Positions 1 through 64,000 of a DNA stretch of 64,000 nt are shown here, one piece after another. The first letter of the stretch is position 1; the number at the start of each line of letters is the position of its first letter. A program made the translations under genes and the position numbers. The notes under the pieces are model-generated. The model saw only the letters and a list, made by a program, of their open reading frames with translations, was not told where the DNA came from and ran no database searches. Origin of the DNA: Tetrahymena thermophila SB210 (lineage: Eukaryota > Ciliophora > Oligohymenophorea > Hymenostomatida > Tetrahymenidae); assembly GCF_000189635.1 (NCBI RefSeq), contig NW_002476434.1, positions 992,001-1,056,000 on the forward strand, written 5' to 3'.

Positions 1-374
1 TCAGATGATAAAAAATAATAAAGAATTTTGAACGTTTCAATGAAACAATTATGAAAATAATAATCAATTAAAACGAAGATAATACCATATAACTATACCC
101 ATAATAAATAAGCCATTTATTTTTTCATTAAAAACTTCTATTTATAGTTTAAAAAATTTAATTAAGAGCACATATAGAATATATATAAAAGTATGTTAGC
201 AAAAAACTTTATTAATTATTTATATTATAAATGCAAGAAAGAATTTATCAATTCAGTTATTTTAGATTATAGACAACTTAAAGAAAACTTACTATATAAA
301 TTGGTTGAGTGTATTTACAAGTTTAAAAGGTATATTAATTAGTAAATTAGAATTTTATAAATTTAATAAATTAT
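1..374. other. AT-rich left flank, no gene seen
   Basis: AT-rich sequence downstream of the first ABCG gene. No reading frame of coding character was seen in either direction under the ciliate code. Confidence 0.6.
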
Positions 375-2550
375 TCATTATAAAGTTTTTTTTGATCTGT
401 ATAAAAAGAACAAAGCTAATGTAATAAATCCTAAAAACATAAGGGCTAAGTATCCAACTGCTTCCCATTTATGGAATTCTATATTTTCTGAGTCTATAGG
501 ATTAGGTATAAAGTAGGTTTCTTCATATTCGTTTCTGACAAACGCTTGATAGGCATATGTATATGGGGAAAGATATTAAAACCAAGAAATCCATGAAGCT
601 AAATCAGAGCTATTTAATTTTTTCAATATTAAAAAGTTAATAAAGATTAAATAAATAAGAAATATTAATAAACAAATATTGCAAAAAAAAAGCTTAATGA
701 TTCTAAAATATTAAAATAAATATACCTATTTTTGTAATATCCAGAGAAAGGCAAAAAAGGAACTGTGACTAATTAGGCAACAGCAAAGGCTGTATCTGGG
801 TCTTTGAAGAGACAACCTTCAAAATATCCAGCAGCAATTCCATTAAACTGTAGCATAATTAAAACCAAAGTAAAGAATAAAAATGCTTCGAAACTTTCTC
901 TCAACCCAACCATCCAGTAAACTATTAATTTTGTATGAATTAATTAATATTGAATTAAATATTTTAAAAATACCTATTGAAGAGAAGATAATAGGAATAA
1001 TGAAATCAGAAACAAGGTCAACAAATAACTTCCCAAAAAAGTATGGAATTATTTTATACAGCTTAGAATTTTCTTCTCTCAAAAATACTTATCTTTCAAG
1101 TGGGATAGTTAAAGCGCAAGGATTCATCGCTTCCATAAAAGCGCCTGAAGCCAAAAAGAATAAAAACCCATTTTTATTTCTAACATCATTTATATTATGA
1201 GGATCATTCTTACCATCTATTAGATTGATTGGAAATAAATTAATAAACTAAAATTGAAAAAAATATTTTTACCTGGCAATTATAGATAAATAAGACCCAA
1301 AAAAACACTTAAACTGAGCACTTAACCCAACTTTGCTTTAAATAGAATAGGACTTCTTAGTTGAATTTAGACAGTTCTCTTCACAATATAGTAGAACTGC
1401 AAAAATATTGAAGTATAAGATACATTAAGTTATACTTAATGTTTGTTAGAATTTTCTATTTCATATTCAACTTTCTTCAAAATCATAGAATCATAGCTTT
1501 AAAAATAGATAGGTGCATTTCTAATATTTTATTCGTTTTCTTGATGCATGATAGACATGTAATAATCTTTATATTATTAAATTAAATTACTAAGAAAAGT
1601 TATTAAAAGAATAATATAATATAATTACCAGCAGGATTACAAAGATTTGGACATACAAATCCTAAATTATTAAAGTAATTAGATATTTCAGTGTTGCCAG
1701 GACCTTGGTAAATGAATCGACCATTTACCATCAGCATAATTCTATCAAGCATCTACCAAATATCAGAGGAAGGCTAATGAATAGTTAGGACAACTGTTCT
1801 ATTTTTTTCATGAGCAAATTTTCTAAGTCTATTTATAACTATGTAAGCAGTAAAACTTTTTATATTAATTAAAATGATTATTATATTGATGAACTATGAT
1901 ATAATTCATTTACCTATCAAGTCCTGATGTTGGCTCATCAAGGAATATTGCATGAGGATCGCAAACTAATTCATATCCTATTGATGTTCTCTTCCTCTCT
2001 CCTCCTGAAATTCCTTTAACAAAATGGCCACCAATCAAAGTATTTTAGCATTTTTCAAGCATTAAAAGCTTTATTACTTCATTTACTACATCATCTCTTT
2101 TTTACTGGGTTCCTTTCACCTTTAAGCAAGCAGCAAACTCAAGACATTCTCTTACAGTCATAGTTTCCATTAAAATATCATTTTACATAACATAGTTTGC
2201 GAAATTAGAAAATTAATCTGCTGTATACTCTTTTCCATTAACTTAGACTCTCCCTTCTAACATTTATTTCCCAGAATTTTATATTCTTTTAGTAAGAATA
2301 TTTAATAAGCTTGTTTTTCCTGCTCCTGAAGATCCTATAAGTATATTAGAAGAAATTTATAAATCTGAATTAAGCTAAATATGATAGTACCTAATATTGC
2401 AGTAACTTAAGAGTTTGGGCAAATACCATCTACTCCTTTTATGATTTCTTTAACTCCTTTGCTAGATTTTACAGAATATTTTAAGTTTGAAAAAGTAAAA
2501 TCAAGCAAGCTTGAGCTATTTATACTTTGTTAAGAAATTATCTTGTTCAT
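375..2550 (-). CDS. ABCG-type half transporter A (lineage 1)
   Basis: Half-size ABC transporter of the ABCG/White family, expected to dimerise in a membrane and export lipids or small hydrophobic compounds; the substrate cannot be told. The ATG is at 2550 and the TGA at 377-375. Six introns are visible at 2390-2335, 1913-1856, 1628-1567, 1272-1217, 973-922 and 725-610. Removing them leaves 1776 nt, exactly 591 codons plus stop, which supports the model. The N-terminal ATPase has Walker A ([12 protein letters not shown], interrupted by intron 1 after the first Gly), a Q-loop, signature ISGGERKR, Walker [11 protein letters not shown] and an H-loop TIHQPSSDIW. The C-terminal half is hydrophobic with about six membrane segments and ends in a basic tail after [11 protein letters not shown] and TAG occur in frame as Gln. 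It is the left-most member of a same-strand tandem array. All catalytic motifs look intact. Confidence 0.9.
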
Positions 2551-4420
2551 ATTGATTTATTTTAGTTAATTAAATTTTATATAAATCAATTCAAGTAAAG
2601 AATCTATTTTTAAATGATGAACTTGATTCTAAAATTTTTGAAGCATCATGCAAATTTAATTAACATCTAATAAATTCTTATATTAAAAATATATTAGATT
2701 GGTTAATTAATATTCTATCTGATTGAATATTAATTAAGATTTGTAAACAAAAAGAAATTTATTATTTTGTGGTTAATTAAACCAAAATCCTTAGATTTCT
2801 TTATTTAGATAGATAGTTAGATAATTGATTGACTTTAAATTTTAGTAATCCTCCTCTGAATAATTGTATTTCCTTAATCATTTCTGATAAATTAAGATAT
2901 TAATTACTTTAGACTAATAATTTTAACAAATAGAAAATTAAAAATAAAAATCAGAAAAATGTGATGCTTGCTTGAAGATAATTTGATCTCAAATATTTTA
3001 TTATGATATTAGTATTTATTTTTATGAAAATTATATTTACTTACATTCATTTAAAATTTGTTATATTTAATTTTTAAATCCAGTGTAAGAAATTAATTAT
3101 TGCGTACTTTTTCTTATTTTAATTATAAAAGTAATTAATTAATTTCTCAGTTTTTAAAATTATAATTTCTTTTTTTCTTTTTTTTTTCTTTGTAATATTG
3201 GAAATTTCTAAATAGATATTATTTTTAAAACAAGCAAGTTACTCTTAAAGAGAACTTAAGATGTGAGTGTTATTCTAAAAAATAATATTTTGATTAAATG
3301 AGATATTTGTAAATTTAAATAAAAACAGATTTAATAATATAAACTATATTTATCTAATATAAAAATCTATTTATAAATTGTTGGATTTTAATTATTTAAA
3401 GATAGTAAGAAAAAGTTTATTTTAGGTACTTAATATTTTTAAAGATTAAGTATTATATATTTAATTGTAAGATTTTAAAAACTCTATTATTAAAATTTCT
3501 ATTGTTACTCGATCCAAATTTTAATTCCAAATACTATTGGTTTATTCTTTTCAAATATTAAAAACTATGCTTACTCAATAAAAAACATTATATAACAAGA
3601 TCATTTATTTTAATTGTTTTTTAAATAATGAAGATAAAAAGTAGTAGGAATTTTTTAATAGCCCATTTAAGAATAAAATTAGTTGAGCTACTAACCATAT
3701 TTTCAAGATATTTTTTGTCTAAGTTGAATTAAATTAGTGGATATAGAATATTCAATTAATTTTGAATAATTAGTAAAAACCAATTAAATCTATTAAACCA
3801 TTTATTTCTTTATATATTAATTAGAATTTATTGCAATTTACATAAAGTTGAAAAAAATAATAAATATAATTGATTACTTAATTCATTTTTTATTAATCAT
3901 AAAATATCATAAAAATTAATATTTTATTTTTTAGATATACCCTAAATCCTCTCTTAATTAAGACCATCCACTCCCAAAATTTTTTTTTTTAAATATTCTT
4001 AAAATTTTTTTTAATTAATTTTATTAAATAATATTAAATCTAAATAATAAACTATTTACAATATGATTAGAAGTAAATGCTTATTAAATATAACAAAAAA
4101 ATAAAAATATATGATTATAGAAAGAGAAAAAGTGAAAATTAAATTCTATAAATCAAAACCAATTTATTTATTTTACAAAAGAAAATTCATTTAGAAAATA
4201 TATTTCTGTTTGAATTTTAAATATTATTTTATCAATAATGACTTTGAAAAATATAATAAATAGGTAAAAATAAACTTCTAGTTAAGATAAAAAGAATATT
4301 TAATATTTGAGTTATTAATATGAAAGATAAGTCGAAATATATTATAAATATACATTCAAATAGCTTAAAATATTAATCAATTGATTTATATTTATTTAGT
4401 ATTAATTAGATTTAATAAGT
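2551..4420. other. Intergenic, 1.9 kb
   Basis: Very AT-rich spacer between ABCG genes A and B with no coding frame recognised. From about 4025 onward it belongs to the left copy of a large tandem duplication: the same sequence recurs, diverged, from about 10742. Confidence 0.6.
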
Positions 4421-6547
4421 TCATTATAAATTCTTTTTAGATCTATACAAAAAGTAGAAGCCAAGGATTAAATATCCTAAGAACATTAGTGCCAAATACC
4501 CGACAGCTTCCCACTTTGTAAATTCAATATTTTCAGATTGAATTGGATTAGGTATAAAATATGTTTCTTCATATTCATTTCTTACAAAAGCTTGATATGC
4601 GTAATTAAAAGGAGATAGGTACTAAACCCAAGAAATCCAACTTGCTAAATCCCCACTTTAATTAAATTTTAATTTAGTTTTTATTAAAAATAAAATTTAT
4701 AAATAATATTTTACCTATTTTTATAATAACCAGAAAAAGGAAAGAAAGGCATAGCAATCAATTAAGCAACACCAAACGCTAAATTAGGATCTTTGAATAA
4801 ACATCCCTCAAAATATCCAGCTGCGATTCCTGTAAATTGTAAAACTATCATAACCAATACGAAAAATAAAAATGCACTGATATCATTTCTCAATCCAATC
4901 ATCCAATATGCTAAAAATAAATATGATTTTAGAGCAATAATTTATAAATAATTTTACCTATGGCACAGAATATAATTGGTATAATAAAATCTGCTATTAG
5001 GTCAACAAACAATTTAGCAAAGTAATAAGGGAATATTTTGTAAAGTTTTGAATTTTCTTCTCTTAAAAAAACTTATCTCTCGATAGGTATAGACAAACAA
5101 GCTGCATTCATAGATTCTAGAAAAGCACCAGTAGAAAGGAAAAATAAAAATCCATTTTTGTTTCTGACATCTACAACATTATATGGATCATCTTAACCAT
5201 CTAAATAAGAAAAATAAAACATTTATTTATTTATTTTACAATATATAAAAAATTACTTGGTAATTGATAATAAATTAATCCTAAAAAAATTGCTAAGCTG
5301 ATTACTTAACCTAATTTTGCTTTAAATAAGATTGGACTTCTTGTTTAGATTAAAATAGTTCTCTTGACTATATAGTAGAATTGCATGTAAGTAGGGACTT
5401 AGGATGTAGAAGGATTAAATTCTACTTAACTGGAAAATTTGATTTCACTTAAAACATTCTCTTTTATTAGTTTGTCATAATTTTTATAATAAATTGGGCA
5501 ATTTATCTAATTGATTTTCTTTTCTTGATCCATAATCGACATGTAATAATCTAAATTATAACAAAAATATTAATAGAAAATATTAAATGTCACTTTTAAA
5601 TATTTTTAATTAATTAATTAATTACCTGCAGGATTAGTTAAAACAGGACATTTAAAACCTTACTTTGAGAAATAATTTTAAATAGAGTTACCACCTTCAC
5701 CTTAGTATATAAACTTACCATCAACCATCAATATTATCCTATCTAGCATACTCCATATATCTGCTGAGGGTTGATGAATAGTAAGGACAACTGTTCTATT
5801 CTTTTTGTGAGCAAAATTCCTTAATCTATCCATTAAGATATATGCAGTAAAACTAATTAGATTAAAATAATTTTTTCAATTAATACAATTTTTTACAATG
5901 TTTTTTAGTATTTATTACCTATCTAAACCAGATGTTGGCTCATCTAGAAATAAAGATTAAGGATCACAAATTAATTCAAATCCTATTGATGTTCTTTTTC
6001 TTTCCCCTCCAGAAATACCTTTTACAAATTAACCCCCAATTTGAGTATTCTAGCATTTCTCAAGCTTTAATTATGTTATTACATCATTAACTATTTCATT
6101 TTTATTAGTTTTTGCTCCTTTATTCTTCAAGTTTACTGCGAACTAAAGACATTCCCTTACGGTCATGGTCTCTGTAAGCAAATCATCTTACATAACATAA
6201 TTAGCAAATGTTGAGAATGTATCTGCTGTGTAAGGCTTTCCATTCACTAAAACTTCTCCTTCTAATTGTGATTTTTTTGAATTAGCTATCCTTTTAGAAA
6301 GAATATTTAAAAGTGTAGTCTTGCCTGCGCCAGATGAGCCTGTTAAAAATAATTTAAAATCAAGCTAACAAAAATAAATAATGATACCTAATATAGCAGT
6401 GACTTATGAGTTAGGGAATATACCATCTACACCTTTGATAATTTCTTAAGTTCCTTTGCTTGTTTAAATCGAATATTTGAGGTTTTTGAAAGTAAAATCT
6501 AATAAATTAGAGTTATTGATATATTCTTCTGAGTGAGTTTTATTCAT
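4421..6547 (-). CDS. ABCG-type half transporter B (lineage 1)
   Basis: ABCG half transporter with the NBD first and the membrane domain second. The ATG at 6547 begins MNKTHSEEYI and the TGA is at 4423-4421. Six introns (6387-6340, 5918-5853, 5625-5551, 5256-5201, 4957-4911, 4714-4656) leave 1776 nt, a 591-aa protein, the same length as A. Walker A is [12 protein letters not shown], the signature [12 protein letters not shown], Walker [11 protein letters not shown] and the H-loop TIHQPS; all are intact. The C terminus is FYFLYRSKKNLQ. B is the intact partner of the degenerate copy D, 6.7 kb to the right. Substrate unknown; membrane location inferred from the hydrophobic C-terminal half. Confidence 0.9.
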
Positions 6548-7472
6548 TTTTAATTGAGTAGTAAAGTATTTTATTTCTAATTATTAATAATAACTAAACT
6601 TTATTCTAACTAAACAAGATTTAAAGCAGTAAAAATATCTTTTTATAAATTAAAAAAGACAGATTAAACTGATTAATTCTTGTATTGATAAATTTTTAGT
6701 GTTTAACCTTTAATTATTTAGAAAGAAGAAAGAAATAAATTTCTTAATTTATGTAAGAATTTTAAAATCAAATAACTAAATTGAAGTCTGTTTTCTATTT
6801 TTCTATTAGTCTTTTGACAAATTTTAAATTTAACTTTAATTGATTAAAGCTTCAAGATACAAACAAGTTTTGAATATATTCATTAAAATAATTTTTATCT
6901 TATAAGTATTTTATTTCACTTATGAATGTTTAATAACTAACAGATTTTATAAATATGTTATTTTCTTTTTGATTTTACAAAAATATAAAAAAGTTATTTT
7001 TGCTTCTATAAATCTTAAATTTGATAATATATTATTAATAAAAATATGGTTTTTTATGTTTATCATAAAAACAAATAGAAAATTCGTTTAAAAATATTGA
7101 AAAAATTTGGTCAATTTTTTTAATAAAATTTTCTTCTTATCTTTTCTCAAAGCAATTAATTTAGTCATTACTTTAAAACATCAAGCTTTTATTCCCTAAT
7201 ATCGGATTTAAACAGAAAATTTATAATTATGATTATTTTTCTATTTCAAACCTTTTTTCTTTATAAAAAAGACAGGAGTTAACAAAATTGCTTAGGGGTT
7301 GTAAATTTGTAAAAATTCTTTGTAAAATAATTATTTTTTTAATTTTGTATAATTTATTCTCATTTTAAAAAGTTAAATATAAATATTTATTTTTAACAAA
7401 CATTTATCAAAATATATTTGCAAATTAATTCAATTAATATTTTTAATTCTAAATAATATATTAATTCTATAA
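6548..7472. other. Intergenic, 0.9 kb
   Basis: AT-rich spacer between B and C, repeated with divergence at 13242-14170. No gene seen. Confidence 0.6.
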
Positions 7473-9715
7473 TCACTATAATCTCTTTCTATTACAAACT
7501 AGGCAAAAGCAACTAATTATTAAAAGGCCTATTATAAATCCCAGTAAAATATAAACACATTCCCATTTTGAGAATTCTAGATTCAATAATTCGGTAGGGC
7601 TTGGAATAAAATGAGTGTTTTCATACTCGTTAGCGGCTATAGCATTAAAACTATACTTTATAGGAAATAAATATTCTATCCAAGAAATCCAGCTTGCTAA
7701 ATTTTTTCTAATAAAATAAAATGAATTTAGTTAAATTTAAAATATTTATTTATTTATTTATTAACTACCTATTTTTGAAAAATCCTCCAAACAAAGCATT
7801 AGGAACAAATATTAATGGGCTCATAAAAACAGCTGTTTTTACATCAGAAAAGATAGAACCACCTATATAGCCAAGACTAAGACCAAGTAGACTGTTTAAA
7901 ATCAAGCAAAAAAAGTAAAAAAATACATTTCCTACTGTGCGATCATTCAATCCAACCATAAAAAATTCTATTTAGATAAAATTATAGCTTTTTATTATTT
8001 GAAAAAATGTGTTTATAATTACAAATTAGTCCATATAAAATCGGTGAAATTATTTAAGGTATTATCTCTATAGCTAGTCTTCCAAAAAAGTATGCATAAG
8101 GTGAATAAAGATTAGAACTATCTTCTCTTAAGAATACCTTCCTCATAGAAGGAAAAGAAACTGAGCAAGGCTTAAGCGACATCATTAATTAATTTATACA
8201 AACAAAAAAGAGAAGACCGTTCCTATCATTCATGTGTCTGATGCTGGTCGGATGATTACTTCCATCTATTGATGAATAAATAAATAAACTGTTTAAAATG
8301 TTAAAATTTAAAAATTTAACTTCAACCTTCTGATTAGAAATATATTAATCCTACAATTAATCCCATAATAATAGCCTGGATTATACGAGCTCTAAAAAGT
8401 ATAGGATTTCTTTTAACATTCTTTAATGATCTTTTAGCTATTTGCTAAAGTTAGTATAGAAATGGAGTTTAAAACTTATAAGCTAAAATTTCAGATTTTT
8501 CTCTTTGCTCTATTTCTTTTTCAACTTGCAGTTTTAACAAAGAACCATATTTTTAGAAATAAATAGGATAATTCTAAGCATTTTTTTAATTTAGATGCAT
8601 AAGACTCATGAAATAATCTGATTTTTTATTAAAAAAATAATTTTTCAAATTAAATAATTAAATTCTTAATAAATAATTTAAAAATAATTAAATTTTTTAT
8701 TACCAGCTGGATTTTACATTCTCGGACAATTAAATCCTTAGTTTGAGAAGTAATTTAAAATGGCCTCATTACTTTTTCCTTAGTAAATGAATTATCCTTC
8801 TACAAGAAGCATTATTCTATCAAACATCTACCATATATCTGAAGAAGGGCTGTGAATAGTAAATACAATAGTCTTTTGTCTATTAATGGCATATCTTTTT
8901 AGTTCAGCTATCAACAAATATGCTGTGAAGCTTTAGAATATAAGCAATAAAATTAAAATTCACTTTAAAAATAAATAATTTTACCTATCTAACCCTGATG
9001 TTGGCTCATCCAAAATTATTACAGAAGGATTTGTCACAAGCTCAAAACCAATAGATGTCCTTTTCCTTTCTCCTCCAGAAATTCCTATAAATTATAATAT
9101 CATTAATTTTTAAAGAGAAATCATAAAAAATAAATTTTTATATAAATCTAAAACAAAATTAAGTTAAAGAATTATTTTTGAATATTCCAATAAAAGATTT
9201 TTACCTTTTTTAACAAATTAACCTCCTATTAATGTATTTTAACATCTTTCTAATTTTAAAATCTTTATGGTTTCTTATACTACTTTGTCTTTTTCAAGTT
9301 AATTGCCTGGTGTCTTAAGATTAGCTGCAAATTATAAGCATTCTTTTACAGTCATAGTCTCTAAAAGAATATCGTCTTACATAACATAAGTACCAAAATC
9401 TGAAAATTTTCTGTATGTAATTTCAGTTTAGTTAGCTTATATTTTCCCACGAACAGAAATTGCCTTAGAGTTTTCTATCCTATCTGTTAACACATTTAGC
9501 AGTGTAGTTTTTCCAGCTCCAGAAGAACCTTTGAAAAGATAATAAAATTAAAAATAGTCATATTTGTAAAAATATTTACCTAAAATAGCAGTGATTTATG
9601 AAGACTTACAAATACCTGAAACATCTGAAAGCAATTATTTTTTTCCTTGCTTTGTTTTAACAGTTACTGTGACATTTTAGAAAGTTAAGTCTATAGGATT
9701 TTTATTTATCTCCAT
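7473..9715 (-). CDS. ABCG-type half transporter C (lineage 2)
   Basis: ABCG half transporter of the second lineage in the array. The ATG is at 9715 and the TGA at 7475-7473. Seven introns (9579-9529, 9204-9085, 8984-8931, 8703-8618, 8326-8266, 8022-7968, 7768-7708) leave 1755 nt, a 584-aa protein. The extra intron relative to lineage 1 sits just before the signature motif. Intron 5 has a less usual GTTGAA donor. Walker A, signature ISGGERKR and Walker B are intact. The H-loop reads IHSPSSDIW, with Ser where lineage 1 has Gln; this marks lineage 2. Membrane segments include one reading [16 protein letters not shown]. It is the intact counterpart of broken copy E (14171-16416). Substrate unknown. 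Confidence 0.9.
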
Positions 9716-10448
9716 TTAGTGAAATAGTTTTTAAAGATATTAAAATATGTTTATAATTTTTTAAATAATTTTTATACAATTTTCACTCCGAAAAAATAAG
9801 GTATTTATACCTATCTGCAATATTTCTAGATAAATTCTATTTAAAATAAGAAAAAATAATATAAAATTTATTACAATAAAATAAAGATAGATTCATATAA
9901 CTTTATCACCTTAATGTAATTTTAAAAAATCTAATTAAATCTTACAAAAACTTGATTGATTTAATAAAATTTGATATAGCAATAAATTTAAAAAGTATTA
10001 TTTCAATTTTATTAAATTCTTTATTTTTTCTAGAATTTTTCTAAGAAAAAAATTTAATTAATCATTTATATAATGACGATATTAACAAATAATATTAAAA
10101 CCTTATTATAAAATTTAATCTATTGATTTTAAAAAGTTAACTTAAAATATTTTTAAAATGAATTTATTGATTAATTGTTTAGCTAGTTAGTTAATAAAAT
10201 TTCTTTTAAATCATTTATTTTTATTTTTTTTAAAACATAGAAATCAATATTTAAAAAAATATTTTATTTTAATTATATGATCATCTTTAATATTTATAAA
10301 TTACTTTAGCAACATTAACTTTCATTTAAACAATTTTGAAAAGTTTTATTTAATAATAGAATAAATTTTATTCTAGCAAGAATGGTAAATACTTAATATA
10401 AAAAACAAATAAACAATTTTAATAACATTTTTTTTGTATTTAATTATT
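9716..10448. other. Intergenic between C and the F fragment
   Basis: AT-rich spacer matching 16417-17126 with divergence. No gene seen. Confidence 0.6.
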
Positions 10449-10543
10449 TCATTGTAATCTTTACTTTTTAATAGCTAAAAATATATAGCTTATGATTAGG
10501 TATCCAATTAATAAACATAACAATATATATACTGATTACCATT
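10449..10543 (-). pseudogene. Truncated 3' end of an ABCG gene (F-like)
   Basis: The 95 bp from the in-frame TGA (10451-10449) inward match the last 31 or so codons of gene F (17127-17220), encoding the final membrane segment and the tail ending KKQRLQ. Similarity stops abruptly after the bases matching ATTACCATTTA in F. No other part of F precedes it. It marks the right edge of the left copy of duplication I. Confidence 0.85.
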
Positions 10544-10573
10544 TATTGCTAATTGCAGATTTTTTTTTTGTAA

Positions 10574-10622
10574 TAGAGAGATAAATAGTGAGAGGTTACA
10601 CCTATAACTATTTATCTCTCTA
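10574..10622. repeat. Perfect 16-bp inverted repeat (hairpin) at a duplication junction
   Basis: Left arm TAGAGAGATAAATAGT (10574-10589) and right arm ACTATTTATCTCTCTA (10607-10622) are exact reverse complements. The 17-nt spacer contains a further AGGT/ACCT pairing. The hairpin lies 30 bp beyond the broken end of the F-like fragment and before the right duplication copy starts, and has no counterpart elsewhere in the array. It could be a small insertion or a rearrangement scar. Confidence 0.85.
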
Positions 10623-11124
10623 ATAAAAATTAAAATAATATTAAATAAATTTATATAATAGTATTTAATATATATTTATGTATTTTGTATGAAGTTTATA
10701 ATAATTTAAATAAATTTAAAAATTTAACTTTTATTGAATAAATTTAAATCTAAATAATAAACTATTTTCAATCTTATTTGAAGTAAATACTTATTAAATA
10801 TAACAAAAAAATAAAAAATAAAATTATAGAAAGAGTAAAAGTGAAAATTAAATCTATAAATCAAAACCAATTTATTTATTTTACAAAAGAAAATTCTTTA
10901 GAAAGTAAGTATATTTCTGTTTGAAATTTAAATATTATTTTATTAAAAATGATTTTGCAAAATATAATAAACTGGAAAAAATAAATTTCTAGCTGTGATA
11001 AAAAGAATATTTAATTTTTGAGTTGTTAATATGAAAAGGTAAGTCGAAATATATAATAAATATACATTCAAATAATTTAAAAATTAATAAATTTATATAT
11101 ATTGAGTATTCATTAGATTTAAGT

Positions 11125-13241
11125 TCATTATAAATGTTTCTTAGATCTATACAAAAAGTAGAACCCAAGGATTAGATATCCTAAAAACATAAGCGCCAAA
11201 TACCCAACAGCTTCCCACTTTGTAAATTCAATATTTTCAGATTGAATAGGATTAGGTATAAAATAAGTTTCTTCGTATTCATTTCTAATAAATGCTTAAT
11301 ATGCATAATTAAAAAGAGATAGGTACTGAATCCAAGAAATCCAACTTGCTAAATCCCCACTTTAATTAAATTTAATTGAGTTTTATTAAAATTAAAATGT
11401 AATAACAATATTTTACTTATTTTTATAATAACCAGAAAAAGGGAAGAAAGGCATAGTAATCAATTAAGCAGCACTAAATGCTAAATTAGGATCTTCAAAT
11501 AGACATCCCTCAAAATATCCGGCTGCGGTTCCTGTAAATTGTAAAACTATCATAACCAATGTGAAAAATAAAAATGCACTGATATCATTTCTCAATCCAA
11601 TCATCCAATAGGCTAAAAATTAATATGATTTTAGAGCAATAATTTATAAATAATTTTACCTATGACACTGAAAATAATTGGTATAATAAAATCTGCTATC
11701 AGATCAACAAACAACTTAGCAAAGTAATAAGGAAATATTTTATACAGATTTGAGTTTTCTTCTCTTAAAAAAACTTATCTCTCGATAGGTATAGATATAC
11801 AACCTGAATTCATAGATTCTAGAAAAGCACTAGTAGAAAGGTAAAGTAAAAATCCATTTTTGTTTCTGACATCCACAACATTATATGGATCATTTTAACC
11901 ATCTAAATAAAAAAATAAAATATTTATTTATTTGACAATAAATTAAAAATTACTTGGCAATTGATAATAAATTATTCCTAAAAAAATAGCCAAGCTGATT
12001 ACTTAAGCTAATTTTGCTTTAAATAAGATTGGACTTCTTGTTTAGATTAGAATAGTTCTCTTGACTATATAGTAGAATTGCATGTAAGTTGGGACTAAGG
12101 ATGTAGAAAGATTAAACTCTACTTAACTTGAAAATTTGATTTCACTTAAAATATTATCTTTTATTAGTTTGTCATAATTTTTATAATAAATTGGACAATT
12201 TATCTTATTAATATTCTTTTCTTGATTCATAATGGACATGTAATAATCTAAATCATAGCAAAAATATTTATAAAAAATATTAAATTGTCATTTTTAAATA
12301 TTTTTAATTAATTACCTGCAGGATTACTTAAAAGAGGACATTTAAAACCTTACTTTGAGAAATAATTTTAAATAGAGTTTCCACCTTCACCTTAGTATAT
12401 AAACTTACCATCAACCATCAATATTATCCTATCTAGCGTATTCCATATATCTGCTGAGGGCTGATGAATAGTAAGGACAACTGTTCTATTCTTTTGGTGA
12501 GCAAAATTCTTTAATATATCCATTAAGATATAAGCAGTAAAACTAATTAGATTAAAATAATTTTTTGAATTAGTACAATTTTTTACAATATTTTTTAGTA
12601 TTTATTACCTATCTAAACCAGATGTTGGCTCTTCTAGAAATAAAGATTAAGGATCACAAATTAATTCTAATCCAATTGATGTTCTTTTTCTTTCCCCTCT
12701 AGAAATACCTTCTACGTGTTAACCTCCAATTTGAGTGTTCTAGCATTTCTCAAGCTTTAATTGAGTTATTACATCATTAACTATTTCATTTTTATTAGTT
12801 TTTGCTCCTTTATTCTTCAAGTTTGCTGCAAATTAAAGACATTCCCTTACTGTCATAGTCTCTGTAAGCAAATCATCTTACAAAACATAATTAGCAAAGG
12901 TCTAGAATGTCTCTGAGGTGTAAGGTTTTCCATTCATAAAGACTTCTCCTTATAATTGTGATTTTTTTGAATTAGCTATCCTTTTAGAAATAATATTTAA
13001 AAGTGTAGCCTTGCCTGTGCCAGAAGAACCTGTTAAAAATAATTTAAAATCAAGCAAATAGCAAAAAATATATGATGATACCTAATATTGCAGTAACTTA
13101 TGAGTTAGGGAATATACCATCTATACCTTTGATAATTTCTTAAGTTCCTATGGATGTTTAAATCGAATACTTGATGTTTTTAAAAGTAAAATCTAATAAA
13201 TTAGAGTTATTATTATATTCTTCTGAATGAGTTTTATTCAT
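11125..13241 (-). CDS. ABCG-type half transporter D (lineage 1) with defective ATPase motifs
   Basis: Tandem duplicate of B. The ATG is at 13241 and the TGA at 11127-11125. Six introns (13081-13030, 12608-12543, 12315-12248, 11953-11903, 11659-11613, 11416-11360) leave 1776 nt, so the 591-aa frame is fully open. However, Walker A reads GSSGTGKATLLN (the conserved Thr/Ser after Lys is Ala), the signature reads EGISRGERKR (second Gly to Arg) and Walker B reads FLEEPTSGLD (Asp to Glu). These three residues normally bind Mg-ATP or the gamma phosphate. B has the normal residue at each position. An ATPase-dead partner subunit or an early pseudogene are both possible; the open frame alone does not decide. 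Confidence 0.85.
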
Positions 13242-14170
13242 TTTTAATTGAGTAGTGAAGTAATTTACTTATAATTATTTATAATAACTAAACTTTATTC
13301 TAACTAAAAAAGATTTAAAGCATTAAAAATATATTTTTGTAAATTAAAATAAATACATTATACTGATTAATTCTTTGATAAATTTTTAATATTTAATTTT
13401 TAACTATTTAGAAAGAAGAAAGAAAAAATTTCTTAATTTATGTAATAATGTAAAATCAATTAACTAAATTGAAATTGGTTTTCAATTTTTCTATTAGTCT
13501 TTAGGCATATTTTAAATTTAACTTTTAAAGCATTAAGATACAAACAGGTTTTGAATATGATATCAAAATTTCATTAAGTTAATTTTTACCTTCTAAGTAT
13601 TTTATTTCACTAATAAATGTTTAATAATTTACAGGCTTTCTATATAGGCTATTTATTTTCATCTTGATTTTGCAAAAATGTAAAAAAGCTATTTGTGCTT
13701 ATATTAATCTTAAATTTGATAATATATAATTATAAATATAAGATTTTTTATGCTTATCTGAGAAAGAAATAGAAAATTTGTAAAAAAAATATTGAAAAAA
13801 TTTAATCTTTTTTTTTATAAAATTTTCTTCTTCTGTTTCTCAAAGCAATAAATTTCGTCATAACTTTAAAGCATCATGCTTTTATTCCCTAATATCAGAC
13901 TTAAACAGAAAATTATAATTATGATTATTTGCTTTTTCAAGCTTTTTTTCTTTATTAGAAAAGACAGGAGTTAACTAAATTGCTTTGAGATTGTAAATTT
14001 GTAAAAAGCTCTTTAGTAAAATAATTTTTTTTTTTAATTTTGTAACAATTATTCTAAATTTAAAAAATTAACTTAATATAAAAATATATTTTTAACAACA
14101 TTTATAAAAATATATTTGCTAACAAATTCAATTAATATCTTTAATTCTAAATAATATATTTATTAAATTA
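13242..14170. other. Intergenic, 0.9 kb
   Basis: AT-rich spacer between D and E, diverged copy of 6548-7472. No gene seen. Confidence 0.6.
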
Positions 14171-16416
14171 TCACTATAATCTCTTTCTATTACTAACTAG
14201 GCAAAAGCAACTAATTATTAAAAGGCCTATTATAAATCCCAGTAAAATATAAACACATTCCCATTTTGAGAATTCTAGATTCAATAATTCTGTAGGGCTT
14301 GGAATAAAATGAGTGTTTTCATACTCGTTAGCGGCTATAGCATTAAAACTATACTTTATAGGAAATAAATATTCTATCCAAGAAATCCAGCTTGCTAAAT
14401 TTTTTCTAATAAAATAAAATGAATTTAGTTAAATTTAAAATATTTATTTATTTATTTATTAACTACCTATTTTTGAAAAATCCTCCAAACAAAGCATTAG
14501 GAACAAATATTAATGGGCTCATAAAAACAGCTGTTTTTACATCAGAAAAGATAGAACCACCTATATAACCAAGACTAAGACCAAGTAGACTATTTAAAAT
14601 CAAGCAAAAAAAGTAAAAAAATACATTTCCTACTGTGCGATCATTCAATCCAACCATAAAAAATTCTATTTAGATAAAATTATAGCTTTTTATTATTTGA
14701 AAAAATGTGTTTATAATTACAAATTAGTCCATATAAAATCGGTGAAATTATTTAAGGTATTATCTCTATAGCTAGTCTTCCAAAAAAGTATGCATAAGGT
14801 GAATAAAGATTAGAACTATCTTCTCTTAAGAATACCTTCCTCATAGAAGGAAAAGAAACTGAGCAAGGCTTAAGCGACATCATTAATTAATTTATACAAA
14901 CAAAAAAGAGAAGACCGTTCCTATCATTCATGTGTCTGATGCTGGTCGGATGATTACTTCCATCTATTGATGAATAAATAAATAAACTGTTTAAAATGTT
15001 AAAACTTAAAAATTAAACTTCAACCTTCTGATTAGAAATATATTAATCCTACAATTAATCCCATGATAATAGGGATTATACGAGCTCTAAAAAGTATAGG
15101 ATTTCTTTTAACATTCTTTAATGATCTTTTAGCTAGTTGTTAAAGTTAGTATAGAAATGGAGTTTAAAACTTACAAGCTAAAATTTCAGATTTTTCTCTC
15201 TGCTCTATTTCTTTTTCAACTAGCGGTTTTAACAAAGACTCATATTTTTAGAAATAAATAGGATAATTCTAAGCATTTTTTTAATTTAGATGCATAAAAC
15301 TCATGAAATAATCTGATTTTTTTAAAAATTAAATTCTTAATTCATAATTTAAAAATAATTAAATGTTTTAGAAAAAATAAAAAAATTATTTTAATTTAAA
15401 TTTTTATAAAATTTTTTATTACCAGCTGGATTTTACATTCTCGAACAATTAAATCCTTAGTTTGAGAAGTAATTTAAAATGGCCTCATTACTTTTTCCTT
15501 AATAAATGAATTATCCTTCTACAAGAAGCATTATTCTATCAAACATCTACCATATATCTGAAGAAGGGCTGTGAATAGTAAATACAATAGTCTTTTGTCT
15601 ATTGATGGTATATCTTTTTAGTTCAGCTATCAATAAATATATGCTGTGAAGCTTTAGAATATAAACAATAAAATTAAAATTCACTTTAAAAATAAATAAT
15701 TTTACCTATCTAACCCTGATGTTGGCTCATCCAAAATTATTACAGAAGGATTTGTCACAAGTTCAAAACCAATAGATGTCCTTTTCCTTTCTCCTCCAGA
15801 AATTCCTATAAATTATAATATCATTAATTTTTAAAGAGAAATCATAAAAAATAAATTTTTATATAAATCTAAAACAAAATTAAGAGAAAGAATTATTTTT
15901 TCAATATTCCAATAAAAGATTTTTACCTTTTTTAACAAATTAACCTCCTATTAATGTATTTTAACATCTTTCTAATTTTAAAATCTTTATGGTTTCTTAT
16001 ACTACTCTGTCTTTTTCAAGTTAATCGCCTGATGTCTTTAGATTAGCTGCAAATTATAAGCATTCTTTTACAGTAAGTCTCTAAAAGAATATCGTCTTAC
16101 ATAACATAAGTACCAAAATCTGAAAATTTTCTGTATGTAATTTCAGTGTATTAGCTTATATTTTCCCACTAACAGAAATTGCCTTAGAGTTTTCTATCCT
16201 ATCTGTTAACACATTTAGCAGCGTAGTTTTTCCAGCTCCAGTAGAACCTTTGAAAAGATAATAAATTAAAAATATTTACCTAAAATAGCAGTGATTTATG
16301 AAGACTTACAAATACCTGAAACATCTGAAAGCAATTATTTTTTTTCCTTGCTTTGTTTTAATAGTTACTGTGACATTTTAGAAAGTTAAGTCTATAAGAT
16401 TTTTATTTATCTCCAT
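14171..16416 (-). pseudogene. ABCG gene E (lineage 2), frameshifted copy of C
   Basis: Duplicate of C with the ATG at 16416 and the TGA at 14173-14171 still in place. Relative to C it has: an extra T in the T-run at about 16340-16347 (coding, before Walker A), a 1-nt deletion near 16148, a 2-nt deletion near 16075 (removing the M-T-V triplet register) and a 2-nt insertion near 15640. Read from the start, Walker A is out of frame and a TGA follows at about 16.0 kb. A harmless 3-nt deletion lies near 15073, and the first intron has shrunk to 32 nt (16279-16248). The indels sum to -3, so the total spliced length (1752 nt) is still a multiple of three. The 3' half (14199-15000) is almost identical to C. 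Best read as a recent pseudogene; sequencing error in homopolymers could explain some but not all of the changes. Confidence 0.75.
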
Positions 16417-17126
16417 TTCGTGAAATAGTTTTTAAAGATATTAAAATATGTTTATAATTTTTTAAATAATTTTTATAAAATTTTCACACCTAAAAATAAG
16501 GTATTTATACCTATCTGTAATATTTCTAGATTAATTCTATTTCAAATATAGATACATATAACTTTATCACCTTTATGTAATTTTAAAAAATCTAATTAAA
16601 TCTTACAAAAATTTGATTGATTTAATAAAAATTTGATACACTAATAAATTTTATAAATATTGCATCAATTTTATTAAATTCTTTACTTATTCTAGAATTT
16701 TTCTAAGAAAAAAACTTAATTTATTATTTAAATAATGATAATATCAATAAATAATATTTAAACCTTCATATAAAATAAACTTAATTGATATAAAAAATTT
16801 AATTTAAAATATTTTTAAAAAGAATTGATTGATTAATTGATTAGCTAGTTAGGTAATAAAATTTCTTTTATATCATTTATTTTTATTTTTTTAAAACATA
16901 GAAAGCAATATTTTAAAAAATATTTTATTTTAATTATATGATATTCTTTAATATTTATTAATTACTTTAACAACATTAATTTTCATTTAAACAATTTTAA
17001 AAAGCTTTATTTAATTATAGAATAAATTTCATTCAATTTAAATATTATTATAGCAAGAATGGTAATACTTAATATAAAAAACAAATAAACAATTTTAATA
17101 ACATTTTTTTTGTATTTTGAATAATT
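16417..17126. other. Intergenic, 0.7 kb
   Basis: AT-rich spacer between E and F; diverged copy of 9716-10448. No gene seen. Confidence 0.6.
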
Positions 17127-19353
17127 TCATTGTAATCTTTACTTTTTAATAGCTAAAAATATATAGCTTATGATTAGGTATCCAATGAATAAACCTAACA
17201 ATATATATACTGATTACCATTTAGTAAATTCGAGACCGAGAAACTAAGTTGGATTTGGAGTAAAGTAAGTGAATTCATATTCATTCATAGCCATAGCGTT
17301 AAAAGTGTATTTTGTAGGAAATAAGTATGAAATCCACGATATCCATGGAGATAAATCATTTCTATATATCAATAAAAATTAATAAAATTAGTATAAAGTA
17401 TAGATTTTTGAATATAAATTAAATTAGTGTTAAAATTCTATTTTTTCTTCGAATAAATGAATTAGTAAAAAAAAATACGAATATTTGAGGAAACCTCCAA
17501 AAAGCATATTAGGGTATAAAATTAGAGGATTAATAGCAATAGCAGTTTTGCTTTAATTAAATAAGGTACCACCTATTTATCCTAGTCCAAATCCTAGCAA
17601 GCTACATAAAACCAAGCTAAATAAGTAGAAAATTACGTTTTCTGATGTGTGATCGTTCAAACCAATCATATAAAATTCTTTTTATTTTTATTTTAAATGA
17701 ATTTTAACTAAATTTAAAAAATTTAATTTTTACATATAATTCCAAAAATTATTGGTGCAATAATTTATGGAATAATTTCTATTAGCAATCTTCCAATAAA
17801 ATAAGATAACACTGAGTAGAGTTTAGAATTTTATTCTCTTAAAAATATGGTGCTCATAGAAGGGAAGGTTAGGAGGCATGGATTTAGTGCCATCATTAAC
17901 TAATTTACACAAGTAAAATAAAGAAGACCACTTCTATTATTCATATCTCTTATACTTGAAGGTTAATTGCTCCCATCTAATATATATAATAAAAGTTTAA
18001 AAATTAATAGATAACATCTTTATCATTTATTTACCTTCTATCTTAACATAAACTAAACCTAAAAAAATAGCCATAAATATTGCCTAGATGATACGAATTT
18101 TAAATAAAATTGGATTCCTTTTTACATTTTTCCAAGATCTTTTGGCTATTTGAATGATTTAATAATATATTGGAGTTTAATATTTGCTTGAAAGTATCAT
18201 TTAAATCTATTTTTATTCTATTTCATTTTAAACAATATCGTTTAATTTTTCATAGCCTTCAAAGTATTTTGGAAAGTTCTTTAAATTATTTTCAGAAGCA
18301 TTCATAATACTCAAAAAATAATCTTTTTTAATTTTTAAAAAATAATTATTAAAACCAATATGATTTAAAAGCACTTAAAATGAATTAATTAATTTGTTTT
18401 AACCTGCTGGATTCTAAAGCTTTGGGCAAACAAAACCAAAACTATTGAAATGACTAATAATTTTTTCATTGCTTGCTCCTTGATAGATAAATCTTCCATC
18501 TACAAGAAGCATTATTCTGTCAAATATTGACCATATATCTGAAGAAGGAGTATGGATAGTAAATATGACGGTTTTCCTTTTATTTTAAGCATATCTTTTC
18601 AGTAGTGAAATTAACAAGTAAGCAGTAAAACTAATTAAATAAAATATTTTATTGCTGTTTATTACAAATTTAATTACCTATCTAAGCCAGAAGTAGGTTC
18701 ATCTAATATAAGGACTGTAGGATTAGTGACTAGTTCAAAACCGATAGAAGTTCTCTTCCTTTCACCTCCAGAAATACCTTTTGAATAGAATAATTACTAA
18801 ATTAAAAATCAAACCGTTTGAAAATAAATATTTACCTTTAACAAATTATCCACCAATTAAAGTATTTTAACACCTCTCTAGCTTTAAATATTTTAAAGTT
18901 TCTTATACAATTTAACTCTTTTCTTATTGGCTTCCTTATAATTTTAAATTTGCAGCAAAATTTAAACACTCTTTAACAGTCATAGTTTCGAGTAGAATAT
19001 CATCTTGCATTATGTAAGAGCCATAGTTGGAAAAAGCCTCAAAAGTGATATGCTCTTAATTAGCTTATATACTGCCTGATACTTAAGTTGTTTATGTATT
19101 TTGTATTCTTTTACATAGTGCATTTAATAGAGTAGTTTTACCTGCTCCAGAAGAACCTTTAGTTAAATAATATTGCTAAATATATTTAAAATTTTATAAA
19201 GGTTTTACCTAAAATTGCAGTTATTTCAGAATTCTTGCAAATACCAGATATATTTTTTAGCAATTGTTTTTAACCATTTTTTGTTTAAACATTAACAGTT
19301 AGGTTCTAAAATGTAATATCTATCAATTATATATTTTGGTTTTAGTCTAACAT
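17127..19353 (-). CDS. ABCG-type half transporter F (lineage 2)
   Basis: ABCG half transporter. The ATG is at 19353 and the TGA at 17129-17127. Seven introns (19208-19157, 18835-18778, 18677-18631, 18403-18323, 18034-17977, 17733-17678, 17478-17362) leave 1758 nt, a 585-aa protein. The intron positions equal those of C, G and I. Walker [13 protein letters not shown], signature ISGGERK and the D-loop SGLD are intact. The sequence is more diverged from C than E is. The C terminus is [12 protein letters not shown]. The last 31 codons are also present as an orphan fragment at 10449-10543, so F donated the right edge of the duplicated segment. Some donors are atypical (GTATTT in intron 7, GTTAAA in intron 4). 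Confidence 0.88.
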
Positions 19354-20067
19354 TTTTTAAAATATTTATTGACTTGAATTGTATGAATTAAATTTTATTT
19401 TAAAAGATAGATGAATGAATACATTTTTAAAAAGCGAATTTTACTTTTTCTATAGAAGTTCTGTCAAAGTAAATAATTTTAATTTAGAATAATGAATATA
19501 ATTTTGTTAATTTCTGTTTATAAACTCTAGCTAAATAAATTACTTCACTCTACTTATTGATAAATTGTTACTTTTTTAATTTTTGTCTAATAATTTCTAA
19601 TCAATTTTTATGTAATTAAAATTTCAGTATCATTATTATATTTACTATTATCTTTCTATAGAATAAAATTTATTTTCTAGAAATTATCTATCAAACTCTA
19701 ACTCACCTAAATTAAATTTTTTTATACATTCGCAATTAATGTTAAAATTCCCCATATAGTGGCAGAAAGGTTGGCTGAGAGTATGAAATAGTTAGGAAGA
19801 GTACCCTCATAGTTCTATTTCTATTCTTTAAATTTCGATTTGCTTATTGTAAAGTAAATTACTTAATTCATCACTTATTATTTTTAAAAACTAGATTCAA
19901 AGATTAAAGTGGATTTTATGAAATAAAGTATTAATTTATGAAATCAATTGTAAAAGTAACAAATATATAGTTTATGTATGTATACAGAAAAATTTAACTA
20001 CATTACTTTTTTAGCTAATACTTATATTATTTTTTTAAATATAATAATTTTTATATTATATATTTAA
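19354..20067. other. Intergenic, 0.7 kb
   Basis: AT-rich spacer between F and G. No gene seen. Confidence 0.6.
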
Positions 20068-22288
20068 TCACTATAATCTCTTTTTATTAAGAGCTAAGCA
20101 GATATAACTAATTAATAAGTATCCTGCTATAAATCCTAATTATATATAGACGCATTCCCATTTAGAAAACTCTAAATTAAGTAGTGTAGTTGGATTTGGA
20201 GTAAACTTACTATATTCATGTTCATTAGCAGCGATAGCATTGAAGCTATATTTAATAGGGAAGACATATTCAATCCAAGAAATCCAATCTGCAAAGTCTT
20301 TTCTATAATTATTTTTGCAGTAAGTTAATTAAAAAATATTTTATTAGATGAAATTAATTATTACCTGTTCTTGAAGTAACCTCCAAAAAGGGCATTAGGA
20401 AGAAAAATAAAAGGACTCATAATAATTGCAGTCTTGCTTTGAGAAAATATAGAACCTCCAATGTAACCCATACCTAATCCTATTAAACTGTTAAGTACTA
20501 AGTTGAATAAATAGAAAACGACATTTCCTGCTGTGTGATCGTTTAGTCCAATCATGTAAAACTCTTTTCGAATTTAAAAAGATATTAAAAAAAATTTTAT
20601 TAAAAAGTAATTATTACAAATTATGCCTTATATTATAGGGACAACAATACATGGAATTATTTCAACAACTAATCTTCCAAAGAAATAAGCAAAAATAGTG
20701 TAAAATTTAGAATTCTATTCTCTCAAAAACACATTTCTAAATGTTGGGAAAGATAAAAGACACGGGTTAAGAGATGTCATCAATTGATTGATGCAAATAA
20801 AAAATAAGAGTCCATTTCTATCATTCATATCTCTAATGCTAGTGGGATTATTTGATCCATCTAATATTTAGAAATTAATTGATAAGTTTAAATTTAAATT
20901 ATCATAAAATAAATATTTTACCTTCCATTTAGAGATAAGTTAGACCTAAAATTAATCCCATAATTATTGCTTAGAAAATACGAGCTTTGAAAAGAATGGG
21001 ATTCCTTTTAACTGCATTAAAAGCTCTTTTAGCTATTTGTGAAATTTGATATAATTAAGATGTTGAATATTTATTCACAAGAATCTACGAATTTTATTTT
21101 TATTCAATTTCTGACTCAACTATATCCTTTATTTAAGAATCGTAACCTTCAAAGTATATTGGATAATTTTAAGTGTTTGAATCTTTAGAATGCGCTATGC
21201 TCATAAAATAATCTAATTAATTTAAATAAAATTTTCAATTTTGATAAAAATTAAGTGGAAAGATAATTAATTCAATCTAAATAACACTTTAAATAAATAA
21301 ATAAAATAATACCGGCTGGATTTTAAAATTTTAATCATTCAAAGCCTATATTAATAAAATGTTTGATTATTTGATAGTTACTTCCTCCTTAGTATATAAA
21401 TCTACCATCAGCAAGAAGCAAAATTCTGTCAAACATAGACCAAATATCAGATGAAGGACAGTGAATAGTAAAGATTACTGTCTTGCCCTTTTATTAAGCA
21501 TATCTTTTGAGCTCAGTAATTAGTAGATAAGCTGTAAAACTATTTTAAAAATTAATTTTTAATTAATTTAAAATTAAATAAACTAAATTAATTTAATTAA
21601 CCTGTCTAATCCAGAAGTAGGTTCATCTAAAATAAGTACAGAAGGATTTGCAACGAGTTCGAATCCAATTGATGCTCGCTTTCTTTCTCCTCCAGAAATA
21701 CCTTTTGTATTTAAAAAAAATATTTAAATTATCCCAAAAAATTTAATAGTAATAAAATACCTTTTACAAATTATCCTCCGATTAATGTATTTTAGCATCT
21801 TTCTAATTTTAAATTTTTCAATATTTCATCTACAACAATATCTTTTTATTATTAATCACCTTACACCTTTAAATTGGCAGCAAATTAGAGACATTCTCTA
21901 ACAGTCATAGTCTCTAATAACACATCATCTTACATTACGTAAGAGCCAAATTCTGAGAAATTTTCAAAAGTGATTTCATTTGAATTAGCTTAAACAGTTC
22001 CCCTGACCTAAGTTGTTTTATTATTCTATATTCTGCCACAAATAGTATTTAACAATGTGGTTTTACCAGCACCAGATGAACCTAAATTTTAATTTTAATT
22101 TGTTACAATTATTAAAGTGAAAATACTGAAAAAGCAAATTTACCTAATATAGCTGTAATTTCTGAGTGTTTGCAGATACCTGAGACATTCTTGAGTAATG
22201 ATTTTTACCCTGTTTTTGTTTGAACAGTTACAGAAATATTTTTAAAAGTGATATCAATAGAGTTAGCTTTTTCAGAGTATAATTACAT
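20068..22288 (-). CDS. ABCG-type half transporter G (lineage 2)
   Basis: ABCG half transporter. The ATG at 22288 begins [16 protein letters not shown] (TAA as Gln) and the TGA is at 20070-20068. Seven introns (22143-22082, 21760-21702, 21601-21540, 21312-21213, 20921-20861, 20617-20564, 20364-20303) leave 1761 nt, a 586-aa protein. Walker [13 protein letters not shown], signature ISGGERKR and Walker B are intact; the H-loop has the lineage-2 Ser (IHCPSSDIW-like context). The membrane segment starting [16 protein letters not shown] is shared with I and K. G, I and K form a closer subgroup than C/E and F. Substrate unknown. Confidence 0.88.
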
Positions 22289-24092
22289 TTTATAATAATT
22301 ATTTTATATTTTAATTTGATTAGAACTTTTTTAAAATCTTATTATTTATTTATTTCAAATTAATTAATTATATTTCATCATAGGATTTCATTTTTAAATT
22401 GATTTTAAAACATGTGTAAAGTGATAGTAATTAATTAATTCTTGATAATAATTAGTTTTTTTTAATAAAAAGTGTGAGATCAAATTTTATTTTTTTAGAA
22501 ATTTTCTGGAAAACAAAATCTTAGATTCAAATATATCCCAAAACAAAATTATTTTTTTAAAAGCATTATTTTAATGAATGAATAAGTATTTAATTTATTG
22601 AAAAACTAAATGCTCAATAAAATACATAGGAAATTACATAAAATGTTTATAATTTCCAAATTATTAAAGAAATGATAAAATATTTAATACAAAAGTTTGA
22701 TATTGATAATAAATATTTATGAAAAAAACAATATTTTGAATAAAATAAATAATTTATTATATAATTCTATAAGCTTATAAAAATAAAATCTATATTTAAC
22801 TGGATATTTTCACTCAATAGCAAATAGCAGATACACATATTATCTATTTATTCATTAAATTACTTTTTGATCAGAATTTTTAAAGTTACAATTCAATTTT
22901 TCTTTCTATTACAAAGTATAATTACCTAATTAAAATAAGCATAAAAATAATGAATGAATAAGAAATTAACCATTTTTTAAATATATACCAGCTTACATAA
23001 AATTTAAAGAAATTTCAAATTTTTGTTTATAAGATAAAATATTTTAATTTTAAAATATTGATAACTTTATAAAAAAGCAAAATTTTTGATAAAAGAAATA
23101 ATGTTTTCTATAATTCTTTCAGTTTAAAAAAATTATATCTATATGTATTAATATTTACCTTCTATTACATAGATAATTATTATTTAATTATTTGTAAATA
23201 ACTTTTTGATCAGAATTTTTTAAAGTTACAATTAAATTTTTCATTTGATTAAAAAAATTTCTTATCAAACGTTTCTATTTTAATTTTTTTCAAGAAATAA
23301 TATGTAAGCTCACAATAATTGAAGTATTAAGATATTTTTTAGCTATTTGATAGATAATTCTATATTAAAAAACAGCGAATTAACTAAATTTAATCTATTT
23401 ATCAGATCTTTTTAGTGAAATAAAAACTAATTATTAAATAAATTATATTTAAATTGAAATATTATATTTGGCTTTTAGATTGAATCTTATATTTTCTTAG
23501 TTGAGAAATATTATCTAATAATTTTTAAATTTATCCTTTATTTCAATAAATTGCTAAATATTAATATACTACATTTTTACGTTACTATATTTATTTAATT
23601 GAAATTTAACTCATTTTTCTAAATATTTTTCAATATGTTATTAAGATAAATTATATAAATTAACTAATATTAAATTAAAGTAATAAAAAACTAAATGCCT
23701 TTATGTTATAATAATTATTTTATCGCATAAAAATATTTATAATATTATTACCGTAAAACCTCATTCCCTCATCCCTAATTTCACGTGAACGAACGAACGA
23801 GAGATGGTGAGGAATTTAGTAAAAAAAAAAGGTTAAAAATTATTTTTTTTAAGTGGTTGGTTTTTTAAAAAGCATAGCTTTTTTCAAAGAAAAATTTCTC
23901 TCTTTAACTAATTTTAATAGAAATAAACTAAAATTTTTAACTTTAAAATGATAAAATAATTTGAATATTTAATTTTTAGAATGGTAGTAATATTAATCAA
24001 TGAGTTGAAGATATAAACATAAAATAATTACACTTATTTACATTCGTTAATTTTATTTATTTTTATACACTTGTAGTAATATTAATCCTTTT
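22289..24092. other. Intergenic, 1.8 kb
   Basis: AT-rich spacer between G and H without recognisable genes, apart from the short base-composition island at 23755-23820 listed separately. Confidence 0.6.
23755..23820. other. Short GC-richer island with GAAC repeat and CACGTG palindrome
   Basis: About 65 bp of markedly higher GC in an AT desert. It contains CCTCATTCCCTCATCCCT, the palindrome TCACGTGA, four direct GAAC units and GAGATGGTGAGG, which is partly complementary to the CCTCATCCCT stretch and could form an imperfect stem. Function unknown. Confidence 0.4.
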
Positions 24093-26203
24093 TCATTGCA
24101 GTGTCTTTAATGACCTTTTTAAAAAGAAAAAAGCTAGAATAAGATAACCCAAAAACATTAGGCATAAATAACCAACTGCTTCCCATTTTGTAAATTAAAT
24201 ATTTTCTGCTTCAATAGGATTAGGTATAAAATAAGTTTGCTCATATTCATTTCTAACAAATGCTTGATATGCGTAATTAAAAGGGGAAATATACTATACC
24301 CATGAAATCCAGCTTGCCAAATCTCCACTAATTAATTAAATTAATAAAATTATAAAGGTACTTTAGTTTAAAAAATCATTTACCTATTCTTATAAAATCC
24401 TGAGAAAGGGAACAATGGTAAAGTTATCAATTAAGCTACACCATATGCTAAATTTGGATCTTTAAATAAACAACCTTCAAAATATCCAGCAGCAATGCCA
24501 GTAAATTATAATATTATCATAATTAAGTTGAAGAATAAGAAAGCTTCAAGATTGTTCCTCAAGCCAACCATCCAATAAACTAATTATTTTAAATAGTTTT
24601 AATTTATTATAGTTAGTTAATTAATGAGATTTACCTATACAGCAGAATATAATTGGTATTATAAAATCTGATACAAGATCAACCAAAAGCTTACCAAAAA
24701 AGTAAGGGAATATTTTATATAATTTTGAATTTTCTTCTCTTAAAAAAACCTATCTTTCTGTAGGAAAAGATAAAGTAGCTGCATTCATAGATTCCATAAA
24801 TGCTCCTGTGGCAAGAAAGAATAAAAATCCATTTTTATTCCTTGCATCTACTATATTGTAAGGGTCATTCTCACCATCTTATTTGTTAAACAAAAACTCA
24901 GTAATTTTATAAAAAGGTTAAATAAATAAATTACTTGGTAATTAATAGTAAATCAATCCTAGAAAAACAGCCAAGATTGTAACTTATCCTAATTTAGCCT
25001 TAAAAAGGATAGGACTTCTTATTTATATTTGAATAGTTCTCACAACTATGTAATAAAACTACATATAGATAGGTATAAATTTTTAATTTGGGATAATTTC
25101 TTATTTATTTGAAAAGTTAATTTGATATTGAACACTGTCTTTAATTATTTCATCATAGTTCTTGAAATATAATGGAGTGTTTATGACATTTATCTGTTTA
25201 TCTTGACTCATTAGTGACATATAATAGTCTGTTATTAAATGTTATTAAAAATTATCACTAATTAAAAAAAAATTAATTACCAGCTGGATTTGAAAAAATT
25301 GGGCACTCAAAACCTTATCCTGAGAAATATTTCTAAATTTAGTTTCCACCAGACCCTTAATAAATAAATTTCCCATTAACCAATAGCATAATTCTGTCAA
25401 ACATATTCCATATTTCAGAAGACGGCTAATGTATAGTAAAGACAACTGTTCTCTTTTTTTCATGAGCAAATTTTCTTAACATGTCTATCAAAATGTATGC
25501 ATTGAAACTGATTTTATAAATTAAATTATTTTATTTTAAAAAATTATTTTTAACTGAAATAAATTACCTATCTAAACCTGAAGTTGGTTCATCTAAAAAT
25601 ATGGATTATGGATCACAGACAAGCTCGAAACCTATAGATGTCCTTTTTCTTTCTCCGCCTGAAATACCCTTAACAAACTATCCACCTATCTAAGTGTTTT
25701 AGCATTTTTCTAGTTTTAATTATTTAATCATGTCATTCACTAAATCATTTCTTTTCTTTTAACCCCCTCTAACTTTCATATTTGCAGCAAAAGTAATACA
25801 TTCTCTTACAGTCATGGTTTCAGTTAGTATATCATCTTGCATAACATAGTTAGCAAATGAAGAGAAGGATTCACTTGTGTAAGGTTATCCATTTACCAAT
25901 ACTTAACCCTCTAGCTCATTACTACTTAATTTAGTTATCCTCTTAGTTATAATGTTTAAAAGAGTTGTCTTACCAGCTCCTGAAGAACCTATTTAAGAAT
26001 TTTAATTAATAAACACAATAAAAGAATGATCTAATTATACCTAAAATAGCTGTAACTTATGAGTTTGGAAAGATGCCATCAATACCCTTAATAATCTCTT
26101 TTGTTCCTTCCCTGGTTTTTATAGAATACTTAAGATTTTAGAATGTAAAATCAAGCTGGTTTTGATTATTATTAATATATTCTTCAGAGTGAGTTTTATT
26201 CAT
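24093..26203 (-). CDS. ABCG-type half transporter H (lineage 1)
   Basis: ABCG half transporter. The ATG at 26203 begins MNKTHSEEYINN and the TGA is at 24095-24093. Six introns (26040-25989, 25567-25508, 25280-25229, 24934-24878, 24634-24580, 24383-24328) leave 1779 nt, a 592-aa protein. Walker [13 protein letters not shown], the Q-loop YVMQDD, signature [12 protein letters not shown] and Walker [11 protein letters not shown] are intact. The start of H and its upstream flank recur as fragment J at 31.8-32.6 kb, so H marks the left edge of the second segmental duplication. Substrate unknown. Confidence 0.9.
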
Positions 26204-27042
26204 TTTAAATTTATTTTTAATTTCATTTATTTAAAAACTCTCAACTATTTTTGGATGTATTTAAAATTTTATTTTTTTTTAATTTCTTTAACTAATTGTA
26301 AAATTTTATTAACTCCTGATGAAATCTTTTGAATTTACAAAATTTGAAAAAGTAATTAATCTTAATTACATTTAAATTTCTTCTTTTTTTCTATTTTTCT
26401 TATTTCTAAAAGAAAAAACAATCATTATTTATCAAAAAGTTTTTCAGGATCACAGTTTTTAAATTTTCTATTTTGAAAATAAATTTAAAAATTTATATGG
26501 ATTTTTGTTTCAAGCTAAAAAGTTATCTAATAAATAAATAAATTATTTTTGTTGCGAAAAATAACCTATAGAAATATAACTTCAAAGCATTCATCCAAGT
26601 TTTTGTTCTATTTAATTATTAAAAATCTAATTTACTTGAATAAATTTAATGGCTTTTAATGAACAAGCTTAAACCAACAAATATAGATAATTATATGAAA
26701 AAATAATAATTTTTATATCAATTAGATTAAAAATACCGTAAATTATTGAAAACTATATATTAGTAGTATGTACTTGAAGATTTCAGATAATTAAGTAAGT
26801 TTTCTATTTATAAAAATAAGATTTTTTTATTTATATATAAAAGTTAAATATACAAAATAATTGTAGAAAAAATATAAATTTTAGGAATTGCAGTATTATT
26901 AAGAAGATAATTTGAAAAAGTGAGAAATATATATATAATTTATATATGTATTACAAAGTAATTTAATTATATTATTATATAAAGTAATAATTTAAAATAT
27001 TTTTTGATATTTGAATATATTTTTCTTGTATTAAATGTTTAT
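26204..27042. other. Intergenic, 0.8 kb
   Basis: AT-rich spacer between H and I. The stretch at about 26230-26650 matches 32150-32560 with divergence. No gene seen. Confidence 0.6.
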
Positions 27043-29205
27043 TCACTATAATCTCTTTTTATTAAGCACTAAGCAGATATAACTGATTAATAAGTATCCT
27101 ACCAAAAATCCTAATTATATATATACACATTCCCATTTGGAAAATTGCATATCAAGTAATGTAGTTGGATTTGGAGTAAATTTAGTATATTCATATTCAT
27201 TGGCAGCGATAGCATTGAAACTATATTTAATAGGGAAGATATATTCAATCCACGAAATCCAATCTGCAAAGTCTTTTCTATATTAATTATTGCAATAAAT
27301 TAATAAAAATTATTTTATTAGATGAAATTATTACCTGTTCTTGAAGAATCCTCCGAAAAGTGCATTAGGAAGGAAAATTAATGGACCCATAACAATTGCT
27401 GTTTTACTATGAGAAAATATAGCACCTCCAATATAACCCATACCTAATCCAAGTAAGCTGTTAAGTACTAAACTGAATAAATAGAAAATGACATTTCCTG
27501 CTGTATGATCGTTAAGTCCAATCATATAAAATTCTTTTTGATTTATAAAAGATATAAATAAAAATTATATTAAAGTATAATGAATTATTACAAATTATGC
27601 CATATACTATAGGGGCTATAATAGAAGGAATTATTTCAACAACCAATCTTCCAAAGAAATAAGCAAAAACAGTGTAAAGTTTAGAATTATCTTCTCTCAA
27701 AAATACTCCTCTCATAGATGGGAAAGATACAAGACATGGGTTAAGAGACATCATCAATTAATTAATGCAAACAAAAAATAAAAGTCCATTTCTATCATTC
27801 ATATCTCTAATGCTAGTGGGATTGTTTGATCCATCTAAAAATTAGAAAATTAATTTAAGATTATAAATATAAATTGTAAGAAAATATATTACCTTCCATC
27901 TAGAGATAAATTAGACCTATAATTAATCCCATAACTACTGCTTAAAAGATACGAGCTTTGAAAAGAATGGGATTCCTTTTAATTGTATTAAAAGCTCTTT
28001 TAGCTATCTGAGTAATTTGATATAATTAAGATGTTGAATATTTATTCACAAGAATCTATGAATCTTTTTTTTATTCCATTTCTGACTCAACTATCTGCTT
28101 CATTTAAGAATCGTATCCTTCAAAGTAAATTGGATAATTTTTAGTGTTTGAGTCGTTAGAATGCATAATGCTCATAAAGTAATCTAATTAATTTCAATAA
28201 AAAATTTAATTTAGAAATGAAATTTTTATAAAATAATACCTGCTGGATTTTAAAGTTTTGGGCATTCAAAGCCTATCTTACTAAAATGTTTGATAATTTG
28301 ATCGTTACTTCCTCCTTAGTATATAAATCTACCATCAACAAGAAGCAAAATTCTGTCAAACATAGACCATATATCAGATGAAGGGCTGTGAATAGTAAAT
28401 ACTATTGTTTTCCCCTTTTCTTTAGCATATCTTTTGAGCTCAGTGATTAACAGATAAGCTGTAAAACTATTTTTTAAAATAAATTTTTTAATTAATTTAA
28501 ATTAGAAAAAACAATTTATTTTTAACCTGTCTAACCCAGAAGTTGGTTCATCTAAAATAAGCACTGAAGGGTTTGTAACAAGTTCAAATCCAATCGATGC
28601 ACGCTTTCTTTCTCCTCCAGAAATACCTTTTTATTTTAAAAAAAATTTAATCTACTTCAAAAAAATTTTGTTTTTAATAAAATACCTTTTACAAATTATC
28701 CTCCGATTAATGTATTTTAGCATCTTTCTAATTTTAAATTTTTCAAAGTTTCATTTACAACTTTATCTTTTTCTTACTAACCTCCTTAGACCTTTAAATT
28801 AGCAGCAAATTAAAGACATTCTCTAACAGTCATAGTTTCTAATAATACATCATCTTACATTACGTAAGAGCCAAATTCTGAGAAATTTTCAAAAGTGACA
28901 TCTTTTGAATTGGCTTGAATAGTTCCGCTAACTTAAGTAGTCTTATTATTCTATATTCTGCCACAAATAGTATTTAACAATGTGGTTTTACCAGCACCAG
29001 ATGAACCTAAATTTTGATATATTACAATTATTTAAGTGATAATACTTAAAAGAAATTTACCTAATATAGCTGTAACTTCTGAGTGTTTGCAGATACCTGA
29101 GACATTTTTGAGTAATTATTTTTATCCAGTTTTTGTTTGAACTGTGATAGAAACATTTTTAAATGTTATATCAATAGAGTTAGTTTTTTCTGAGTATAAT
29201 TACAT
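27043..29205 (-). CDS. ABCG-type half transporter I (lineage 2)
   Basis: ABCG half transporter. The ATG is at 29205 and the TGA at 27045-27043. Seven introns (29060-29007, 28685-28627, 28526-28467, 28239-28184, 27892-27835, 27591-27534, 27334-27278) leave 1761 nt, a 586-aa protein with the same length and intron pattern as G. Walker A, signature ISGGERKR, Walker B and the lineage-2 H-loop (IHSPSSDIW) are intact. The junction between NBD and membrane domain reads [12 protein letters not shown], in frame. Its tandem copy K has an extra base at exactly this place. Substrate unknown. Confidence 0.9.
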
Positions 29206-31254
29206 TTTAAAATAATTTTTTTATATTTTAATTTGATTAGAACTTTTTTTTAATCTTTGAATTTAGTTAATTTGATATTCATTATATTTCAAGAAAGCAT
29301 TTCATTTTTAAATTAATTATAAAACATGCATAAATTACTTTTGTAGTAAATTATTTCTTCCAAATTTCTTTTTAATTTGACTATTTCTAAATTCTGATGA
29401 TTTGCTAACAATTTTAGTATAACTCAATTTAAAAGATGTATATCATAATACTTTTTGATTAAATATATAAGCTCTAATTAATCTGATATTTTCTTTTTGG
29501 TTATAAAGCGATTTATTCTGGAAATTTTTATTTAATAAGAAATTAATAAAAAATGGATTATTTATTAAAAAGTGTAAGATCAAATTGAATTTTTCTGGAA
29601 GTGTTCTGAAAAAAGAAATCATAAATTTTTTCTCAAAACTTTTTCATATCATAAATAATTAAAAAAATATTCATAAAAATAATGAATTAGAATTTAACTA
29701 TTAAGAAATAAATTATTTATTAAATACATGAGAAGTTGGCAATAGTTTCTTCAATGTAAAAAACTATCCAAATTTTTAAAGAGAAGATAAAAATTTGACA
29801 TATAAATTGTATATTTATTAAAAATATTTAAAAATAAACAAGATATTGAGCTTTAAAAATAATGTTTAATTTATTTCTATCAATTTATAGAAACTTAATC
29901 TACATATATGATTTGCCTAATTTTTTAACATTAATTACAGAGGCACTTATTATTTAATTTACCCAGTTGACTTTATTATCAAAATTTTTTTAAATCTTAC
30001 AATTAAATTTTTCATTTAATTAAAAATAATTTGATACCCAGCTATTTCATTTTAATTTATTTCCTGAAATGAATATCAATTTAACAATATAAAATATGTA
30101 ACCTAACAATATTTGAAGCAATTGCTTTTAGTAAGGTAATTGCTTGTTGTCTGATAATTGATTTTATATTAGATGATAGAAAATAAACTAAATTTTAGCC
30201 ATTTATAAGATGTATCATGTAAATTATTTAATAATTGTTACTTTAATCATTTTTAAATTTCAGGATTTAAATTATCTTTTTTTACATTAAATTCTGTAAT
30301 GTATGATTGAAAAATATTATCTTATCTATTTTAATTAAAAAGAAAGAAAATTTAGTTTTTAGCTTAAAATTAATTATTTATGAATTCGTCTATTTTATTT
30401 TGTTAAGCTAGGCATTCGCATGAATTTTTTGTTTTATTATTAAATTGATTTCGTTTATATATTTTTTAATAATTTATCAGAATTATTTATATTTTAAGAA
30501 AATCTAAAGAAAAAATAAATATGATTAAATTAAAAACCATTTTTTAAAGTGAATATTAAAATAAAAAAGCTAATCATTCTAAAGGTTAGTTAGAACATCG
30601 AAATGATAAATTTAAATATTACTTTATAGTTAGAAATTAAAAATATTTCATTCATAATGTTTACAATTTAAAAAAAAGATTTTTAAAATTATCTTATTCA
30701 AAAAATATATCACCTTATTTCCTCATTACCTTGAAACCTGATATTTCTTACTTAATAAATAAATGAGTTTGAATTTTTCAAGTTTTTAAGCTTGTATTTA
30801 TTTAATTTTAAAACATATTTTAGTTTTTGTTTTTTGTATTATATATCATAATTATGTAGCTTGTAATTTAAGTAAATTATTTAGTGTAAATATAAATGTC
30901 TTTAACATTATTATAAAGTAGATTTGATTTAAAAACTTATTAACGTATTATCTACTCTTGTTATATTTTTAATGAATTAATTAATTAATAGGTTTTAATG
31001 TGAATTTATTGATTAACCACTTTTTTATTTTTAAAGCAATAAATATTAAGGCTTATTAAAACTTTTCTCAAAAAAATAAATTATTCTACAAAATAAAAGT
31101 AGTAAAAATAAATTTTAATAATATAACATATTCTAAGGATTTATTTATTTAAATATCCAGTTTAATTTTAAAGATAAATACTATTAGTTAAAAAGATAAT
31201 ATTACACCTTTCTTTTAATTAAACTAAAAACTATTTAATCATAATACCTTTTTT
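29206..31254. other. Intergenic, 2 kb
   Basis: AT-rich spacer upstream of I; the same sequence with divergence lies upstream of K (35410-37490). No gene seen. Confidence 0.6.
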
Positions 31255-31470
31255 AAATATAAGGGTTTGTTTCCTTAAGATAATTATACTAAAGGTCTCC
31301 AAATAAAATAGGCTTAATACTTTGATAATAACATATTTTCTAAATATCATCCTGCACTAGCAGTTAACTTAAAAATATCAGTAAAAGGAGATAATCAATT
31401 AGTTGATGATTTAATCAATAAAACTCCTTTAATTTTGAAGATTGTATTGTAAATTTCTTAAAAATTAAAT
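31255..31470 (+). pseudogene. Relic of a glutathione S-transferase gene
   Basis: Two pieces of the GST gene at 37495-38274 are recognisable. The segment encoding KGLFPQDNYAKGLQ...QYFDNNIFSKYHPALA (matching 37736-37833) is joined directly to the C-terminal segment encoding KGDNQLVDDLINK (matching 38165-38270). The N-terminal thioredoxin-fold part, including the CPY active site, and the middle helical part are missing, as is any start codon. A deleted duplicate from segmental duplication II. Confidence 0.8.
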
Positions 31471-31774
31471 TAAGTAAAAGTGAAAATTAATTTTTTTTCT
31501 TTAAATAGTATTTACTATATTAAATTATATTGTTTTTAGGCTTTATAAATTAAAAATTAATATTACAATCTTTATCAGATTAAAAATCACATAATCTAAC
31601 ATAAATTTCATATGTTTTGATTTAATAATCATATTATTTATAAAATTTTGATTTTAAATTTAATTATCTTTTAAAAATTTTAATATTTATTTATACTGTA
31701 GCTATTTCTCTGTATTTTATTTTTAAGCGTATATTATTTTATTTAAATTTTAAATTAATTTAAAATTATCTTTA
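31471..31774. other. Spacer between two gene relics
   Basis: AT-rich, no coding signal seen. Confidence 0.5.
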
Positions 31775-32142
31775 ATAATATAGTTAGCAAATGAAGTGAA
31801 AGAAAGACTCAATTGTGTGAGGTTATCCATTTACAAAACTTAACCCTCTAGTTCATTACTACTTAATTTAGTTATCCTTTTAGTAATAATGTTTAAAAGA
31901 GTTGTCTTTTCAGCTCCTGAAGAGCCTATTTAAGCAAATTTTAATTAATAAACACAAGAAAAGAATAATCTAATTATACCTATAATTGCTGTAACTTATG
32001 AGTTTGGAAAGATGCCATCAATACCCCTAATTATCACTTTTGTTCCTTCCCTGGTTTTTATAGAGTACTTAAGATTTTAGAATGTAAAATCAAGTCGGTT
32101 TTGATTATTATTAATATATTCTTCAGAATTCGTTTTAACTAT
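31775..32142 (-). pseudogene. 5' fragment J of a lineage-1 ABCG gene
   Basis: Matches the first exons of H (25846-26203): N-terminal region, intron 1 and the Walker A region onward. It then stops, so signature, Walker B and the whole membrane domain are missing. The would-be start codon reads ATA at 32142 where H has ATG. Walker A reads SSGAEKTT, with Glu in place of the invariant Gly. The upstream flank (32150-32560) still matches the flank of H, showing that promoter and gene start were copied together. Confidence 0.85.
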
Positions 32143-33245
32143 TTTTTGATTTTTTAAAATTTTATTATTTTTAAATTTCTTTAACTAAATGCAAAATTTT
32201 TTTAACTGCTGATAAAATCTTTTTGAATTAACAAAATTTAATTAATTTTAATTACATTTAAATTTCTTCTTTTTTTCTATTTTTCTTATTTCTAAAAGAA
32301 AAAAATCAATCTTTAATATCCAAAAACTTTCTAACTGATTAGCAGTTTTTAATTTTTCTATTTTGAAAATAAATCTAAATGATTTTTATTACAAGCTAAA
32401 AAGTTGGCTGATAAATAAATAATTTTACCAAAAATTTATTTTTGAAATATAACTTTAAAATATTCATTCAGTTCTTTGCTCTATTTAATTTATAAGAATC
32501 TAATTCATTTGAATAAATTTAAAGGCTTTTAATCAGCAACATATCAATAATGATGATAAAAAATAACAATTTTTTTTTGAAAATTCGATTAAAACTTATA
32601 TCTTAAATTCTTAAAAATTTATTGTAAATATGTACTTTACAGAGAAATAAAAGCATTAAAACAAAACATGTATCTAGTTTTATATAATATATTTAATTGA
32701 TTCATTTATTTTATTTTAAGAAGGTCCATGATCTTCACTATCTTGTTTATCATCTTCTTTTATTATTTGAATTACCTTTTTTTTAATAATTATTATTGAT
32801 TGATAAAATAGTATTTATGAAATATAAATTAAATATTTATTTATTAATAGATAGGATAATATTAAATCAATTATTTTTAACATGGCCTTGATTATAAATA
32901 CTAAAATTTTGTTTTTATTTCTATTTCTGCTAATTTATTTTATAATTTTATTAAAATTAGCTATATGTATTATGATAGAGTATATCAGTGCAATCGCAGT
33001 ATATTCCAAATTTATTGAAAGTTGGTATTTAATTCTTGAAATAATAAAATTATTTTAAATTGTAGAACCAAAGTAAATTTTAGGAAATACAGTATTAATT
33101 TATAAGATAATTTGAAAAAGTAACAAATAAATATATAATTTATGTATGTATTACAAAGTAATTTATTTATATTGTTATATAAAGTAGTATAATTTAAAAT
33201 ATTTTTTTAATTTATGAATATATTTTTCTTGTATTAAATATTTAG
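32143..33245. other. Intergenic, 1.1 kb
   Basis: AT-rich; the first part is homologous to the 5' flank of H. A short run encoding acidic residues near 32730-32765 is not supported as a gene. Confidence 0.5.
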
Positions 33246-35409
33246 TCACTATAATCTCTTTTTATTAAGCGCTAAGCAGATATAACTGATTAATAAGTAT
33301 CCTCCCAAAAATCCTAATTATATGTAAGTACATTCCCATTTAGAAAATTGCATATCAAGTAATGTAGTTGGATTTGGAGTAAATTTAGTATATTCATATT
33401 CATTTGCAGCAATAGCGTTGAAGCTATATTTAATAGGAAAGAGGTATTCAATCCACGAAATCCAATCTGCAAAGTCTTTTCTATATTATTTTTCAATAAG
33501 TTTATTAAAAATATTTATTAGTTGAAATTATTACCTGTTCTTGAAGTATCCTCCGAAAAGTGCATTAGGAAGGAAAATTAATGGTCCCATAATAATCGCA
33601 GTTTTGCTTTGAGAAAATATAGCACCTCCAATATAACCCATACCTAATCCCAGTAAACTGTTAAGTACTAAGCTGAATAAATAGAAAATAACATTTGCTG
33701 ATGTGTGATCGTTAAGTCCAATCATGTAAAATTCTTTTTGAGTTATAAAAGATATAAATAAAAATAATATTAAAATATAATTAATTATTACATATTATGC
33801 CATATACTATAGGGGCTATAATAGAAGGGATTATTTCAACAATCAATCTCCCAAAGTAATAAGCAAAAACTGTGTAAAGTTTAGAATTATCTTCTCTCAA
33901 AAATACTCCTCTCATAGATGGGAAAGATACAAGACATGGGTTAAGAGACATCATCAATTAATTAATGCAAACAAAAAATAAAAGTCCATTTCTATCATTC
34001 ATATCTCTAATGCTTGTGGGATTATTTGATCCATCTTATTTTTAAAAAATTAATTGATGATTCTAAACATAAATTGTTAAAAAATATATTACCTTCCATC
34101 TAGAGATAAATTAAACCTATAATTAATCCCATTGCTACTGCTTAAAAAATACGAACTCTGAATAGAATTGGATTCCTTTTAACTGTATAAAAAGCTCTTT
34201 TAGCTATCTGAGAAATTTGATATAATTAAGATGTTGAATATTTATTCACAATAATTTATGAATCTAGTTTTTATTCAATTTCTGACTCAACTATCTGCTT
34301 CATTTAAGAAGTGTACCCTTCAAAGTATATTGAATACTTTTTAGTGTTTGAATCATTTAGAATGCATAATGCTCATAAAGTAATCTAATTAATTTCAATA
34401 AATATTTAATTTAGAAATAAAGTTTTTAATTTTTATAAAATAATACCTGCCGGATTTTAAAGTTTTGGGCATTCAAAGCCTATCTTACTAAAATGTTTGA
34501 TAATTTGATCGTTACTTCCTCCTTAGTATATAAATCTACCATCAACAAGAAGCATAATTCTGTCAAACATAGACCATATATCAGATGAAGGACTGTGAAT
34601 AGTAAATATTACTGTCTTCCCTTTTTATTAAGCATATCTTTTGAGCTCAGTGATTAATAGATAAGCTGTAAAGCTATTTTTTAAAATAAATTTTTAATTA
34701 ATTTAAAATATAAAAAATAATTTATTTTTAACCTGTCTAACCCAGAAGTTGGTTCATCTAAAATAAGCACTGAAGGGTTTGTAACAAGTTCAAATCCAAT
34801 CGATGTGCGTTTTCTTTCTCCTCCTGAAATACCTATTTTATTTTTTAAAATATTTAATCTACTTCAAAAAATTTGGTTGTAATAAAATACCTTTAACAAA
34901 TTATCCTCCAATAAATGTATTTTAGCATCTCATTAATTTTAAATTTTTCAAAGTTTCATCTACAACTTTATCTTTTTCTTATTAACCTCCTTAGACCTTT
35001 AAGTTGGCTGCAAATTAAAGACATTCTCTAACAGTCATAGTCTCTAGTAACACATCATCTTGCATTACATAAGAACCAAATTCTGAGAAATTTTCAAAAG
35101 TGACATCATTAGAATTAGCCTAAATAGTTCCGCTAACTTAAGTAGTCTTATTATTCTATATTCTGCCACAAATAGTATTTAACAAAGTGGTTTTACCAGC
35201 GCCAGATGAACCTAGATGTTTATATGTTACAATTATTTAAGTGGTAATACTTAAAACAAATTACCTAATATAGCTGTAATTTCTGAGTGCTTGCAGATAC
35301 CTGAGACATTCTTGAGTAATTATTTTTCTCCAGTTTTGGTTTGAATTGTGATAGAAACATCTTTAAATGTTATATCAATAGAGTTAGTTTTTTCTGAGTA
35401 TAATTACAT
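33246..35409 (-). pseudogene. ABCG gene K (lineage 2) with a +1 frameshift after the ATPase domain
   Basis: Duplicate of I. The ATG is at 35409 and the original TGA at 33248-33246. All seven introns are recognisable (35264-35212, 34890-34833, 34732-34674, 34446-34385, 34092-34035, 33791-33734, 33534-33481), leaving 1762 nt, one more than I and not a multiple of three. The extra base is a T at about 34367. Where I reads MHSNDSN and G reads AHSKDSN, K reads MHSK followed at once by TGA. The predicted product is therefore an isolated ABC ATPase of roughly 270 aa with intact Walker A, signature and Walker B but no membrane domain. The downstream membrane-domain exons are otherwise well conserved, so the lesion is recent or a sequencing error in a short T-run. 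Confidence 0.75.
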
Positions 35410-37494
35410 TTTAAATTAATTGTTTTATATTTTAATTTGATGAGAACTTTTTTAAATCTTACAATTTACTTAATTTGAAATTGATTATATTTAAAGAAAG
35501 GGATTCATTTTTAAATTAATTGTAAAACATGCATAAATTACTTAGTTTTTTAATTTCTTTCAAATTTCTATTAAATTTGACTATTTCTAAATTCTGATGA
35601 TTTGATAACAATTTAAGTATAGCTCGCTTTAAAAGATGTAATTCATAATTATTTTTGATTAAAAATATAAGCCAAAATTTTTCTGATATATTCTTTTTTG
35701 ATTATTATTTCTTTAATAAGAAATTAATAATAAATTGCCTATTTCTTAAAAAATACAAAAAAAATTGAAATATTCTGAAAGTGTTTAAAAAAGAAATCTT
35801 AGATTTTTTCTCAAAACTATTTCATATTATAAATAATTTTTAAAAATATTCATAAAAATAATAAATTAGAATTTAACTATTAAGAAATAATTTATTTATT
35901 AAAAAAATGAGAAGCTGCCTAATTTCTTCAATTTATATTAATTTCCAAACTTTTGTAGAAAAGATAAATATTTTAATATATTAATGGTATTTTATTATAA
36001 ATAAAATAAACAAGATATTGAGCTTTAAAATAATATTTTATATATTTCTATCAATTTATATAAACATAATCTACATAAGTGAATTGGCTAATTTTTTAAA
36101 TTCATTACAGATGCACTTATTATTAAATTTTCACAACTGATTCTATTTAATCAAAATTTTTTGAATGCTAGAATTTCATTTATCATTTAATTAAAAATAA
36201 TGTGATACCCAGCTATCTCATTTTAATTTATTTCCTGAAATGAATATCACTTTAACAATATAAAATATGTAACCTAACAATAATTAAAGCAATTATTCTG
36301 GTAAGATATTTATCTAATAAATAATTACATATTGTATGGTAAAGAATTAGCTAAATTTTAGCTACTTAAAAGATGTATCAGATAAACTACTTGATAATTA
36401 TTAAATTAACCATGCTTAAATTTCAGGATTTAAATTATCATTTTTAAAATTAAATTCTGTAATTGTATTGTCGAGAGATATATCTTATCTATTTTTATTA
36501 ATTGTTTTTAAGTTCGTCTATTTTATTTTATTAAGCTAGACATTTGTATGAAATTTTTTGTTATTATTTAATTAATTTCGTTTATATATTTTGTAATAAT
36601 TTATCAGAATTAATATTTTAAGAAATCAAAAGATTAAATAAGATTAAATTAAAAAACATTTTTTAAAGTGAATATAAGAATAATATAGTGAATCAATTTA
36701 AAGGTTAGTTAGAAGATCGAAATGATAAATTAAAAATTTATTTTAAGTTTACATTTATCTAATTTTTAGAAATCCAATTACAAAACATAAACTCTTCTTA
36801 TTTAATATTCTAAAAGTTCTATTATAAATTTTTACAACAAAAATAAATTAAATGTTTTTTAGTTAATATGTTTATTTAGAAATAAATCAAAACTTAATTT
36901 TATATAATTAAAGTAATTTAAAAATAATAGCATGGAATATAAATTTGGAACTAATAAAACAATAAATTAATTTCTAAAGCTCAAATATTTGACATTAAAG
37001 ATAAGTTTTAGTTTTTTTTTGTATTATATATTTTAATTATGTAGTTCATAATTTAAATAGGAAATTTAGAGTAATCATAAATATCTTTACGTTGTTACAA
37101 ATTAGGTTTTATTTAAAAACTTATTTAAGTATTATCTACTCTTATTATATTTTTAATGCATTAATTAATAAATTTTTATGCGAATTTATTGATAAATGAC
37201 TTTTTTATTTTTAAAATAATAAATGTTTATGAGTCATCATATTAAAACTTATCTTCAAAAATAAATTCTATTTAGCAATTTAGTTATTTAGGAAATAAAG
37301 AATAGTAATATATAATTTTAATAATATTGAACATATTCTATGGATTTATTTATTTGAATATCCAGTTTAATTTTTTTAAGATAAATATTACTCATTAAAA
37401 AGATAATATTATATCTTTCTTTTAATTAAACTAAAAATTAAATTAATCAAAATACACATTTTCTATATTTTTTGGATAATATACTAAGAAAAGA
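35410..37494. other. Intergenic between K and the GST gene, 2.1 kb
   Basis: AT-rich divergent spacer: K starts leftward and GST rightward. It resembles 29206-31250. It presumably contains both promoters; no specific site was recognised. Confidence 0.5.
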
Positions 37495-38274
37495 ATGAAA
37501 AAACCTATTTTATATGGTTGCATAGTATGCCCTTATACAAACAAAGTAAGATTTGCTTTAGAAATGCTTAAAATTGACTATAAATATCAAGAAATTGACA
37601 TTCTTACTGGAAAAAATAAAAATAATTCTTATCTATAAATTAATCCTTAAGGTAGAGTTCCTTCATTAACTACGATTAATAACAAAAATTTATATGACAG
37701 CTAAGTGCTCTTATAGTACATAGAGGATGAATATAAAGGTTTGTTTCCTTAAGATAACTATGCTAAAGGTCTCCAAAGAATATGGGTTTAGTACTTTGAT
37801 AATAACATATTTTCAAAATATCATCCTGCACTAGCTGCATATTAAGAAAATAAATAAGACTTATTAAATAAGCTATAATAAGAAACATTTGAAAATATGA
37901 AATTCTTTTCATAGAATTCTGGAATCACATAAAAAATAAAATTAAAATAAAACTGTTTTTATGAAGGAGGAAGCATTCCTACATATGCAGATGTAGCAAT
38001 AATTCCTCATTTAAGAATTATGAATATATTTTGGAAGCACTTTTTAAACAAAGATTTATTCTAATCAAATAAAAATGATGAAGATGTATTATCCTTAAAG
38101 CAATTATATGAAAATATACATACATTGGAAAGTTGTTAAAATGTTTCTTTTTAATTTAAATAAATACCAACAAAAGGAGATAACCAATTAGTTGATGATT
38201 TAATCAATAAAAACTCTTTCAATTTTGAAAATTATATTGTAAATTTTTTAAAAATTAAATTAAGTTAAAAGTGA
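37495..38274 (+). CDS. Glutathione S-transferase-like protein (omega-like)
   Basis: Single-exon 259-aa cytosolic GST-type protein. The ATG at 37495 follows an A-rich leader and the TGA is at 38272-38274. Residues 1-75 form the thioredoxin-like domain: LYGCIVCPYTNKVRFAL with a CPY active-site motif (Cys as in omega-class GSTs), then INPQGRVPSL with the cis-proline and DSQVLLQYIEDEY, the glutathione gamma-glutamyl contact. The C-terminal part is helical and longer than usual, with low-complexity Lys/Gln insertions. Omega-type enzymes carry out thiol transfer or dehydroascorbate reduction rather than classical conjugation; the activity here is inferred. A deleted duplicate lies at 31255-31470. 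It converges with the large gene ending at 38579. Confidence 0.88.
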
Positions 38275-38578
38275 ATGATATTATTTATTTTATTTCTTTA
38301 AATAGTAAATATTATATTAAATTATATAGTTTATAAGGTTTTTAAAAATTAAATATTTTTTTTTCAAATAATTTTATAAAAACTAAAATAAACAAAATTA
38401 CTTTTAAAATAAAAAGAATATACAATTTAATATATATTATGTATTTAACCATACTATATATGAATATAAAAGATTATTTATTTTTAAATTTACATTTTTA
38501 ATTATTTTACATTTTTATTAATAATTTTTATATAAAATATTTATTTATTTATTACTTCTAAAAATTTTCTTACTATAT
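38275..38578. other. Convergent intergenic, 0.3 kb
   Basis: Spacer between the 3' ends of the GST gene and the large minus-strand gene; AT-rich, no features seen. Confidence 0.6.
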
Positions 38579-41500
38579 TCAATATTTACAATGCTCTTGC
38601 TCAGTAAATGAAAAATCATTCACCTTTTCAGCATTTATTTTATCAATATGCTGTTCATCAAAACTTTTTAAATTGTTTGCATTTTAATTAGTTAGTTGAT
38701 TAGTTTAATGATCATCGTCTTCTTCAATTATAGGAATTCCGGAAGGAATAAATTACAAATTGTTATTTAAATAATTATTATTATTATCAATTTCGTTTTC
38801 TTAAGGGCTGAAAACTTTAGAAGGATTGATAAATTGATTGTATAGTTGCTTTTTTTAACTTTATAATTAAATATGATAACTATCCATAATATAATCTCCA
38901 CTATCATATTTTTTTTCGTTCTAATTTTACCCACTGCTTTCAGGGTAAAATGAAGTAACATTTAAACTTGAGCTTTAAGTTTTAATGGATCTGCTTCTAT
39001 CATTTTCTTTATAGGCTGAGTTTAACTTAAAGTTTGAATTTACTAAATTTGTTTCTTTCTTGGAACTTGACAAACCTTTAAAAGTGTTTTTCTTATCACT
39101 CTCAAGCAATGGCATTTTAAATCTATTTAAAAATGAAATAAAATTTTTTAAAATTTGTATTAATGTTGAAATAAATTACGCTGTGTTTTAAATTTTTTTG
39201 AGTTCACTGTCAATAGCAATTTCAAAGCTCTTTCTTTGGTTTAAAAATGACATAACTTCAAAATAAAGATCATTATTTACTGATTCTTACTCAAGAGATT
39301 TCTTCATATTATACTCCTTAGTCATTTTTCTCCATAAACTTTTTTAAGAATAAAAAAAGATTAATTTAAATAAAAAAATAATTAAAAATGTTTACAAGAA
39401 TGATTAGAAAAGATGTTTTTGTCTTTGCTTAGTTAGAATCTTTCCTAAAGCATTCCTTTTAATTTCTTTGTAATTTCTTTTTTCCAAAACGCTTGCGCTG
39501 TATTCAGAAATAGAGAAAAGACCTTCATATTTCTGTTACAGGATTTTTTTAGAAGAAATCAGTTACAGTTTTAGACAGAATATAGTTAAAGCCTTCGATT
39601 TATAGTAAATATTTCCCACTTATCTTATTTAGTTAAGAGCACAAGATAAATTATATATTTGATTCTATTGTTAGAATTTGTTTAATACACTTGCAAATTT
39701 ATCTAGCTTAGTTGAATAATTAATTAATTTCAGCTATTTAAAGGCTTACTTTTTAGCTTCGAGAGCAGCATTTTCAACTAAATAAACTACACGAGTATAT
39801 AATTACTTTTATTTGTTGTTAAGATCATTCATAGATTGTAAAACTTCGTTCATTACCTAAATTTCTCCTTGCTTTTAAGAAGCTTAAATTGCTCTTTTTT
39901 TTGCTTAGCTGATTTCTAAATTTTGATATGTCTCAACATATATTTTGCTCATTTAATTTTCTTTCAAAATGTTGATAAAATGGAGATAATTTGGAAGTAG
40001 TATTCCATTTTTCAATATTTTAGCTAATTTTGATACAAATTATTAAGCTTTTCTCTTCTAAGAGCTCAATTCTTTCATTTGATTGAATGCATAGCTTAAA
40101 TATTCCTATTACTATCTGATGGAAATATTAGAAACAATTTACATAAGAGAGCTACGTTGCTAGCTGACCAAGTTAATTTATTCGAAAGCATTTTAAATTA
40201 ATCTTTTTAAGCCTAGTTTAGACTTACGATTTAATATATTTGCTAAATATGAATACCTCTATCTTAGTCTTTAAGCCATTTCTTCCTAAGAAATCAAAAT
40301 AGGTTGCTGGATTTTTATTGTACTCAATCTAAAAGGAGTAGAAGTATTAAGCTTTATCGTACGATCGGTGGAAGGAGAAGGTATGATTTACTGCATTCCT
40401 TATTATTAGTAGTTTTAAATTTAGCTAAATGAAGATCTATTGGCTTATTAAAGAGTTGGGTCTACTTAATTTAATTCATTCTACTGTTGCATTATCTCTC
40501 TCTTGCTCAAAGGAGATACGTATCTGTTATCTTACTCTATGAAGGTTTGTATTTGTTATGCCACAAACTGATTTGATTATTTGATATCTTGATAAGTATC
40601 TAAATCGTAGTCACGAATTGTTTCAAAAGACTACTTAATTAAATTATAATAAGGAACCCTTAAAATGGAGACTAATCTCCTAATCGTTTTAGTTTTAGCT
40701 TCACTGTATTGCTTTATTTTAATAAATGAATCAACTAGTAACCTTCTTTCAAGCATAAATAATTTAAATCCTAATTTACGAGAGGCTTTTTATCTTATTT
40801 CTGCATTCTTGCTTTGCTTCTAAATTGAAAAAAGAGCATTTCTTTTTTATTTATTGAAGATATTTTACAATACCATGAAAATTACAAGCATCTTATTAGC
40901 ATTTTATTTATCAATCTATTTTATTCTAAGAAGTTTATTCCAAAAGAAATTAAAATTCTCCTTTTCTGTAAAATCTTTCATTTTTTACATATTTTTAACA
41001 GCTTTTTATATTGTTTGTATTTTTTTATCATTTTATTTTAAAATTTCAACACCATCTCTTAAAATTATTTTATTTATTAATTCTGACATATTCTGAATTA
41101 ATTTTTATTTTTTTATTTCATTTTTAATATAAGTAAATCCATAGCTAATATTTTATTTTTTACGATTATCAAAGACTGCTTTAAGCTTAACACTAAGCAT
41201 TAAGTAGAAACTTTTTGACTAAATTTTTCTTTGCTTGCTCTAGTAAGCATCAACTAGCCTATTGCTTTTTAAGTAGGTTATAGCAAAATTTACATTTTCC
41301 TTTAATTTCTTTTGGAAAAAGTTACTGAATAAAGAAGCTGCTAAACGCCTTTTAACAAAAGTGTTTTTACAAGCCCATTTGATCTAATTAAATGCATCAC
41401 TTTAAAGTTTTTATTGGCGGTTATTAAATATTTTAACAAATATTTCACTCAATTTTCCAAGTCTTTTCTATTACAAATCGTTTCTCTTTTATTTAATTTA

Positions 41501-44500
41501 GAATAACTTTCTGAATGCATCTTACTTACGGTTCTAAAATAACTTTTACAAAACCCCTTAAATACGGTAAGCTATTGCCTTGTTATTAAGTGATTTTGAT
41601 TATTCATACTTTTTAGCACCACTTTCACTCAATTTCTTAATTATTTCTTTGTTTTTTTAAATTTATTATTCTTAATTTAAAGATAAAAAAGCACTCTTTA
41701 AGTAGTGCTTTTATTTATTTCTCAGCAATGAGTTGATAGTTAAAATAGCAGCCCTCTTCCTAGCATTAGCCAAATAAATCTGCTTAGATGATATTTGAAT
41801 TTAGGAAAATGCTTGTTAAATTCTAGTTTTAATCAAATTGCAAAATACTTTTTTTAAAAGAAAATTCTTTTTGTTGTTACAATTTTCTAATTACATATTT
41901 AGTTTGTAGAGAGAATTTAAACACTCCCTCTTCTTTCTCTCAGCAATTTTCCTAAATACATCTTATAACTTCATAGCTAAAAAGTGATATTAGCTAAATT
42001 TACCCTTCACAAAATTTCTTGAAACTGTGTAAAGAGACCTTAAGTTATTGAAGGCAGTTTTTTTGTTCTAATATTCTTTATTCTATATGAAAATTAACAA
42101 AGATCTGACTTAAGTCTAAAGTGCTTTATTATCTATAGCTGCTCTCTAAATTTAAAAGAATGCCGACCTCTTTTTCTGATGCAACTAGCAATCAAGATGG
42201 TAAAACATTCTGTCAATCTTTTCCTTTTTATTAAATTTGCTATTTCCATAGCTACTGATTTTCATGAATGCTCCAACTAGATTACGAATTCTAACAGAAT
42301 TTACTACACGGCTTGCCATGTAGCAGACTAACTCGTATTTAACATAGATGTCAATATATTTAATCATTTTCATTTCCTTCTTTTTAAGTAAAGTTTCTAT
42401 TAGTCTATCCATTCCTTTTGATATTCTCCTATTTCTCAGCTCTTCTTAAACTTCGTTTCTTATTTAGTTCTTTTCTTCGTATATTAAAGGCTTTTTATCC
42501 TTTTTTTATTCAATTTACTTGACTTTATGAGACTCTTCCTGCTCTTCAACTTTTTAAACCTAAAAGAATTAGTTCCTCATTTGGTTTAAATTATTTGTTA
42601 TTGGAGACTAAACTGACACCAATTACTGCTCTACAATGCTATCCTATTCCTTTTCATTATAAAAAAAATAATAAAATTATTATCCTTAAATTTTTATTTT
42701 AAATTACTTGCTAAAATGGTCTCCATACTACAGTATTTTAGCTAAATTACTTATTTAAGTCTATAGACTCAAAAAGTTAGTTTCTAGTATTATTATTTTC
42801 TAGATAGCTAACAGTTTATCTGATGCCAGCTTCTTCTGCTTATCTCAAAAATTAAACAGGATTTAGACTAATTCTATGGAAATTTGCAGTATCTAAATTA
42901 TTTTAATGACTATTGTTATAACTGCTATTACAATTTTTAAAAGAGGGACTGTTGAATTGAAAACTTTTCCTTTATTCAAAACTTCTTTCTAATAATTTAG
43001 AATTTGGACTTAAATTAGAATTGTTTGTTGTAAATTTATTTGAAGGAACATAGCTTGATTTTATTGGTGAGGTACATACTCTTTAGTAATTTTTGATTGC
43101 TATAAAATATTAACTCATCTTTTTGTAATAAAATTCACTTAGTATTCTAGAGAACTATTTATCATTTCTGTTGCTGCTTTTCCTAAATGTTTCTTATAAA
43201 ATCTGTTAAGGTGAAGCTTTTTTGAGCTAAAATTTCAATTTTTTATTTTCTGAATTTTAATAAGAATCTTGTTGACTGTCTTAATTGGACTGTAAAACAA
43301 ATCTAGTACTTGACATGCTACTTAGTGGAGTTGATGATTGATCATTTTATTCAGATTAAGATGATTGTTCGGATATTTGAATATTATTCTACTCTTTTTA
43401 CTTTTTCAACGGATCTATAAATATTGATCCTTTTTTATCTAATAAAATGCTAGAACCTAACAAGCTTTTATTAATACGAGCTAAAACTTATGTTGAAGGT
43501 CTCCACTTTTACTGATTAACTATGCTAGGAATTAAATTATTACTGCTATTAATCTAAGTGTTTGTTTTTTCTACAGCCCTTGAGGTAGTTATTGGAGATT
43601 TAGATTGAGTTTTTCTAGCTGAATATCCATTTTATTCTATTAGAGGTATTCTTGTACAAGAAGAATACTACGATGCCAGCTTAATAAAAAATATGGCCTT
43701 TTATTTAAATTATTTATCTTCTATTAATTATTATATGCTAGCTATTTTCATGCATCCAAAGGCTTTGATAAACTATTTGCTTGGTATTTTTTGCTAAGGT
43801 GTTTCATATAAATTTAAGTATTGTTGAAGGTCTTCATTGCAGCGATTTGCAAGTCTTCCCTTTTCTTCATCATACTAAGTAACAGTTATTTATATTTTTT
43901 CACTAATAGGTTTCTTTTTTGAATACTTCAGCAAGGTTTAATGAGTATCTGGTTCGTAAAACTATATTTTCTTGAGGGCGAAAGACATCATTTCGAATGG
44001 ATGTATTCTAATTACTCTATGCAATTTGTTGAAAGCTATAGTATAGATCTGATATTTGTTATAATTTTTTTTAATCTATCTAAATGCTTGCTTCAAAGTA
44101 GCCATTCTAACTAATTCATAGTTTTTAGTAACAACTAAATCAAGTAAGCGATTTCTACGTATTTAAGAAATACTAATTGGCTTTTTTTTTGTGGATTGCT
44201 TATCATCAATATCAGATATACTTCTTAGCCCTCTTTTGGCTGTCTTTAATTAATCTGGAGTTTTTTATAATCGAGATTTATCCAGTTGGCTTTGCAGATT
44301 TTATGATTTAAAAAGGATGCTTTACGATTGCAGCATAGAATTATTCTAGCTGTTATTATTAGATATCTAATTAATCTAGCTTAAATTGATAGATTAAGGA
44401 ATAATGAAGTCTTAATTGAAATTCTAAACACTGTGTATGCTACTTGACAATATTTCGCTTGCATTTGAATTCTATATAAGGTGTGAATTGCTTTCATAAA

Positions 44501-44986
44501 TATGATTATTTTCTTTACTTGTCCTTATTGGGCTTACCTAATAAGTTATTAAATATCATGCTTTTTAATGCTTTTGCTAAATTACTATGAAAAAATTTAC
44601 TGATTAATTTCCAAAGACTGTTGAAGGCCTTGCCCTTTCATACCATTTACTTTTCCTTGGCTAAGGAGTTAGATTCATTTATAAATGCTATACCTTCTAT
44701 GAACCTTGTTACTTTTGAATAATCCTTTTCGATTGGCTATAAACTTAAAGTTAAAAGCTATTTCGTTTGCTTTTTTTAAGGTCTTTTTACTCTTTACTTT
44801 CTAAACGTTTAATTTATTTGTTGTTAAATTTTGTCAGCAAGAGCTGATTTCACTTATTTGTTAAATTATTCTTAATCTTAATTTCTTTTTAAAATGTTAT
44901 ATATTGTCTGGTAACGTTAACATTTTTCATTATACTTACATAATAACTTTTAGCTTGTAATTTTATGGCCAATTAGAAATTTTCAT
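38579..44986 (-). CDS. Very large helical-repeat protein of unknown function (about 2,000 aa)
   Basis: One frame, with TAA and TAG as Gln, runs from about 44850 down to a TGA at 38581-38579. It is interrupted by introns at 44600-44538 (phase 0, removing a TGA), 42707-42650 (phase 0), about 39400-39347 and probably near 39180-39130. The N-terminal quarter is Ser/Asn/Gln-rich with a basic segment (TKKKPISISQIRRNRLL). From about 42.4 to 39.4 kb the protein is a long array of degenerate helical units, each with an A-F-x-x-[LI] core and basic, Gln-rich surroundings (AFNNLRSL, AFSQIQIS, AFRKLFQIK, AFNQIKWA, AFKQLKLI). This is reminiscent of centrin-binding Sfi1-type or IQ-type repeats, but I cannot assign it. 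The tail is acidic/Ser-rich and ends EQEHCKY. The first exon is uncertain: an ATG at 44986 followed by a GTAAGT donor at 44939 is a candidate. Confidence 0.7.
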
Positions 44987-46079
44987 TGCTAAACAAATTC
45001 TATTAATTTATTATCCTTAAATTTTATTTTCACCATTTATTTTATTTTATTTTTAAAGAAGATCCAAAATAGAATAACAAAAATTTAATCAATTCATATT
45101 TAATTAAAATAGTAATTTTAAAAATAAATAGATATTCTTAAATAAATTCTATTTATTATTATAATCTACAATTCTTACTATCATTTATATATCTCTATTT
45201 TATTTTTATTAAAAAAAAAGCAATATTATTTCGTATTTACTAATAAAATATATTTTAATTATATATATATTGTATTTGTTAATTGAAGTTATGTTGAATT
45301 AAAAATTTTAAATACTTTAAATTTCAAAAAAGTAATAAAAAATTCTATTTTTTAATTGATTTAAAATTAATTAAATTATTTATCAGAATCTATAATAAAT
45401 ATTTTCATCTAAAAGAAAAACAATATTAAAAAATAAAGACATTACTAAAAAATAGTGATGACATACCACTAAATTTTAGAAAGGCATTTAGCTTTTTTTT
45501 ATTTGTTAATATTTATAATTCTTCTTAAAGGTATTTTTAAATTAAAATTAAATTTCAAATCTTAATTATAATAATATTTAATAAATTTAAACTGTTCAAG
45601 AATTAAAATTTTCTATTTTAACAATATAGATTTTTGATGAGTGAGAGAGAGAGTGAACAAGTGATATTGCTTGTAAATTAATTTAAGTAAAGAGCATTTT
45701 TTCAAATAGATATATAATTCAATTAGCTGAATTAAATTGCGTATTAATTTTGTAAGAAGATATCTAATGGAATTAAGTATTTTAAATATGTTGAATGATG
45801 ATGATTATCTATGATTCAAAGGGGAATATTGGAATATATTTAGAAAGATACCTATGCCTATCTATTTATAAAGAATGCATAGAATACCTTTTGAATATTA
45901 ATTAAATGGAATGAAGTTTTTTGAATTGATTTTTTTCTTATGTAATTTTATTGAATTTTTTTGCTAATGTAAATAAATGAATAAAGGAATTGGTTTTTTG
46001 ACTGAATTTGAGTATGAGCATGATTCATTTATTTAAACAGAAAAGAAAACTACAATTTTGATTTATTGAAAAAAGTAGT
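44987..46079. other. Divergent intergenic region
   Basis: AT-rich; a short GAGAGAGAGAGTG run lies at about 45644-45656. No convincing gene. Confidence 0.5.
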
Positions 46080-46440
46080 CAAAAACAAAGCAAAAAAATA
46101 AAAAAGAAACACTTTATCAGTCAGCAAATAATCATAAAAGAATAAGAAAAAGCAAATCTTCCGTGCTAAGGCAGCAAAGATATTGATTGAATATTGTGTT
46201 ATTTTTTGAAGCTTTAGAGAGATCGGTGCATAAAAGTTTAATTGATAGAGCAAGAGGAATAGCAGCAGCGACTCATTTGATAATAATAAGGCAGAAGTTA
46301 TACAAAGAGAAAAACATAGAAGTCATTAAAGTTATTATTTGCTTATTAAAAGTAGACTTGTTAAGATCGTATTAATAAAGGAATAAAAGCTTATATAGTC
46401 TAGCAAGAATATAAGAAAAATAGTTTTTTTTAAAATTAAA
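46080..46440 (+). other. Possible coding segment(s) upstream of X1
   Basis: Base composition is richer in GC than the flanks, and two plus-strand frames are open for 50-80 codons when TAA and TAG are read as Gln. The more protein-like reads NSSSDSFDNNKAEVIQ onward. No frame has a good ATG and TGA codons interrupt each, so exons or a small gene are possible but unresolved. Confidence 0.3.
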
Positions 46441-46643
46441 ATTCAAAGACAAATCAAGAAGTGAAGTAAAAAAGATAATTCAACATTGAATCTTTCTTTT
46501 AAAAATATTATTTCTTCTTGATATTACTTAAATTTAAAGCAGTGTAAATTTAGAAAGAAGCTTACTTGTGAAATTTACAATCTAAAAAAGCGACATAAAT
46601 TTAGTATTGAACTCAATCTGAAAAACTAAATTTTTTGCAAGTA

Positions 46644-47774
46644 ATGAGTAATAAATTTGAATATCATCTATAAAATCGATTAAATTTAGATCCTCTTAGA
46701 GCAACATGTCTGCGATATGCAAAGACTTTTTCTAAAGTGGAACATTAATTTTAAAATAAAGTCTTCTTTTAGTTCGATTCTGAGGGAGTTTTGTTAAAAG
46801 CTTTAGATAGGAATTCGCTTAATATCGCCTAAAAGTAGTTCATGCAATTGAGTAAAGTAAATTAGATAGAGATATTGACATATAATGTAGACGAAGAAGA
46901 ATATAAATAAGTTATCTAAAGAGATATTAAAAATTCTAATAAGTATAGTAAATGCTTCATGTAGTTAATCACATATGAGGCATTCAAAAGTATTGCATAA
47001 TAATTAAAAAATTTTGGGTATGAAGAACCGATGAAGTTATATGAAAAATATATGAAATCTCATCCAAAATTTTCATTTTTACTTTGTAATGAATAATAAT
47101 TTACAAGTGTAAAGGCAGATTTGCTCAAGCTTTTCAAGGGGAGAAGCCATTCTTAATCTGCAGCAATGACATAAAATTAATTTTCATCATCAAGCCATTT
47201 ATCTACTTAAAGTCTAGGGGGCAATTCTCAGTAAGCGATAAACTATGGGTCAAACAAAGATTCTTTTAATTAGTCATAAATTTAATAAAAGATTTTATAA
47301 TGCGGATTTAATAGTATAGCAAGCAATGCCTAAAGCAGTGCAATATAAAAGTCAAAAAGCGATAATACATATTTAGCTGGCAGTAAAGGTAATTAAATAT
47401 ATAAATAAATGTTAGTTATTAAACAGAGAGAAATTAAATAAAATAAACTCTCTTTTCTTAGTTTTAACATTCTTAATTTAGATTCACAAGTAATCTAATC
47501 TAATATAATATAATTAATTTCATTCTCAATAAATCTAAAATATAACTTAAATTAAATAAATCAATACATTCCAATCATAAAATACTGTTTAAAATCATTA
47601 GCTCTTTCCAAATCATTTTATATTTGCAAAATGAATTATCTTAAATTTTAGGAAATGTCTTAGCTGTTAAATTCATGCATTCATTCATTAATTCTTTACT
47701 CTTAAAGTTTTTCAGCAAATAAATAAATTAAAAAGTTAGTAGAAATATCAAAAATAGTCTGGCTATCAAATTGA
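46644..47774 (+). CDS. Protein X1, unknown family, paralogue of X2
   Basis: The ATG is at 46644, with a TGA in frame just upstream. The frame is open to a TGA at 47772-47774 (376 codons), but coding character fades after about 47391, where AAAG/GTAATTAAAT looks like a splice donor; the true 3' end is therefore uncertain. Residues about 14-170 align without gaps to X2 at 54465-55274: shared features include LxxxRAxCL, VxFxFDxxGxxLxAxDxxSL, IxILTxxxxxEYK-like, and GYxEPxxxYE followed by FxxLxC. The remainder is Ser/Gln-rich. The alternating strand and helix pattern ending in SL..A.. vaguely recalls KH-type modules; this is only a suggestion. The pseudokinase gene PK1 starts about 0.4-0.8 kb downstream on the same strand. 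Confidence 0.65.
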
Positions 47775-48154
47775 ATGATTAAAATTTGGCAAAACATTTG
47801 TATTTGATTTAAAATTATCTATAGATAGAACAGTATTTTCAAATAGATTAAATAAATTAAGATGAATTTAGCTGTGTTTTTTATTCATTAGTCAATTTTT
47901 ACCTTATTATTACTAATTTTTGCCTCTGATTAATAATTTAATTTTAAAGAAAAAATTTATATTTTTTTAATTTATCGAGATTTTTATTTTTTTGGCAAAT
48001 CAAATCAAACAAATTATTTATTGAGAACAAAAGCAAAATGCATTTATTTCATTTACAAAATAGACTACAATTGAACACTTTCCTCTTGTTTGTTTATCAA
48101 ATAGTAATAATATTATTTTAAATATTAGGTGCTCTGTTGAATTAGAATAAGAAT

Positions 48155-51085
48155 ATGAATGCGCATTAGTAATAATAGATTAATTCTAGGCAATAAGATA
48201 ATAAGTAATAAAAAATCAATAAGATTAATTTTAATAGCTAATAAAACCAATAGGATTAATATACTAAGGTAGAGTATGTAAAAAAAGAAAAAAGTAACAA
48301 ATCACAAACAGACTTGTGTTAAAATAATAATTATAAAATGAATAATAACAAAAATAAATTTGATAGTAATGATTCAATAAATAACGATATTTATACATCA
48401 GATGAAGAACGCAGTAATAGCTGCAATAGATAGAACAATAAAAATAATTAAAGATTTAGAAATATGTATTAAAATAATGAAAGAAATAATCGAGGATATC
48501 CTGTTTAGTCGCAGTCTCTCAATCATTAACATAATTATAATAATTAAAAATCATATTTCATAAAAAGAGATCTGCAAAGTTATAGCAAGACAGGCACTGA
48601 CACTACAACAACAGGAAGTCACCATGAATTAGATGGAAATGTAAAGAAGTAATAGTAAAATTATTATGATTATGATGATTAGGATGAATATTATGAAAAT
48701 AACTATGACGATTAGAATGAATTTAATAAAATAAATGATTCAACTGATGTATTAGATACAAATGCAGAAGAAAATCAAGTTGAGTACCATTTTTAGAATG
48801 AAATTTTTCATAAAGTTTATTAGAAAAGCAGGGGAAATCACCATAAAAAAAATATCTCATCAAACTCATCAGGAGTTTCTTCAAGGACTCCTTCACTTTC
48901 TAATTCAGCTTAGAATGATTCACACATCTCAGTTGAATCTGAAGATTCTAATTATTCAATCAAGGAATATATGTATCCTGAAGAGGAGCAAGACTTACAA
49001 AAGTACTAATTGATGAATCCTTAGGAGAAGACTTAAAATTTTTATAATCTTTTTTAGTAATAGAACAAAATATTGTAGGAAGAAGATGAAATTAAAATTT
49101 AAAATTAGATTAATTAGTACGAAAAAGTTAATAGTGAGAGCACGGCCTGCTCCTCTTCATCTTCATCGTCTTCATCTTCCTCTTCCCCAGCAACCTAATC
49201 TCCTTAATAACCATAATTATAATAATAGTAATCTTCCTCTCCTAATACAAATTAAATAGTAATATTGGTTTCTAAAAATTCGCCTCACTTAGATGCAAAT
49301 TAATCTATGAAATTTTATAAAAATATGAACAAAAGCTCAAAATAGTAAATTATAGATTCAAATAGTTGTAATGATTTTGATGGAAGTATAGCTAAGATGC
49401 AAGAAATATAGGAAATAATTAGCAAAGGAAACTAAATTATTTTGCTTGATCCTTTAGTATATTTGTGGCTTTTCATTTCTGGAAGAATAAAACCAGAAAA
49501 AGAAATAAAATTTAAAGTTTTTGAAGAGAATAAAAAGATCATTGCCGTAGAAGGGATAGATCAAGATTTATTAAAGCAAGCATGCTGCTTATCATACGAA
49601 AATTTATAAAGGATAGCAACAAATCAAATAGATTAACTTAAATAAAATGAAAGATTTATAGAATTAAAAAATAAATTTGAAATGCCTCATTCTTCGGAAG
49701 GTAGCGATACTGTATAAAATTTATCTAAGTAATCAAGCTAAGAAGAGGAGCAAGATGAAGCTAAAAAAATTCATAATAAAATTAAGAGCAAAAGTAAAAG
49801 CTTAATTATGCCTGGAAAAATTTTAGAGCTTATTACATTTGAGTAGTTCAAGGAGTATTTTAAGAAATTTAAAGTAAAACCCATAATAAAGATGTGTACC
49901 GAATAATTTAAATAAATCAATCCAAAAGACAAACAAAAAGGATGCATTTTGTTTTTAACTCCTTTCGCTCAGCATCAGTCAAAGTAAACCAACGAAGATA
50001 TTATTAAAGAAATTAGCTGCAAAATAGAATCAATATTTTGCCAGATTGTTAAGTTACAGTTATCTAAGCAGATAGTAGATTAGACAAAGCCATACTACTA
50101 GTATAGATAATTCGACATAAAGGATGTCAGAAAGGTATCTTCTTTGAATGACGCTGAAACAGCCTTCATATCAGAATACAAATATCAGACTTATTGCTTA
50201 AAGCAGTATCTTAAATTGAATGATAAAAAATTAAATAAAATTATTGCCAACTACCATGAATAGGCTGTAGCTGACAACCCATAATTTACTCAAACATATG
50301 CTATATCTGTAGTAGCAAAAGGCTCAGATCAAAAGGAAAAAGAACTCTATGTATTATCAGAGTTGATGTACATGAACTTAAAGAATGCACTTGACGACAA
50401 AGTTTTTAAAAATGAAAGTTAACAAGTTGAAGTTTGCATTTAGTTAGTAAATGCTCTCTTCAATCTACATTCAAAGAGCATAGATGAATTCAAGTTATTC
50501 CATGGTAATCTCAAACCAACAAATGTGTTGTTTGACGAAAATCTCTCTCTTTATTTGTCTGATGTTAACTTAGACCCTATCGGTTGTCCTAACGTTTAAA
50601 ATTTTAAATAAAGCTAATCCTCTTCAACATCTTTAACATTCCCAATCTAAAATATCTCTCAGAATATTAATGAAAAAATGATGGGATTACCTCAAAGCTC
50701 ATCAAGTAATCTAATTAGTAGCATGAACAACAGTTTTAGCAGTGTTAACAATACAACTAATTAAAATGGTGTCAACTAAAACTTTTACTGTGCTCCTGAA
50801 TTATTCAAAAGTGACCAAAAATTAAATAAACCATCTACTTATTCTGATATATGGAGTTTAGGCCTTTTGCTTTATGAGATCCTTCAAGGAGCATCTCTGA
50901 AAATTGACAATAAGAAAAAAATAAAAAAGTTGTAGTATGAACACTTTTCAAAGAACTTTGTAGGAATGAAGAACATAATCCAAAAATGCCTTTCTAAAGA
51001 ACCTCAGTAGCGCCCTTCTTGCGAAGAAATTCTCAGTGAGTTGTTAGATATACAAAAATCACTCAATAACTAAAAAGAAAAGTGA
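48155..51085 (+). CDS. PK1: large protein with C-terminal kinase-like (pseudokinase) domain
   Basis: Single-exon frame to the TGA at 51083-51085, 976 aa from the ATG at 48155. The frame stays open upstream to an ATG at 48038, and another candidate ATG is at 48338. The first ~330 residues are disordered and Asn/Gln/Ser-rich, including a run of 12 Ser at about 49151-49186. A middle region (about 49380-50100) is mixed helical. The C-terminal ~300 residues resemble a protein kinase: a VAIK-like Lys context (CLKQYLK), catalytic loop HGNLKPTNVLF at residue 783 (normally HRDxKxxN), DVN at residue 803 (normally DFG), FYCAPEL (APE), SDIWSLGLLLYEI and a final QRPS Arg. Loss of the HRD Asp and the DFG Gly predicts a catalytically dead or very unusual kinase. 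No transmembrane segment lies in the 976-aa form. Confidence 0.8.
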
Positions 51086-51903
51086 TTTGAAATATTGAAT
51101 ACATTTATATAAATTCATTCATCTAATTATACTAATCCATCATCCATCCATAAACATTCATAAAAAAAATCAAAAAACATATTGATTTTTAAAAAATATT
51201 CTTGCTTATTGGATAAAATATTAATCCATAGCTTAAAATAAAAATTAGTATCTAAAAAATAATTATATACTTACTCATGAGTAAGGAAAATGATCATTTA
51301 ATAATTCTAGCAATTCCATTAACTATGCTTTTAAAATTCCAAAATTTAAAGAATTCTTTTACCAAAATAAAAATTTTCTTATCCATGCATACAAAATAGG
51401 TTTGCTATTTATTTAATTTGCTCATTCCTTCTCTTATAATGATTAAAATAAAAATATTTGTTTTGTTTCTTTGTTGCATTCGTTTGCTACAAGTAATAAT
51501 TTAAAAAAACATTAAAAAAGCAGAAAATAACAAAAAGTATTCTGCTTCCTAAATAGTTACAATTATTTTATTTTACTTTCTTTCTTTCTTTCAAATTAAT
51601 TCTTCCTTTTTTTTATTTAAAAAATTTATTACAAACCTTTAAAACTAAATTAATTAATTTGTTCTTCATTTTAATTTAATAAAAAATATATTTAAAATAT
51701 TTCATTAAAACTAAATTAAATTATTTAAAAATACTTTCTTCAACATTATAAAAAATTTTATAAGATTTATATTTAAAATCAAAATGTTTGTAAAGAAATT
51801 GGACAAGCTAATTATTTTATCTAAAATAACTTCATTTATCATTATTGATTGATTTATTATGATTGCTTCAATAAAAATTATTTTTATTGAATTAATATTT
51901 TCT
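51086..51903. other. Convergent intergenic, 0.8 kb
   Basis: AT-rich region between the 3' ends of PK1 and the enoyl-CoA hydratase-family gene, with an ATCC-type run at about 51133-51151. No gene seen. Confidence 0.55.
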
Positions 51904-52760
51904 TCATAATTTTGGAAGTGGTTTACCACCTCTCCCTGCTTTGTTATTTACAAAGTTAGAAGCTCCTTAAGAAGTTTCACCCTTTAAGATGGCTAAAGAA
52001 CCTCTATGAAATTCTGTTTGGATTTGTTAATCGAAATTAATAAAGGTATTTTCATAAAGACTTTATCTATCAAGTTGCATGCAATATTAAGGGTTTCTTA
52101 TTATTTCTTTACAGAGCTCTATTGACTTCTCTAATACACTTTCATTATCGCTACAAAGCCTATTTACTAGACCCCATTCATATGCTTCTTACCCTTTAAC
52201 TTCCCTCCCTGTTAGGACCATATCCTTGGCTCTATTAAAACCAATAACCTATAAAAAATAAGATTAGCTTTTATAATAGCTAATAAATTTACTCTTTATA
52301 GTCTAACAGTGCCTCCATCTATTAATGGCACTCCAAATCTCCTACAGAATACTCCAAAAACGCATTACCTATTGGAAACTACCATGTCACACCATAAACT
52401 TAATTCAAGTCCTCCTGCAACTGCAAACCCTTCAATTGAACCAATAACAGGTTTTTTTGTAAGATATCTTGATATTCCCATAGGAGCTTTGCTCTAAAAA
52501 TGCAAAGGAAACATTTCCTATATTTTGCTGGGGTGCATAATTTAAGATGCTTCCATCAAATCAAATCCAGCACAAAATATACCATCTTTTGAAGCAAAAA
52601 TTGCTATAAGTGCTTAAGGATCGTTATCAAAATCTTAAAAGGCCTTCAATAATTCTTAAGCTGTTTCAGAATTAACACAATTTCTTTTTTAAGGTCTGTT
52701 AATATTGATCACAACAATTTTATTATTTTCAATCTTTTTTACTTCAATATTTTGATACAT
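51904..52760 (-). CDS. Enoyl-CoA hydratase/isomerase (crotonase) family protein
   Basis: The ATG is at 52760 and the TGA at 51906-51904. One 44-nt intron at 52292-52249 (phase 0) leaves 813 nt, a 270-aa protein of typical crotonase length. Family motifs in order: ININRPQKRN near the N terminus, GIFCAGFDL (first oxyanion-hole strand), KPVIGSIEGFAVAGGLELSLWCD (second oxyanion-hole Gly and the Glu matching ECH Glu144), then FCRRFGVPLIDGGTVRL. In the last motif the second catalytic Glu of classical hydratase (Glu164) is replaced by Arg, as in crotonase-family members with other or unknown reactions. So CoA-ester chemistry is likely, but beta-oxidation hydratase activity is not assured. The C terminus is PKL, which resembles a weak peroxisomal PTS1 signal. 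There is no obvious mitochondrial presequence. Confidence 0.88.
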
Positions 52761-54029
52761 TTTTAGAATTTTTTTTAATACAACTTTATCAAATTTTTTA
52801 ATTTTTACAAAAATCAGAAATATTATATCAAATATTAATCCTATGAAGTCATTTATGATGCAAATATTTGATTAAAACCAAAATGTCTGACATAAATCTT
52901 TTAGAAAAAACTGTATTTTAAATAATATATTAAAAAATCTTCATTAAAATAATTTGTTGTAAGTTGAGTTATCCTAATCTAAATAACATTATGATTTTTA
53001 AAAATATTTTAATATAATTTTAGTTTAAATTTTAATTCTTTTAAACATAATTGAAATGAGGAAGGAATTGAATTAATTTTAAAATAAGTTTGAAATTTTT
53101 TAAAAAGAAAAAGAAATTAACTGCTAAAAGTTTCAATCTCATTTTAAATAAAATTTGTTTTATTGTTTAGCTAAATATTTAGAACCAAAGAATAATTTAG
53201 GATTGCAATTTTTATTAAAATTATCATTTTTAATTATTGTTAATAAATAAACTTAGTAAATTTCTATCTTTTAAAAGACTGTTTTAAACATTTTTCAATA
53301 AAATAAATGAGAATTTCATATAAAAATACCATAAAATTTCTAAAAATATAATATGACATGTAAATATTATTAAAAAGTTTTAATTATCTTACCTTGATGT
53401 AAAACTAAAAATAAAACTGAATGCATCTTATTGTGTATTTTTAATAAAAAAATACTTTTAAAAGAATTTTAAATATTAAATTATCTATCTAATGTTTGAA
53501 AGTGAAATTTTATAACATAAATTTATTTAATTTCTTTAAAGAGATTTTTTGAATGATATTTTTATTTAAAATAAAGAACTTTATTGTTATATTTTAGTTT
53601 TAAATTGAAATTTCTAACTATTCAGTAAATTAAATTTTATTGAAGTTTTTATTTAAGATAGATAAGGCATATAACTATTTGAAATAATAAAAACTTGTTC
53701 AAAGTAGTTATTTAGTGTTAATAATTAATTTTGAAAATATTTCAATTTTGTTAATCAGACAGATATGTTTTTAATATTTTTTAGTAAAGATTTATGGAAA
53801 ATCAACTCAATTTATTATTTAAAATTATAATAAAGTGTTTTAGTTTAAATAGTAAAAAACACATAAATAAATAAGAAAAAGAAAATCTAAAAGGAACATT
53901 AATTAGTCTATTGATAATAAATAGTTCATTTATTAATTACCTTCAAGAGAATTATTGAATTTTTAAGCACAAACTTTCAAAGAAATTTTTAATTAATTAA
54001 TTAATTAAATCAATATTTGTTTAGCTTGC
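52761..54029. other. Divergent intergenic, 1.3 kb
   Basis: AT-rich, no gene recognised. Confidence 0.55.
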
Positions 54030-54464
54030 AAGCAAATAATCAAAGAGAATAGCATTCAACTAAATTACAGTATAATAAATAGTTAATTAGTAAGTGGTTA
54101 CTTATTTAAGAAGTTATAGAGGATTTGCACGATAAATTGGACATAGTCAGTAATAAGAAAAGCATAGAGTAAATAAAAGAGCTTAAAGAATTGACAGGAG
54201 CTGTATAGTGGAGATTTCATTTGATACAAAAATAACAAAATATCCATAAAATTATATAATATCAGAAAAATCATCAAACAAAAGCAATATAGATACTGAA
54301 AAAAAGGACTAAGGTAGAATTATCAATCTCTTAGAGGAGAATAGTATAGTAAACTAAGAAAAAATAGGATTTTCAAATAGAAAGTAATATAAAAAGATTA
54401 GGACAGGCAAATATAAGATTATTAAAATCATCTTTAAGGTGTTTAAAATACAAATAACTACTGT
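54030..54464 (+). other. Possible coding segment upstream of X2
   Basis: A plus-strand frame of about 145 codons, rich in in-frame TAA and TAG, reads as a basic, Gln-rich helical protein (KLQYNKQLISKW, LHDKLDIVSNKKSIEQ). It ends in a TGA just after the X2 start and has no good ATG. A GTAATA donor at about 54384 with the ATTACAG acceptor at 54472 would fuse it in frame to X2. Either a separate small gene or 5' exons of X2. Confidence 0.4.
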
Positions 54465-55274
54465 ATGATTACAGAAAATATTGATAAAAAATATCCACAG
54501 AAAAAGCAGTACTCAGACCTTTCAGCAGTTCGTGCAGCATGCTTATTTGTGGTAAAAGCTTTAAATAAGCTTGTAGAAGAGATGAATAATCAGGTCTACT
54601 TTGACTTTGATCAAAATGGCTTGATTTTAAGAGCCACTGATAAAGATTCATTGCAAAGAGCTAGTAATAAATTAGAGCACTGGAAAGAATAAACTTCGAT
54701 AGGTATTTTGACAGATAGCATTTCTAAAGAAGATTATAAAAAATTTATAGACTCAGACTTGCAGTCACTTCTCCGTTAAGAGAGAGCATTTATAAATGTA
54801 ATATCTTTTGATAAATTCTTAGCAGCATGCGAGTTTTTAGAGAAAAAAGGCTACAAAGAGCCTCGCTAGATGTATGAAGAAATATAAGCAGAAAAAAAGA
54901 ATTTTGCACTCTTGATGTGTACAAAGCATAGATTTAAAGAAATAAAGGAAAGGATCGAGGCAATGCTAGAGCCATTAAGAAAAATAAAAAAGAAAAAGAA
55001 AATCACTTCATCTTTAAAGCTAGCATCTACATGGGATGATGTTGATGACAGTAAATAAATCCGTTTTAATTATAAAATAATTCTCTCCCATTTTTAAATT
55101 TGTTATTTTGTGATTGCATTTTTAAAATTTCTACTTTGCGTAGTGGGGCACCAATTAATCAAGCAAAGCACAAAAAAATATTTTATGCATAAAAGCGTAG
55201 ATAGTTAGGTCATTAGAAAATTGATAGACGAATTTTATACATATCTCAAACAAGCAAATTGGATTTTAAATTGA
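54465..55274 (+). CDS. Protein X2, unknown family, paralogue of X1
   Basis: The ATG is at 54465 (MITENIDKKYPQKKQYSD) and the frame is open to a TGA at 55272-55274 (269 codons). Coding character is strong to about 55045, where GACA/GTAAATAAAT may be a donor with an acceptor GCGTAG at about 55140, so the 3' exon structure is open. Residues about 23-175 align without gaps to X1: RAACLFVVKALNKL, VYFDFDQNGLILRATDKDSL, IGILTDSISKEDYKKFI, GYKEPRQMYEEI and FALLMC. A basic run of six lysines with interspersed residues follows. No known domain recognised. It is followed on the same strand by PK2, mirroring the X1-PK1 order. Confidence 0.7.
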
Positions 55275-55313
55275 AATTTTATTTAATAATATAAAGTATC
55301 AATAGGGACTCAG

Positions 55314-55430
55314 GCATTAAAGCAGGAAAAAGATAATGTAGTTTAGCCATTAGATACCATAGGATTTCAGTAAGTAAAGAAGATAGACTAATAGGAAAAT
55401 GAAGAGTAAATAAAATAATTTAATTTTCTT
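55314..55430 (+). other. Possible 3' exon of X2
   Basis: After a GACTCAG acceptor-like site the frame reads ALKQEKDNVVQPLDTIGFQQ and then acidic Gln-rich sequence, which looks coding. It could be joined to X2 through a donor GTAGATAG at about 55197. Not proven. Confidence 0.3.
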
Positions 55431-56073
55431 TAAAATAATTTAAGGATAAGCTAGTTAGTAAAATAAAAACTACAATCTAAAATTTTCAATCTTTTTGTTG
55501 AGTATATTCAGAAAAAAGTATTTTTTGGTTGTTTAAATAAGTCATTATGTCATTCATTAATTCATTTTATTTTATATCCATTTGATTGTTTAGCTATAAT
55601 ATTATTAGTCAGTTTTTTGAAAAATAATTTTGAAGCAAATATCTTTCTTTCTTTGTTAGTAAGTAAGTAAGAAATAGCAATAAGAACAAAATATAACATA
55701 ATATAAAATAAGAGTCATAAACTAAAAAAGTATGTTGATTGATAGCAGTAAGCCATAATTATTGATAATATTCATAAATCACCTTTAATAATAGTGTTAA
55801 AATAATATTATTGCTAGTTTAACATTTATTATTCAAAGATGGAATGAATTAATTATTTTATTTTATCATAATGAAAGAATTTTAAAAGAATTTATATAAA
55901 CAAATTTAGCTCCATTAATTTTTGATAATTATTGAATCATTTAACATCATTAATCCTTTCATTATCCTAGTCATCTAAATGAAAATGTTAAAAAATATTT
56001 AGAAAAAAAAAATTATTGTTTATTTAAATATAAAAAATAATATAGTGTTATAATAATTTTTAAAATAAATATT

Positions 56074-58125
56074 AGATTAGCAAAGGAAGAATATAAGAAA
56101 GAATTATAGTATAAAATAAAAGAGTCTACTATTTATGAAATTGTGGTTTTAGAAATAGAGCAATGGCTTAACTATTTTCCTGAGATACTTCAGATTTTAG
56201 AGGAAAGCGAGAAAATTAAAAAATAGGATGATGAAAAAAATTTTAACATATAACTAATTAGCCAACATTTTTAAGCAGAAGAAACTAATTAAAATCACTA
56301 TATTAATAATAATAGCAGCTTTACTTCATAAATAGAAGTAGGATTTTTGCAGTTAAAAATTTTAAAAGAAACATTGTCGAATGAGTAAATAAAGTTAATT
56401 GATAAGATAAAATTAAAATGTGGGTCATATTTAGATCATATATTATAAAATAAGCCAAAGGAATTTGTAAATTATTTATTTAGTGAAATGGAGCCAGAAG
56501 AGAGAGAGTATTTTTAAGTACACACACTTAGATAATTATTAAATGACACAACTATTCTAATTGATAATTACCAATCCAAGCCCTAGATTTCTTAAATGAG
56601 TACTCGAAAAAGAAATATTATATTCAATTTAAAAAAATATATAGAAAAATTTAAGGAAGATTAGTTAGTGGTTATAGAAAATGATGGGACCATATATAAT
56701 TAATACTTCCTCATAGGAATAAAAAATATTCATAAATTATTTGCAGAAACTGTCGATAGGACTGAAATGATGTTTGCAAAAGCTTGTGCAACCAACTTCA
56801 GCAACTAAAATCACAATAATAGGCATCATAGTGAGTCTGATAGTGAGCACTTAGATCATTATGAAAGTAGAAAATACAGCTTAAATGGAAATGATTTAAT
56901 TTAAATCAATGAACCTAGTAATAACGATTAAATAAATTAGCATAATGGTAATAATTAAAATCACTAAAATTAGTTTAACAGCCAAAATTACCATCACAAC
57001 CATAATCATCATAATAAAAATGCAAATAATTCCTTTTAACAAGATATAGAAATGTAAATTTATAAAGCAGCTGTACTCTTTTTATAGATAAATTCAAATT
57101 AGATTAATAGCAGTAATGGTAACAACAGTAATCCTCCAGCCTAGTTATAATAAGATGAAATAGCTTTGACATAGGTTGAATCTTCATAACTAATTCCTCA
57201 TAAAAGTAAAATAAACTCAGTTGAATTCTAAAATCATCCTTATTATTTAAAGAAATTCTAAGAATAAGTACTAGAATATGTAATTGAGATAGCTTAAAAA
57301 AATAAAATGTTTTCAAGTAACAGTTGTATTAAATACCATAAGATTATATAAATAAATTCTCCTTAACAGACCCAAGATATTGATTAATCCCAATAGAATT
57401 ATAAAAAAGAGTTCGGTATTTTAATGGATAGAAAAGAATTTTGCTTAAAATACTTAATAGAAGAAGGTTTTTTATTTTCGGTTTATCAATAAATTGATAT
57501 TTCTATGAAAATAGTTAAATGCTTACACGAATTACACAATTAAAGAGAAAAAAGAGGAGCACACTGCAATTTAAAACCTAATAACATAATGCTTGATATG
57601 ACTTATAATGTATATCTAAGCGATATGGGAATTGACCCAAAAAAGAATGCAAGTTACTATTACTAATTTGAGAATAACTACTAAAATTCACTTATCATTC
57701 TTAAAAATAAACTTAAAAACTAGTTTTTAAAAACAACAGATTAAATTATTTAAACAAGTATTGAGAGTTATAAAAATCAACATCCAAATTTCGGAGTCAA
57801 TAATTAAAATTAGAATGTATAAAACTTTACGCCTGATGCACAATTTAAATAAGCATTCACATAAAACTAGAATATATTTCTTAATCAACTAGCTGATTTA
57901 TAAGCGCTAGGTCTTATTTTATATGAAATATTTACAGGGCAATCAATATCTGCTGAAAATTATTTTCTTAAAAATCACAGATAATTTATAAAGAGAACTT
58001 CTCAAGAAAGTCCTACTCCCACCTTAAAAATGATTTTCTCTATTATATTTAACTTGCTAGAACTTTAAATAACTTCAACCGAAGAAATTATTCCTCAACT
58101 TTAAGAAATACTTAACAAATTCTGA
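56074..58125 (+). CDS. PK2: large protein with C-terminal kinase-like (pseudokinase) domain (5' end unresolved)
   Basis: Continuous coding frame of 684 codons from about 56074 to the TGA at 58123-58125. No in-frame ATG lies between an upstream TGA (55933) and 56488, so the first exon is probably spliced on from upstream (an ATG at 55732 is in the same frame) or begins at 56488. The N-terminal half is helical. The middle has Asn/His-rich low complexity (HHNHNHHNKNANN). The C-terminal kinase-like part has HCNLKPNNIMLD at codon 497 (HRD Asp replaced by Asn), SDMGIDP at codon 517 (DFG as DMG) and LADLQALGLILYEIFTG (the DxWSxG helix with Trp lost). The APE motif is replaced (FTPDAQ). It shares the region CLxxLH...HxNLKPxN...YLSDxxxDP with PK1, so the two are related, but PK2 is more degenerate. 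Confidence 0.7.
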
Positions 58126-58994
58126 AATAAAGTATGAAAAACCAATCCTCATAATTTAGAAAGTAAGTCTCCTTTTTTTTGGCTAATACAATTAACTTAT
58201 TTATTTAAAATAAACTAATTAATTAATTAATAAATTAGAATCTGTATAAGTTAGTTTGTAGTAGCAAGTAAATAAGAAAGTAACTTAGTAAGTAAGTAAA
58301 TAAGCAAGTATACATGCATACGTTCAGCAAATAATAAATAGTATTTAAAATTGTAATGAGTATTTAAGAATAATTAATATGTATTCCTCAAATATATTCA
58401 AATTTATTCATAATTTATTCAAATTTATTCAAATTATTAATATTTAATGAATTTATTTTTTATATTGTTTAATATTTTTAATAAAAATTATGTAGCTAAT
58501 ATTTTAATTAGCAATCTAATCCATATTTTATTTATTTATTTCCCTAATTTACCAATCAATCATTTTTTATTTCAAAATATATCCATCCATCCATCCATCC
58601 ATCAAAAATCAATTATTTATTTATTCAGTTGTTTTTTTATTTATTTTAAAATGTAAAAAAAATAAATGATTTATTTCTACGTTTGTATTTTTTCTTAATT
58701 AAATTAAAAATTGGAATTTTTTAATATGAAATTTCATTTCTATTTTGAAAAATAAAAAACACAAAAGAATAAAATACAGTTTAAATAATAAGTATCAACA
58801 TTTTATTTAAAATTTATTCTAATTTTTTAATATTATGTTAAATCTAACTTTTTATATAATTTTTAATCTGATTTTTTTATCATTATTAATCTTAGCTTTT
58901 ATTTTACATTAAATATCAGTTTATTTTTAATTGGTTTAGGTTTTATAAATACACGGAAAAATTATTTATATAAATTCAAAATTATTGTCAAGGT
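58126..58994. other. Convergent intergenic with simple repeats
   Basis: AT-rich region between the 3' ends of PK2 and the coiled-coil gene. It holds an AAGT/AAAT-type tetranucleotide tract at about 58258-58315 and an ATCC microsatellite at 58581-58603. No gene seen. Confidence 0.6.
58581..58603. repeat. (ATCC)n microsatellite
   Basis: More than five perfect tandem ATCC units. A shorter, imperfect version follows PK1 at about 51133-51151. Confidence 0.85.
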
Positions 58995-61900
58995 TCAGCA
59001 TTCTAAGGTATGAAAGCGCTACTTCGATGTGTAGCCATACTCTTTTTGCAAATTAGCAGAATTTTATATATTTGCTTATAAATTATTTTGATTGTTTAAC
59101 TACTTTCTTGAAGAGGGACTTAGAATCATTCCTACATGATTTGAAGTCGAAAGACTTGTGTTGATTAAATTAACGTTTTCAGAATTATTCATAGATACTG
59201 TAGTTGTTGCTGCTGAATTGTAATTGTTTAGTTGTGTTTGCTTTTTACCTTGGATTAGTTTGTTAACTTTGTCGTTTAAAAGTTTTTTATTTAGACTATT
59301 TAATTAACCGTATTGTTAAAATTAGTTAGCTTGAAAATTTGCATTACTGTTATTAATTGTATTATTGTTAGAATCAAATTAGCTTGAGACATTTAAAGTT
59401 TATTATTAAGATTATGTAATAAGATTTTTAGATTTGATAGAGTTATTGTTTGTTGGACTTAAATAGTTATTTTCAAAAGTAGTCTTTATTTGGTATTAAG
59501 AAATTGAAGACATAGCATTTTACATATTATGAATTTTAGACTAACTAAATTAGTATGAATTTCCATGCTATTGTTTAGAAATACTAGGATTCATTCCATT
59601 TTAAGTAATTCCTGAATTTTAATTTTCTTATTTCTTTTGAACTGAATTTATTTATGATTGCTATACTAGTTTAGGATTTGAGCTTTGCTTTTAAAAATTG
59701 TTGTATGCATTTTAATTGTAATTTTGCATACTAGAGCCTGATGTATTTTTATTTTATTGAGTATTTCTATCTGTTAAATTGTAGTTGTGAGAGAAATCAC
59801 TTGAGTTATTGGTGTAGCTGTTTTTATTTTAAGATTAACCTGAGCTATTTTGTCTTTAAGAAAGTTGTTTGGCTATTGATTTTTCTGTTGATTCACTTGG
59901 TTCTGTTACCATCTTTTCTTTTTTCATGAAGTTGTTTACTATATTAGCTTCACAAGAGTTTGAGGTTCCCAAAATTCCTCCTCCATTACTACTTGTGACA
60001 ACATATGAATTTTAATTTAAAGTTGAATTTGATTAATTAATCTAGCTTGGGAAGTGTTTTTTTTTTTGGATCAGCTTAGGGCTTGGATTAAATTCAACCT
60101 ATGAAAAATTATTTGAAATTTTGCTTGCATTAGGTTAGATGTTTGAAGTTGAAATTGTTAATTTTTAGCTACTAAGTTTTTATGATTTTTAATTATTTGT
60201 TGAAGGTTAAGTTTATTAAACTTGTGATGAATTTGATGAAGAACTTGAATCAATATTATTATTATTTTTTCTACTGTTTTCTTAATTAATATTATTATTA
60301 CTTTAATTTACTTCTCCGTTTCCAAAATTGCTTTATGGAATTTTGCTATAGCTTTTACTCAGCAACTTGTTAAAGCTATCTTGAATTTTAATACTGCCAC
60401 CTATTAATTAAGTGTTAGATTGAGGAGTTAGTTGAGAATTCTTAGGTAAACCTTCTAAAGATGAGCATATAGTTGTTTGTATTTGGTGATGATATTGATT
60501 CTATTGATTTTTAGAAAAATTAGTAATTTCTAAGTCTTAATTGTCATTGTGCGAAAGGAATAATGTGTTCTAAGGTTTATTGCTTATTTGCAAAGCTTTT
60601 TTGAATAGCTAGCTTTGCTGTGCGTTCTAAGAGATTTCATATCTGGAAGAAGAGTTTTCGTCTTATGCCTCTATTTGTTAGTTTTTTTAATAACTGTCTT
60701 CTTATTTGTTTTCTTGTGTCAGTCTTCTTGTTGAAGCTTATTATCTGCTAGGAGAAATACTCTTTCTTTTGTCTTAATTTTTTACAATGCCACCTAAAGA
60801 GTTTTAAGATGACAATGAAGTTGGTTAGTTTTCAAACTAGCTGTTATTATATTGATACTATTACTAAGTTGATTAAGAAGACTTGTGCTTGGTACTAATA
60901 TTACTACCTCCATCCACTCCTTTTTTTCCTTAATTCAAGTTATTTTAGGATTAAATTTATGACAATTTTGATAATGAAAAAGGCTATGTTTCAGCATTTT
61001 CTCTAAAGTCAGAACTCCAATACTATTTTTCTAAAATTTTTTCATCAGTTTTGAATATTTTATCCTAAGAGCTAGTTGAAGTTGATCCTGTAATTGTGTA
61101 CTTAGCTGTTTAAGCTGTCTTGTTTCCTCTGGGAGAGAAGAAATTATCAAATAATTTTGTGTTGTTTTCTAAACTCTATCTTACAACAATATCATCATCA
61201 TCACAAAATAAATTTATGTCTTCTTCTAACTATTCATAGTCTTTAGCTTGAAATTATTCTTATTATTAATACATTTATAGAAACTTTGTGCCTTTGCTTG
61301 TTGAAGTGTTACCTGCTGAGATGCTACTTTTAATGAAGGATTATCTCTATTAATATGAATCTCTCACATTCTAATCTTCTTTGAATTGGCTCACTGCTTG
61401 CACAAAGTTGCTATTTCCATTTGATGGATTTTTTTGTTTACCTGAAGGAAAATTAGCATTTAAGCTCTTATTGCTACGGTTTCCTTTAACAATACTGACT
61501 CCGTCTGAATCTATGCTCTATTTTAGATCATCCTCTTACTCAATTGGATTGCTATAAGCGTTTGATAAGTTATTTTCTCTTTAAGAATTTTGAGTAAGTT
61601 GTAATTCTTTGTTTGAACTTATTTAATTTGAATAAGCTTATTTCTCTAGCTATTAGCAGTCTTTAGATTACCTTAAATACACTTTTTCAGAAGTGATTGA
61701 ACAATTAATATTTAAATTATTTAAATTAGCTTAGCTAACACCATATTCTGATATTTCCATATCGCCTTAAGAGTAGGGATAGGCAAAGATTGAAGATAAT
61801 TGTTATTGATTTTGAGAAGAAGAAGTGTTTATTAAAATGGACTATTAATGTTGCCATTTAGAAACTAACTTCTCGTAATCTATTTTTAATGTATTGTAAT

Positions 61901-63008
61901 AATTTAAAATTTTCATCAAGGATTTTTACTTTTTCTGATTCTCTTCTTAGCTAGATTTAAGTTGCTTTCTAAGCTACGAAATAGTTTCTTCCATTTCCTT
62001 TTTTTCTTTTTATGATTAAATTTCTAAATTTTCATATTGCTTTTTGATATCAGAATAAAGGCGAGCATAATATATTTCTTGTTAATTCTGAATTCCAAGC
62101 ATGAACTGATTTTAAACTTATATCATCTTTTCAAGCTACTTAATTTTATCATCTTACAAAGCTCTATTGCTTTCTAGCCTCTACTAAATGTCTTATTAAT
62201 CAGCTTATTGCAATTTTTAACTCTATTGCATTTACTATGTGATTTACTACTATTATATTTAATACTGTTATTATTGAGCCTTTTATTAAGTGTTTATCGC
62301 TTAATTTTATAATTAACTTAAGTGATTATCTTCGTTTCTTGAAGAATAATCTCCTCTTTATAGACTTAATCCTTCAAAATTGCTTTTAACTTGTTACTAT
62401 TAAACTTCTTTGCTTTCATAGTTGTTGCTGTTATTATTTCTTTAACTAGTTTGCTTGTTTTCTATGTTACTATTAAATTATTCTTTATTTAAAATATTTT
62501 CTTTTTGAATATTTTATAATAAAATTTGATTTGATGCACTTTTTACATTAACATTCTAATGATTTTCTACTATATTGATATTTTTAAAAGGATTTCTATT
62601 TGAGTCGCTATATAAAGGGAAACTGTGCCTTTACAAACTAGGCTGTTTGTCAAGAGATAAAAAATAATTTTTTTCTTTTTCAAGGTTTTGGATTTCGCTT
62701 CTAATGCGCTAAATATCTGCTGTTTTTTAAGACTAATAATCTAAGTATTCATTGATATCATCTTTTTGAATTTCAAAAGACTTTGTACTTTCTAATTCCT
62801 CATTATATTAATCTAATTCCTATTGTATTTAATTCAAATATTATCCTTCTTCTTTCATCTCCTCACTATAAATTTCTTTAAATTACTTTTGGAATCCAAA
62901 ATCTTAGCTAGCTTAATCAAAATTTTCTTTTTGATTCATTAAATTAATACGTTTATTTAATGAAACCTCCGCTTATGTCTATTTTTCACTTTGACTCCTA
63001 TCGTTCAT
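58995..63008 (-). CDS. Coiled-coil, Gln/Asn/Ser-rich protein of 1,337 aa
   Basis: The ATG at 63008 begins MNDRSQSEKQTQAEVS and the TGA is at 58997-58995. The span is exactly 1,338 codons, consistent with a single exon with TAA and TAG as Gln. Residues about 30-400 are rich in Glu, Lys, Gln and Leu in heptad-like spacing (IRSEIQNLEKEKN, KKEKKEMEETISQLRKQL) and predict long coiled coils. The rest is low-complexity Ser/Asn/Gln-rich sequence with scattered acidic patches (FCDDDDIVVR) and no catalytic motif. It ends GYTSKQRFHTLEC. Such composition fits a cytoskeletal, cortical or scaffold protein, but no family is recognised. It converges with PK2. Function unknown. Confidence 0.8.
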
Positions 63009-64000
63009 CAAATTATGAATTAATAAAAACAACAAATAATCTTGATTTTATGGTAGATATCAGATCAATAAAGACTAAATTTAGTAAATATATCTAATTT
63101 AATTGTAATACGTAAATTAATAAGTTTTATCTGCTAATAAAATAATTTATTTGTCAAAATGTTCTCACTTAAGTTTATTTTATTTGTTTGTTAGTATTAT
63201 TCCACTATTAAAAATAAGGAAGAGTTATAATTAAGTATTTTGATTTTCTGTATCTTATTATTGTTTATTATTTACCAAATATTTTTTGAATTGAAATTTG
63301 GTGACAACTTTCGTTCAGTCTTTTTAAGTTAGTTAATAATTTTATTACTTTCAAGCTTTCTTAAACATCTAATCTTTTAATTTAGATTGATTATTCCCTT
63401 GTTATAATTTAATTTTTAAATTTGATTTTACCATTATCTCTCAATATCATTAATAAGCCAGGCTAGCAGACAAACATCGCTTCTATAATATTCAAAAGTA
63501 AGTAGCAATTTATTTCCACTTTCTAATAATCAAACATTTATTATAACTATTTTTTTGTTTAAAATTATTTCTAACAAATTTAAAAGTTTTCAAAAAAAAA
63601 AAAAATCTAAAAATAGATTTCAAAAAGTATTAAAATAATTATATGCTCAAAAATATAAAAAGAAAATTATAAATGAAACCACATTTTTTAAAACATATTT
63701 AAATCGGAATAAATTTTGTGCAAGCAGCCTATATATACATAAACCTAAATAACATGTTCTTGCAAAAAAACCTAATTGGATTTGAGAATAATTAGAATTA
63801 TTAAAAATATTATAATACCTTAAATATCTTAAATATTTATTCAATATATTTTAATGTTTATTAATATTCACCTTATTTACATGACTAAAATAGAAAAATC
63901 TTTTATTAAAATTATTTTATCAAAATTTAAGTACTTTAATTAATAAAATTTAAAAAACATATGACTACCTTTCTTTGATTCTTGTATTTTATAACTATAA
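63009..64000. other. Right flank, no gene seen
   Basis: AT-rich upstream region of the coiled-coil gene; presumably contains its promoter. Short open frames here lack coding character. Confidence 0.5.

Follow-up and report, generated by a model that had tools for sequence, protein, structure and literature searches.

Candidate Tetrahymena thermophila family of predicted pseudokinases with a shared N-terminal domain, each probably encoded by a single gene

Ciliate kinomes are very large, and many of their members are unplaced and probably lack activity; in Ichthyophthirius 103 kinase genes group only with those of other ciliates, while a set of 38 unplaced genes likely codes for pseudokinases (PMC3341644, in the sections of that paper available). 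The three T. thermophila paralogues described here, each combining a domain X with a kinase-like domain (X-PK; PK1, PK2 and PK3), fall into the same broad class as these ciliate-specific kinases and unplaced pseudokinases. Human PSKH2 resembles PK1, PK2 and PK3 in that the Asp of HRD, replaced by Asn (HRNLKPEN), is its one loss, DFG and the beta3 Lys motif (FAIK) being intact (PMC7586955, Table 1). It differs from them in keeping a glycine-rich loop (GTGSFS), none being seen in the alignment of our three domains, and an X domain goes unmentioned in the available part of that paper. Tyrosine-kinase-like kinases and pseudokinases (TNNI3K, BRAF and IRAK3, with RIPK3 and MLKL among the sequence matches) have a different N-terminal domain; compared with them, the X-PK kinase domains have lost HRD and lack a confident N-lobe model. 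Such similarity stems from the C-lobe that kinases have in common and leaves the X-PK family unplaced. No report of the X-PK architecture was found among the matches listed in the openly licensed literature on Tetrahymena and ciliate kinomes, pseudokinases and KH domains. Pseudokinases with lineage-specific partners or domains are already known, and the X-PK family is new as far as our searches go.

The window analysed covers 64,000 nucleotides (C114:992001-1056000) of a genome totalling 101,022,631 bases on 445 contigs. The GC content is near 22 %. Because the long frames are full of both TAA and TAG codons, 78 of them inside the PK1 frame of 1015 amino acids, code 6 was applied throughout. 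The initial annotation had proposed a duplicated pair of genes, X followed by a pseudokinase, with a crotonase gene on the opposite strand between the two copies. X1, PK1, X2 and PK2 do all lie on the plus strand, and the crotonase (enoyl-CoA hydratase-like) open frame at 51702..52760 on the minus strand, given as frame and not exon limits, matches PF00378 with E=9.2e-25. This gene is not a member of the X-PK family.

X1 (from 46644) and X2 (from 54465) were found to align without gaps over 144 amino acids with 30 % identity (E=2e-25), close to the roughly 150 residues noted earlier. A genome search with X gave a third copy, X3, on another contig (C122:642752). With X2, X1 and X3 as queries, three, three and two places were returned, respectively, all within one set of three: two diverged neighbours around the crotonase gene and one paralogue elsewhere. 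Every X copy, X3 included, has a kinase-like domain downstream on the same strand, which supports the proposal of an X-PK unit that was duplicated as a whole, and the association persists at 25-30 % identity between copies. The chance of a same-strand kinase-like candidate at most 4 kb downstream was estimated as about 3 % for one place, based on 1524 first-look kinase-like candidates in the genome, of which 123 were scored. For three of three a chance of 2.7e-5 was computed, which is valid only for independent copies and carries little weight because the copies are duplicates.

X had no match below E=0.22 in PDB sequences, and Pfam returned weak names only, all under their cut-offs. The X1 domain gave Gluconate_2-dh3 (E=0.069) and EF_assoc_2 (E=0.081), and the tail of the X2 frame gave MLKL_N (E=0.017), a match that was lost when the X2 domain was scanned alone. 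The earlier remark that no described family matches X thus stands for Pfam and PDB sequence searches, beside a weak structural resemblance to KH domains that is treated below. None of the 593 pattern matches in prokaryote genome contigs and none of the 181 in viral contigs was confirmed as a relative of X; these searches are silent on other ciliates. A likeness seen by eye had suggested a second X copy before the PK1 kinase domain, and this candidate was rejected, as its X profile score was no better than those of shuffles (300 for each of three sequences). The structural model of that region had pLDDT below 50.

Two of the three kinase-like domains exceeded the PF00069 cut-off of 31.7 bits, PK1 with 55.9 bits (E=5.5e-15, in the C-lobe) and PK3 with 68.3 bits. 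PK2 alone, with 27.9 bits, was under the cut-off and is joined to the kinases via PK1 (E=1e-10); the similarity claimed for PK1 and PK2 is confirmed. The Asp of HRD is replaced by Asn in all three domains (HGN, HCN and HGN) and the Asp of DFG is retained in all of them; in PK2 the motifs read HCNLKPNN and SDMG. A Lys in Y-x-L-K is conserved in all three aligned domains and is probably the beta3 Lys, the putative position of which lined up inconsistently once six other kinases joined the alignment; these six were the retrieved loci with a recognised H-x-[D/N] motif, not a random sample. Taking the loss of at least one catalytic motif residue as the mark of a pseudokinase, all three domains qualify through the HRD Asp, and PK1, PK2 and PK3 are very probably kinase-dead, judging from these motifs. 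Some pseudokinases keep activity, and kinase-dead therefore remains a prediction. Decay of the duplicates, leaving PK2 in particular as a functionless, degenerating kinase relic, would account for its score below the Pfam cut-off and for an N-lobe barely recognisable in the alignment, but we regard it as very improbable: the exons of all three genes are open and of coding-like composition, and the motif pattern is common to three old paralogues, whose aligned sequences are 24-28 % identical to that of the first.

When PK3 was used as the query, two other kinase places in the genome (1.2e-6 and 3.6e-6) came ahead of PK2 (4.3e-4), and PK3 was absent among the matches of the genome search with PK2. 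Judged by their kinase domains, the three paralogues do not form a group of their own; it is X that unites them. One further kinase-like domain, at C60:43426-43671, has HLN replacing HRD and a DFG that is not recognisable, and matches PK3 weakly. It is likely a further pseudokinase, with no known link to X.

The X frames had been taken as separate genes, which they do not appear to be. The coding signal of X1 was found to stop near 47388 at a GT donor, after which the coding score is -1.5 per 100 nt, and that of X2 near 55050. The splicing of the three genes (G1, G2 and G3) was inferred from the DNA. In G1, on the plus strand, exon 1 (46644..47388; X match, coding score +5.8 per 100 nt) would encode the X1 domain (approximately residues 12-165) and run on into a Q/N/S-rich linker, and exon 2 (48129..51085) would encode a long low-complexity linker followed by PK1, the pseudokinase domain at the C-terminus (its kinase part at about 50090-51082). 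Between them the gene model places a phase-consistent intron of 740 nt (47389..48128, GTAATT...ATTAG) with a GC content of 18.5 % compared to 28 % in exons; alternatively, this segment would be the 3' end of an X1 gene and intergenic DNA. In G2, also on the plus strand, exon 1 (54465..55050; X match and coding score) carries the X2 domain, with an uncertain start codon and a frame open back to 54300. A small middle exon is predicted at 55306..55405 (+8.7 per 100 nt for 55308-55403), flanked by introns at 55051-55305 and 55406-56075, and the last exon (56076..58125) would encode the linker and the C-terminal degenerate domain PK2 (kinase part about 57223-58122). Both the coding score and the gene model put the start of the PK2 coding exon near 56076 instead of 56488. 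In a simpler model with a stronger intron penalty the middle exon is skipped in favour of a single intron, 55051-56080. Exon ends are approximate, because weaker coding-like stretches occur in other frames too, including upstream of G1, G2 and G3. Just upstream of X2 on the plus strand lies a coding-like stretch (54022-54453, score 22.4) in a frame that is not joined; this might be either a 5' exon belonging to G2 or purine-rich leader sequence.

In G3, X3 and PK3 read through as a single ORF once introns of 100-157 nt and 52 nt are taken out. There is space only for introns between them, and X is for this reason most likely the N-terminal domain of the PK polypeptide and not the separate partner protein that had been envisaged. 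One-gene and two-gene versions of each locus were compared using a later gene model based on coding versus non-coding composition, with 74 coding stretches and GT-AG introns. The three genes were left out of its training, except for some 280 nt belonging to the X3 exon. The AUC was 0.958 on 99-nt fragments of the model's own training data, with just 12,030 nt of non-coding sequence to train on; splice sites were scored against an assumed consensus. With an intron penalty of -5 the one-gene version was ahead by 10.9 for G3 (177.5 vs 166.6) and by 5.3 for G2 (144.0 vs 138.7), and with a penalty of -8 by 10.9 and 4.9, respectively. A simpler codon model, with an intron penalty of -9 and a training set that included PK1 and PK2, gave differences of +9.5 for G3 and +1.3 for G2. 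A single control used a real gene boundary, the one that separates PK3 from the aldehyde dehydrogenase gene downstream, and gave one-gene minus two-gene values of -3.7 and -6.7; its starting frame, set in the last PK3 exon, was slightly off, so that both versions contain the same extra intron. G3 and G2 are best read as one gene each.

For G1 alone, the DNA does not decide between one gene and two. The later model gave a near tie (220.1 for one gene, 219.7 for two; +0.4 at either penalty), the simpler model preferred two genes by 2.5 (162.9 vs 160.4), and the 740-nt spacer would be a long intron, since the mean T. thermophila intron is 135 bp (PMC3274533, in the part available). These values would suit two adjacent genes, a conserved and co-expressed pair in which X is a separate partner of the pseudokinase, which we nevertheless consider improbable overall, given the 87 nt that the best two-gene model of G3 leaves from X3 stop to PK3 start, the coding-like small exon within the G2 spacer and the identical X-PK order in all three copies. 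The one-gene version of G1 was chosen because the homologous G2 and G3 read as one gene. Each X-PK "pair" is thus, in all likelihood, one gene, with the third copy the most secure case and G1 the least. According to the same source, RNA-seq of T. thermophila has revealed many mispredicted gene models, including split and fused genes (PMC3274533). The present loci would be an example of AT-rich ciliate genes whose long introns let one gene pass for two. Inspection of the translation by eye suggests an aldehyde dehydrogenase-like gene downstream of the third copy (L005 4316-5890, plus strand); no crotonase gene was noticed in passing beside that copy.

The predicted proteins have 1233 (G1), 911 (G2) and about 1015-1034 (G3) residues. 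Pairwise comparison gave two blocks, X (about 12-165) and the C-terminal kinase domain, and no other block below E=0.1 between the full-length proteins. The linkers, in which Q, N, S and charged residues abound, do not align between copies; at about 49145-49190 on the plus strand the PK1 linker contains consecutive Ser codons. Homology of the X and kinase blocks, block order and motif changes are seen in all three paralogues. The likely gene product is a single chain with X (about 150 residues) in front, a kinase-like domain lacking the catalytic Asp at the C-terminus and a long low-complexity linker in between. What appeared to be a conserved gene pair would then become one undescribed multidomain pseudokinase family. 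It is possible that X recognises a ligand, either RNA or a partner protein, and that the pseudokinase serves as a docking or switch module for a partner, the two acting in cis on one chain as a non-catalytic signalling or scaffold protein. The pseudokinase may still bind ATP, as the DFG Asp and probably the beta3 Lys are retained. We infer the ligand, the partner and ATP binding, and this scaffold or switch mechanism is put forward as a tentative proposal, somewhat less probable than its opposite. X would be a testable candidate for an N-terminal recognition domain without a Pfam profile, and recognising the family by its N-terminal domain would help in sorting unplaced ciliate kinases.

A structural model of X, of moderate confidence, weakly resembles KH domains, such as those of vigilin, ASCC1, IGF2BP3 and Nova-1 and the tandem KH of Krr1. 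It differs from these in having no GXXG and no Pfam KH match. The likely position of GXXG, placed from that moderate-confidence model, reads G-Y-[EK]-[EQ] in the three X domains, and no Pfam KH family was returned for X1, X2 or the X3 exon at E up to 10, in scans whose filters drop most matches above about 0.1. A degenerate tandem KH-like X that binds RNA, making these RNA-responsive pseudokinases, would be compatible with the one-gene reading and is rather unlikely on this evidence. The fuller version, a ciliate family of RNA-binding pseudokinases with a tandem KH-like module lacking GXXG fused to an ATP-holding kinase domain without the catalytic Asp, is more doubtful still; if true, RNA binding would be coupled to ATP binding in one non-catalytic protein.

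Elsewhere in the window, two overlapping long open frames (1421 and 560 amino acids as scanned; 38582-44555, minus strand) had no Pfam matches at E up to 0.01 and may be a single gene with an intron. A 676-amino-acid open frame at 36244-38271 on the plus strand contains a glutathione S-transferase N-terminal domain (PF13417, E=8.5e-17). Among the minus-strand open frames scanned between 5879 and 32463, four gave ABC transporter domains: PF00005 at 5879-7180 and at 31381-32463, the latter below the Pfam cut-off, and PF01061 at 17130-18698 and 23633-24784. These are perhaps a tandem cluster of ABCG-type transporters.
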